Source: Fragilaria crotonensis (lineage: Eukaryota; Bacillariophyta; Fragilariophyceae; Fragilariales; Fragilariaceae). From it: DNA of 64,000 nucleotides. The position numbers and the translations under genes were made by a program. The DNA is taken from positions 39,513 through 103,512 of the forward strand of contig JAKSYS010000155.1 of the NCBI GenBank assembly GCA_022925895.1, written 5' to 3'. Each line of letters starts with the position of its first letter. The first letter of the stretch is position 1. The notes below the pieces were generated by a model. It searched no databases. It had not been told where the DNA came from and saw nothing but the letters and a program-made list of their open reading frames with translations. Of this stretch, positions 1 to 64,000 are shown piece by piece.

Positions 1-298
1 AAGTAGCGTAGAACTGGAGTAGCATATATATCAGGACATAGGACAAGATACACGTGCACGATAGCAAACGTCGTGGGCTATCACACCTCGGATCCAAGCC
101 CCCTTTCTACAGAAGGCCATGCTGCTCAGATCCTTACAGGGCATGTGATAGAGATAGCGCCTCATCAATTAACGTTGATTTATACAATAAATCTTACTTT
201 CTTAATAGCTCCAGGTGTGTCAACTTGTGGCTGCCGATAGTTGAATGAATGCATTATTGTATATACGGATGGGATCTGAACATTTGAACGCCACACAT

Positions 299-1213
299 CT
301 ATTCTGGTTTTTTGTCCGTGCAATATTGACCACCACTGTCCTTGCAATATTTGTCAATGAGCGACATGTCGATCGGCATTTCAGACTCATGGGCGAACAG
401 AGTGTCACCAAAGTGCACAAGCTTCTTTATAAGTCTGTATCCATGATCTGCCAGCTTTTGAGTCAACTTGGCGGAAGGTCGCTCCACTGTTAGGAATCGA
501 AATCTATAGCGTTCCAGGGGAAAGGCATCCATAATATACTCCTCCGCTCCTTCAACGTCCAGACTGAAGTAGTCAATAACTTTTGGAACATTAAATGTTT
601 CAAATGTCTTCTCCAACTGTGCTGTGTATCGTTCTTCCGTACTTCGGAGTTTCTTGTTATCAAAGGATTCGCCAGTAATGCCACCCCTGACTCCTCTCAT
701 GGCAAACAGTATTTTCTCATCCGCCTGTCCTCCAATGACCGCCCCCACCACGGTACAGGACCGAAAGCGACCCAAATCATGCCAATACTCGGGATTCGCT
801 TCAATACACAGACCATTCCAATGGAGATTTCGTTCCAACGAGAATGTATTCGACAAATGCATATACTTATTGGCAGCCAAGTCGATAAAGTATCCGTTGG
901 TCATATTTTTAGTCAACCACCATATCAGCTTGTCCTGTTGCACTTGACCTGTCCATGGTCTATTCTGGACCGGTGGAGGCCCTCCTCGATAAATGTAAAC
1001 GGGATTCCAGTCGCTAGACTGCAGAGCAGTGCTCATTGTTCCGTCCAAGGCACTTGACGCATGTGTTGTCGTTGTTGTAGTAGAACGAGATCTGCTGCTG
1101 GTCAACTCTGCAATAAGTTCGGCTTGTTGCAAGTACTTGCAGAGTAACATAATGTTGAAGCCAACCGCACATGCCAGAAGCACAGAGACTTTTACATTCG
1201 GTGGCTTTGACAT
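299..1213 (-). CDS. FkbM-type methyltransferase, type II membrane protein
   Basis: The reading frame is open beyond 1213, but the first ATG is at 1213, giving about 304 residues. Residues 9-26 form a hydrophobic segment (VSVLLACAVGFNIMLL) after a short basic N-terminus, so the protein is probably a signal-anchored type II membrane protein of the Golgi or ER. A Thr/Ser-rich stem follows. The catalytic half shows the hallmarks of the FkbM/Methyltransf_21 family: FIDLAANKYMHLSNTFSLER near the SAM-binding start, then LCIEANP (Glu that usually binds SAM ribose) and YFSLDVEGAEEYIM, the typical DVEG motif. FkbM enzymes methylate hydroxyl groups, often on sugars or polyketides; the substrate here is unknown. 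The fold is clear and the start codon is likely. The gene lies alone, with the next feature on the opposite strand. Confidence 0.85.
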   Translation of the reverse strand: MSKPPNVKVSVLLACAVGFNIMLLCKYLQQAELIAELTSSRSRSTTTTTTHASSALDGTMSTALQSSDWNPVYIYRGGPPPVQNRPWTGQVQQDKLIWWLTKNMTNGYFIDLAANKYMHLSNTFSLERNLHWNGLCIEANPEYWHDLGRFRSCTVVGAVIGGQADEKILFAMRGVRGGITGESFDNKKLRSTEERYTAQLEKTFETFNVPKVIDYFSLDVEGAEEYIMDAFPLERYRFRFLTVERPSAKLTQKLADHGYRLIKKLVHFGDTLFAHESEMPIDMSLIDKYCKDSGGQYCTDKKPE

Positions 1214-1810
1214 TTCAAAAAGCAAGAGTGGGTAAGTTAACAACCTATCAGGATCTTGATGATACTCTGCACTCAATCACTCTCGACTCTCGACAAGCAA
1301 TGCAACGAACACTTTGCATACTCCGTGCAAAGGCGTGTTTGTTTTATGTGTGTGTCGTATTTTTCAAATACAAAAAACTCGTTGATTTCAGAGTCCCACG
1401 AGAGTAGTGCTCGAATTACGCCGTACACAACTATTCAATCCAGAGGAACGTCCATCAATTGATATATTTAGCTATCTTCGCTCCAGTTTCTTTTATGCTT
1501 CGGTTTCCCGGACCTCGCACATCGCAGAATGGTGACTATACAGGTACAAGTATAAACCATATAACGAGACTGCTTTTAGTCAGGTAGTAGTGAGACACTA
1601 TTTGGAAGTATCGATTATCTACATATGCGTCCACTAAGACTGATCATTTGTCACCGTCAAGATTTGTTGTACACACTATTTGAGTAGGAGGTACAGTAGG
1701 CTCTTTTTGAAAAGCTGGCGCGGTTCGAGTGCTACGTTGACTGGAAGGTGCCATAAAATCTTGGCTGCTCCCTTCGAAAAACCCTGACAACAATTGCAAT
1801 TGCAGAACCC
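1214..1810. other. Intergenic region
   Basis: No ORF with recognisable content. This is the shared upstream region of the methyltransferase (minus) and the transposase relic (plus). No terminal inverted repeat for the downstream transposase could be found here. Confidence 0.5.
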
Positions 1811-4576
1811 ATGGCAAGGAAGCGAAAGGCTTGCACCAATCATATCAGCACTACACCACCAAAGAAAGGGAGGCGTCCCAGAAAGTATGGTGTATGCGAT
1901 GCAGTCAGAATGGTACGTTCTTCGTTGAGAAAAGAGTGTTCAAAGTTCGCCATTTTTTTGTTTCGTTGAACAAGAGTCCGGTTCGTGATTCGCACTTAGT
2001 TTGATTTGTCTCTACTGACATTCTGTACTGCTAAAATTTTCGCACCACCAGGTCCTCGACAACAATCTGCAATACGACGAAGCAATATGGGCTTGTCGTT
2101 TGCATGAATCTCTCACGAAGCAACGCCTCCACTACTTTGTTTCAAAAGAAGTGAAAAGGAGGAAGAGCATGACGCCCAGTAAATCAAGGGAAGGCATGGT
2201 GGTAGCTGTGCCTGAAAGCGGGAGAGGAGACGAAGGTGAGGGTGCCAATGGCGAGGACTCCATAATGGTAACCGAGACGTCACCTTTGACGGCGGAATCA
2301 TTGGGAACAACAACCATTTCCTCCACAAGTGGCACCAGCAGTGAACATTTGTTGGCCTCTGCTGCCGGAAGCAATGGCATAGGTTCTAAGAGAAGGAAGT
2401 CCAGAAGATCTCCACGTCAAGCCTCTGAAGCACGCCTTGAAAACAAAATCAGAAAAGAAAATGCAAGGCACTTCTACACGATGGCTTTCAAGGAAGCAAC
2501 GCAATTACTGCAGGAGAGAAGAACTAGTACTAGCACGACCACTGTCAACAGTGAGACAACCGAGCAATTGATAATCCGATTGAATGAAAAGTATGGGATC
2601 ACAAATGAAAATAGGAAGCTCACAAAAGTACTCTATACAAAGCGGTTGCCGCTGGATTTGCAGGTAAGAGTCCAAAAAAGAAAGGTCCGGCACCAAGAAT
2701 TCCAAATGAATTGATGGAGGCTGTCGCAGCTCACGCCGAAGTTAGTCAAGTGAGTGGTGCTGGTGGCGAACTGAGAGGTCGCGACCTTAAGAGGCTGATT
2801 GGAGCTGCAACTGTTGGCACTCAATACGAGGATCAGTTTACCGTTGAGTCTGTGTGGAGAAAGGTCTGCCGTGAATTTCCTGACAAGCTCCAGGCAGCAA
2901 ACAAAGTGTGTGTTGATGATGCTCGCTCACAATGGACAACATACCAGAACCTGCAGCAGTGGTTTGATGACGCAAAGCAGGACCTTCTTGAATCGGGGCT
3001 ATGCATTGACCATGAGGTAAGGGATGGGGACGGTAAGCTTGTTTCGGAGCTGGACTTCCGCTCCGAGGAGGTCAAGCGCCGCATCCTGAATATGGATGAA
3101 ACCCATCATGATCTATCAATCACAGGAGACCGGGGTGGGATGCGTTCCGTTACGTACCACAATCCACATTTGCAGCGTGGGAGCAAACGAGGTGTGAAGT
3201 CATCTCGACATGTTACAGGTGTGTACGCAACGAATGCAGCTGGGGAATCATTACCTCCAATGTACATCTTTTGACTCAGGTGCTAAGGTCGATGCAAACT
3301 TCCGAGTCAAGACAAAGTGGCTTGAAGGGCTACCAACTGTAACCGGCAGATTTGGCTGCCCCACGACTGTTGAATCATCAAGCTTTTTTGCCGTGCGAAC
3401 CAGAGGATCAATGGATGACACACTAATAAAAAGTTATGTTGAACAAGTTATATTGCCGCTGTTTCCAAACATCTCAAAGCATTCTTCGTTTGATGCAGAA
3501 ACTGGTAAGTGTATGTTTTGTTGGTTTCTACGACGCAACTATGCTAACTTCACTCGTATGAAAAATCAGGAAAACTTCTTGCTGGCCCCGTCATTCTCAA
3601 GCTCGATTCTGGTCCTGGTCGTATTGTTGCCTCGCACGAAAGCATATCGAAGCGAGAGGCGTTTCTCGAGATGGGTCTTATCATCTTGTCTGGCCTACCG
3701 AACTCCACCAGCGTGCAGCAAGAGATGGATGCCCTGTATGGGCCATTCAAGTCTGCTTCGTACGCTCGTGGCGAAATGATTCTCATCGAGAAGATCAAGA
3801 ATCGAGGCATGCTACGAGCGACGCCGGGTGCAACAGGAGCGTCATCGATCCTGTCTCTTGGATTCGATGACCTCGCTACGATTGTAAATGGAAAGGAGAG
3901 CGATGCGCTTTCGATGAAACCCTTCGCAAAGAGCTTTACTAAAGATAAGATTGTGAGGGCATGGGAAAAGATCGGCTTTGTTCCATTTACCAGGAAGTGT
4001 TTGGAGAACAAGAAGGTTCGCCATGAGTTAGGTCAAACCAAGGCAAACGAAGAATTGCATAGAATTCAAGCGTCGTATGGTGAAGTGGTGGCATCCGCAG
4101 AGAAAGTGGGAATCAATCAAGGTGTTTTTGATGCAGCGATTTCGGTTGCGCAGCCGATGGACAGGGCAACGGACGAAGATGAACAAGTGCGCCAGTTGCT
4201 TGCACAGAAGGGAGCATTTTCAGCCTCCTCATTGTGGAATGTGTGTGGCACAAGAGTTGGAAATGCTCGCGTGGTCCTTCGAGCGCAGCGCGAGCAGATG
4301 GCGATCGACGAGGCGAAGTCTTCGTTGGTTGAGCAGAACCGATTGAGCCGGCAGTCGAAGCTATTGGTGAATGCGCAGCAGGCGTTGGCGAAGCACCGAC
4401 TTGGACAAAACCCATTAACAGACAAGGATTGGGGCGACGTTATTCGATGGGTGCTCCCAGAAGCCAAGGTCCCTGGCCTTATGAGAGAGCTCAAGAAAAA
4501 GGATGCGATCATTGCCAAACTTGCAACACTAGAAAGGGATTGGACAACGTACATTCCAGAGTCCACATCAGTTTGA
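1811..4576 (+). pseudogene. Pogo/Tigger-like DDE transposase, two frameshifts
   Basis: Exon 1 is 1811-1912 (ATG, then KKGRRPRKYG, an AT-hook-like basic patch). A GT-AG intron follows at 1913-2051, and exon 2 starts in frame at 2052. A helix-turn-helix segment (IIRLNEKYGI) follows at about 2570-2660. The frame then breaks near the A-run at 2626-2630; one extra A restores LYKAVAAGFAGKSPKKKGP, which is continuous with the next ORF. A second break lies in the T-run near 3270 (one T too many). A 65-bp intron (3505-3569) rejoins AETG to KLLAGPV. The catalytic triad is of DDD type: NMDETHHDLS, ILKLDSGPG, and LPNSTSVQQEMDALYGPFK, where the Asp precedes the FK pair as in pogo/DDE_1 enzymes. The C-terminal half (3671-4576) is intact and ends in a coiled, Lys-rich tail. 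No flanking TIRs were found. Either a dead copy or two homopolymer errors. Confidence 0.8.
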
Positions 4577-5132
4577 CGCTCCGTACTTCTTGATACCATA
4601 GTTCTCATGACATTAGAAGCATTACGACTCAAACGTACCATGATCTTGCATCATTGTTTGACTCATCTTGACTGCTTGCATTTGTTGTCAGAATTTGTTT
4701 TCCTCTCGTAGCTACCGTGTTAATTGCATGACAGTCTCTCTACTGAGTTTAATACTTCCGGGTGCCAAAACCAGTCGACTTAACATAACTTCACCAATAA
4801 CACTTCAATTTCGAATGTCCTTCGATCAGACTGTGCACGTGAACATTCTACATGATTTGGTATATCGGTGGACGCAAGGGACCGCTTCTTGGGAGGGTTC
4901 GATTTTCGGTCGTCTCACTACTGGGTTTATACTTGTACTTGTACTTCTTGAGTCGTAGAGGTTCGGCAAAATCACATTTCGGATGCCTCGTCCGTCGTCA
5001 AATTAATTTTCGAGCCAAGCGAATTTTTTAGATCAATGTTGTTTTAAACAGTTTTAAAGCACTTGAAGCAAATGTCAATACATACATATGTACACACTGT
5101 ATCTTCCACAGTAGAAAGACACCGTGGGCCAG
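4577..5132. other. Intergenic region
   Basis: 3' flank of the transposase relic and 5' flank of the AAA gene. Nothing recognisable; no inverted repeat matching the region upstream of 1811 was seen. Confidence 0.45.
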
Positions 5133-8100
5133 ATGCAAGATCTTGCACGCCCGGAATCGAGTGTCGAACTGTCGCACGTCCCATATGCTTCAACCACTTC
5201 AAGATTCGAGACAATGGAACTAAACAAGCCTTCCCGTTCAGTGTTGACAAGCTACGTGAGAAACCTGCAGCAAAAGCTTTCAACACCAGCTGATGAAAGA
5301 GAGGAAGCAGCAACATTGTCATGGCGCAAAGCTCGTAGCCCTCAAGATGATAACCCCTTTGTATCAGGTTCAAGGAACAAAAGCATCATCGTGGCGCGAG
5401 AAAAGGAACTTCAACTGCTTCGCGATTGTTATGATCGAGTTACCACGATGAAAAGGACAGAAGTAGTGGCGATTCACGGTCCGTCAGGGGTTGGAAAAAC
5501 TTCGCTCGTGCAATCCTTCATCCATACTCTTCCGGAAGGTGGATTCCGGATGGAAGGAAAATTCAATCAGCGTCAATTGCGTGCTCCGTACGCTGCACTT
5601 GCTGCAGCATCCGATCAACTATGTCACCAAATTATAAGACGTGAGAACAGCATTGAAATTCGCAACAGAATCAGAGCCGTTCTTGGTCCGGACGTGAGTT
5701 TGTTGGAAAACTTGGTGCAAACGTTGTCCGAAATGACTGCGGAGGATGACAGTACCGGTCACCACACTGCTGGCAGTGGCTCTCAGATGTTCACCCGATT
5801 CAAGCTTTTATTTCGAGCATTTCTGCGATGTGTGGCATCTCAGGAAACACCTGTGGTCTTCTTTCTCGACGACTTGCAATGGGCTGATGGCCCATCGTTG
5901 GAGGTATTGAAAACGCTTCTGACCAATGGTCAGTCGCATTGTATCATGTTAGTGTGTTCGTATCGGGAGGGTGAAGAGACTGCTGGTGAATTGGAGCTAT
6001 ACAACCTTGCTGAGCGAGAAACTACGGACGCGGACGACCCCTCCGTTAATTGTCTGTTGGCTACCCACGGTTCTCCAATCATCGATATCGCGATTGCTGG
6101 CTTGGGTCGTAAACCATTCAATCAGCTAATATCTGGGACGCTTGGAATCGACGGCATTCGAACTGAATCGCTGAGTACGATACTTTGGAAGAAAACTGAT
6201 GGGAACCCGTTCCACGCACTTAATTTTCTAGACATGCTCTATCGGCACGGTATGCTCTGGAGAGGAACAACGACTGCTGGACTTGGGATGAGGATCGAAT
6301 TTTGCGAGAAACAAACGCGACAGAAAACGTGGCTGATATTCTAGCGTCAAGAATGCGAGATCTTCCTGAGCAGGTTCGATCAATATTACAAATTGCATCC
6401 TTTATTGGCAATGACTTTCCAGCTGCTGCTCTGGTGATGATCGTACATGAGGAGCAGGATATGATTGAAGCGGAGTATTCATTCGAACGGCAATCTCAGG
6501 AAGAAATTCGCGAACGCATAGTTGCTGCATTAACGATGGCCGTTGCCGCAGGCCTGTTAGAGACCATGCCTGAAGTCGATTATTTTAAGTTCACGCATGA
6601 TAAGATTCAAGAAGTGTTGTATGAGACTCTCATGCCTGACGAAATGGAGCGACAGCTGCTGCACCAGCGAATCGGGACGTTGATTTGGGACTCCGTCAAA
6701 GATATGTCCAAGTCACATGCTTCTGATTGGCATATCTTCTTGGCGGCGCACAATCTGAATCGAGCTGTCAACCTGATTGATTACTCGGGTTCAAGATGTG
6801 ACGTGATCGAACTTAACCTGACAGCTGCGAAACTCGCAATTGAGAAGGCAGCATTCGGTGCAGCTGCTGACTATCTTCGAATTGCAGTATCTCTGGTGCA
6901 GAGTGATGATTCGTTGTGGGACGATCGATATGACTTATGCATTGATGTGTTTATCCTGGCCGCCGAAACTGAGAAGAATGCAGGAATGTTCTCGCGAAGC
7001 AGTATTTTGGTGAAGGAGATTCTGGTCCGAGCAAGGTCCATTCGTGACCACGCTACAGCATGCGCCGTGGAAATGGATTCCGTATCGCTGCAAGGCGACC
7101 AAAAACGTTCAGTCCTCCTTGGATTGAAAGTACTCAGGCAACTGAGAGTCTGTTTCCCTCGAAGGATTGATCGGTTAGTTGTCGCGGTCGAAATTCTCAA
7201 GCTGAAGGCAGCGATGGGTCGAAGGTCACTCCCCGACTTATTGTTTCTTCCTGAAATGACAGACGAGACTGTGATATTGGCGTTTCGTCTCATGATGGCC
7301 ATGGCAATGAATTGTTATTTGGTGGGGGGGAAGTATAGAGGAATGTATGCCATGATCTGCTTGCGAATGTTTCGTCTAACACTCAAGTTCGGTATATCTC
7401 CGCTTCATTCCCCTCGTGTATTTGTCGCTTGGGGGACTATGCACTCGTATTTGGGCAAGTTTGGCGTCGCCCTTCAAGCTGAACAACTCGCTTTCGATGT
7501 TGTTGACAAGTATGGAGTGGAGTCTGTTAGGGCATCAGTACTCATCACCAGCTATGGCATGAATCGTTTTTGGAGGAATGCCCTGGATTCCAGTGCTCGA
7601 CGCGACTTTCTAAACGCGTACTACATGGCCATGAGTAATGGGCATGTGTTAGTTGCGCAAACTGGTTTTGTAGCTTGGATGGCTGCCGGTTTATACCTTG
7701 ACGATTCTCTGGCCGAATTGAATTCTACCACGAGGCGGGTGGTTCAAGAAATGCGAGAATTTCAGACGAATGGCGCGCTGGTGTTCCTGCTGCCAGTTTG
7801 GCAAATTGTAAGTTCTGATTTTTTGATTGCTACTTGCCATTTGCCCGCTAACAATATGGTACAACCGCCGTGCACGTTTTAGTTTCTGAATATGTGTGGC
7901 GATTCAAGCAACATGAATCCTGCGAGTTTGACGGGCGAAGCTGGCGATGATGAGTTGGCGCATAAGGTGCATCAAATGGATTCCAAAGTGATACTCGTCC
8001 ATGCGAGCCGCTGTCACGTGATTCTGGGCTTTGTATATGAAGATTTGCAGACCGTCAAAATCCATTTGCCAATTATTCAAAAATACAAAAAGGAGCTACA

Positions 8101-8566
8101 AGGATACTTCACCTCAGGGTTTATGGTTGCTTGGTGTGCAGCGTGCCATTATGAAATTTATTACACTGATGGAATAAGTCGGCACAAAAGAGATGGACGC
8201 CGAGCCCATCGTCGGGTGAAGAAGTGGGCAACTAGTGGAACTACAATGCTAGTTGGGCCGAGCTATTTTTTGGACGCAATGGAGGGACTTTGTGTTACAC
8301 AAGCGCCAGCGGACCAAGTCGAGGTACTGTTTGTAAACGCGGCCTCTGCCTGCGCTGCCGGACGATGTAGAGTTTTCGAGGCACTATCGAACGAACGCCT
8401 CGCTAGGCTCTTTCGTCGCGACGAGCCTGACACAACCAAACGCTTAAAGTACCTGAAAAGGGCTACTGACCTGTATAGGAGTTGGGGAGCAGTGGCGAAG
8501 GCTGAGTGGCTTGAGAACAGGGATGAAGACCATACGTCTATTTTTGAACTTGATTTGTCAACATGA
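5133..8566 (+). CDS. STAND/AAA_16 ATPase, one intron and one frameshift
   Basis: The first ATG of the open frame is at 5133. Walker A GPSGVGKTSLV lies near residue 116 and Walker B VVFFLDDLQWAD near residue 240, which identifies an AAA_16/STAND P-loop module like those in PknK-type kinases and in large diatom kinase/cyclase receptors. Frame 1 ends at 6344, but homologous sequence resumes one frame over at 6278 (WTWDEDRILRET), so one base is missing at about 6270-6278. The second part (to 7807) reads through winged-helix/TPR-like helices (ADILASRMRDLPEQVRSIL). A 75-bp intron with a GCTAAC branch site (7808-7882, phase 0) joins WQI to FLNMCG; the last exon ends at 8566. Related proteins usually carry an N-terminal kinase or a C-terminal GAF, kinase or cyclase output; neither is present here. 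It is either a stand-alone ATPase/scaffold or a degraded receptor. Confidence 0.75.
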
Positions 8567-8800
8567 GGTCACGGCGATGATGGTACCAGCGTGGCGCTTG
8601 GGTGTTGGCCTGGTGTTGCAAATAGTGTTGGCCGCATGTACATAATTCGTGAGAAGTGGGTTTCATGAGTACTGCGTCTAATTCTTCCCGCATTAACTCC
8701 TCACATGTTATGATGCAAATTTCGAAGTTGCTCACCAGCACCCCTGTTGGCAGTGGACAACACTACCTCCAAGTTCAATGCAAGCACAAGCCTCATCATC
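8567..8800. other. Convergent intergenic spacer
   Basis: Short spacer between the 3' ends of the AAA gene (plus) and the fucosyltransferase-like gene (minus). No gene seen. Confidence 0.4.
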
Positions 8801-8945
8801 TTACTTTTCTGCAGCCTCATCCTCTTCCGCTGTATCTGCCTCTTCCGCTGTATCTGCCTCTTCCTCTTCTGCTATATCCATCTCTTCCTCTTCCGCTATA
8901 TCAGCTTCAGCCTCATCCATCTCGCCATCTTCTTCTTCGTCTAGT
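8801..8945 (-). repeat. Acidic low-complexity C-terminal tail of the fucosyltransferase
   Basis: CT-rich tandem DNA (TCTTCC/TATCTGCC on plus) encodes runs of EEEE, ADIAEEEE and ADTAEE on the minus strand as the last 45 or so residues of the O-fucosyltransferase-like protein. It is in frame with exon 3 and closed by a stop at 8801. Probably prone to length variation. Confidence 0.7.
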
Positions 8946-11194
8946 CCTGTCTCATCCTTGTTGGCGGTGTCGTCGTTGACAACCACGCCCATGTCAATCT
9001 GTCGCCAACTTGTGGGAAACTCACGATTAAAGAACGCATTTATCAATGGTTCGTAGACGTGCATGGCATACTTGTTGTGGAGGTTTGCGTAATAGTACGA
9101 GTTTGGAAGGACGCCCTCGAGATTGCCCGGGAGATTTCGTTTTGTTGAGTGGTACTTTGGATGCGGAGAGTGCAAGAGATTGTGTGGGCGTCAGAGTCAG
9201 GTGTACGGCAACTATCAATACATAAACCATAGCTCAATGACAGTACTTACTCCTCTCATTCGCATGATAAAGCCAGTAAAGGTTGAATGCCAGCAACCCA
9301 AAAAGACATCCCCTCTCGAGGCCACAAGTTGATCAATCATGCCGAAATAGTTTGTATTGACCCCCACGAGCAAATCCTTAAAGTCATCCAGAAACACAAT
9401 GTCGTAGCCGCCTTCTCGGATCGGCTTGAAAAACGCCTTGTTCTTTTCGTCCGTGGCAATAAATATTGTCTTATTCACCGTCAGTACATCCTTACTATTT
9501 CGCAGAATCTCGTCTGCCTCAATTCGTGTATCCTTGAATTGAAAATCACCTCTACGAATGTGCATGGTATCGAAACTCCCTTTTTCCCATCCCCGACCCT
9601 TGGCTCTCCGTCGGAGTGCGGCGACTATTCTTGCTGCCGCACATTGGATTTCATCAATATACCGCATATGATCTCTCATGAAACGCTTCATCCACAAGTC
9701 TTCTCTCCAATCCTCAAAGAACAAGAACGCATAAAAGTGTACCAGATATCGAATTCTCATTTTGTGATAGCACATGAAATGAACCACAAGTTGCGATTGC
9801 ATGTGTTCATCGTACACACACAAATCCTTGCGGCCCGCCAAATTCTCATGCAACCGATCTTTTGGTGGCGCATCGACTCCCACAGGATGTCCTTTGTACT
9901 TGGTCGAGGGCAGTGCTGCCACTTCATTCTGCAATTCCTTGAGCAGTGTCACATCCTTGTGATTGCCACTGGCCGGGAAGGCAGCCAAACATTTATTGGG
10001 ATGCCAAAAGTGTTCAATATACGTGACATTGCGCATCCATTCCTTCAACACAACCACATCTTGTCCATCCCAATTGGTACGATTGCCAGGTGGGAAACTG
10101 ATCCGACCCGTCGCCTTGTCAACCAAATGGCCAGTCATGGCCTCGGTTTCCAAAAATTCCTTCATGGTGATTACATCCAATGCGGCATTCTCTTGTGCCA
10201 TTTGAAGCATGGGGAAAAAATGTGCAAAACTGAAATCTGTCGTTTGAATGTTCTTATTGTTCTTCAACAAGTACATGCCCTGTGCGGGAGGTAAAATCAG
10301 GGTCCGACCCATGGCCACGGCAAGACCAACAATGGTTTCCATGGCCATGCGAATGTTATTCCAACCACCTATACAATAGGACGAGCGTGCGTGCAGATAC
10401 AGATAATTCGTTTGGAGCAGCAACAACATGGGGATGGAATCGATTTATTGGCACGATGCGATTGACAAAGAGACAGTGTTAGTGTGAATGAGAAGATTGC
10501 CGTGCCGACACAATGGTGGGAATGACAAATAATAGGAAAACGTACCACCATCTGGTTCAAAAGTAAGATATTGTCTCCTTTGTCCTTTCTTGGCTTTCAG
10601 TGGGGATTCAAATAATTCATCAGAGGGAATATCACGCCAATACACCATTTCTTCTGCTTCCTTTGTAGATGGGCCACCATATTTTTCACACCGCAATCCT
10701 GCTAATGATGTGACATGTGGTTGTCGTTTTCCAACTTCATCTGGTTTACCTTCCGGATCTTCCCAACCTCCTTGATTCTGAATTAATTCTTCTTCCATTT
10801 CTTCCGCAGACATTTTTCGTTTATTGTTCTTGTTGTTGTTATTATTTTTTTGCATGGTCAATCGTCCACGTTTAAAATCCATCATGGCTCGTGCCATGGG
10901 TGTATCTGGAGAATGATGAACAAAGGAATCATGATGCAGTAGGTTGGTCGAAACACTCAATAAACAACATACACCCAATCCCATCATGAGCATATTGATG
11001 AGTGGACTCGATTTTATTGGTTTGGATGATGGTGTTGTTGCTGCAGTAGTTCCATCTTGTAATTGCTGCGACTGTCGAACGTTTCGTTTTGGTGGTTTGG
11101 ATTGTGATTTTGATTGTGACCGTGATGGTTGACGTTTGGAACGCACAGCACCATCACTGCCATTGGTAGAGGGCGCGGAAGAAGGAGGTTGCAT
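8801..11194 (-). CDS. O-fucosyltransferase-like glycosyltransferase (3 exons)
   Basis: Gene model, read downward: exon 1 11194-10546, intron 10545-10369, exon 2 10368-9251, intron 9250-9155, exon 3 9154-8801. The exons sum to 2121 nt, an exact 706 codons plus stop. The first junction recreates EPDGGGWNNIRM and the second MRGYHSTKRNLPG, both natural for this family. Residues about 64-85 (LINMLMMGLGVCCLLSVS) form a signal anchor after a basic Ser-rich tail, so the protein is a type II Golgi candidate. The catalytic part shows GWNNIRMAMETIVGLAVAMG (N-terminal GDP-binding half), LPPAQGMYLL, and FDTMHIRRGDFQF, the classic HxRxGD motif of GDP-fucose O-fucosyltransferases. The core ends with FGMIDQLVASRGDVFLGCWH. 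Substrate unknown; likely secretory glycoproteins. Exon 3 adds an unusual, very acidic repeat tail. Confidence 0.88.
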
Positions 11195-11478
11195 TGTTGT
11201 TAAGTAGTAGGTGGAGTAGTAGCAGCTCTGATTGTGATGGATCGAATGGCATCTAATAAAAACAACACCGTAGACTATTGAAAGTCATTGCTCATATGGC
11301 TGTGGTGTTGACGGCGATGCGCGAAGCGCAATTTAAGTTCCTCAGTGTCAAGGGGTCGTCCTGTAGTAGAACGTGTACATCGTACTTGTATCATATCAGG
11401 TGTGATACATACATGTACATACAACATACAACGTACAACGTACAATACACTCGAAGTCCAATAATTTTCTCCAGAGTA

Positions 11479-11506
11479 CTACCGTAAATCTCTCTGGTTA
11501 AGACCC
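11479..11506 (+). repeat. Left terminal inverted repeat of pogo element
   Basis: Identical over 28 bases to the reverse complement of 14486-14513. Preceded by TA at 11477-11478. Contains TTAAGACCC, which recurs in the subterminal repeats. Confidence 0.93.
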
Positions 11507-11512
11507 CACGCA

Positions 11513-11529
11513 GGTTAAGACCCACCCCC
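11513..11529 (+). repeat. Left subterminal repeat of pogo element
   Basis: GGTTAAGACCCACCCCC. The same 17-mer with one change lies in direct, not inverted, orientation at 14438-14454 inside the other end. It shares TTAAGACCC with the TIR, so it may be an extra transposase-binding site; that role is inferred. Confidence 0.65.
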
Positions 11530-11931
11530 GCCAAAAAGGGCCGTTTTTTAGACATGTGCATGCCAATCCAGAAGTACTTCGTTCTAATTAGAATGGATAA
11601 CACGACCGAAAAGAGGACAAAAAGGGCTTCAATTTGATATACAACACTCATATAATCAGACGATGTTATGAGTGATTTCTATGCAAAGATATCAGTGAAT
11701 CAAAACAATTTTGACGGATTCCATAGGTTGCCAACAGAAATTTTTGTCCCAAAACAAACCATGCATGCTTGCGCACAAAATTTTCAACAGATCAAACACG
11801 ACCCCACAGAAATTTGTTGATGCGAATGGCCATTTGCTGAGCCACAAAAACGCTGTCAAGAAGCAATGAGATGAGCAACAACAACCTCTGCCTCCTCCTG
11901 TTGTTTTTGTTTTGTTGTGTCACTCACCAGC

Positions 11932-12456
11932 ATGTCCTCATCATTATCCACAGAAAAGGAAGCAGCGAAGGCCATGAGTCCACCTTTGCATCCTTGTGGT
12001 ATCACGGTTGAGATCGTTGGTATTGGGAGGAGTGATCGTGGACGCTCCTGTGAAGAACACGATGTTTGCGGTGCCGTGTTGCAGGAAGACTCGGTTGTGC
12101 GGATACGGCACGTGCAGATTCTTAATGAGATGGGAAACGAGGAATCCGCACTTGCTGTGTATTGGATTAGTGACGGTATTGACCGCTGTCGAGTGGGGTT
12201 TCTTCCTCGACACCTCACAAAGCAGTGGCAGCTTTATGATGGGCGTATCGCACAAGTGGTAGATGTCTACGAAGGGTCTGAAAGTCCCACAAAGCGGCGA
12301 AAGAACACCCGGAATTGCGGTTGCTGCGAGGCCGTACTCATTGACAATCGTGACAAGGAGGGCACTACTACCAGTGTTGACAACCGAAAACGCAGCACGA
12401 ACAGCGAGAGCAGGAATGACAGTTCTGGTTCAAAGCAACAGAAACAAGGAGAGTGA
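11932..12456 (+). CDS. HIRAN-like accessory protein of pogo element
   Basis: 174 residues from the ATG at 11932. The central part (GITVEIVGIG, then VVRIRHVQILNEMGNEESAL, AVYWISDGIDRCRVGFLPRH, and RIAQVVDVYEG) follows the order of HIRAN domains: a beta strand, then (R/L)xxNxxDxxAIxV, then a short turn and VGxLPRxLA, then a closing strand. HIRAN domains (HLTF, Rad5) bind 3' DNA ends. The canonical Asn-Pro pair is not kept (NEMGNEES), so this match is by pattern only. A basic, Ser/Lys-rich tail (PTKRRKN to the C-terminus) could bind nucleic acid. The gene lies wholly inside the TIRs and opposes the transposase. It could also be a diatom-specific protein of unknown fold. Confidence 0.6.
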   Translation: MSSSLSTEKEAAKAMSPPLHPCGITVEIVGIGRSDRGRSCEEHDVCGAVLQEDSVVRIRHVQILNEMGNEESALAVYWISDGIDRCRVGFLPRHLTKQWQLYDGRIAQVVDVYEGSESPTKRRKNTRNCGCCEAVLIDNRDKEGTTTSVDNRKRSTNSESRNDSSGSKQQKQGE

Positions 12457-12848
12457 GGACGACTACTACTACTACAACTTAATTTTAATTTTGGTACGTG
12501 TTTGAAAGGAGCGGCTCTGAGTGATCTTGTTGATCGTGTCGCTCACTCCTTTTTGCCTGTTGCACTTCATGCAGAATACGAACAAGTTGAATTGTGTCAG
12601 GTAGTGGCGGAAGAGATTCGTCCAATGCGCTGCCGCAAGAATTACCAACGACGATGCTGTTCAGCGTCCCATTGTATGTCTTGTCAATGTGCCGATGGTT
12701 GTGCTGGTTGGCGTGTGGTCGGTTGACATCATGGTAAGAAAGGAGGGGCTCCGAATGATTTCTCATCGTCTCATCGTCATCGTTGCTGCCAACGTTCTCG
12801 TCATCATCACCGCTATGATCATCGTTGCTACCCTGCTGCTGTACAATG

Positions 12849-14319
12849 TCATTTTGGTGTCCAACACTGCAGACTTCCTTGTCGGCAGCATGTTGTTGTT
12901 CCTCCCCTGCTGGTTGTGTGGATGGTAGTCTTCTTGGCAAGAAAGAAGAGGCTCGAATGATTTCTCAGCGTCTCGTCATCATCACTTCCATCGTACTCAT
13001 CACCACCCTCATCATCCTCAGGATTGTCGTTTTGTTGATTACCAACGAAGTCGTTAACTTCATCGTCGGTGGTGTGCTCTTCTTCCTGAACAGGAGGAAC
13101 AGGATAGTAACTGTACATTCCATGTCGCCATGAGTTCCTCACCATCTGTGCTGGTAAGTCTTGACTCGAAACAGAGCACCATTCGGCGATGTGCTTCCTG
13201 GTCGGGGGGTCAATTTTCCCTTGGTGTAAGCCCGTGCTAATCATCCATTCCTCCCACAGTTTGCGCATCCTGGACTTGAATGGTTTATTCACGCCAACAT
13301 CGACGGGTTGGCACAGAGAAGTGCAACCACCAGGAATGTGTTCAACCTCAACGCCCAACCCCTCGATTGCATTCACTGTTGACCTCATCATGTGACAGCG
13401 GTAAGAGTCAAGCAAGAGCAGCGGAACAATTCCTGGAGGTGCTTGGTCAATGTACGGCTTCAAGATCCTGTCGATCCATATGTGCATCACTCTTTCGTCC
13501 ATCCATGCATTGCTTTGGCATGCATACTCTATGTCATCTGGATACGTGACGAATTCATTTCTTTCGATTCGACCATTTGGGGCTCCTTTAAAAACAAGCA
13601 ATGGGGTAAGTACTCGACCACTTGCAGACACCGTCATGGCACATGTTACTCTCTTTGTGTCGCTTGTTGACTTTCGAATGTGAATTGTGCGCAGTCCCAC
13701 TGACTCAAGTGTTCTCTTCGCATTAAATGTAAATGGAACAGGCGTTTGGTCCATGTTAAGGATAAAATCTTCATGACGATTGCTCTGCGCGAGTTTCGGA
13801 CGGATTGTTTGCACGTAGTCTTGGGCCAAACCTGCAGTCTCGGATGGGGATCGCTGGCTTTCATGTGTTCCCATCCTGTGCACAAGACTGTGCTTTCTGA
13901 TCCACCGCCTTACACTTTGATACCTTGCGTGACTCGATTTACGCTGGAACTCGGACATCAATCGAGACGCTTGAATGACGACAGTAGAAATAGAAACTGC
14001 AAATCCTTGTTCCCTTAGTTCGAAGATGAACTTGAGTAGATCATTTTCGATTGGCGCTAACACTGAAGTAGGACCCTTAGCTGTACTCTTTGCCTTTGCA
14101 TTGCCGTGTTCCACCATGGCCCTCGAAGTCGTAGACCATTCTCTGTACTGTTTTGGGATAATGTTGAGTGCTTGACATGCAGCCCTGATTGATTCGCCCG
14201 CCTCTACGCCTTCTCACATTCCGAACAATTGCAAGTCTCTCAAAGTTCGCGAAACGCCTCCTTTTACTGTTCCGAGGAGTAGGTGTAGTTGACCCATTCA
14301 TGATGGCCAACGACGACAT
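12849..14319 (-). pseudogene. Pogo/Tigger transposase of the TIR element, frameshifted
   Basis: The N-terminus starts at ATG 14319 (or 14301): NSKRRRFANFERLAIVR, the start of a helix-turn-helix. The frame breaks at about 14205-14215, and homologous sequence continues one frame over (ACQALNIIPKQYREWSTTSR) directly into the long ORF at 14117. A CENP-B-like second HTH follows (ISTVVIQASRLMSEF; YQSVRRWIRKH). The DDD catalytic core is complete: NMDQTPVPFTF, LLLLDSYRCH, and CQPVDVGVNKPFK. The C-terminus is acidic (DDEGGDEYDGSDDDET). A second single-base break near 12955 leads to a stop at 12849. In another frame the tail continues to about 12485 with recurring NHSEPLLS modules. One missing G would restore that reading. 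Nearly functional, or intact with sequencing errors. Confidence 0.85.
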
Positions 14320-14437
14320 GAAACAAACAACAATGAGAAGTGACAGTCACGTTTCACAATCGCGCGCCAAAATATGAAGGTAAAAAAGACTATTTTATGG
14401 CGCACATTCGAACGGAATCTTGCTCTCGGTTTACGTA

Positions 14438-14454
14438 GTTTAAGACCCACCCCC
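14438..14454 (+). repeat. Right subterminal repeat of pogo element
   Basis: GTTTAAGACCCACCCCC, a direct copy of the left subterminal repeat with one mismatch. Confidence 0.65.
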
Positions 14455-14485
14455 CAAAATTTGGACAAAATCACGCACAATTCCT

Positions 14486-14513
14486 GGGTCTTAACCAGAG
14501 AGATTTACGGTAG
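14486..14513 (-). repeat. Right terminal inverted repeat of pogo element
   Basis: Reverse complement of 11479-11506 with no mismatch; followed by TA at 14514-14515. Confidence 0.93.
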
Positions 14514-14525
14514 TACCACAGTATT

Positions 14526-14600
14526 GCTCATAGCTCATAGCTCATAGCTGATAGCTGATACTGTAGCTCATATGATAGCTCATAGTCCATAGTCCATAGA
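14526..14600. repeat. Microsatellite-like (C/G)ATAGCT repeats
   Basis: About nine imperfect copies of a 7-base unit, TAGCTCA/TAGCTGA, ending in AGTCCAT repeats, immediately outside the right end of the pogo element. Confidence 0.8.
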
Positions 14601-17503
<2,903 letters not shown>

Positions 17504-17733
17504 AGAGTAGTTTGACGAATGTTGGAAGTAGTTAGGTATTGAGGACTATGACTCGTCACAACGAGGCCACGATTGACTACGCCTTTTCACATCTTGTCCA
17601 TAGAGCATCCTGCACGCAAGGACACGCATGAAAAGTTGAACATGGTTCAGCATATCTATATCTAATTAGTATTTAAAAAGGCGCTCGGTCGCACCACTCA
17701 ATTGCCTTTATGACCGCCCTACTGTTTGCCAAT
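17504..17733. other. Convergent intergenic spacer
   Basis: Separates the 3' ends of glutathione reductase (plus) and the unknown minus-strand gene. No gene seen. Confidence 0.4.
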
Positions 17734-18510
17734 CTAATTGACAGCAGCTACGGGAGTCGTGGTGAGCTCTGGGGCAGCGCCAGTCCCCTTGGTGGCTTTG
17801 GCCGCAATGGGCACGACGGATTCAATCATGGGACGGAAGGTGCTATCGGCTTTGCCAACACCCTTCATAATGGCATCGACAACGGCTGAGATAGCTGGAT
17901 TCAAATAGGAGGTGTCCAAGCCGGAGACAACACCCACTACGGCATTGTCGATATCAGACAAGGACGTTCCAGCAATTGAAACAACCTTGGATGCGACTGC
18001 CTCAGTAATACCTTCAAGGTAGCCAACCAATGGGAGACCTTTTCCCCAAGACCAAATGCCTTTTACATTACTATAGACAACTTGTGCCGCATTGATGCCT
18101 TCGGAGGAAGTAGAGGAAGTGTCGGTTGCGTTGGTTGGAGTCGACATGGTATCTTGGAATGTATCTTCGTCTTCTGGAATAACAGAACGTGAGAGAACAA
18201 GAATATCTTTCCCAAAGAGAGAATCGGCACTATTATTGTGAAGCGAGCCGTCTCGAGCCATTGGCATATCGCCTTCATCACCGAACGCTGACTGAAAGTC
18301 ATCTGTCGCTACAGTTGTCGCCCCTCGTGACGAAGACGTCCGCAACTGGGCTGCCAATGCATACGCTGATACTGTGTTGGTTCTCAGCTGGGGCGACAGG
18401 AAGAAAGATTCCGCAGGCGTTGCGGGGCTCACCGATGGATGAGGATCAAGAAGGTCATCATCATCAATATCAGTTTCAATTGCAAGTAGCGGTTTGTCGT
18501 CGACGCTCAT
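17734..18510 (-). CDS. Unknown protein with hydrophobic C-terminal half
   Basis: ATG at 18510 (MSVDDKPLL), 258 residues; the open frame extends two codons further but without ATG. The N-terminal 120 residues are acidic, Ser/Thr-rich and probably disordered (DIDDDDLLDPHPS). The rest is Ala/Val/Gly-rich with amphipathic helices: VYSNVKGIWSWGKGLPLVGY, EAVASKVVSIAG, YLNPAISAVVDAIMKGVGK. This arrangement recalls perilipin/lipid-droplet surface proteins, but no diagnostic motif is present and the comparison is speculative. No signal peptide. I do not recognise a family. Confidence 0.7.
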   Translation of the reverse strand: MSVDDKPLLAIETDIDDDDLLDPHPSVSPATPAESFFLSPQLRTNTVSAYALAAQLRTSSSRGATTVATDDFQSAFGDEGDMPMARDGSLHNNSADSLFGKDILVLSRSVIPEDEDTFQDTMSTPTNATDTSSTSSEGINAAQVVYSNVKGIWSWGKGLPLVGYLEGITEAVASKVVSIAGTSLSDIDNAVVGVVSGLDTSYLNPAISAVVDAIMKGVGKADSTFRPMIESVVPIAAKATKGTGAAPELTTTPVAAVN

Positions 18511-20073
18511 CGTCAATTACAAAACTCCGCTTACGACAGTACCCGGTATAGCACTCCAGTAGACGGCGGAATAGTCAATGGAAATTAGCAAAAAGCAAAA
18601 ACAAAAGCAAAAACTGATATGTGGCGAACAGAAGGTGTTTGTTAGTGTGTCGCTATGGAGATGGGAAATACTTTCGATTTCGATGGGCAATAAGCGACTC
18701 TCGAGGACAACAACGCACTTGTCGATTGCAGATCCAAAGGAACAATCGCAATGGAAGTGCACAGTGCAATGCGCTTGGAGATAAAAAATGAAGAGTTGCA
18801 GTACAAGTACGGGAACGTATCGTACCGGTCCCACTCGAAATAGGGTGTGACGACTGTGTTTGTGAAAACGCTCGTCGCAGTCCCTCACTTGCACCTGTAT
18901 GATATGACAACACACACCGTGACGAAAAAAAGGATTCCGAAGCGAGCGTGTCATTCACCCCATCCAATCAGAAACGTCCAGAGAGGGTACACCATTCACG
19001 GGAAATAGCTAAGAAAATAGCAGATAACTTCCCCACAAGATTTTCGATTTCTCGATGCCACCATGGCGCAATGGCGAGGGCGAACGACGAGAAATAATGA
19101 CAAACAAAGCGATGCGAACAACAGCCTGCCATGCGCAACTCGCCAAAAACGGTTGCAGGAGTTGTAGCTTCGAGATAGTAACGACATCAGAGTATTCGTC
19201 AATACATATCGAAACAATCAACTCATAGTTCAAGATCGACCTTATCGTCGACATCGCGGTGAAACGCCTCTAATAGACAGCTACACATCTGTATTCTGCA
19301 TAGGTTGTCAAGTCAACGACAAAGATGACTAAAGTCTTACCTCACCTTTCCCGCTCGATTTCTTGATGCTGTACGATGTTGATGAGAACCAGGTGTTCAT
19401 TTTTTGTGAACACAATGGAATCGTGCGGAGTGACGATCTCTATTTTTGGCAAGGTAGTACAAGCATACAAGTACCAGTGTACAGTACAACTGTGCTATTG
19501 TACTTGTGTTACAGTGTATGCAGTATGCATACAACCAACAAGCTGATTCCTCCGACTTGTCGGATGAATGCCGAATGCACTTCTTGTATATTCTGTGAGG
19601 GGACTACAATCTACAATACATATATGTACTCCGCATACTTCTAACAGTACAAGTTACAAACATGACAACATGACGCATGACTGCAACAAAGAACAATGTA
19701 CTCCAATTACAGTACAGTACCGGAACCGTTTGTAATGTACACATACTCGTATGTACTCCGAATACCAACCAACTACATGTATTGTAGTAGAACCATACTG
19801 TAGTACTGTGTATAGTACAAACTCCGAGTAGGCTGTTCGTCTACTCTCTACTCCGACCTACCGGTAATAAGACTTGTTACATTTTACATATATATAACGA
19901 ATGGAAGTTTTGCACGTGTCGGACGACGAAGCTCCAAACCATGCTCCCTTTACAAGGTTACATCGTCATTGTAGGCCACCGGCCACAATCATGATCGGAC
20001 AATCCTCAACTCACTTCCACCAGGCGTCGCAATTTCCTATTTCAATCAAGCAACAAGATGCAGAGGCTTATTG
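18511..20073. other. Gene-poor intergenic region
   Basis: About 1.5 kb without a supported gene. From about 19440 to 19870 the sequence is dense in GTAC and AGTACT palindromes (for example CAGTACAGTAC, GTAGTACTG). Confidence 0.55.
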
Positions 20074-21887
20074 TTAAGATCTAAAATTGGTTGGCGAAGG
20101 TGTGACATTGCTCTTCCTGATTGGCGATTTGGTTGGGGGAATTTGAGAAGTCAATGTGGCATCAAAAGCAAACTGCCCGCGGCCTCTCTTGCGAGTGGGA
20201 GCTTACGTGGGTCGTGCACTGGGGGCCCGAGTTGGCTGCCTAGTGGGGAATCCAGATGGGTTCTTAGTGGGGGCCCGAGTTGGCCGCTTCGTTGGGGCCC
20301 GAGGTGGTTGCGCGGTCGGCGACACTGATGGCTGTTTAGTGGGGGCCCGAGTTGGCCGCTTTGTCGGGGCCCGAGGTGGTTGCGCGGTCGGCGACACTGA
20401 TGGCTGTTTAGTGGGGGCCCGAGTTGGCCGCTTTGTCGGGACCCGAGTTGGTTGCGCGGTCGGCGACACTGTTGGCTGTTTCGTGGGGGCCCGAGTTGGC
20501 CGCTTTGTCGGGACCCGAGTTGGTTGCGCGGTCGGCGACACTGTTGGCTGTTTAGTGGGGGCCGGAGTTGGCCGCTTTGTCGGGGCCCGAGTTGGTTGCG
20601 CGGTCGGCGACACTGTTGGCTGTTTAGTGGGGGCCCGAGTTGGCCGCTTTGGCTGGTCCGTGGGAGTTGTCGTTGGGAAAGCAGTCGGTGTCGCAGTCGG
20701 GGAAGGTGTTGGCTCAGTGGTTAGCGTTGCAGTCGGGGCAGCTGTGGGCGATGCATTTGGCTCGTCAGTCGGGGAAGAAGTTGGAACACCAGTGGGCGAT
20801 GCGGTCGGGAAAACAGTTGGCTGGTTCGTGGGCGTTGTCGTTGGGAAAGCACTCGGTGTCGCAGTCGGGAAGCTGTTGGCTCAGTGGTTGGCGTTGCTGT
20901 CGGGGAAGCTGTCAGCGAGTCAGTCGGCGATGAGGTTGGGGAACTTGTCGGTGATGCAGTCGGGGAAGGTGTTGGATTACCAGTGGGCGATGCGGTCGGG
21001 GAAACAGTTGGCTGGTCCGTGGGAGTTGTCGTTGGGAAAGCAGTCGGTGTCGCAGTCGGGGAAGGTGTTGGCTCAATGGTTGGCGTTGCAGTCGAGGAAG
21101 CTGTGGGCGATGCAGTGGGTTGGTTTGTGGGCGACGCAGTTGGGGTTGCAGTTGGCGATGCAGTCGGAGAAGCAGTTGGCTGGTCCGTAGGCGTCGTCGT
21201 TGGGAAAGCAGTCGGTGTTGCAGTCGAGGAAGATGCAGTCGGGGAAGCTGTCAGCGAGTCAGTCGGCGATGAGGTTGGGGAACTTGTCGGTGATGCAGTC
21301 GGGGAAGTAGTTGGATTACCAGTGGGCGATGCGGTCGGGGAAACAGTTGGCTGGTCCGTGGGAGTTGTCGTTGGGAGAGCAGTCGGTGTTGCAGTCGGGG
21401 AAGATGTTGGCTCAGTGGTCGGCGTTGCAGTCGGGGAAGCTGTCGGCGAGTCGGTCGGCGACGCAGTTGGGGTTGCAGTTGGCTCGTCAGTCGGGGAAGA
21501 AGTTGGAACACCAGTGGGCGATGCGGTCGGAGAAACAGTTGGCTGGTCCGTAGGCGTCGTCATTGGGAAAGCAGTCGGTGTTGCAGTCAGGAAGGTGTTG
21601 GCTCAGTGGTCGGCTTTCGTTAAAGCCCTTTACTTCGTAGTTTTGCTCGCACTAGTTGCCAGCACGACACCAAGTAAATCACAAGTGGCACCGTTCGAGT
21701 ATACCTGGAGCACGTACGGATCAGTTGCAAAATTTACCGCCGTCAACAACGGATTGCACAACTCAATGGCTTTGTTGTTGCTTGTGCCCTCGATGTACTC
21801 GCTGATAACGAGCTCATTTGCGGCGGATGCGAATGTACATAGAGCGATCACAGATTAATAACTCACTGCCCAGGAATGATTCGTCAT
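20074..21887 (-). pseudogene. LTD/PT-repeat protein, locus A (decayed)
   Basis: The start (ATG 21887) reads MTNHSWAVSY, then TAA, then VIALCTFASAANELVISEY. Against the intact signal peptide of locus B, this is a nonsense codon inside the signal peptide. The LTD begins correctly (NELVISEYIEGTSNNKAIEL) but collapses after about 60 residues (DLLGVVLATSASKTTK); its second half is missing. A long Pro-Thr-repeat region follows (about 21590-20190) with several frame changes. Near the end, PT is followed by an in-frame TAA and then APTRKRGRGQFAFDATLTS down to the TAA at 20074. This basic C-terminus is shared with locus C (RKKGKRRFASDTTVTSQ). Two premature stops and a missing half-domain make this a pseudogene of the same secreted family. 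Confidence 0.82.
20329..20688 (-). repeat. 72-bp tandem repeat (24-residue PT unit), five copies
   Basis: Near-identical units recur with a period of exactly 72 bases (starts at 20329, 20401, 20473, 20545, 20617). On the minus strand each encodes a 24-residue unit of the type TKQPSVSPTAQPPRAPTKRP plus TRAP. Part of the PT tail of locus A. Confidence 0.85.
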
Positions 21888-23619
21888 GGTTATGCGATGA
21901 TTCGTTGTCCTCGTTCAAAGGCAATCAACGACTGCGGGAGAAACCGCAAGGCAGATGGTTAAATAACATTGTGGAGTGTTACTCGGGGCATCGCTTTATC
22001 ATCCGTCACTTACCGTTGGGTCCCTTTGTTCAGATGCCGAAGTGAGCTGGATGTGCTTTTGTCTTTGCGTGAAACGTGGTTTCCCTCTCTCCCGCGATGA
22101 ACAATTGTCCTTGATAAGTGTTGCGGAGTTCATGCGGAGGAATCTCAAGCTGCTGCCGAGCACCTGCATGGTTTTGCGCATAGCGCAGACTAGTCGAAAA
22201 GGATGTCGCGTGGACAGAAGGATCATCATGCTGAATCTTACTGCTGCCAATTGAATCTTTCTTGATGATCTCAGATCGCAATCGATGTTCCATTGGAACG
22301 ACCAATGAATCTCAGCGTGGTACATGTAGCAAGTACTGTACCTGAGCCATGACTGCCAGGTATGTGTGAAAAGACAAAAGACACACCCCGAGACGTACAT
22401 ATATTCAAAAGATACAGTGTAAACTTCCAGGAGCATAGCATCTATTCCCGCCGCGACCATGCAAATCACAATGGCGAAGCAGGTTTGCAATGATTGACGT
22501 AGTTGTGTGATCTTGCTCTTGCACCACAACGGCGTGAAGCATGGTATTTCCACACACCAATCGTAACGCGCATACGCGTTCATCGATGCTCAATGTTCAT
22601 TCGGAAGTAGAATGAAAATGTTGAGGTTAAATCGGTTCCTTACTGCGACTGCCCAAACACATGAAATCAAATTTCAAGGAGAATGAAAATTTGTTTGATG
22701 AATAGAATTGCTAAGTGCGACTCAAGTCTTGCTGACTGTTGAACTGGAGTTGGAAGACAAAAGATCTGACATACGGCATGTTCGGCGATCGCGTGCGAGT
22801 GCGGTCCGTCAGGAATCAAAGCCATGCATTCGTAACGTACAACTCAGACATGTCCCTCGATTCCACGGCCAAGTCTTTGACAATAGTCTCGCCCTGGCCC
22901 TGGACCACCCTCGACCGTTGAGTCAAAACGCTCGACAAAACATCATGAGGATGATTCTAGATTTTGTTCTCCCTGTGATGGTGGATCACTCCGAACACAG
23001 TAGTTTCGTGGATTCTATGTGTGGCGTGACGTTCAACTCTTTCATCACAGTGACAGAAGTGCATCAGAATAGTACCACTCCTCGTATAACGCAGGCTTGA
23101 TCGTCAAGTTGATTGTCACAACAAATAGGTAAATGGTTTTCGCTCGCACCTCTCTGTAAGAGTGCTAATACCGGTAGTTCGTAGCATCGCAGAGGGTCGT
23201 ACGGCAGGCACAGCATCCAATGTCTTAGGCAATCTGGTCTGTCTCCATGGCGGCATAACAAAAGAAATCATTCCTCTCCAGGAAACGCCCAAATCATTCA
23301 ATTGGGGTGATTCGATTACTGTTGACATATGCGATCTGCATCCGATTCTCCTTTTCAGGAGGTGGCTCTATAATCTCTGAAATGAATCTGCGCGATCGAC
23401 CACACCAAATGGTATGTCAATCCACCTTAATTTCATGCGGCATTCACATCATGATTGAACGATCCTCAACTCACTTCCACCAGACCTAGCAATTTCCAAT
23501 ATTGACAATACACCAATACGCCGAGGCAGGCTTATAATTTAGGTCTAGAATTGGGTTGGAAAAGGTGACTAAAAACTCTTCCTGATTGGCGATTTGGTTG
23601 GCGGAGTTTGAGAAGTCGA
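21888..23619. other. Spacer between loci A and B
   Basis: No supported gene. 21990-22260 is homologous to the regions upstream of locus B (about 37020-37340) and locus C (about 41640-41720), sharing GTTGGGTCCCTTTG and GATGCCGAAGTG. 22980-23580 is homologous to 39390-39940, the 3' side of locus C. These are duplicated gene flanks. Confidence 0.65.
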
Positions 23620-26600
23620 TTAGGTACGGGATGCCATCATTCCTCGGCCTTTCATGCGCATGGCAGCTAACGTTGGTAGGGCAGTGGGGGCCCGTGTAGG
23701 CTGCTTCGTGGGGGCACGTGTTGGCTGCCTAGTGGGGCGTCGAGTTGGCTTCTTGGTGGGGCGTCGAGTTGGCTTCTTAGTGGGGCGTCGAGTGGGCTTC
23801 TTAGTGGGACGACGGGTTGGCAACTTCGTGGGGGCCCAAGTTGGTTCAGCTGTCGGCGAGCCTGCTGGCAGCCTAGTGGGAACCCGCGTTGGTTGAGAAG
23901 TCGGCGACCCAGTTGGTAGTGTTGTTGGTGGAGCTGTTGGTTGAAAGGTCGGCAAAGCTGTTGGCTGCATAGTAGGAGACCCGGTGGGATGGACAGTAGG
24001 CGAAGTCGTCGGGGAGGAAGTTGGAGATGCTGTTGGCAAAAAGTTGGAAACGAAGTTGGTTGGCCAGTTGGTGATGCTGTGGGAGAAGACGTGGGCGATG
24101 ACGTTGGAAAGGAGGTCGGCGATACTGTAGGAGAAACAGTTAGGGATGCAGTCGGCGATGCTGTTGGCGAAACAGTGGGGGATGCAGTCGGCGATCCTGT
24201 TGGCGAAACAGAAGGGAATGCAGTCGGCAATCCTGTTGGCGAAACAGTAGGGGATGCAGTCGTCGGGGAGGAAGTAGGAGATGCTGTTGGCAAAAAAGTT
24301 GGAAACGAAGTTGGTTGGCCAGTTGGTGATGCTGTGGGAGAAGACGTGGGCGATGACGTTGGAAAGGAGGTCGGCGATACTGTAGGAGAAACAGTTAGGG
24401 ATGCAGTCGGCGATCCTGTCGGCGAAACAGTAGGGGATGCAGTTGTCGAGGAGGAAGTTGGAGATGCTGTTGGCAGGAAAGATGGAAACGAAGTTGGTTG
24501 GCCAGTTGGTGATGCTGTTGGAGAAGACGTGGGCGATGGCGTTGGAAAGGAGGTCGGCGATACTGTAGGAGAAACAGTGGGGGATGCAGTCAGCGATCCT
24601 GCTGGCGAAACAGTAGGGGATGCAGTCGTCGGGGAGGAAGTTGGAGATGCTGTTGGCAAAACAGTTGGAAACGAAGTTGGTTGGCCAGTTGGTGATGCTG
24701 TGGGAGAAGACGTGGGCGAAGACGTTGGAAAGGAGGTCGGCGAACCTGTAGGCGAAGCAGTTGGGGATGCAGTCGGCGATCTCGTAGGCGAAACAGTAGG
24801 GGACGCAGTCGGCGATCCAGAAGGGGAAACAGTCGGGGATGCGGTCGGCGATCCTGTGGGCGACGCAGTTGGGAAAGCGGTCGGAGACTGTGTAGGCGAA
24901 GCAGTCGGAGACGCAGTGGGTTGGGCAGTGTTCGCAGCAGTGGGCGACGCGGTGGGGGATGCAGTCGGGGAAGCACTTGGAGAACACGTCGAACTCACAC
25001 CGACCACTGTCGGATCGTGATCAGAGTAACGGTAAGGTACACTTCCGTCAAAGTACGTCGGAAGCTTGCTGAAGTCAGGTTATAGTCAAGGGCGTCTGCC
25101 TCGTCAGCATTCACATGCCAAACGACACTCCCAATGACTCTCGAACTCAGGTTCGAGTTGGCAAAAATAGTCAAGCGTTCCCACTTTGTCGAACACGTAG
25201 CTGTACGCGTTGGGTCCTTCAAGTTCACGTAGCCAGCAGCTTGGTTGCTGTAATAGGCTCTTCGTTGGCGTAGGGTTCAAGTCACCGAGAATGCCGATGG
25301 CGCTGCAGGTTGCGTCCACAGACAGCCACTCCAGTCAACTTATTGGCGGCATTCACACGAACAGCGTTGCCTGTGATCAGGGTTTTAGAGGTCACAAGAA
25401 CATGTTGAAAACAAGAATTGCACGAGCGACTTTGCATCAACAACCGCATTCTCCTTACAATTACCGGATCCATCGTTGGCGTCAGGATCGTTACACGCTG
25501 ATCCCTTCGATTTGAAATGATTCACCGCAAGGGTGATGCGTGGATTGGACATCGCAAATGTTTGAGATGCTGTTGAAACTTTGCGCCAACGCGGGTCGGT
25601 TCATGGCGACGTTCCGTCAAAGTCGTTCACAAACGACGCTGCGTCAAGAACTCTCGCACTTCCTTCAATTTGACAGTATCCTGGTTGTAGATGAAGGCAG
25701 GCGCAATGGCATCGCCTCCTACGAGGCGGATCCCAGTCACGCAATTGTATCGATTGGATCCCGGCAGTATTCAACTTGTTGACGAGGTACGACGGCGTTG
25801 CCAGATTGACCCTCGCGGAAATCGTTCTCAATCTCCAAAGACCCAGAATCGGCGTTCAAACTCAAGATGCAGTCACCAGCTTCGCGGTCTGACGGTCAAC
25901 TCGGCAGTGTGTCCGCACCGCGAGAACAAGTCCAGTCAACGTCACTGCGTTTGTCGTCAGGGTTGTGAAGAAGTTGGGGACATTCGTCGAGACAATTTGG
26001 AGGCTGCCACCTACAGCCGGAGGGTCAAAGCGGGGATTGGCTTTAACAAACGAGTTGGAGCCGTCCTGCACACTCCTCACGCGCCAAGTGGCACCCGACG
26101 CAATGGCTCCTGCCCACTGGTAGCTCAACACCCCAGTGAGATTCGTTATCGTGTCCCCATTCGAACTGCGTTGGACAGTGCTGTAGATGGGACCAGAAAC
26201 CATCTAGAAGCCAATGTCCTGATTCTGAGTGTTGGGCCGTCGTCGTACGTAATGGTCTCCGCGCCCAACCTCTGCGAGGAAGGATGCGTAACCAACAACA
26301 CTGGGAGGATTGTCTGCGTGTGCGTGGAAGGACGCGGGCCCTGGACCAGCGATCTCGTTGAATCGATCCAACTGAAACTGCTCAGTAACTGTCAAGACTT
26401 GCGGGAAAACAACGCGCATGCCCTCGTATCGTTCCAAGTCTGCCTGCGCATATCCATTCTGACTGACACTCGTTGATGAGGCGGGAAGCACGATCTCAGC
26501 CGCCGTAGGAAGAGTATTGCCAGCTGAGACGACCGCAAAGAGACTGAATGGAGCCCAACTGAGTCTCGCCGAAGTTCTCAGCAACAGTCCCAACAACCTG

Positions 26601-29600
26601 CGACCTCGTCTCCGACATTTACTGCCGTCGTGGATGTTGTCCCTTGGAAAACGGATTCCCTCCGACGTCAACGGATTGGTGTCCGCCGATGTGTCCTTCT
26701 CTTGGACAAAGAATCCTTGAAGGCTCCTTCGGTATCGCGTCATTCGATTGGAAGTCGCCCACGACAATGCCTGGAATTGTCACGATGCTGCCGACGAGGG
26801 AGACGTGGCACCACTGCCTTGAATATCATGAATCAGCGTCTACACGAGGTGGCATCGATTCAAAGGAAAGGGATTGAAAGGTCACATGTTAGCATGGGAT
26901 AGTGCTGCGACACAAGAACAGAATGATGACGCGTACAACCCTAACTTACCACGACCCCACCAGTTGTTGGAGATGCAGTAGGTGCTTGCGTTGGAACGGG
27001 CGACTGGGGACCAGTAGGAGCTGAGGTGGACTGCGAACAGCCGGACGGGCAGCTCTTGAGTCCATCGAAGGTGTCCGCAACGAACTCGTCGTATTGGACC
27101 GTGCCATCGAAAGCATCGGTCGTGACAACATCTCTGATTCCGCAAGACTTCTTGCGAAAGGTTTTGTTAAGACCGAAATCAGCGTCAACACCGACCTGTC
27201 CGAATGAATCTACAACTGTGCCGGTACCACCTCCCTTCCTGAGAACGACCGCATCGTCCCCGTTAAAGGTCAAAGAACCAGAAGTCTGGTCTGCGTTCGA
27301 TAAGATCCCTGCAGCGGCAGCATTGTTGGCAATGACAAAGGATCCAAATGCTGGAACAGTCCCAACTAGAGCGATTGTATTAAGTGGGGTAGTGGCACCG
27401 TTGAAGTATATCTGAAGCACGTAGTTCTCAGTCGACAAGTTTACAGCGCTCGACGACGGATTGCACAACTCAATGGCTTTGTTGTTTGATGTACCCTCGA
27501 TGTACTCGCTGATGACCAAATCACTACCCGCAGGAGGCGACGCTGTTGGCGACGCAGTTGGGGAGGAAGTAGGGGACCCTGTTGGTGAAGCAGTAGGGGA
27601 TGTGGTCGGAGACTCCGTCAAAGAAGCAGTGGGCTGGTCAGTTGGTGATGCATTCGGGGAAGCAGTCAGAGACGCAGTGGGTTGGGCAGTGTTCGCAGCA
27701 GTGGGCGACGCGGTGGGGGATGCAGTCGGGGAAGCACTTGGAAGTACACGTCGAACTCACACCGACCACTGTCGGATCGTGATCAGAGTAACGGTAAGGT
27801 ACACTTCCGTCAAAGTACGTCGGAAGCTTGCTGAAGTCAAGGTTATAGTCAAGGGCGTCTGCCTCGTCAGCATTCACATGCCAAACGACACTCCCCGTGA
27901 CTCTCGAACTCAGGTTCGAGTTGGCCAAGAAATAGTCAAGCGTTCCCACTTTGGCATCGAACACGTAGCTGTACGCGTTGGGTCCTTCCAAGTTCACGTA
28001 GCCAGCAGCTTGGATTGCTGTAATAGGCTCTTCGTTGGCGTAGGAGTTCAAGTCACCGAGAATGCCGATGGCGCTGCAGGTTGCGTCCACAGACAGCCAC
28101 TCAGTCAACTTATTGGCGGCATTCACACGAACAGCGTTGCCTGTGATCAGGGGTTTTAGAGGTCACAAGAACATGTTAGAAAACAAGAATTGCACGAGCG
28201 ACTTTGCATCAACAACCGCGCATTCTCCTTACAATTACCGGATCCATCGTTGGCGTCAGGATCGTTACACGCTGATCCCTTCGATTTGAAATGATTCACC
28301 GCAAGGGTGATGCACGTGGATTGGACATCGCAAGTATTTGAGATGCTGTTGAAACTTTGCGCCAACGCGGGTCGATTCCTTGGCGACGTTCCGTCAAAGT
28401 CGTTCACAAACGACGCTGCGTCAAGAACTCTCGCACTTCCTTCCAATTTGACAGTTTCCTGGTTGTAGATGAAGGCAGGCGCAATGGCATCGCCTCCTAC
28501 GGAGGCGGATCCCGGTCGCACCCAATTGTATCGATTGGATCCCACGGCAGTATTCAACTTGTTGACGAGGTACGCCACGGCATTGCCAGATTGACCCTCG
28601 CGGAAATCGTTCTCAATCTCCAAAAGACCCAGAATGTCGGCGTTCAAACTCAAGATGCCAGTCACCAGCTTCGCGGTCTGACGGTCCAACTCGGCGAGTG
28701 TTCGCACCGCGAGAGCAAGTCCAGTCAACGTCACTGCGTTTGTCACGTCCAGGGTTGTGAAGAAGTTGAGGACATTCGTCGAGACAATTTTGAGGCTGCC
28801 ACCTACAGCCGGAGGGTCAAAGAGCGGGGATTGGCTTTAACAAACGAGTTGGAGCCGTCCTGCACTCCTCACGCGCCAAGTGGCACCCGACGCAATGGCT
28901 CCTGCCCACTGGTAGCTCAACACCCCAGTGAGATTCGTTATCGTGTCCCCATTCGAACTGCGTTGGACGTGCTGTAGATGGGACCGAAACCATCTAAGAA
29001 GCCAATGTCCTGATTCTGAGTGTTGAGCCCGTCGTCGTACGTAATGGTCCTCGCGCCAACCTCTGCGAGGAAGGATGCGTAACCAACAACACTGGGAGGA
29101 TTGGTCTGCGTGTACGTGGAAGGACGCGGGCCCTGGACCAGCTTGATCTCGTTGAATCGATCCAACTGAAACTGCTCAGTAACTGTCAAGACTTGCGGAA
29201 AACAACGCGCATGCCCTCGTATCGTTCCAAGTCTGCCTGCGCATATCCATTCTGACTGACACTCGTTGATGAGGCGGGAAGCACGATCTCAGCCGCCGTA
29301 GGAAGAGTATTGCCAACTGAGACGACCGCAACAGACTGAATGGAGCCCAACTGAGTCTCGCCGAAGTTCTCAACAACAGTCCCAACAACCTCGACCTCGT
29401 CTCCGACATTTACTGCCGTCGTGGATGTTGTCCTTGAAAACGAAGATTCCCTCCGACGTCAACGGATTGGTGTCCGCCGATGTGTCCTTCTCTTGGACAA
29501 AGAATCCTGAAGGCTCCTTCGGGTATCCGCGTCATTCGATTGGAAGTCGCCCACGACAATGCCTCGAATTGTCACGATGCTGCCGACGAGGGGAGACGTG

Positions 29601-32600
29601 GCACCACTGCCTTGAATATCATGAATCGGCGTCTACACGAGGTGGCATCGATTCAAAGGGGAAAGGGATTGCAAAGGTCACATGTTAGCATGGGATAGTG
29701 CTGCGACACAAGAACAGAATGATGACGCGTACAACCCTAACTTACCACGACCCCACCAGTTGTTGGAGATGCAGTAGGTGCTTGCGTTGGAACGGGCGAC
29801 TGGGGACCAGTAGGAGCTGAGGTGGACTGCGAACAGCCGGACGGGCAGCTCTTGAGTCCGTCGAAGGTGTCCACAACGAACTCGTCGTATTGGACCGTGC
29901 CATCGAAAGCATCGGTCGTGACAACATCTCTGATTCCGCAAGACTTCTTGCGAAAGGTTTTGTTAAGACCGAAATCAGCGTCAACACCGACCTGTCCGAA
30001 TGAATCTACAACTGTGCCGGTACCACCTCCCCTTCCTGAGAACGACCGCATCGTCCCCGTTAAAGGTCAAAGAACCAGAAGTCTGGTCTGCGTTCGATAA
30101 GATCCCCGCAGCGGCAGCAGTGTTGGCAATGACAAAGGATCCGAATGCTGGAACAGTCCCAACTAGAGCGATTGTATTAAGTGGGGTAGTGGCACCGTTG
30201 AAGTATATCTGAAGCACGTAGTTCTCAGTCGACAAGTTTACAGCGCTCGACGACGGATTGCACAACTCAATGGCTTTGTTGTTTGATGTACCCTCGATGT
30301 ACTCGCTGATGACCAAATCACTACCCGCAGGAGGCGACGCTGTTGGCGACGCAGTTGGGGAGGAAGTAGGGGACCCTGTTGGTGAAGCAGTAGGGGATGT
30401 GGTCGGAGACTCCGTCGGAGAAGCAGTGGGCTGATCCGCGGGTGATGCATTCGGGGAAGCAGTCAGAGTCGCAGTGGGTTGGGCAGTGTTCGCAGCAGTG
30501 GGCGACGCGGTGGGGGATGCAGTCGGGGAAGCACTTGGAGTACACGTCGAACTCACACCGACCACTGTCGGATCGTGATCAGAGTAACGGTAAGGTACAC
30601 TTCCGTCAAAGTACGTCGGAAGCTTGCTGAAGTCAAGGTTATAGTCAAGGGCGTCTGCCTCGTCAGCATTCACATGCCAAACGACACTCCCCGTGACTCT
30701 CGAACTCAGGTTCGAGTTGGCCAAGAAATAGTCAAGCGTTCCCACTTTGGCATCGAACACGTAGCTGTACGCGTTGGGTCCTTCCAAGTTCACGTAGCCA
30801 GCAGCTTGGATTGCTGTAATAGGCTCTTCGTTGGCGTAGGAGTTCAAGTCACCGAGAATGCCGATGGCGCTGCAGGTTGCGTCCACAGACAGCCACTCAG
30901 TCAACTTATTGGCGGCATTCACACGAACAGCGTTGCCTGTGATCAGGGGGTTTTAGAGGTCACAAGAACATGTTAGAAAACAAGAATTGCACGAGCGACT
31001 TTGCATCAACAACCGCGCATTCTCCTTACAATTACCGGATCCATCGTTGGCGTCAGGATCGTTACACGCTGATCCCTTCGATTTGAAATGATTCACCGCA
31101 AGGGTGATGCACGTGGATTGGACATCGCAAGTGTTTGAGATGCTGTTGAAACTTTGCGCCAACGCGGGTCGATTCCTTGGCGACGTTCCGTCAAAGTCGT
31201 TCACAAACGACGCTGCGTCAAGAACTCTCGCACTTCCTTCCAATTTGACAGTTTCCTGGTTGTAGATGAAGGCAGGCGCAATGGCATCGCCTCCTACGGA
31301 GGCGGATCCCGGTCGCACCCAATTGTATCGATTGGATCCCACGGCAGTATTCAACTTGTCGACGAGGTACAACACGGCATTGCCAGATTGACCCTCGCGG
31401 AAATCGTTCTCAATCTCCAAAAGACCCAGAATGTCGGCGTTCAAACTCAAGATGCCAGTCACCAGCTTCGCGGTCTGACGGTCCAACTCGGCTTGAGTGT
31501 TCGCACCGCGGGGGAGCAAGTCCAGTCAACGTCACTGCGTTTGTCACGTCCAGGGTTGTGAAGAAGTTGAGGACATTCGTCGAGACAATTTTGAGGCTGC
31601 CACCTACAGCCGGAGGGGTCAAAGAGCGGGGATTGGCTTTAACAAACGAGTTGGAGCCGTCCTGCACACTCCTCACGCGCCAAGTGGCACCCGACGCAAT
31701 GGCTCCTGCCCACTGGTAGCTCAACACCCCAGTGAGATTCGTTATCGTGTCCCCCATTCGAACTGCGTTGGACGTGCTGTAGATGGGACCGAAACCATCT
31801 AAGAAGCCAATGTCCTGATTCTGAGTGTTGAGCCCGTCGTCGTACGTAATGGTCCTCGCGCCAACCTCTGCGAGGAAGGATGCGTAACCAACAACACTGG
31901 GAGGATTGGTCTGCGTGTACGTGGAAGGACGCGGGCCCTGGACCAGCTTGATCTCGTTGAATCGATCCAACTGAAACTGCTCAGTAACTGTCAAGACTTG
32001 CGGGAAAACAACGCGCATGCCCTCGTATCGTTCCAAGTCTGCCTGCGCATATCCATTCTGACTGACACTCGTTGACGAGGCGGGAAGCACGATCTCAGCC
32101 GCCGTAGGAAGAGTATTACCAACTGAGACGACCGCAAGAGACTGAATGGAGCCCAACTGAGTCTCGCCGAAGTTCTCAACAACAGTCCCAACAACCTCGA
32201 CCTCGTCTCCGACATTTACTGCCGTCGTGGATGTTGTCCCTTGGAAAACGAAGATTCCCTCCGACGTCAACGGATTGGTGTCCGCCGATGTGTCCTTCTC
32301 TTGGACAAAGAATCCTTGAAGGCTCCTTCGGGTATCCGCGTCATTCGATTGGAAGTCGCCCACGACAATGCCTCGAATTGTCACGATGCTGCCGACGAGG
32401 GGAGACGTGGCACCACTGCCTTGAATATCATGAATCGGCGTCTACACGAGGTGGCATCGATTCAAAGGGGAAAGGGATTGCAAAGGTCACATGTTAGCAT
32501 GGGATAGTGCTGCGACACAAGAACAGAATGATGACGCGTACAACCCTAACTTACCACGACCCCACCAGTTGTTGGAGATGCAGTAGGTGCTTGCGTTGGA

Positions 32601-35600
32601 ACGGGCGACTGGGGACCAGTAGGAGCCGAGGTGGACTGCGAACAGCCGGACGGGCAGCTCTTGAGTCCGTCGAAGGTGTCCACAACGAACTCGTCGTATT
32701 GGACCGTGCCATCGAAAGCATCGGTCGTGACAACATCTCTGATTCCGCAAGACTTCTTGCGAAAGGTTTTGTTAAGACCGAAATCAGCGTCAACACCGAC
32801 CTGTCCGAATGAATCTACAACTGTGCCGGTACCACCTCCCTTCCTGAGAACGACCGCATCGTCCCATTAAAGGTCAAGAACCAGAAGTCTGGTCTGCGTT
32901 CGATAAGATCCCCGCAGCGGCAGCAGTGTTGGCAATGACAAAGGATCCAAATGCTGGAACAGTCCCAACTAGAGCGATTGTATTAAGTGGGGTAGTGGCA
33001 CCGTTGAAGTATAGCTGGAGCACGTAGTTCTCAGTCGACAAGTTTACAGCGCTCGACGACGGATTGCACAACTCAATGGCTTTGTTGTTTGATGTACCCT
33101 CGATGTACTCGCTGATGACCAAATCACTACCCGCAGGAGGCGACGCTGTTGGCGACGCAGTTGGGGAGGAAGTAGGGGACCCTGTTGGTGAAGCAGTAGG
33201 GGATGCGGTCGGAGACTCCGTCGGAGAAGCAGTGGGCTGATCCGCGGGTGATGCATTCGGGGAAGCAGTCAGAGTCGCAGTGGGTTGGGCAGTGTTCGCA
33301 GCAGTGGGCGACGCGGTGGGGGATGCAGTCGGGGAAGCACTTGGAGTACGTCGAACTCACACCGACCACTGTCGGATCGTGATCAGAGTAACGGTAAGGT
33401 ACACTTCCGTCAAAGTACGTCGGAAGCTTGCTGAAGTCAAGGTTATAGTCAGGGCGTCTGCCTCGTCAGCATTCACATGCCAAACGACACTCCCGTGACT
33501 CTCGAACTCAGGTTCGAGTTGGCCAAGAAATAGTCAAGCGTTCCCACTTTGGCATCGAACACGTAGCTGTACGCGTTGGGTCCTTCCAAGTTCACGTAGC
33601 CAGCAGCTTGGATTGCTGTAATAGGCTCTTCGTTGGCGTAGGAGTTCAAGTCACCGAGAATGCCGATGGCGCTGCAGGTTGCGTCCACAGACAGCCACTC
33701 AGTCAACTTATTGGCGGCATTCACACGAACAGCGTTGCCTGTGATCAGGGGTTTTAGAGGTCACAAGAACATGTTAGAAAACAAGAATTGCACGAGCGAC
33801 TTTGCATCAACAACCGCGCATTCTCCTTACAATTACCGGATCCATCGTTGGCGTCAGGATCGTTACACGCTGATCCCTTCGATTTGAAATGATTCACCGC
33901 AAGGGTGATGCACGTGGATTGGACATCGCAAGTGTTTGAGATGCTGTTGAAACTTTGCGCCAACGCGGGTCGATTCCTTGGCGACGTTCCGTCAAAGTCG
34001 TTCACAAACGACGCTGCGTCAAGAACTCTCGCACTTCCTTCCAATTTGACAGTTTCCTGGTTGTAGATGAAGGCAGGCGTGGCATCGCCTCCTACGGAGG
34101 CGGATCCCGTCGCACCCAATTGTATCGATTGGATCCCACGGCAGTATTCAACTTGTTGACGAGGTACGCCACGGCATTGCCAGATTGACCCTCGCGGAAA
34201 TCGTTCTCAATCTCCAAAGACCCAGAATGTCGGCGTTCAAACTCAAGATGCCAGTCACCAGCTTCGCGGTCTGACGGTCCAACTCGGCTTGAGTGTTCGC
34301 ACCGCGGGAGCAAGTCCAGTCAACGTCACTGCGTTTGTCACGTCCAGGGTTGTGAAGAAGTTGAGGACATTCGTCGAGACAATTTTGAGGCTGCCACCTA
34401 CAGCCGGAGGGTCAAAGAGCGGGGATTGGCTTTAACAAACGAGTTGGAGCCGTCCTGCACACTCCTCACGCGCCAAGTGGCACCCGACGCAATGGCTCCT
34501 GCCCACTGGTAGCTCAACACCCCAGTGAGATTCGTTATCGTGTCCCCCATTCGAACTGCGTTGGACGTGTTGTAGATGGGACCGAAACCATCTAAGAAGC
34601 CAATGTCCTGATTCTGAGTGTTGAGCCCGTCGTCGTACGTAATGGTCCTCGCGCCAACCTCTGCGAGGAAGGATGCGTAACCAACAACACTGGGAGGATT
34701 GGTCTGCGTGTACGAGGAAGGACGCGGGCCCTGGACCAGCTTGATCTCGTTGAATCGATCCAACTGAAACTGCTCAGTAACTGTCAAGACTTGCGGGAAA
34801 ACAACGCGCATGCCCTCGTATCGTTCCAAGTCTGCCTGCGCATATCCATTCTGACTGACACTCGTTGACGAGGCGGGAAGCACGATCTCAGCCGCCGTAG
34901 GAAGAGTATTGCCAACTGAGACGACCGCAACAGACTGAATGGCGCCCAACTGAGTCTCGCCGAAGTTCTCAACAACAGTCCCAACAACCTCGACCTCGTC
35001 TCCGACATTTACTGCCGTCGTGGATGTTGTCCCTTGGAAAACGAAGATTCCCTCCGACGTCAACGGATTGGTGTCCGCCGATGTGTCCTTCTCTTGGACA
35101 AAGAATCCTTGAAGGCTCCTTCGGGTATCCGCGTCATTCGATTGGAAGTCGCCCACGACAATGCCTCGAATTGTCACGATGCTGCCGACGAGGGGAGACG
35201 TGGCACCACTGCCTTGAATATCATGAATCGGCGTCTACAGGAGGTGGCATCGATCCAAAGGGGAAAGGGATTGCAAAGGTCAAATGTTAGCATGGGATAG
35301 TGCTGCGACACAAGAACAGAATGATGACGCGTACAACCCTAACTTACCACGACCCCACCAGTTGTTGGAGATGCAGTAGGTGCTTGCGTTGGAACGGGCG
35401 ACTGGGGACCAGTAGGAGCTGAGGTGGACTGCGAACAGCCGGACGGGCAGCTCTTGAGTCCGTCGAAGGTGTCCACAACGAACTCGTCGTATTGGACCGT
35501 GCCATCGAAAGCATCGGTCGTGACAACATCTCTGATTCCGCAAGACTTCTTGCGAAAGGTTTTGTTAAGACCGAAATCAGCGTCAACACCGACCTGTCCG

Positions 35601-36913
35601 AATGAATCTACAACTGTGCCGGTACCACCTCCCTTCCTGAGTACGACCGCATCGTCCCCATTAAAGGTCAAAGAACCAGAAGTCTGGTCTGCCTTCGATA
35701 AGATCCCCGCAGCGGCAGCAGTGTTGGCAATGACAAAGGATCCAAATGCTGGAACAGTCCCAACTAGAGCGATTGTATTAAGTGGGGTAGTGGCACCGTT
35801 GAAGTATATCTGGAGCACGTAGTTCTCAGTCGACAAGTTTACAGCGCTCGACGACGGATTGCACAACTCAATGGCTTTGTTGTTTGATGTACCCTCGATG
35901 TACTCGCTGATGACCAAATCACTACCCGCAGGAGGCGACGCTGTTGGCGACGCAGTTGGGGATGAAGTAGGGGACCCTGTTGGTATAGCAGTAGGGGATG
36001 TGGTCGGAGACTCCGTCGGAGAAGCAGTGGGCTGGTCAGTTGGTGAGGAAGTCGGGGAGGCAGTGGGCTGGTCTGCAGGCGATGCAGTCGGGGAGGCAGT
36101 GGGCTGGTCAGTTGATGAGGAAGTCGGGGAAGCAGTGGGCTGATCTGTAGGCGATGCAGTCGGGGAGGCAGTGGGCTGGTCAGGTTGGTCAGTGGGCTGA
36201 TCTGTGGGTGAGGATGTTGGGGAAGCAGTGGGCTGTTCAGTAGGCGATGCAGTTGGGGAGGCAGTAGGCTGGTCAGCGGGCGATGCCGTTGTGGAAGCAG
36301 TGGGTTGGTCTGTAGGCGAGGATGTTGGGGAGAAAGTGGGCGAGTTGGTTGGCAAGCAGTCGGACGGGCAGGTTTTGAGACCGTTTATGGTGTCCGAAAC
36401 GAACTCGTCGTATTGGACCGTTCCATCGAAAGCGTCGGTCGTGACAACATCTCTGATTCCGCAAGACTTCTTGCGAAAGGTTTTGTTAAGACCGAAATCA
36501 GCGTCAACACCGACCTGTCCGAATGAATCTACAACTGTGCCGGTACCACCTCCCTTCCTGAGAACGACCGCATCGTCCCCATTAAAGGTCAAAGAACCAG
36601 AAGTCTGGTCTGCGTTCGATAAGATCCCTGCAGCGGCAGCATTGTTGGCAATGACAAAGGATCCAAATGCTGGAACAGTCCCAACTAGAGCGATTGTATT
36701 AAGTGGTGTAGTGGCACCGTTGAAGTATATCTGAAGCAGGTAGCCATCAGTCGACAAGTTTACAGCGCTCGACGACGGATTGCACAACTCAATGGCTTTG
36801 TTGTTTGATGAACCCTCAATGTACTCGCTGATAACGAGCTCGTTTGCGGCGGATGCAAATGTACTGAGAGTGATCAAGGATAGATAAATCACTGCCCAGA
36901 CGTGTTTCGTCAT
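23620..36913 (-). CDS. Giant secreted LTD/OB/EEP nuclease with four tandem units, locus B
   Basis: ATG at 36913 opens a clear signal peptide (MTKHVWAVIYLSLITLSTFA, cleavage after ASA), followed by LTD1 and a PT linker. A 2.8-kb unit of LTD, OB-fold, EEP nuclease and PT linker is then repeated four times, and a long PT tail ends at TAA 23620. Exons read downward: 36913-35348, 35234-33831, 33738-32555, 32441-31030, 30936-29746, 29632-28233, 28140-26950, 26839-25459, 25370-23620. All eight introns are GT-AG and sit at the same two sites in every unit (phase 0 after the LTD, phase 1 inside EEP); the LTD introns carry TGCTAAC. The exons sum to 12,480 nt, about 4,150 residues. One open frame (30922-29981) runs from EEP through the PT linker into the next LTD, so units are fused, not separate genes. 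Single-base indels break the frame in every unit. Confidence 0.75.
23667..24984 (-). repeat. Long Pro-Thr repeat tail of locus B
   Basis: Over 1.3 kb encoding PT-repeat residues (ASPTVSPTGSPTAS type, later KKPTRRPTKKPTRRP). Higher-order blocks of about 185-255 bp recur (near 24043, 24297, 24484, 24668). One frame change sits near 24040, where an A-run has five instead of six bases. The last residues are basic (RMKGRGMMASRT) before TAA 23620. Confidence 0.8.
24985..27525 (-). other. Nuclease unit 1 (last in protein order), heavily indel-laden
   Basis: LTD 27525-26950 is open and intact. Intron 26949-26840 (110 bp). From 26839 to 25010 the OB/EEP part carries many scattered one- or two-base losses relative to units 2-4, for example GACCAGCGATCTCG against GACCAGCTTGATCTCG near 26350 and CTTTGTCGAACAC against CTTTGGCATCGAACAC near 25190. 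Substitutions are few. Intron 25458-25371 (88 bp) is still recognisable. The SDHDPTVVGVSSTC end is open again (25020-24985) and enters the PT tail. As written it could not be translated. It may be uncorrected sequence rather than true decay. Confidence 0.75.
27526..30322 (-). other. Nuclease unit 2
   Basis: LTD from 30322 (broken by an extra C near 30029); intron 29745-29633 (113 bp); OB-fold with deletions near 29432 and 29203, and a two-base loss near 28865. The EEP start has the three-G version of the run near 28812. The EEP body is open (28746-28156): ADILGLLEIENDFREG, AVNHFKSKGSAC. Intron 28232-28141 (92 bp). GILGDLNSY and YRYSDHDPTVVG follow; an extra A near 27740 shifts the PT linker. 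Same architecture and motifs as unit 3. Confidence 0.8.
30323..33128 (-). other. Nuclease unit 3
   Basis: LTD from 33128; intron 32554-32442 (113 bp). The OB-fold and the start of EEP are open together (32384-31410), including PPAVGGSLKIVSTNVLNFF, the first EEP strand with its Asn. The frame breaks where the G-run near 31508 is one base too long. It then continues with DILGLLEIENDFREG, LAVNHFKSKGSAC, intron 31029-30937 (93 bp), GILGDLNSY and YRYSDHDPTVVG. All four catalytic motifs are present. The EEP-PT-LTD junction into unit 2 is uninterrupted until an extra C near 30029. This is the most intact unit. Metal-dependent phosphodiesterase activity on DNA or RNA is expected from the family. Confidence 0.83.
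33129..35923 (-). other. Nuclease unit 4 (first in protein order)
   Basis: LTD 35923-35430. Intron 35347-35235 (113 bp, phase 0). OB-fold: IHDIQGSGATSPLVGS, GIVVGDFQSND, SEGIFVFQG, VGDEVEVVGTVVENFGETQL. The frame shifts at the G-run near 34400 (GGG; unit 3 has GGGG and reads through). EEP: EIENDFREG, NHFKSKGSAC. Intron 33830-33739 (92 bp, phase 1) rejoins GNC to NAVRVNAANKLTEWL, then ILGDLNSYANEEPI. Further one- or two-base deletions (near 33352, 33450 and 33494, and two in the LTD that follows, 32860-32875) break the end. Order and motifs match bacterial ExeM/NucH extracellular endonucleases: LEIEND (metal Glu), NHFKSKGS, GDLNSY and SDHDP. Confidence 0.8.
35924..36344 (-). repeat. First Pro-Thr linker of locus B
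   Basis: Encodes repeating [16 protein letters not shown] residues between LTD1 and the second LTD, in frame. Such linkers are usually heavily O-glycosylated and extended; that is inferred from composition. Confidence 0.82.
36345..36913 (-). other. Signal peptide and first lamin-tail domain of locus B
   Basis: Signal peptide, then LTD: ELVISEYIEGSSNNKAIEL, VPAFGSFVIAN, FNGDDAVVLRKGG, VVDSFGQVG, CGIRDVVTTDAFDG, ending at KTCPSDC. LTD is an Ig-like fold found in lamins and in secreted bacterial nucleases and phosphatases. The two late Cys (KSCG and CPSDC type) could form a disulfide in the secretory pathway. No single-base break is seen in this domain. Confidence 0.88.
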
Positions 36914-39900
36914 GGTTTTGTGATGAATTGTTGTCCTTGTGCAATCAGGGAATCTATGCCTGTAGGAGAAACCGCAACGCAGATTGTTAAAAACATTTTG
37001 GAGAGTTGCTCGGGGCCTCGCATTATCATCCGTCACATACCTTGGGTCCCTTTGGGTCAAATGCCGAAGTGAGCTGGATATGCTTTTGTCGTAGCGTGAA
37101 ACGCTTTTACTCTGCCTTCCGCGTGAACACTTTGTGAAAGATTGGTTTTAGAAAAACTTGAAGTCCGAGCGTCCTTGATCAGTGCTGAGAAGTTCCTTCG
37201 AAGGAATCGCAAGCTGCTGCCGAGCACATGAATGGTTTTGCGCGTATGATAGAGCAGACTATATAAGCGTGGCAAGGATACCTTGTGGACAGAAGGATCA
37301 TCATACTGAATCTTATCGCTGCCCTTTGAATCTTTCTTGATGATCGAACGATGTTTCATTGGATCTACCAATGAATCTCAACGTATCCCCGCCGTGATAG
37401 AGAGTATGTTAAGACAATAAATTTCTCCGAATAGTTGTCATAATGATGTGGAGTCTCAATGGAAAGTGAATCTTCCAGGACCATCTCACCTATTCCCGCT
37501 GCTAAGTGGTGCATGAAGTGAATCTCCGGTTAACATCTCACCACTCACCCGTATTACGCCCCTCTCCAGCCTATGCTTTGTGTAGGTATCAAGTTTAGCG
37601 TCGGTTGACTCGATGTCCATTGCTTTTCCTTGACTTTGTCATGGAATGGTCGATAGATACAGTGTTGCATGTAGAACTTGACAGTGTGAATTTGTCAAAC
37701 CACGGGTTGATGTCTCAAGGACATTCGTTTTGCATTTATTTGTTAACGAATCTATTGGTGAGAAATTTGAATCTCTTCCATGCTTCTTGGAATGCTGTGT
37801 AGAAAAATAATTCACACACACATGCAAGAAGACAGAAAATCCCTCTATGAAAATGGCATATGAGAGGCGTACAGTATGATACCTGTCGGAGGTGCACCCA
37901 AGTCGTGGAATCACTTTGAATCTCTTGCCCCAGTGCTGTCATCAGACAAGGCACAGCGATCTCTTTCTGCTCCCCGACACAATTTGCCCGTATCATTGTC
38001 CCAATGCAGTCATTTTCTGGCAATGGTGTCTGAGAGCATGGGAGGGTGAGAGGGATACAGTAGCTAACGGTACTGTAATCACTCTACTAGCAACGATATT
38101 GTGTACAACACGGAACAAATAGCGTTCATCAGAGCCTCACAGGTTATGACCTCACTGTGACATAATGTCTACTACAACGTACTGTACTACTACTAGTAGG
38201 TGTAGTACTCGGAATACACTGCACAATGCACACTGTACAGTACCGCTTATTGAGGCGTACGCTGAACGGCTACAATACTACAACGTTATTTCATAACGTC
38301 TTGAAGGTAATCTTGCTTACTCAGATTCCCATCCAGCACGCCAGTCACACCCCAACAACGTTTTGAGAGACAAAAATCTTCAACACGCTTCCAGCGAAGA
38401 GGACGATTTGCAAACCTTCTTCTGACGAAGAAGACATGCGAAGAAGGTTTAGTGACACACACAAGAAAATATTCTACGTTGGTTCAGTGTACAACATGTA
38501 CCAGACCAGACTTTTATGTGAACACCTTCTTCGATGACTCAAGTGAAAACGACATCCAACGACGAAGGTTTCTTCCGAAGAAAGATTTGGAAGCAGGTTC
38601 TTCGGGCGAAGAAGGTCCTTTCAACATTCTTCGTTCGCAGGAGAAGGTTTCGGAAACGCGCAAGCCAAGCTCACGAGCGCAGTCTGACATTTTCGATATG
38701 CTCAAAAATATTTTGCCGTTATCCATCATTGGTTTAAAAACAGTCAACGGCAAAAGACGGTTATTATTTCCGTCCTGAGAAGAATTTCCGCATGTCCCAG
38801 GTATCGTAATGAAGACGAAAAAATGAATTCTTTCCAGGGGACCTTTGCCTTCCCCACCACTCTTGTGGAGAAATACAGTGTCATGCTGGTGAGTGCCGAT
38901 GATGAAGTTTCTGATGGAACATGTTCCCAATGAACCAATGAACAGCCGCGAAACAGGTTGCATTCATTGACAGAGGCGATTCTGATCTTGCGTCACAACA
39001 ACAACAACAAGAACAACAACAACAACGACAGCGCATTGCCATTTCCGTGCACCAATCGTTTGTCAGGATGACGATAAACCGCTCGCGCGCGCATCCTTTC
39101 GAGACCACCCTTAGCAAACATGGAATGAAGTCGTCCATATTTTAGTTCGGTTCCTTTGTGATCGTCCTCAATGTCATGACTGCAACCATCCAAACATGAA
39201 ATCAAGGAGAATTATCATTTAGTTGATGAAAAGGATTGCAAAGTGGCAAGACTTTTGAATGGTGCGTTGGAAGAATAAGGCCTGAAAAATGGCTTGGGCG
39301 GTCGCCGAGAGAAATCAGAGCAGTGCTGTCGTAACGTACTATTCTGAGTGGTCCTGTGTTGAAGTTTCAAGCGCAGCAGTTCCTTGGATTCCTCTTGTTA
39401 CGTGATGTTCAACTCTTTCACCGCAGGGGCAGAACTTGCCGAACCGCATCAGAGCCGCACGACTCCTCGTCGAGTGCAGGATTGGATCGTCATTACTGAT
39501 ATTCCAATGAATGGTTTTCACTCCCACCTAGTCGCTGCAGTGCTGCTACTTCGTGGTAATTGCTGAGAATCTTACGACAGGCACAGTATTCAACGCGCTT
39601 TGCATTGCGTCTGGGCTCCACGGTGGTGGCATCACATGAAAAAAATGCGTCTCAAGAAACGTCCGAACCATTCTTGGAGAAGGATGCGCACAACATTCAA
39701 TTCGGGTGATTCTCGATCCATGTAGGCCTTTGCGATGTACATCCGACTCTTACTCTTTAGATTTCCTGAAAATGCCGTTGATGTCACTGATCTGCATTTT
39801 AGCCTGTGTCGTCGACAATAGCAATTTGTAAGCCAATCCACCTTGAATTGCACTCATATCACAATTTAACACATCCTCAACTCACTCCCCTGCCAACATG

Positions 39901-39952
39901 GCAATTCCTATTTTGATAAAACAGCAATGTGCAACGGCTTATAAAATTAGGT
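36914..39952. other. Spacer between loci B and C
   Basis: No supported gene. 36914-37400 is the locus B upstream flank, homologous to the flanks of A and C. 38150-38290 is GTAC-rich. 38390-38670 carries the TTC/GAA inverted motif cluster listed separately. 38995-39035 is a CAA-type microsatellite. 39390-39940 is homologous to 22980-23580. A 108-residue ORF at 38452-38778 has no recognisable content. Confidence 0.55.
38390..38670. promoter_or_regulatory. Cluster of TTC/GAA inverted motifs (heat-shock-element-like)
   Basis: AACCTTCTTC at 38413-38422 is matched by GAAGAAGGTT about 17 bases further. Further pairs follow (CACCTTCTTC, CGAAGGTTTCTTCCGAAG, GGTTCTTCGGGCGAAGAAGG). Alternating TTC and GAA triplets are the core of heat-shock elements, and diatoms have many HSF genes (known). 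The cluster lies 1.5-1.8 kb upstream of locus B. A regulatory role is inference; it could also be a decayed inverted repeat. Confidence 0.4.
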
Positions 39953-41526
39953 CTACGATTGGGTGGGGAAAGGTGTCTTGTTGCGCTTCATGACTGGGGA
40001 ATTGCTTGGGCGAGATTGGGATGTGACCGTGGTATCGGACGCAAACCGCCTTTTACCTTTTTTCCTGCGGGCTCGATTCGACGTGGGTTGGGCAGTGGGC
40101 GCCCTTGTAGGCTGCGTCGTAGGGGACCGACTTGGTTGTTTGGTGGGCAGTCGAGTTGGATGAGCTGTAGGCGAAGCTGTGGGCGAAGCCGTTGGCTGAG
40201 CTGTGGGCGAAGCCGTTGGCTGTGTCCCGCAGCCGGACGGGCAGCTTTTGAGACCATCGAAGGTGTCCACAACGAACTCGTCGTACTGGACGGTGCTATC
40301 GAAAACATCGGTCGTGACAACATCTCTGATTCCGCAAGACTTCTTGCGGTAAGTCTTGTCGGTACCGAAATCAGCGTCAACACCGACCTGTCCGAATGAA
40401 TCTACAACTGTGCCGTCTGCACCTCCTTTCCTTAGAACGACCGCATCATTCCCATTGAAGGCGAGAGAATCCGACGTCTGGTCTGCGTTCGATAAGATCC
40501 CCGCAGCGGCAGCATTGTTGGCAATGACAAAGGATCCTCCTGCTGGAACAGTCCCAGTGAGAGCGATTGTATAAAGTGGGGTAATGGCACCGTTGAAGTA
40601 TATCTGAAGCAGGTAGCCATCAGTCAACAAGTCGACAGTGCTCGACGACGGATTGCACAATTCAATGACTTTGTTGTTTGATGTACCCTCGATGTACTCG
40701 CTGATGGCCAAATCACTACCTGCTGCGGGGGGCGACGCAGTTGGCGAAGCAGTGGGCTGCTCAATGGGCACAGCAGTCGAAGACGTCGTGGGTTAGGCAG
40801 TGAGGGCACATATTAGCATGAAATAGGGCAGCAGCGACGCAAGAAAAGTATGATACTGCATTATCAATACTTACCACAACCCCACCAGTTGTAGGAGATT
40901 CCGTAGGTGCTGGCGTTGGAACGGGCGCCTGGGCACCAGTAGGAGCTGAGGTGGACTGCGAACAGCCCGATGGGCAGCTTCTGAGACCGTCGAAGGTGTC
41001 CACAACGAACTCGTCGTACTGGACCGTGCGGTCGAACACATCGGTCGTGACAACATCTCTGATTCCGCAAGACTTCTTGCGATAGGTTTTGTTGGTCCCA
41101 AAATCAACCGCAACTCCGACCTGGCCATACGAATCTACAACCGTTCCGCTCGTACCTCCCTTTCTGAGAACGACCGCATCATCACCATTGAAGGCGAGAG
41201 AATCCGACGTCTGGTCTGCGTTCGATGAGATCCCCGCAGCGGCAGCATTGTTGGCAATGACAAAGGATCCTCCTGCTGGAACAGTCCCAGTGAGAGCGAT
41301 TGTATAAAGTGGGGTAATGGCACTGTTGAAGAATATCTGAAGCACGTAGTTCTCAGTTCTCAGTCGACAAGTCGACATCGCTCGACGACGGATTGCACAA
41401 CTCAATGGCTTTGTTGTTAGATGTACCCTCGATGTACTCGCTGATAACCAGCTCGTTTGCTGCCGATACAAATGTACAGGGAGTGATCGCGCATAAATAG
41501 AGCACTGCCCAGACATGCTTCGTCAT
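39953..41526 (-). CDS. Secreted two-LTD protein without nuclease, locus C
   Basis: ATG 41526 gives a signal peptide (MTKHVWAVLYLCAITPCTFV, cleavage near VSA) and LTD1. Exon 1 is 41526-40875; intron 40874-40757 (118 bp, GT-AG, TGCTAAT branch-like); exon 2 is 40756-39953. The donor (after GGVV) is the same phase-0 site used before the OB-fold in locus B. Here the acceptor leads straight to [15 protein letters not shown] and a second LTD (LAISEYIEG to CPSGCG). A PT tail and basic C-terminus follow (ARRKKGKRRFASDTTVTSQS). The OB and EEP domains are absent. A seven-base duplication (CTGAGAA twice) near 41350-41370 shifts the frame inside LTD1; without it the gene would be open. Either a recent pseudogene or a sequence error. 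Confidence 0.8.
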
Positions 41527-42479
41527 CGTTCGGCGATGAATTATTGTCTTTGTTCAAAAGGTAATCAATAGCTGTGGGAGAAATCACAAGACAGATTGTC
41601 AATCACATTTTGGAGTGTCGCTCGGGGCATATCGCGTAGCATTATCATCCGTTACCTACCGTTGGGTCCCTTTGGTCAGATGCCGAAGTGGTTGAAAGTG
41701 CTGTTATCGAATGTGAAATAGGCTCGACGCTGTCTGCCGCTTGAACAATTTGTGAACAATTAGTGCAGATTCTGTTTTGACCTCTCTAGCTAGTAGTAGT
41801 TCGAGCATTCTTGTTCTTGTTGAGGAGTGCTGAGGAGTGCATTCGAAGGTAGGTACCTGGTACTAGAGTACAAGTACCAGGTACCAGGTACTAGCTAGTA
41901 GCAGCTATATCATTCTGCTGTCGCGCAATTCATGATTTCGCGTAGAGCAGACCAAGGAGCTAAAGATATCGCGTGGAAAGAAGGGTCATCTGAGTCGTAT
42001 CATACCCGTCCCCGGCCGTGAATGTCAGGTCATCGCGTATGGAAAGACTTGGAATTACTCCGAGTACTGGAAATTTCCTTCCAAAAAATAACAATCTCCG
42101 GTCTGCGTGGTGTTCATTGTGTGTAGAAGCTACGAGATGATACAGCGTAATTAAACACATTGGTCTGCCGCGATATGGCTCATGACGGTCACTCACTGGA
42201 ACGTCCGGCCGCACCGTCGGAATCGTAGAGTATCGTTCCCACGCTTATGTCATACTACAGTAGTCGTTTTCAGACCAAAAAAGCAAGGGCGGCGCGCTTT
42301 TCATGTGTTTCCAAATAAGTGAAATTTTTCCACTTACGGTCAAAGGAATTCTACCTTGACGGCTCGTTTGAATCGAACGTTGCGTTTGGAAAAATAATAC
42401 ACTGTGAATGCCAGTATGTACATTTTACGGAGCTGCAGTACAGTACCAGTACTGCACAGTGTCCAAGCGGATCCGATAA

Positions 42480-42501
42480 GAATGCAAGGAAATGACGTCA
42501 A
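42480..42501 (-). repeat. Inverted arm carrying TGACGTCA
   Basis: A perfect 22-base inverted copy of 42620-42641, with the palindrome TGACGTCA at 42493-42500. Could be one arm of a small palindromic repeat or MITE remnant. Confidence 0.75.
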
Positions 42502-42597
42502 GCCGTACATACATACAAGTACGCGTACCAATCATCATGCTCTCCCTAAGTTACTGTCGTACTGGAGTACTGTATCACCGTAGGGAGCACGTGAAAG

Positions 42598-42717
42598 GGT
42601 CAGTACTGTGACGACATCATTGACGTCATTTCCTTGCATTCAAATCGAAACCAAAGGGTCAGTACTGTGACGACATCATTGACGTCATTTCCTTACATTC
42701 TAATCGAAACCATGTAC
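42598..42717. promoter_or_regulatory. 60-bp tandem repeat with CRE palindromes
   Basis: Two copies of a 60-base unit (starting AGGGTCAGTACTGTGACGAC, period exactly 60) with very few differences. Each carries TGACGTCA (42621-42628 and 42681-42688). TGACGT and ACGTCA are the core of the CO2/cAMP-responsive elements described in the diatom Phaeodactylum (known). The repeats lie about 1.1 kb upstream of locus C. Function is inferred. Confidence 0.55.
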
Positions 42718-43150
42718 TAGTACTGCAGACAAGTAACCATACCGTATATTGCGCACTGCGCAACACTAACAGTACGACTGTACGGAGTGCTGTGTGCTGT
42801 CTACTCGCCGAGTTCCGCATTCGTATCATAGGGTTGATGTTTGAGTGGATTCTGGTACTCCATCTACATACAAGATAAATGTATTGCAAGTCACGCAGCA
42901 ATATTCGAAACACTGCGAAATACCGTAGTATTGTTCTTGGGGCTACAGTATACTATGCATACGGCACGGAGCTGCAGTATCACCGTATTTCGTTGGAGCT
43001 GCAGCGTGAACCGTAATACTATGGCTGGTTTCATCCTGGACCTACATATAGTAGGGACATGTAGGCTCAGTATGTTAAAAATTTAGTTGACGCCAAAGTT
43101 CTTGGAGTGAATTCTTCAATCGACGCTCGCACTTTCTTTTCGATCAATGT

Positions 43151-46100
43151 TTACTCATCGATAACGATGACACCATCCTTCAGGTTCGGCACAAAGCCGT
43201 AAACCAAGCCTGCATCAAAGTCGATTGCTGCCCGGTGTGTCTTGAACGCTTTGACAAGTCGTTCAATAAGAGGAAGCATGAGTTTAATTGTGTCATCTCC
43301 CCTGTTTTGACTCTCGTATAATGCTGAATAATTCGCACAGATGTATGCTCGTGCTTGCCTTGAAAGTTTGCGGACTGTCTCAGTTGTGAGGACTTCCCTG
43401 CTTGTCACATCACTTGCTAACCTTTTGAAAGCGTCCTTGCTTTTCTTAGAGTTCAGGGGCTTTTGTCTGTAGATCCCCGCCTTTGCAATACCCCATCTGT
43501 ATTGTACTCCTTCCCCCGCCAATTCGGCATGAAACTTTGGTGTGATGATGACTGAAACGCCAAGTCAACTGCCAACATGCGGCAAAGCAGTCAATTCTTC
43601 GGCAAAATCAAGAAAACTGGCCATAAGGCACTTTAAGCTCCAGTCCTCCGCACCTTCCAATACTTCACCATGATTGCCATCGGTTGCAACATCCACAGTA
43701 TACTTGTCGAGCTGTGCCTCATCAATCCAACCTCTTTCCCAAAGAACTTGTAAGAGACCTTTTGGCCGACCCTCCCAACCTTTCTTTTCTCTTATTCTCA
43801 CCACTCTTGTTCTATTTCCTTGTTTCTTGCATGTTCTTGCAATTCTACAAGGCGATAATTTCATCGATCATTCGGAATGCCGAATGGTGTAGTAAGCTCT
43901 GGCTTCAGTTCTGAAATTGTTTTGTTTCGCATTCGAGCAGGACCAGGAGGAGAAGGAAGGATTCGGTCATGATGGTTAAGATGCTCTCTTTCTTCTTGAT
44001 CCATCCAAAATGGCCCATCATTGGTTGATAGAAAAGTGAAACTCTGAGTCCTCGCCAACTTCTAAGGTACGTGAATGCATCCCAAGATACCCGTCATGTT
44101 GTTTCATAATTGACTCACGCACGCATGTTCGACTGTGCTTCACCGTAGCTCTTGTTCATACTGTGTGCATCTAATCTGTTGGAAAGTTTCTTAGCTTGCC
44201 CTTGCAAATGATTGAAAAGGAATGCAAAATCAAAGTGTGGATAGACAACCTTGAGACAATCAACACAATCTTTGAATTGAATTGACATATGATTGTATGT
44301 CCAGTATCCTTTGTTGTTTGTTCCAAGCTCAAAGTAGATAACAAAAGGTGAGTCTTTCACGTCTTTCCGTCTTTCTTCATTTCTTGTCCATGAATTGCGA
44401 TTGCTGCATCCGCATTGACGTAATTCTTGTTGCGACGTGTCTCGTTTATCTCACTGATTTGAATCCTGCTTAGTTTTAGGCCAAACCCCGTCTCAGGTGA
44501 TTGGAATGCTGACAACATTAATCCCATCCCTTCTGTCTTTGGAAGAAGTGCTCGCTGTCCCTCGTGTCCTACCCACTGGCGGTTGCCAATCAAGTACTGA
44601 TTGAAGACACTTTCATCCTGACCAAAAATCATAAGTGGTTTTGATGGCGATGATTCAGACTTCCTCACACTCAAGTTCCCTCCCATCACACCATACCCCA
44701 TGTCCTTTGCAACATCGTGAAAAAAGTCGTGATCATTGACATGAAATTCAATCATCTGGATGCCGTCGTCCGAAAGGTAAGAGTATCCTTTGCATTGGCA
44801 TTCAAATTCAATGGCAGTCGCTCATGTTTCCATCGTTCTTCAGTTTCCTTTGTCACTTGGATCCATCAATGGCATCTCGGTTCAAGCTTTAATAGGTAGC
44901 AGTCCTTGCAGAAATGGTTCATGTGGAAGACAACGTTTTGTCGTTCGTGGCCGTCAACAAAGAATGTTTTCTTTCGAGAGTCCTACGCGAATCCAAGTCG
45001 ACGCAGCCAACGCCACGTTGTAGATAAGGAAATTGGCGACTCTATGTAAACACCCAGTAGACAGTCGGCTTTAATTCTTTGTAATCTGTGTTTATTGTTG
45101 CCATTTGTCTCCTCGCCATTGTTGACGTCTTCATCGCCACAATCATGTTGTCCCTGAATTGTGTCTCGCTCTCCACTCACGATGTTATTGTTTGCTGCTT
45201 CAAACGCTGCTGGAATAATCTTCAACACGAGCTCGTTTCTTGCGAACGCAATTGTGAGATCAGCAAGGTTCTCAATGCAGTATTGGTGCCACGGAATGGT
45301 AATCTCGTCTTGGAAGTATTCCAATAAATTCGGGAAGAGGTTTCCGCTCCTTGTGAATGTTTGGGTTCGGATGCGGAAAACGCTCACGATTTGCCCTCAA
45401 TAGTATATTCCAACCTGCAACAGTCCGTTCATTTGTGCCAGCAGCTTCAATCCCCATCTTGCTGCTATCAAAGATTGCTTGTGTGCAACAATCTTCAACC
45501 CATCATGCCGAATTCATCTCCTCCAGTGCCATCGTGTAGGCCAAGCAAAGAATTGACGATCTCTGTCTAATTATGAAGATGTCATAAGCAGAACAGAGGT
45601 TGTCTTTATCATGCTTATCTACAAGGTCTCTCCATCCATCAACTGACCGATTGACTTGTTGAAGCCGCTCAATCCTCTGTTGAAGGACTTCGACAACGTT
45701 TTGATTGTCACTTACACTTCCAAGAAAGAGCTTTTTGGCTTCCGGGCTGTCCCAATACGTCTGTTCAACAATCATAGATGATGCAGTACCGTGTTGAAGC
45801 TTCTTAGCTTTATCTTCTGCTTCAAGTTGCGCTTGAGCTTTTCGTTTGATAGTTGATTGCTGAGAAATTTGCGTCGTCAAATCCACAATTTCGGGCATGC
45901 CACGTGCAATGCTGTATCGATCATTAATGCTCTCATCTTGTAGCAAAGACAAGAAATTTGTCTTTCCATCTGGCGGACGCTCTACCAAACCTCCTGGTGT
46001 TGTTATGTAGTAACCCCAAATGTTTCGTTTTTGATTGCTGAATGGACAGAGACCCCTTGCTTGACGTTGAAATAGGCCAGTTGTGTTCGATACAGTAAAG

Positions 46101-46297
46101 TCATCAAGAATTACTATACCGCCACCTTTCGAAATTGCTCGATTCATGGCACCTCTATCAAACCCAAGGGACTCAAGAGAAGGAAACTGAGCCTTAATGG
46201 CTCTATGAAAGGTTTCATCAGAGAGCCATTTGTCTCGGTATCGACTCTGCTTGGTGACTTCAAGCCAGCACTGGTAGAACATTTGTAGCTGCTTCAT
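43151..46297 (-). pseudogene. IS630/mariner-like DDE transposase relic
   Basis: At least seven frame-broken pieces read in order down from 46297: a coiled N-terminal region (to 45503), a Lys/Arg-rich linker (FPHPNPNIHKERKP), WRWLRRLGFA, the catalytic part, and a C-terminal RNase-H-like end. The first acidic residue is present (IFGQDESVFNQYLIGNRQW). The second motif reads FLFNHLQGQAKK where the relative at 62880 has FLFDHSQGHA, so Asp has become Asn. The third is HAELAGEGVQYRWGIAKA with its Glu. LQVLWERGWIDEAQLDKY is another shared block. The order D, D, E with WxxAK after the last Glu resembles IS630/Tc1-mariner enzymes. No terminal repeats found. Dead by frameshifts and by the lost Asp. Confidence 0.78.
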
Positions 46298-47443
46298 GAG
46301 GGCTGATCAGCCCAACCTTGCAGGCCAAAGTGCCTTAACCACTTGATGACGGAGCGAAGATTACCCTAGGGGTCGGGCTGATGAGGATCGGACAATGATG
46401 AAATTGTTGTCAAAATCTCATCGTCATGAGAGCTGTTTTTGTGTGCTGTCGATCGTGTTGTTTGTATTCCCGAGGATGCCAGATTCGATTTCAACCCATG
46501 ACGTCACTAGATCTTGTACTATTTCTACACAAGTTGTACTACATGTAACTCAGTGGTGAAACCATCCATACGGGGACTTCCAGTGACCCTCCCATGTATA
46601 ATGCCACTTTGGTGGAATTTCCGCACTTTGTAGTGTCATACATGGTACTCCAGTATGGTGCAGAATACTTGTAGAACGTCGTATGATCGAAATTCGACTG
46701 TTCCATTGAATCGGATCCCGTAGCCCGTAGCCTGCTTCCGCTAGTAGTAGTCTACCGGTAGCGTGGTTGAGGAATTGAACATTTCAACCTCGAAAGATTT
46801 TTCAGCGATCGACCCACCAGGAGGAAAAACTTGAACGATTCTCTTTTTCCCGCCGGAAGCGGAATTCCAAAAATTTGTTGCGCACTCGAAACACTCGATG
46901 TGACGCGTTGCACTTCAAATCCGTCAAGTACGTTGAGATTGCACCTGTCGGACCAGTAATCTGGTTTCCAAAATGTATGATACAGTACATCCAACCATCT
47001 GCTCCAAACTGCTGAATGTCCAATATGTATAGTCGTCTGTTGGGAATCCATATACTCCGAGTTTCCTCCAAGATATAGCAATTGGATGTGCGTCAGACTC
47101 GCGTCATATTGACGTTCTGTTCGTTCTTCGGGTTTGGCCATTATGCCTTTGCACCAAGTATTTTCTCCGGCTGGTGATCCTTTAAGGAAAGGATTGCGTC
47201 ATGCCTTCTGTTTGTCGTCTTTCAAACGAACAAGCCTTCCCATGCCCTTGAATTGTACTACGGTGTACTACGATGAGAACCCGCCTGCTAGTTATGTAGG
47301 CCAATCGAGTTTTTGACATGATGTGCCCACAAAATCAGACATCAGGACATCAGCAATATCTGGAATCGTAGGAGTGAAAACGTCGGCATTTACATAAACC
47401 GCCCCACTCGACAACGACAAGGATCAATCGCTTCTCTTTCACA
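46298..47443. other. Intergenic region upstream of YqgE-family gene
   Basis: No supported gene. A 129-residue minus-strand ORF (46752-47141) starts with ATG but has no recognisable domain. The 3' end of the region (about 47340-47440) is the likely promoter and 5' UTR of the next gene. Confidence 0.45.
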
Positions 47444-48973
47444 ATGGTCACCAGATTATCGATTCCCCTACAGCTCGCTCTCCTGCTGAGTGCTTGCACT
47501 AACGGTAGTCACGCCTTTGTGGTACCCCGCCCTACCTTTACCGCTTCTCGGCTCTCAACATCACTCTTCTACAACAGCAACCGCGGATCGAATGGCGAGA
47601 ATGAACTCAACGACATCATGCGCAATTCTCCATCTGCAAAGGATTGGCGAGAATTTCGTGCCAAGCTAGTCTTGCAAGAGTACGGTATTGCAACGGCAAC
47701 CGAAGAGCAACATCAGCAATGGGCCTACCAACAGGACTTGCTGGAAACCGGCGCGTTACTCGTGCATCAGGGATTCGACATGTCGAAGCCTCACCTGACG
47801 AAAGCTGTTCTGATGGTTGTTGATACCAACGAACAAGAAACAACTGCTCTTATCCTCAACAGGCCAGCCAACTTCACTCTCAACGAGAAGGAATTCACAG
47901 CCATTCTGCTCTACGGTGGACCACATTCAAGTTTCCACACTGGTGAGGAGCAACGCGTCTATTGCATCCATAGACAGTCCAACTGCAACGACGTGGGCCA
48001 GGAAATCCTTTCAGGACTCTTTCTCACTTCCCTTGAAGATGCCAAGCGACTGCAGGAGGAGGGTCGTGCAGTCCCAGCTGATTTTTTGTACATTTCAGGA
48101 TACGAAACACTTGATACCGCGCAAGTGACAGCCGGCATCAAGACTGGGATTTGGAAATCCATCACTGCGGATGCTCTGACGCTTCAGCAGAATCTCCTCC
48201 CAGATATGTGGAGCAATCTCCTCTCACTGACAGGCACTCCACCTCAACTTGACGCTGAAATGTCGACCGTTCAAGATCAATTGCTTCATGAGTGGTCACA
48301 AACGACACTCTTCCACGGCCCACCTCCGCCCCCGCTGACGACGCCCGCTCATGATATCAAGGAGGGTGATCTGCTTCGGGCATCGTCATTACCGCACGCA
48401 TTCTTGTTTGATCATCAAGAGTTTCACAAATCTCTCCTTTTGATTCTGGAAGCCAACGACGAAATGGCAGTGGGGGCCTTGCTCACGTTGCCCACAACGG
48501 AGCACGATCCACTGACGGACCTATTGATCCGTCACGGAGGTTCCGACTCGGAAGATGTCTATTGTTTGCATTATCTTGGCGACTCGGTCGGTGGCGGTCG
48601 CAAGGTTGGAAGTTCCTTCTACATGTGTTCTGTGGAAGAAGCGAAGGCTGCGTTGGACAAGGGAACCGTGGAACGCGACGAATTGCTCCTCATCAAGGGA
48701 AAAGTCGTTTTTCCCAAAGTGAATGCGGCTCTGGAGTGGGTGTCCCCGGACATGGCCCCGGATGTGTGGTCGCTGTTGAGCGAGCAACGAAGGCTGGGTC
48801 CAATCTCACTGGAAGCCAATGTCGATGTTGCCTGCCAAACATGGCGAATGGCTGGTGGTGTCGATGGCGACGATGTGAATTTGTTCCATTTGGGTTATGA
48901 AGCTGTCAAGCAGTGGCTCTCGTCCAATCTGCTCAAGGAAGATGATGGCATGCTGGGCGGGTTGAGACCGTGA
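47444..48973 (+). CDS. Plastid-targeted YqgE/AlgH (UPF0301, DUF179) protein, two domains
   Basis: 509 residues, one exon. The start is a classic diatom bipartite plastid presequence: a signal peptide (RLSIPLQLALLLSACTNGSH) with cleavage at SHA followed directly by Phe (HAFVVP), then a Ser/Thr/Arg-rich transit segment (TFTASRLSTSLF). Two YqgE/AlgH-like domains follow. The first has TGALLVHQGFDM, AVLMVVDTNEQETTALILNR, ILLYGGPHS and LFLTSLEDAKRL. The second has GDLLRASSLPHAFLFDHQEF, HKSLLLILEAND, RHGGSDSEDVYCLHYLGD and YMCSVEEAKAAL. Biochemical function of the family is not settled. The gene is clean, unlike its neighbours. Confidence 0.92.
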   Translation: MVTRLSIPLQLALLLSACTNGSHAFVVPRPTFTASRLSTSLFYNSNRGSNGENELNDIMRNSPSAKDWREFRAKLVLQEYGIATATEEQHQQWAYQQDLLETGALLVHQGFDMSKPHLTKAVLMVVDTNEQETTALILNRPANFTLNEKEFTAILLYGGPHSSFHTGEEQRVYCIHRQSNCNDVGQEILSGLFLTSLEDAKRLQEEGRAVPADFLYISGYETLDTAQVTAGIKTGIWKSITADALTLQQNLLPDMWSNLLSLTGTPPQLDAEMSTVQDQLLHEWSQTTLFHGPPPPPLTTPAHDIKEGDLLRASSLPHAFLFDHQEFHKSLLLILEANDEMAVGALLTLPTTEHDPLTDLLIRHGGSDSEDVYCLHYLGDSVGGGRKVGSSFYMCSVEEAKAALDKGTVERDELLLIKGKVVFPKVNAALEWVSPDMAPDVWSLLSEQRRLGPISLEANVDVACQTWRMAGGVDGDDVNLFHLGYEAVKQWLSSNLLKEDDGMLGGLRP

Positions 48974-49121
48974 GCATGTGATTCGTTACTTATGAATGGA
49001 AAAGGTATGCTAACTTAGCCGGAATTATCTGGAATGATATTAGTATGCTTTTATACTTCTTTGTTATTCAAATGAATCCGAAAACCACGCAATTTGTTTC
49101 CGGGTTCTGTGCGTTCAAAAG

Positions 49122-51720
49122 TGCTACTACGAAAAAGTCAACAGAGATGTCAAGACGCACCGCAAGAAGTCTTGTGGAATCAGGGATGTTGTCACTACAG
49201 ACACTTTCAATAGCACGGACCAATACGACGAGTTCGCCGTGGACACTTTCGACGGTCTCAATGGCTGCCCATCCGGCTGTGGGCAGACTGTTTCGCCAAT
49301 TGGCCAGCCCACTGCATCGCCAATTGGCCAGCCCACAGCATCGCCAACTGTCGCGTCACCAACTGCGTTACCCACTGCGCAGCCAACAGGTCCTCCGAAT
49401 GCGTCGCCCTCTGCCTCACCAACGAAGTCACCGACTTCTTCTCCGACTGCCTCCCCGACGGTGTTGTCCACTGCCTCCCCAACGGAGTCCGTGGCGGCTA
49501 CTGATTTGGTTATCAGCGAGTACATCGAGGGTACCTCCTTCAACAAAGTCATTGAGTTGTGCAATCCGTCGTCGAGCGCTGTCAACTTGACAACTTCGAA
49601 CTACTTGCTTCAGATATACTTCAACGGTGCCACTTCCGCAACATCCATCACACTCAGTGGGACTGTTCCCGCCGGAGGATCCTTTGTCCTTGCCAACAAT
49701 CAAGCCGCATTTGGCATACTATTGAATGCCAACCAGACTTCTAGTTTTCTTAATTTCAATGGTGACGATGCTGTGGTGCTAAGGAAGAGCGGTGTAAGCG
49801 GCACTGTTGTAGACTCATTCGGCCAGGTTGGAAATCGAACTGATTTTGGTACCGACAAGGCATACCGCAAGAAGTCTAGTGGAATCAGCGATGTTGTCAC
49901 TACCGATGCTTTCAATCGCACGGTCCAATACGACGAGTTCACCACGGACACCATTGACGGTCTCAGAAACTGTCCGTCCGGCTGTGGGCAAACTTACTCG
50001 CCCACTGAGGTGCCATCTACCTCCCCTTCTTCTTCTCCATCTTTGTCGACCACTGAGTCACCAACTACCTACCCTACTTCTTCTCCAACTATACCGCCCA
50101 CTACTTCCCCAACGGCATCACCCACTGACCAGCCCACTGGTTCTCCGACTGCGCAGCCAACTCGACTCCCCACCACTGCTCAGCCACCTCGACTCCCCAC
50201 GGAGCACCCAACTCGACTCCCTACAACTGCTCAGCCAACTCGACTCCCCACGGAGCAGCCAACTGGAATCCCCACCACAGCGAGGCCAACTGGATTCCCC
50301 ACCACAGCGAGGCCAACAACTTCGCCTACGAGCTCCCCGACTTCTTCCCCCACGGCATCGCCAACTGTCCAGCCCACGAGGTCCCCGACAGCTGAGCCAA
50401 CTGGACTCCCCACCATAGCTCAGCCTACTCTGGCTCCCACTTCTGCCCCAACTACCTTCCTGACTTATTCTCCAACTACATTGCCCACTTCTGCTCCAAC
50501 TGCGTCGCCCACTTCTGCTCCAACTGCGCCGCCCACTACTTTCCCAACATCGTCGCCAACTACCTTCCCGACGTCTGCTCCAACTGCGTCGCCCACTCCT
50601 TTCCCAACAACCTCGCCAACTACCTCCCCGATTTCTTCTCCTACTTGTCCCCCCACCGCGTCGCCAACTGTGCAGCCGACTGGTTCTCCGACTGCGCAGC
50701 CAACAGGGTCCCCTACCATGCAGCCAACTGGATTCCCCACCACTGCTAGGCCAACTGGTTCCACTACGACGCAGCCAACGGGATTCCCCACCACTGCTAG
50801 GCCAACTGGGTCCCCTACGACGCAGCCAACTGGATTCCCCACCACTGCTAGGCCAACTGGGTCCCCTACGACGCAGCCAACTGGATTCCCCACCACTGCT
50901 AGGCCAACTACTTCGCCAACTACCTCCCCCACTTCCTTTCCAACTACTTCGCCCACTACCTCCCCCACTACTTTCCCAACATCTGCTCCAACTACCTTCC
51001 CGACTTCTGCTCCAACTACCTTCCCGACTTCTGATCCAACTACCTCCCCGACTTCTGCTCCAACTACCTCCCCGACTTCTGCTCCAACTACCTCCCCGAC
51101 TTCTGCTCCAACTAACTCCCCGACTTCTGCTCCAACTAACTCCCCGACTACTGCTCCAACTACCTCGCCTACTACCTCCCCTACTACCTCCCCTACTTCT
51201 TCTCCAACTTCATCTCCCACTACTTTTCCCACGGCACTTCCAACTGTTCAGCCCACTGGTTCTCCGACTGCTCAGCCAACTGGATTCCCCACCATTGCAA
51301 GGCCAACTGGTTCTCCGACTGCTCAGCCAACTGGATTCCCCACCACTGCTAGGCCAACTGGGTCCCCTACTACGCAGCCAACTGGATTCCCCACCACTGC
51401 AAGGCCAACTGGGTCCCCTACTACGCAGCCAACTGGATTCCCCACCACTGCTAGGCCAACTGGGTCCCCTACTACGCAGCCAACTGGATTCCCCACCACT
51501 GCTGGCCAACTGGGTCCCCTACGACGCAGCCAACTGGATTCCCCACCACTGCTAGGCCAACTGGGTCCCCTACTACGCAGCCAACTGGATTCCCCACCAC
51601 TGCTAGGCCAACTGGGTCCCCTACGACGCAGCCAACTGGATTACCCACCACTTCTCAGCCAACTCGAGCCCCCACGACACCGAGCCCCAAACTCCTTCTA
51701 GCAAATCACCTGTCAGGAAG
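49122..51720 (+). pseudogene. LTD/PT-repeat protein, locus D (5'-truncated)
   Basis: Homology begins abruptly near 49125, in the middle of an LTD (VNRDVKTHRKKSCGIRDVV, then TTDTFNSTDQYDEFAVDTFD); no signal peptide or start is visible. A PT linker and a complete second LTD follow (TDLVISEYIEGTSFNKVIEL to NCPSGCG, 49500-49990). A very long PT tail comes next (RLPTTAQPTRLPT, TSPTSAPT, QPTGFPTTARPTGSPTT). One A is missing near 51503, shifting the frame for the last 200 bases. This is the same family as loci A-C but on the opposite strand and more diverged (residues such as AAFGILLNANQTSSFLNF). A truncated pseudogene. Confidence 0.8.
50760..51660 (+). repeat. 51-bp and 24-bp PT repeats of locus D
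   Basis: A 51-base unit encoding TGSPTTQPTGFPTTARP recurs near 50760-50900 and again at 51300-51640. Between them 24-base units encode TSPTSAPT. Confidence 0.82.
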
Positions 51721-52140
51721 GGCAATATGGCACCTTGACCAACATGATCGTAAGCCTAAACTTAAACATTTAGCCATTGCATATTGCACTCTGTTAAGTT
51801 CTGCTGTGTAGTGATTGCTGATGAAGAATTCCATTGTGTGACTTTGGGATTAAAGTTGGATTTACTTACCTATGCAGGAGTCGATCGCACCGAGTTAAGC
51901 AGATCATTGTCATTAATTGCACTTCGGACAAGACAGAGACACATTCTGAAAAAAGGAGGCGGATGTACAAGCACTGGAAAGTGCTAATCAATATTCTATT
52001 GACAGTGCGCACAGGAAGCAGTTCAACTTAGTGCTTGACCATCCTCAATCCCTACGAAGGGCTCCTCACCAACCACAACCTCCGAGAAGGTGAAGACCTT
52101 TGCACACACTCATTGTAACCGCTCGAAGGTACTTCGTAAC
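51721..52140. other. Spacer before copia LTR
   Basis: No gene seen. Ends at the CA terminus of the LTR. Confidence 0.4.
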
Positions 52141-52582
52141 TGGATTAAACCCGTCGCAAGTGTGGTACATCCGCCCTTGCCGGTGTTTGACTCCTAACAT
52201 TAAGATTAATCACTAGTAGTAACAGCTTACAACTTGATCAATTATAAAAAGAGTGAGTCGACGAATCTAGGAACACTTCTGACACCACCTGGAGGGCTTA
52301 TGAGGTCATTTAGCGATCCCTAACATGACCGGCATAAATCCCTATCTCGTCCGGCTTCTCCGGGTGTCCGAATAACCCAAACTCATGATAGAATTCATTC
52401 AGTCCCCTCGGTCTAGGCGTCACAGACAACTAGTCCGACCCGTATTCATCATGCAGAGGCCGGCCACCATTGGCTAGTTTTGGTGGTTCCACGTGTCATC
52501 ACGCGTACGTCCACCCATTCGCTTACATAAAGCTGGGGTTAGTGGTTCCACGTACGTCGTGTACTCCACTCGCATCATGTCA
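52141..52582 (-). repeat. 3' LTR of copia element 1
   Basis: Read on the minus strand it begins TGACATGATGCG (52582) and ends at CA (52141). It is highly similar over its whole length to the inverted LTR 57548-57968 and, in part, to 57426-57547. It lies directly downstream of the RNase H end of element 1. Confidence 0.82.
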
Positions 52583-52677
52583 CACCTGGACATTTTGCAC
52601 GCCAGTCATGTCCGTTTTGGACACTTTACCACAGAACGCGAGAACACAACTCTCTTAGTCGCGGTCCCGGAAGACAC

Positions 52678-53078
52678 TTAGTCAGAACATCTGCCGTTGG
52701 TTTCTCCGTCTTCCTTCGCAATCCTCACAATACCAGCTGCTTGCGCCTCGCGCACGCGGTGATACGCGATTGCTATGCTTCTTTTCAAAGTCGACTCGGG
52801 CTTGGTTGAGTTCTTCACAACCGATTCGTTATCACAGAAGACATTCGTAGGTCCATCCACTTGGACGCCCATCATGCGCAACTTGTAACGCAACCCTTCA
52901 ACCATTTCAACTGCAATCTTTGCAGCGATAAACTCAGATCCAAAGGTAGAAGCCTCAACAGTGTTCTGTCGCTCGAATACCAAAGGATTGGTGCTCGATT
53001 CACAAAAATCAAGACTCCAGTATGAGAGCGGCGAGTGACGCGACAACCAGCATGGTCAGCGTCAACAAAACAACTCAT
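52678..53078 (-). pseudogene. Copia RNase H, frameshifted
   Basis: Two frames: FVDADHAGCRVTRRSHTG (first catalytic Asp) and, after one shift, EASTFGSEFIAAKIAVEMVE (Glu) with CDNESVVKN (Asp). Ends before the LTR. Confidence 0.85.
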
Positions 53079-54608
53079 CGATACCGATTGTCCCCGGACT
53101 TCGGGCGCATCTGGCGGTAAAGCTTCACACGCGCCAGGATAGTACTCGCTCCAATCACATTTTGAAAGCGACTCTCATCAAACACTGGTTCCGTATCGTC
53201 GAAGACCATGCTTGACCTGTTGTACCGTTTCAAGTATGCAAAGATATGGAAAGCCTGATCAAGATGTCCCCGCCTTGGAGAAGCCAGGAAACGCGACAAC
53301 ATTGCAACGTCTACCAGGATGTCAATCCGACCAAGTTCGCAAATCCAACGCAATACTCCAATCAAACCCTGGAAGTAGTTTGCACGCTTTGCATCCAACT
53401 TCGGAGTAGTGTCAATTTCAGGTCGGTAACCTTGACTCATGGTTGTCGACACTTTCGTGCTCAGACGTTCACCAATCTCCTCAAGCTCGCGTTCAACTTC
53501 GGTCACAGCCCGTTTCACATAAAGATCAGACGACATTGCCCACCTTACCTTTGTTGGGTTCTCTGCACCATCAATTGTCCACTTCTTGACTTAAGCGTCA
53601 GGTTCCTTTACACTTTCTTCAAGGTATACTTGGAAGCAAGATAGTCCATCACAACTTGTGGCTCATGTGAGATGCAAAGAATGTCATCCACATAGCAAAG
53701 GACATACTCCCAGTACTTGTCCCCATTCGGCTTCACCTTAGGTCTCATCCACACGTCAGGATCACCTTTGCAGCTGACAAAGCCTCCTTCGCGTAACGTG
53801 GATGCCATGTGGTCTCGCCATCGAGCACCACTTGACTTAAGACCATAGAGCGCCCGGACAATAAGAACTGGTCGGCCAACTTTGTCCGCTCCAAATTCCA
53901 ACCCTGCGATTGTGTAGACCTTCTCCTTTGTAGGAGCATTCAGGTATGCCCCTTGCACATCGGCAGAAAGGACATCCAAGTCATTCAGCGCTGCCAAATT
54001 GAAAGCAATCCTTATGCTGTCGCGCGAAACAACACTTGAATATGTTGACTCTTTCGGCGGATCAGTTTGATGCCCTCCGGCAACCAAACGCGCCTTCCTC
54101 GTCAAATCCATTTTGACATCAAAGATCATGTGGCAGTCAATCTTTTGTAGAACTTGGGCGCTTCGTCGCCGTCAATGAACTCGAATGCCGGCATAACATT
54201 CTTCATTTCCTGCTCGATTGCCTTTCTCCAAAAGTCGGTCCCCGTTCGTTCATCGATCTTAAGGGCCTCCGCCACCGTCTTCGGCAGTTCAATTCCAAAC
54301 TTATGCGTCTTAGCCCAGTATCTGGCCTTGACCTTCTTTATGATTCGATCCCGTTTGCGCAGAGCCTTGCGTACCCACCAAGCAAATGCCGGTTCTTCAG
54401 CAATCTTGTTGGCGACAGCATACCTGCGACCTCCACCGGGTTTGACTCCTTCAATTCTGACAATGGAACCCAGGTCGTTGAACCATCGCGCCACTCGACT
54501 TGCAAATCCCAGCCTCGCGAGTGATCCGCGGATGTCTCTTACCATATCGGTCTTCCACGAAGCCATCATCCTTTGAAATAGCGTGGCCATTGGTCCGATG
54601 GTCGACAA
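53075..54608 (-). pseudogene. Copia reverse transcriptase, frameshifted
   Basis: Pieces: 54608-54126 (N-terminal part, FWRKAIEQEMKNV), 54129-53608 (palm: KARLVAGGHQTDPP, FNLAALNDLDVLSADVQGAY, ALYGLKSSGARW, and catalytic YVDDIL), 53536-53075 (thumb/connection, YFQGLIGVLRWICELGRID). The YVDD box is intact; frames are broken between the pieces. Confidence 0.88.
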
Positions 54609-54671
54609 TCTTGCTCAACACAGAATAGCTTCGTCCCTCGTCATCAAGCTGGGACAGCATGTTCTCCGCAA

Positions 54672-56281
54672 TCAGGTTAGCCGCAAAATTGCCTCTGTCA
54701 AACCGTCAGGAAATTCCACCTCGTATAAACAAGTATCCAACAACGGGTTTGCGTGACGCTTGCCAATCGGCCGACCATCATGGTCGCGCTTCCTCCCAAC
54801 GACGGTTGCCTTCTTGGCTTCACCGCCCTGGGGAAGGAGCACCTGAGCAGTCAAATATTCATCATAAGATTCAGGGGTGTGGTCATCGGTCCCCTCGTCG
54901 GGACTTGGTGTGTCCCCTGGATCATTACAACCTTCGTCTTCATCGTCGAAGACATCATCTGAGGTTTCCGGCATGGAACCTCTCAATTCCTTGAGATCAT
55001 CCCCAATTTTGGAGCGGATGCCCTCATCCAACTCCACGAGCCGAGTCTTTATGTCAGGATTAGCAAAGTCATCTTCGCTCAGTCCCCAGACAGACTTGCG
55101 GACAATAATCTTCCCAGTCTTGGTCAGAAGGTAAAATGCCATCAGGTCTGTTGAGACTTCGGCAACTCCGAGCCACCGTCCAAGCAACTTCTGCTCATGT
55201 GGGAAGGTACCAACTGGATCCCAATACAAGACTGGCTCATACCAATCAAACTGGGCATACTGGGAGATGTCTGGTGTAGATCCCAACACGTCCTCGTCGG
55301 GAACTCTTCCTGAGTTGTGGCATATCAAGTGCCGTCAATCGTCGAATCGCCGCCCACTTACCGCAGAAACACCAAAGGCGTCTCGGTGCCTTCGAACGAC
55401 GTAAGGTTCTCCGGATCCCAACCTTCAGCTCGAATCGTTGACTCCGCCAGGTTCGACCATGGACTGTAAGGAACTGTTTGCTCTTGCCAAATTCGAAATT
55501 GGCGACAGATCTTCCTAAACTCCCCGTGGACTTCTCTGGTGCATTGTCAGTCACAACCGTCTGGGGTATCCCAACCTCTTGATAAAGGGCATCAGAGCAT
55601 TTGGTCCAGCCATGCTCTTGCTCTTCATGGATAGAAGTGATCGCTCCCTCGACCATTCGTAAACACTTGCGCCGTCAAGTGTCCCTGACCGATTGCGTTT
55701 CGAGAACATAGTATCCGAGTACCACTTACCGCTCAAGTTTGGGGAACGCAAGATGATCGAGTTTCTGACGCACTTTCCTTTCGCCTTTGCCAAAACATTC
55801 CTGATTCCGGATTGCGTTGTCACTTTCAATGTCCTCTTAGCAGTGTCAAGGCCAACTCCCACCTCCGAGAAAGGATCTCAGGTGTTATGACTGATCGTTT
55901 GTCGCTCGTAGAAAGGGCAAACAACTTTCGGCTTTCGTCGTCCATCGGATAAAGTTCATTGTCGTTGCGACCGGACAAGCCGTCTCCAAAAGTGTCATCT
56001 GTTGCGACATTGACTGCAGCCACCAAGCGATCCGCCAGAGAGCCATCCTCCTGACCGATGGTGATGTGCATCATTGCACGCAAAGATTGCACCGCAGAAA
56101 CCAACCTTGAAGCATTCCGCACATGATCAGTTGCCAACAACTTTTCAGCAACGCACACGCTGGAAACATATGTCTCCTCCTTTTTGGCAAACTGGTCAGA
56201 AGAGGGATCCCACTGCATCGGGGATGTCAATTCCACGTGAGGATATTGCTCGTATTCCGCCCACGTTGGCTTACGACTCAC
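54672..56281 (-). pseudogene. Copia integrase region, frameshifted
   Basis: 56281-55826 is a diverged N-terminal segment; 55862-55551 and 55656-55246 hold the integrase core (GLDTAKRTLKVTTQSGIRN, VTDNAPEKS with the catalytic Asp). 55328-54672 is the C-terminal part with LGRWLGVAEVSTDLMAFYLL and YEVEFPDG, typical of diatom CoDi elements. Confidence 0.8.
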
Positions 56282-56434
56282 AAACCAGAAGAGATACCGT
56301 CAAGGGATAAAGGAATACGCACCTTTGCGGTTGTGAAAAATAGAATGCAAGACTTGAGTCAAACTGTCGTGGAACATCCTCAACAATGACACCATTCGCG
56401 CGTCATTGATTTGGGTTCAGCAGAGTGACATCCA

Positions 56435-56716
56435 CTAGGTCCCCAAAATACAGGGCCTCATTGATAATGAGGATGTATGGTTGTCCATTCTGAGGGTGGA
56501 TCCACATAGTCGCAACCGTGGCGATGGAAACATCCTGTATGGGTTTGTATTCACCACCGTAAGGGTGAACAGCAACCTGACGACCCCTTCGTCAGAGACA
56601 AGCAGAGCGTTGCGACCTGCAACACAAGTATCCGCATGCGAATCAAGTTCAGTCCTCATGTCATCGTCATTGTTGCCGCACGGTTTGGAGGCAGAGACAC
56701 GAAAGACATGTTTCAC
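56435..56716 (-). pseudogene. Copia aspartic protease fragment
   Basis: Active-site motif TELDSHADTCVAGRNALL (Asp-Ser-His-Ala of the CoDi group). Only the N-terminal part is in frame. Confidence 0.83.
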
Positions 56717-56818
56717 AAAACGGGAAGAGCAAAAGGACCCGGCCTCTTGAACATAAGATTCACCTAACTTTAGGTCTTAACAAGAGCCGGTTCGGATCGT
56801 CAAGCAGGTTTCTGCTGC

Positions 56819-57400
56819 TCAACGTGGGCAGCGCGGCCAAACTGTTTTCCAGCATTGGAGGGAACAGGGGTCTCCATTGTCAGGTGGAGCATACTCCTGA
56901 GTAGTGACAGCCGCAACACTTTGAGCTTCAGACTTCTTCTTCTTCTCCTTCTTCTTTGCTTCCTCGCGGAGCTGCATGACTTTCGCCTTCTCAAAAGGCT
57001 TCAGCTTGTTGTAATCCTTGGCAGAATACTGCCCAGAGTGAATCGCAATTCCACTTGGCGACTTGTCATCATCGTTCGACTTTCTTCTTCTGCTTGGCCT
57101 CTTCTTATCCTTGACAATTCCAACCTTTGCAATCTCACGGATGCCGGAGGGCGACTTCATCCTGGTCTTGGTGTTCTCCACAATCGTCTTGAAGTACTGC
57201 TGGCACAACTTGAAGTTAGTCAGCTTCTGCTCATCACCCATGCAAGTCTGGATAGCAGTCTCCAACTTCGGGTCACGGATGCTGGCAAGGAAATCAGTAA
57301 CCTTCTTGGTCTCCGCAACTGGTTCCTCCAAGAACAACAACTCATTATGCGCCTGCTGGTGCTTGCCAACGTACTGGTCGAAAGAGAACTTTCCTTCCCA
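56819..57400 (-). pseudogene. Copia gag fragment
   Basis: Reads WEGKFSFDQYVGKHQQAHNE, then LLFLEEPVAETKKVTDFLA, a typical CoDi gag stretch, down to a Lys/Glu-rich segment. The first part of gag is missing; the LTR fragment joins at about 57420. Confidence 0.8.
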
Positions 57401-57425
57401 GTGAAGACGGCGGTAGTCACCATGG

Positions 57426-57547
57426 ACACCGCCTGGAGGGCTTATGAGGTCATTTAGCGATCCCTAACATGACCGGCATAAATCCCTAGCTCGTCAGGCT
57501 TGTCCGGGTGTCCGAATAACTGAACTCATGATAGAATCTCATCCAGT
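57426..57547 (-). repeat. Truncated 5' LTR piece of element 1
   Basis: Same orientation as 52141-52582 and matching its 52290-52402 segment. Both its outer part and the rest of the LTR are missing. Confidence 0.75.
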
Positions 57548-57968
57548 GACATGATGCGAGTGGAGTAACAACGTATGTGGAACCACTAACCCCAGCTTTA
57601 TGTGTAAGCTTCAGGTGGCTGTACGCGTGATGACACGTGGAACCACTCAAAACTAGCCAATGGTGGCGCCTTGCATGATGAATAATGGTCGGACAAGTTG
57701 TTCAGACGCCTACCGAGGGGACTGAATGAATTTATCATGAGTTTGGGTTATTCGACACCCGAGAAGCCGGACGAGCTAGGATTTATACCGGTCATTATAG
57801 GATCGCCAAACACCGCATAGTTCTCCAGGCGGTGTCACAGATGTGTCTAGATTCGTAGACCTACTCTCTATAATTGATCTGTTGTGTCGTTACTACTAGT
57901 GATTACTAATGCTAAGAGTCAAACACCGGCAAGGGCGGATGTACAACACTTGCGACGGGTTTTATTCA
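57548..57968 (+). repeat. Inverted LTR (plus orientation)
   Basis: Begins TGACATGATGCG and ends TTCA. It is the reverse complement of 52141-52582 with many small differences. No target-site duplication found. It does not match the orientation of either copia body beside it, so it is a solo LTR or the product of a rearrangement. Confidence 0.8.
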
Positions 57969-57989
57969 GGGGTTTCGCTTAACAATAGG

Positions 57990-59800
57990 TTATCATTCGT
58001 TATCTCGGGCTTGCTTTGTAACTCTTGCTACCTCAGTCTCTCCGTTGTTATTGATTGTGAATTCCGCGTTTATATACTGGTCAAATGTTTCAAATTCCAC
58101 GTCGTCAGCAGCGTCAGCCTTGGGCACTTGTAACATGTCCCCGTATTCCGACGCCGTTGGAATATTATTGTTGTGTTCATTGGCATCCGTATCTTCGTCC
58201 TGTAAATAGAAGACATGATCAGGGAGGTTTTTCTGAAACTTCTCGTCCTCAAGGCGGGTGAGTAAGTTGGCATCAAAAGTTTGCAAGCGAGTTTGCATCG
58301 CCGCGGTCGCCATATCGGCCGTCGTTGAACGGTCGAGCGTGCGATGGCCGTTCCAGATTCCGTCAGGATCCAATACGTCATGTTGCTCCCAACTCGATGC
58401 GCAATTCCGAGCCAACGTCCAATCTTGGCCTGGTCATCAGTCATATCCATTTTCTTTTCGTCCCAATATGAAACGCGGTCATAAAAATCAAAATCAAGCC
58501 ATTCCGAGATGTCGATGGTGTCGCCAGTGAGCCGCTCGACTCCTGGTCGCTGATCGGGGCCACGCGCCAAGATGGATTGGATTTCAGAAATGTACACTAA
58601 TCCATTGTCCCACAGACGACTTGGGACTTGGTTTGTTCTCATCCGAGCTTTCCACTTGGTTTTGATCTCTCGAATCTCGGTCTCCGCTCGGTGATTTTGA
58701 GTGATGCCGCGTCCCTTCTCCGCAACGTGTAACTTTATATTGTGTCGACGAATGATTTTCATCACATCAGTGTGCTTACCAGCAGTTTGTTCGGACGCAA
58801 AATCACACTCTTGCAACGCGTAAGCAATGTTGGCACTTGATTTGGATTCGAGTGGGTATACGCGTGAAGCTTCCGTTGGTGATAAGTTGGGCGCATGTAA
58901 ATCCGGCGATTGACTTCACTTTGGAGAAAAGGGTGTCCATGTAAAATGTGTCCTTCAGTCTTTGACGGTGCAAGCTCAGGTGGTCAACTTGATAGTAGCA
59001 GCGATGTAGCGGGTGCATTGCGTGTCGAACGCCGCGTTGTGTTGTCGCCTTAAGCGTCTTTTGTGCAGTTTCTAGACCGCATCTGAACTTGCGTGCCACC
59101 ACTTTGGCAGTTACCTGGGAATGGCACTTCGCGCCAACATAGGCAATTTGATCGCCGCGATAGACGTCGCGATCTGGACCGCAGAGATCATTCGTTGGGT
59201 CATAGCCGTAGGGTCAAACACTGAGAGGTCAGATCCACATTCACACTAAATTTCACACTGGTTTATGCACCTTGGAACACTGTCCATTGCACAAAGGTTG
59301 CGGTAGTACTACGTCTGTGCTTCAAGAGTTTGATCATCGTAAGAGGATAATAGTGCAATGTTCACCTCCCCTGGGTTCCAAGGGGTATCAAGAGTGAGTT
59401 CAACAGTACGGCAATTGTCGTACTCCCGGTGTGGGGACTCTGGACTCAAAGAACACAATTGTTCCCGACATCTGGAAAGGAACAAAGAAGTCACCGCCCA
59501 GAATGCCGAAACCACGCGCGGTGTCAGTGGGGTCATCCGAGACGGAGAGACCAGAATGTCGGATCTGATTTGGATTTATCAAACTCATAGCCAAGCGTTG
59601 TCCATACCAGAGCACTTGGTTGAATCGCAGTATGATGGTCTCGCCAGTGGTCGGGTCAGTGAAAGCCGTCGATGCATTGACGATAGGAATGTTTTGAGGA
59701 GTTGATAGTCTGTGGAGTAAGGTGCAACATCGCAGTGTTCTCCGGTGAACTCATCTCGACGCATGTATCAGCATGAGAGTCGAGTTCACATCGAGCGACG
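57990..59800 (-). pseudogene. Second copia (CoDi-like) fragment: protease to integrase
   Basis: Read downward: protease site ELDSHADTCV (about 59790-59755), SLINPNQIRHSGLSVSDDPT and FQMSGTIVFFESRVPTPG (59615-59400), integrase zinc-finger region (59102-58803, GLETAQKTLKATTQRGVRHA), core (58816: HNIKLHVAEKGRGITQNHRA, then LVYISEIQSIL), and C-terminal part (DRVSYWDEKKMDMTDDQAKI, YWILTESGTAIARST). Several frameshifts. Reverse transcriptase is absent. More diverged than element 1. Confidence 0.8.
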
Positions 59801-60376
59801 GTGCCTTCCCTGGTGGTAGCAGTTTCGATTGCCGAAACGGCTCTTGCGACGGTAGTTCACACAAGAAACGAAACAGGTGTCACCCAAGCCCTTTGAATGG
59901 AGCGTGGAAGGAGAGGGCCGGAACACGCATCAAATGTGCTTACAATTCCACTTAACAAGAGCGAGATCAAGCACAAGTCCTTTACGGATCAACAATCATG
60001 ACGATGCAGGCAACAACAACGACAAAGATCATGAACAACCTCCGCCACAGAAACGACCCAGATTACTAGCAAGAACACTTATACTCTTCTTACATGTTTA
60101 TCACTAGTCTATTTCTAGGCGAGTGCATTTCATGTTGCTGCTGGCCCTGACGGGCGGGCAAATTGCATTGTGAATTGGAATTGAGATTGCTGAGTGGGGA
60201 AACTAGGCATCTTCAATAAGTTGTAGAGCTCAATTGGGATGGAACCTTTTGAGCTGCAGAAATGATTAGACCACTGAAATGACAGCAGTGAAATGGAAGT
60301 GACGTTGGTAGCCAAGAAAGATATTGGGACCAGAGATTGTGGGTCAAGACGGCGCTGAATTGCCAAAAGAACATGG
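59801..60376. other. Spacer
   Basis: No supported gene between the copia fragment and the 173-bp duplication. Confidence 0.35.
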
Positions 60377-60740
60377 GAGAAGCGGCAGACCAACAATGTT
60401 GGAGCCGAATGAAGAGTGTATTTCCTCTGGAAATGAAGGAGGGAGAAGAGGCGACATCATATCGCTCTTGAGTGAGAATTTCCGCTGCAATACTCCGTTG
60501 AAGACACTGGAAGACCAGTGCTACAGTAGTAACGACCGAAAGAACTTTGGAGAAGCGGCAGACCAACAATGTTGGAGCCGAATGAAGAGTGTATTTCCTC
60601 CTCTGGAAATGAAAGAGGAGGGAGAAGAGGCGACATCATATCACTCTTGAGTGAGAATTCTGCAGCAATACGCCGCGGAAGGCACTGGAAGACCAGGGCT
60701 ACAGTAGTAGCATCCTTACTAGAACAAGCCAAAGGCGTGG
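60377..60740. repeat. Two-copy tandem repeat of about 173 bp
   Basis: A unit starting GAGAAGCGGCAGACCAACAA at 60377 recurs at 60550 with small indels. Coding in neither frame is convincing. Confidence 0.8.
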
Positions 60741-61334
60741 AGACAGCCAATGAAGGTACAGTGAACTCCGCAATCCAATGATGAAGAATTAGGAAGACAA
60801 ATAGCAGATAGGAGTTCCTATCAAAGCGAATATACAAGACGTCGTCATACGAGATGGATGACAAGCAGTGGTGTGGAGTCCTCTCCTTTGGGTAATGAAA
60901 ATACTGTACTCGTAGCCTGTTTGAAATAGCCTGAGAAGACAGAAGTCGTGTAACCGAACACCAGTGTTCTCGGTGAAGCCATCGACATGAAAGTTGGGAC
61001 CGATGACGCAATGTTGAATTTTCTGCCAGTCTGTGCATGGAGTGCAACAACGACAGACGAGGAGGTTACTCGACCATTTGGTGGTCAATCGGTGACGAAA
61101 GAGCCGTTCATTCGAAAGAGTGTAGGACCGAGGGGGCAAGAGCAAGAGGAGACCGCAAAGGGAACCCCATCCCGTCTTCAGAATGAATGGATCCACCATG
61201 GTGGTATACCCAAAAGCACGACAGCAATCTCGCGTAGCGAGTGTAGTGAAATACGGACGGACAGACAGAACGTATCTAGAAACCTCGTGGCTAGAAATCG
61301 TGTTTTTTTACTAGCAAGAACAGAGCAACCAACA

Positions 61335-63898
61335 ATGGCATATTGGCCTCCTGACAGTCCTGAAGCGCGTCAGGTCTTCAAGCCAATTACTCTGAGCACT
61401 ACGAGGTGGAGGATGATGGGAACTGTTGGTAGTGTCGATGATGATGCAACAACTACCGGCGGTACTTCAGTATGCAACAATGAAACTGCAAAGGAAGCAG
61501 TACAGCGAAGAATACGATTGTTACAATTGGTGCATACAAGTGAGGATGGATGGAAGAACGTAATCATAGGACGAGACGAGAACAACTACTGCACGAAGCT
61601 CGAGATTTTTGCGATACGTCAAAGGTCAGCATTTCTTTGTTGTGCGTATCAGATGGCATTGATGCATATGAATGACAAAACGTGGCATGACTGTTGCAAG
61701 ATGGCATGCAAGTTACTAATTAACCTTGGATTCAATCAGGCTACCTTCTTCAAGACCGTCGCGAGCTGGAACAAGGTGTTCAGGCGATGCGAGGGGTTTC
61801 CGCACCCAAATCCGTACTTCCAATGTGGAAAGCATTCTCTTCCACCCTTGCTTGAAGTCTTTCCCGATGCCAAGGACCAGATAGTTTCCTTTGGCGTCAA
61901 GAACCTAGCAACACTAAGTATACAGAGTGTTCACGACTTCATTGTAAGTAAGGTTATTCCAAGGTTAGCATCAACTTGGCAACGTGTAAAAATGGCGAGT
62001 GCTAGTAACAGTGACAGTGTCGAACCTACTACTACTGCTGATGTTTCCGATGGTGATACTTTATCAATCAGCAATGCTTTTTTGAATGCTCATAGCCTGG
62101 AGTCCATGAGCTTAACCACTGCTTGGCGGTGGATGCATCTTTTATGAATTCAGTACGACACGAGAAAGAAGAGTTTATATGTCGACGGACATGAACGTGA
62201 GGATGTTGTTAGTGCTCGTTCTGTATTCTGTAAACGTTATCTTACAGAATTCGAGCACTATTGCAACCGCTGGGTTCAAGTATCAGTTGATGAGGCAAAA
62301 ACAATCAATGATCTAAACATCAATTTCGGTTATTGGAAAGGCTCGAGTTCCATGTGGACTATTGGAATCGAGTCATCGCTGCCACTGACGCCAACCAACA
62401 AATGATCCAAAAAGAAAAGAAACCAACAACAAGCATACGTGTTTCCTCGCAGACGCGCCCTCTGATGATCATCGGTCAAGTTGAGAGCGTCTTCGCTCAG
62501 TACTTGCTTGGGTCAGATGTGGGTTGGACCAAAGGGCCAACGCCCATTGCTTCCAAAGCCAGAAGGAGATGGCTACATGCTGTCAGCCTTCGTATCAAGA
62601 GAGTTTGGCTTTGGGAAAGAACAAATGACGGACGCTGAGTTAGCGATGGTGAATGATGCCCGACGCGGAACACATAAGACTTACATTGACACTCAAGCTG
62701 CCAACGAGAGTCTGAAGTCCATCGAGAAACCGCTGTTGACTGAATCTCCATTTGTTAAGTATCTTGATATTGGTGCAAACAACAAAGGCTATTGGAATAG
62801 CTTTCACATGAGCTTGCAGTTTGAAGATGGGGTTGACTGCTTGCAGGTTCTCTATCCTGAGTATGACTTCGTATTCTTATTTGATCACAGTCAGGGGCAT
62901 GCATAAAAGAGAAATGGAGCCCTGAGCGGCTATATGCACATGTCGCAAATGTTCGGTGGGGCACAACAAATCATGAGAGACACAGTAATCATACAAGCAG
63001 ACGGTTATCTTGGCACACACTCACCAAAATTGAACGTTGGAGACACTCAATCACTTGTATGCAACCCGATGATATTGGTCCATGGTATATTTCACATGAA
63101 CAAAGAGAGGCACAACGTTACAATCAACCCACAGGGCAGAGCAGGCGTGTTGAGCGGTCTAAGAAGCTTCTGATTAAAGCTCTGTTGGAAGCTGGACGAG
63201 TTGAGCTACCAGAACAAAGGAGTTACACCAGAAAAGAACTTTAAACGTTTGCAAAGAGGCACGATGTTGACATTTTTGACGACAACCAGCAAATTATTGG
63301 CAGTTGGATGGGGCAACCGAAAGGTCTTCTTCAGGTACTTTGGGAAAGAGGGCTTCTTAATGAGACAATGTTAGACAAGTATACACTGGATGGTCGCAAG
63401 GATCCGATAACAGGCAAAATTGACTTACGCTATTCACTTCGACATCTCTACTTGCTGAGTGCAAGGACTTTAAAGAAGAAGAAAACTGCACTTCAGTATC
63501 TGGGGACTCAACTGGGAGTGACAGTTCAACTTACGCCAAAATTTCATGCAGAGCTTGCCGGTGAAGGCGTGGAGTACTGTTGGGCACAAGCAAAATCCTT
63601 TTATCGCCGAGTTCCAGTTTTGCGAAAGCGTGGCCGAGAGAACTTCAAGCAACTTGTCAGGGAATGCACGTGTCCTGTGAATGTGATAACGAAAGAACAA
63701 GTTGAGAGATTTGCTGTGAGGGCGCGGGCGTACATCTGCACTTACCATTATCTTGATACCCAACAGTGTCAACGACGTGAGTCTGACACTCTTGAGAACG
63801 ATACGATAAACGATTCTTGTCCGAGGCAAGAACTCCTCTCCTTCAGCAATATTGAATGGCTTCGAAAGCACTCAAAGGCACAGGTGTGCCCTTGATTT
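61335..63898 (+). pseudogene. Second IS630/mariner-like DDE transposase relic
   Basis: The N-terminal part is open to 62147 (MAYWPPDSPEARQVF; FPHPNPYFQCGKHSLPPL). After a single TGA it continues in the same frame (IQYDTRKKSLYVDGHEREDV, then CNRWVQVSVDEAKTINDLNI), then shifts near 62338. The first catalytic site reads MIIGQVESVFAQYLLG: the Asp of the relative at 44640 (GQDESVF) is Val. The second site FVFLFDHSQGHA is intact, as is the third, HAELAGEGVEYCWAQAKSFY. The second half (62481-63895) is in three frames. The plus frame is also open from 60987, but nothing recognisable precedes 61335. It ends in CTYHYLDTQQCQRRE at 63895; any 3' TIR would lie outside the window. Confidence 0.8.
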
Positions 63899-64000
63899 TG
63901 ATAGTGGTTTTTGTCAATTCAAGGAAGAAGAAGGCAAACGATGATGAAACGTAACAATGAGTTGTTTTATGGCGATTGTGGAGAAGCCGAACTTTCCAAA

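Follow-up and report, generated by a model that had tools for sequence, protein, structure and literature searches.

The closest described system is ExeM of Shewanella oneidensis, a sugar-unspecific endonuclease that requires Ca2+ and Mg2+/Mn2+ (PMC6085458). All three of its domains, a lamin-tail domain (LTD), an OB-fold and an EEP nuclease domain, are needed for full activity, and a form lacking the LTD keeps some of it (PMC6085458). ExeM and the diatom locus described here have the same domain order, the catalytic residues and a signal peptide in common; they differ in that ExeM is a single unit with a C-terminal membrane anchor (PMC6085458), whereas the locus carries four fused units, introns, PT linkers and a PT tail. 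Fused repeats of catalytic domains exist in other single-celled algae, since a dinoflagellate luciferase has three tandem catalytic domains (PMC5029497) and the diatom iota carbonic anhydrase LCIP63 a repeated domain (PMC6776030), both being unrelated, non-nuclease proteins. Among the matches listed, titles and abstract openings of the diatom literature describe no fused multi-core nuclease, and those on PT-rich diatom adhesion proteins held nothing relevant. We analysed a window of 64,000 nucleotides from Fragilaria crotonensis (assembly GCA_022925895.1, contig JAKSYS010000155.1, positions 39,513 to 103,512 of the forward strand), in which a preliminary description had placed a gene with four ExeM/NucH-type units.

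Layout of the array and family membership

A gene-like stretch on the minus strand begins with the ATG at position 36913 and ends with the stop codon at position 23620. From the ATG onwards it comprises a signal peptide, a lamin-tail domain (LTD0), PT linker 0, four 2.8-kb units and a PT tail, and if open throughout and spliced it would encode an estimated 4,175 residues or so. The fourfold repeat of the preliminary description, with LTD starts at 35923, 33128, 30322 and 27525, was recovered with units of 2.79–2.81 kb each. By tblastn there are five lamin-tail domains, LTD0 and one per unit; the earlier count of one LTD per unit is therefore correct for the units, but had missed the LTD0 that precedes them. 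The features are as follows.

36845..36913, minus: ATG and signal peptide MTKHVWAVIYLSLITLSTFASAA, called by eye from the frame and a hydropathy peak of 2.1
36410..36844, minus: LTD0, the fifth LTD, not followed by a nuclease core (tblastn)
35924..36409, minus: end of the LTD0 stretch and PT linker 0 (Pfam PT repeat)
33129..35923, minus: unit 1, with LTD exon 35348-35923, intron 1 35235-35347, exon 2 (OB and EEP-N) 33831-35234, intron 2 33739-33830, EEP-C and PT linker from 33738
30323..33128, minus: unit 2, with LTD exon 32555-33128, intron 1 32442-32554, exon 2 31030-32441, intron 2 30937-31029, EEP-C and PT linker from 30936
29984..30952, minus: open frame of 323 aa over the unit 2/unit 3 boundary (EEP-C, PT linker, LTD)
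27526..30322, minus: unit 3, with LTD exon 29746-30322, intron 1 29633-29745, exon 2 28233-29632, intron 2 28141-28232, EEP-C and PT linker from 28140
24976..27525, minus: unit 4, with LTD exon 26950-27525 (no indels), intron 1 26840-26949, exon 2 25459-26839, intron 2 25371-25458, EEP-C from 25370; core heavily broken
23620..24975, minus: long PT tail with basic (K/R)PT repeats at its end, stop at 23620

The signal peptide beginning at ATG 36913 is the only one and stands at the start alone, as previously described. A 602-aa frame containing LTD0 and LTD1 matches Pfam LTD at 6e-29, and tandem repeats lie at 36015-36341, within the PT linker 0 region. Each unit begins with its LTD and ends with its PT linker; in between, intron 1 precedes the OB-fold and the N-terminal half of the nuclease, and intron 2 separates these from the C-terminal half. 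With gaps excluded, pairwise DNA identity is 99.1–99.4% among units 1–3 and 96.2–96.5% between these and unit 4. The claim that introns occupy two identical sites in every unit was borne out in all four: intron 1 (GTAAGT...TAG) measures 113, 113, 113 and 110 nt in units 1–4 and intron 2 (GTAAGG...CAG) 92, 93, 92 and 88 nt, and splicing at the GTAAG donors restores family-like junctions. A 62-nt version of intron 2 was dropped, as the 92-nt form with the GTAAGG donor restores the family junction. The open frame said to cross a unit boundary is that at 29984-30952, which passes from the unit 2 nuclease (NF033681 columns 413-544) through the PT linker into the unit 3 LTD (Pfam LTD, 2.3e-11). One internal frame change interrupts the PT tail (frames 23620-25020 and 23670-25079). 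PT-rich secreted proteins are typical of diatoms.

The domain search that the preliminary description had proposed gave 524.8 bits for the joined unit against NF033681 (ExeM_NucH_DNase; NCBIfam cut-off 300 bits), over columns 1-544 of 546. Four separate, unjoined frames scored 142–200 bits each, below the cut-off, and jointly covered the same columns 1-544 of 546, so that kinship with ExeM/NucH holds for the pieces as well as for the whole. The joined unit also matches Pfam LTD and, narrowly, Exo_endo_phos (24.7 against a cut-off of 24.5). The order of LTD, OB-fold and EEP behind a signal peptide is that of the family, the OB-fold label being taken from the family and the ExeM paper, with no separate OB match behind it. 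Solved structures 9sf8/9sf9 were matched at E 0.002 (3e-37 with a profile) and 6mnt weakly (0.018), while another structure search matched none. Against the ExeM-GG exonuclease model (NF033680) the score was 327 bits where 1300 are required, and the C-terminus is the PT tail with no Gly-Gly anchor. The LTD is not required for membership of the ExeM/NucH family, since the diatom LTD query matched only 20 of 88 fetched prokaryote loci, some of which are incomplete.

Residues E342, H451, N502, D590 and H591 are invariant in all nine rows of an alignment of the window's unit with seven plasmid-borne relatives and one phage-record relative, and the DNA of the four catalytic motifs is identical in all four units. 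In ExeM, E521 and D822 bind metal, and H642, N699 and H823 possibly bind phosphate (PMC6085458). Judged by motif, the diatom residues match the ExeM set of E, H, N, D and H in type; their motifs also align with a Shewanella protein, which is a 944-aa relative and not ExeM itself. Thus the domains, unit count, signal peptide and family of the proposed string of about four secreted nucleases all stand, but every unit is frameshifted as assembled and none offers a continuous open frame. Family membership is that of a domain, not yet of a proven product.

Bacterial relatives and the history of the array

Among the best 80 of 589 confirmed prokaryote relatives, the nearest is a protein of the alphaproteobacterium Falsiroseomonas bella with 56% identity over core residues 3-599 (locus L009). 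Its core is alike; it differs in having one core, in a 1,430-aa frame, and tblastn with the diatom LTD found no LTD in this locus. In a tree built from the diatom unit and 88 loci (89 rows, the window being the only eukaryote in the sample), the diatom core falls among Pseudomonadota in an 11-row group (SH-aLRT 91), enclosed by a 14-row group (SH-aLRT 95) that includes one cyanobacterial and one Bacteroidota row. The nuclease was likely acquired from bacteria by transfer.

Two cores in the same orientation were found in two of the 88 loci (L068 and L083, both Anaerolineaceae), as adjacent separate genes in both cases, the second core gene of L083 being cut off at the contig end; such pairs are a possible first step to fusion. 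In a further locus (L063), the second match is weak (24%) and lies on the opposite strand. Matches above the family cut-off occurred in 57 of 398 Pseudomonadota genomes and 36 of 301 Chloroflexota genomes. Inspected by eye, with at most three candidates scored per Pseudomonadota genome, the matches in these two phyla held no frame with two full cores: close core pairs were two genes of one genome (G004) or pieces of single genes (such as G294 and G070), and in two further cases below the cut-off (G593, G489) one frame carried the OB part twice and the nuclease part once. A cyanobacterial MAG protein (L010:4846-8286) apparently has two LTDs before one ExeM/NucH core, seen by eye with one LTD matched. 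Two scans of viral contigs yielded no relative. Matches were present in four of 50,697 phage records, all under 60% identity, and we infer that these are bacterial or prophage genes.

Three LTD-PT paralogues of the main gene lie in the window.

39956-41526, minus: paralogue a, with signal peptide, LTD, intron-1 remnant in a PT linker, second LTD, PT and basic C-terminus
49044-51698, plus: paralogue b, with a partial LTD, a full LTD and more than 500 residues of PT repeats
20154-21887, minus: paralogue c, with a stop in the signal peptide, an LTD cut to about 48 residues, long PT and several frame changes

No nuclease core was found by tblastn in any of the three. The 5′ flank of the main gene aligns with that of paralogue c over 553 bases at 74.5% and with that of paralogue a over 311 bases at 76.2%; among the matches listed, the flank of paralogue b gave none. 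In paralogue a the donor of intron 1 is retained with some 71 bases of that intron, followed by the PT linker and the second LTD. This remnant is likely a deletion scar, and it makes it probable that paralogue a, or a copy from which it derives, used to have a core. The family does therefore decay, paralogue a having apparently lost its core and paralogue c carrying a stop in its signal peptide.

Within the array, five of six clean two-versus-two substitution sites separate units 1 and 2 from units 3 and 4 (columns 110, 263, 1057, 2668 and 2698). Column 2737 disagrees with this split, and column 1624 agrees with it in a poorly aligned run; of the two-versus-two indel columns, 1380 and 1641 agree and 1713 does not. 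The substitution split favours real copies. Unequal exchange between PT-coding repeats may have enlarged the array, units 1 and 2 and units 3 and 4 being the more closely related pairs. In view of the scar in paralogue a, the PT-coding repeats look like the places where units come and go.

Other repeated sequences were seen in the window. The frames at 43154-43564 (minus) and 63245-63892 (plus) are alike by eye (HAELAGEGV... type), as are those at 45506-46306 (minus) and 60954-62144 (plus; QQRI..LQ... type), and these two look-alike pairs, which flank the cluster, are perhaps an unnamed transposable element. Many broken frames on the minus strand at 53078-59213, with a match to the copia-type reverse transcriptase RVT_2 at 53611-54171, are probably a retroelement.

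State of the reading frames and competing explanations

Frame-breaking indels were counted against unit 1 for the LTD and unit 2 for the rest, giving 7, 3, 10 and 32 in units 1–4; the count for unit 2 is too low by this choice of reference, although unit 2 is probably the least broken. Of the three junctions between units, only 2-3 can be read through without any correction; 1-2 and 3-4 are each interrupted by one indel, at a common Thr-Cys-Thr-Pro site. The frame stays open from unit 4 into the PT tail. Runs of identical bases make up 44% of the bases and contain 21 of the 25 indels of units 1–3, so that consensus error is likely there; in unit 4 they contain 21 of 37. At a first C run, where the family frame needs four bases, unit 1 has three and unit 2 five, and units 3 and 4 read CTC. 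At a second, units 1, 3 and 4 carry three bases and unit 2 alone the four that the frame needs; this shared three-base form may be a real frameshift passed on by descent, or the run may have been misread systematically.

The indels of unit 4 start abruptly within intron 1. There are none in LTD4 (0 in 577 columns), and beyond it the density is about 18–32 per kb, as high in introns as in exons, a pattern that fits a poor-consensus stretch and is also compatible with loss of constraint. Private codon changes in the unit 4 core number 22 nonsynonymous and four synonymous, plus two stops, where random change would be 75.5% nonsynonymous, and they look like those of unconstrained sequence. The pooled cores of units 1–3 have six nonsynonymous and two synonymous private changes, too few to judge selection. 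The LTDs are evolving under constraint, with dN/dS about 0.16–0.47 (LTD0 versus LTD1 about 0.31). Private indels stand to substitutions as 13 to 16 in units 1–3 and as 25 to 38 in exon 2 of unit 4; an indel share of this size is far above that of neutral decay and typical of noisy reads.

Elsewhere in the window, five conserved frames of 325–531 aa (FkbM, O-FucT, DDE_1, glutathione-reductase-like and AlgH-like) are open. Other frames are broken at 2019-4573 and 5115-8563, so that breaks extend beyond the repeat. The latter stretch, on the plus strand, matches the AAA_16 ATPase and is split into three frames, which may reflect an intron or a consensus error. The AlgH-like protein is preceded by a SHAFVVP motif resembling a plastid-import signal. 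With the PT-rich secreted proteins and the copia-type reverse transcriptase, this motif points to a likely diatom origin of the DNA.

Taken together, these observations most likely reflect a real, recently expanded multi-nuclease gene. On balance we lean towards a nuclear gene whose secreted product, some 4,200 residues long, comprises a signal peptide, LTD0, four ExeM/NucH-type units, PT linkers and a basic PT tail. Its nuclease would have come from bacteria, and its frameshifts would mostly be errors in the consensus, noisy long reads having been impossible to polish in such a repeat. The main competitor, which we hold to be distinctly less probable though far from negligible, is that the array is a decaying pseudogene, or that selection acts only on the LTD-PT parts and the cores are relics. 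Frame-breaking indels in all four units, some of them in forms common to three, would be expected under such decay, as would the random-looking changes of the unit 4 core next to a clean LTD4, the three paralogues with LTD-PT in which tblastn found no core, and the fusion of some 71 nt of intron 1 into the PT linker of paralogue a. However, the indel-to-substitution ratios given above are far richer in indels than those of neutral decay, splice sites and catalytic motifs are kept in all four units, and the near identity of units 1–3 leaves little time in which to decay.

That the copy number of four is itself a product of assembly, one or two real units having been inflated by misassembly or merged haplotypes, we regard as improbable. 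The very high identity of units 1–3 combined with an indel-rich consensus is the usual setting of repeat errors; yet the unit-specific substitutions, those of the linkers included, mostly divide units 1 and 2 from units 3 and 4, the two ends of the array are unique (LTD0 with linker 0, and the PT tail), and the flanks are not duplicated. An arrangement of four tandem genes, each transcribed and secreted separately as in some bacteria, has its precedent in the two Anaerolineaceae loci with two adjacent separate ExeM/NucH genes. It was rejected, and is given very little weight, because there are no stops or signal peptides between units: the PT-coding sequence leads directly into the following LTD, with neither a stop nor anything resembling a signal peptide in between, exactly so at one junction and apart from one indel each at the remaining two.

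Phosphate and the possible use of the array

Two transcripts of Asterionellopsis thurstonii, known here by their table names alone, bear on the use of such a gene, one of them being named for EddB, which we take to be an ExeM-like nuclease. Under phosphate starvation, 'Extracellular nuclease, putative' rose by 5.89 log2 in strain FE355 and 'DNA degradation protein EddB' by 6.20 log2 in strain A4, both within the ten most induced annotated genes (PMC9959416). The FE355 list also holds an SPX-domain gene and glycerophosphodiesterases, and the A4 list an alkaline phosphatase (PMC9959416). The species is, like F. crotonensis, a diatom, and the available text of that paper makes no mention of fusion (PMC9959416). 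On this evidence single nucleases of the extracellular type would be nothing new for diatoms, and what may be novel is their fusion into an array. Of the uses first put forward for the protein, namely harvest of phosphate or nitrogen from extracellular DNA or cutting of DNA in biofilms, the induction of these nuclease-named transcripts by phosphate starvation favours the first, and phosphate scavenging is our best guess, held with moderate confidence.

A P1BS-like site (GNATATNC / GCATATCC) lies at 37076-37083 on the minus strand, 170 bases 5′ of the main gene's ATG, and is absent at the aligned place in the flanks of paralogues a and c. The window contains 11 such sites against 7.9 expected, a number that 15 of 100 shuffles reach, and four of the 11 are one coding site repeated in the four units. 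The site before the ATG is thus a weak, post hoc hint.

Each unit would be expected to cleave extracellular DNA or RNA, using divalent metal ions. The LTD would aid activity or placement and the linkers would keep the units apart, and the chain might be held in cell wall or mucilage by its basic PT tail. Such a protein would most likely serve to release phosphate from extracellular DNA near the cell. A fuller proposal, which we advance only tentatively, is that of a secreted 'nuclease cable', in which one polypeptide of some 4,200 residues, with four active ExeM-type nucleases and five LTDs, is tethered at the algal surface by its basic PT tail, and unit number shifts by exchange between PT repeats, such that strains tune their phosphate uptake from DNA. 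If true, it would be, to our knowledge, the first fused multi-core extracellular nuclease.

Extracellular DNA is described as central to the cycling of phosphorus in the sea (PMC6085458), and among the matches listed little on its use by algae was found in the literature searched. If the frameshifts are real, the locus would be a clear record of array decay. A multi-core nuclease of bacterial type would bring together, within a single gene, transfer from bacteria, the growth of a protein through repeats and the scavenging of nutrients, and would offer a natural design for multivalent nucleases.
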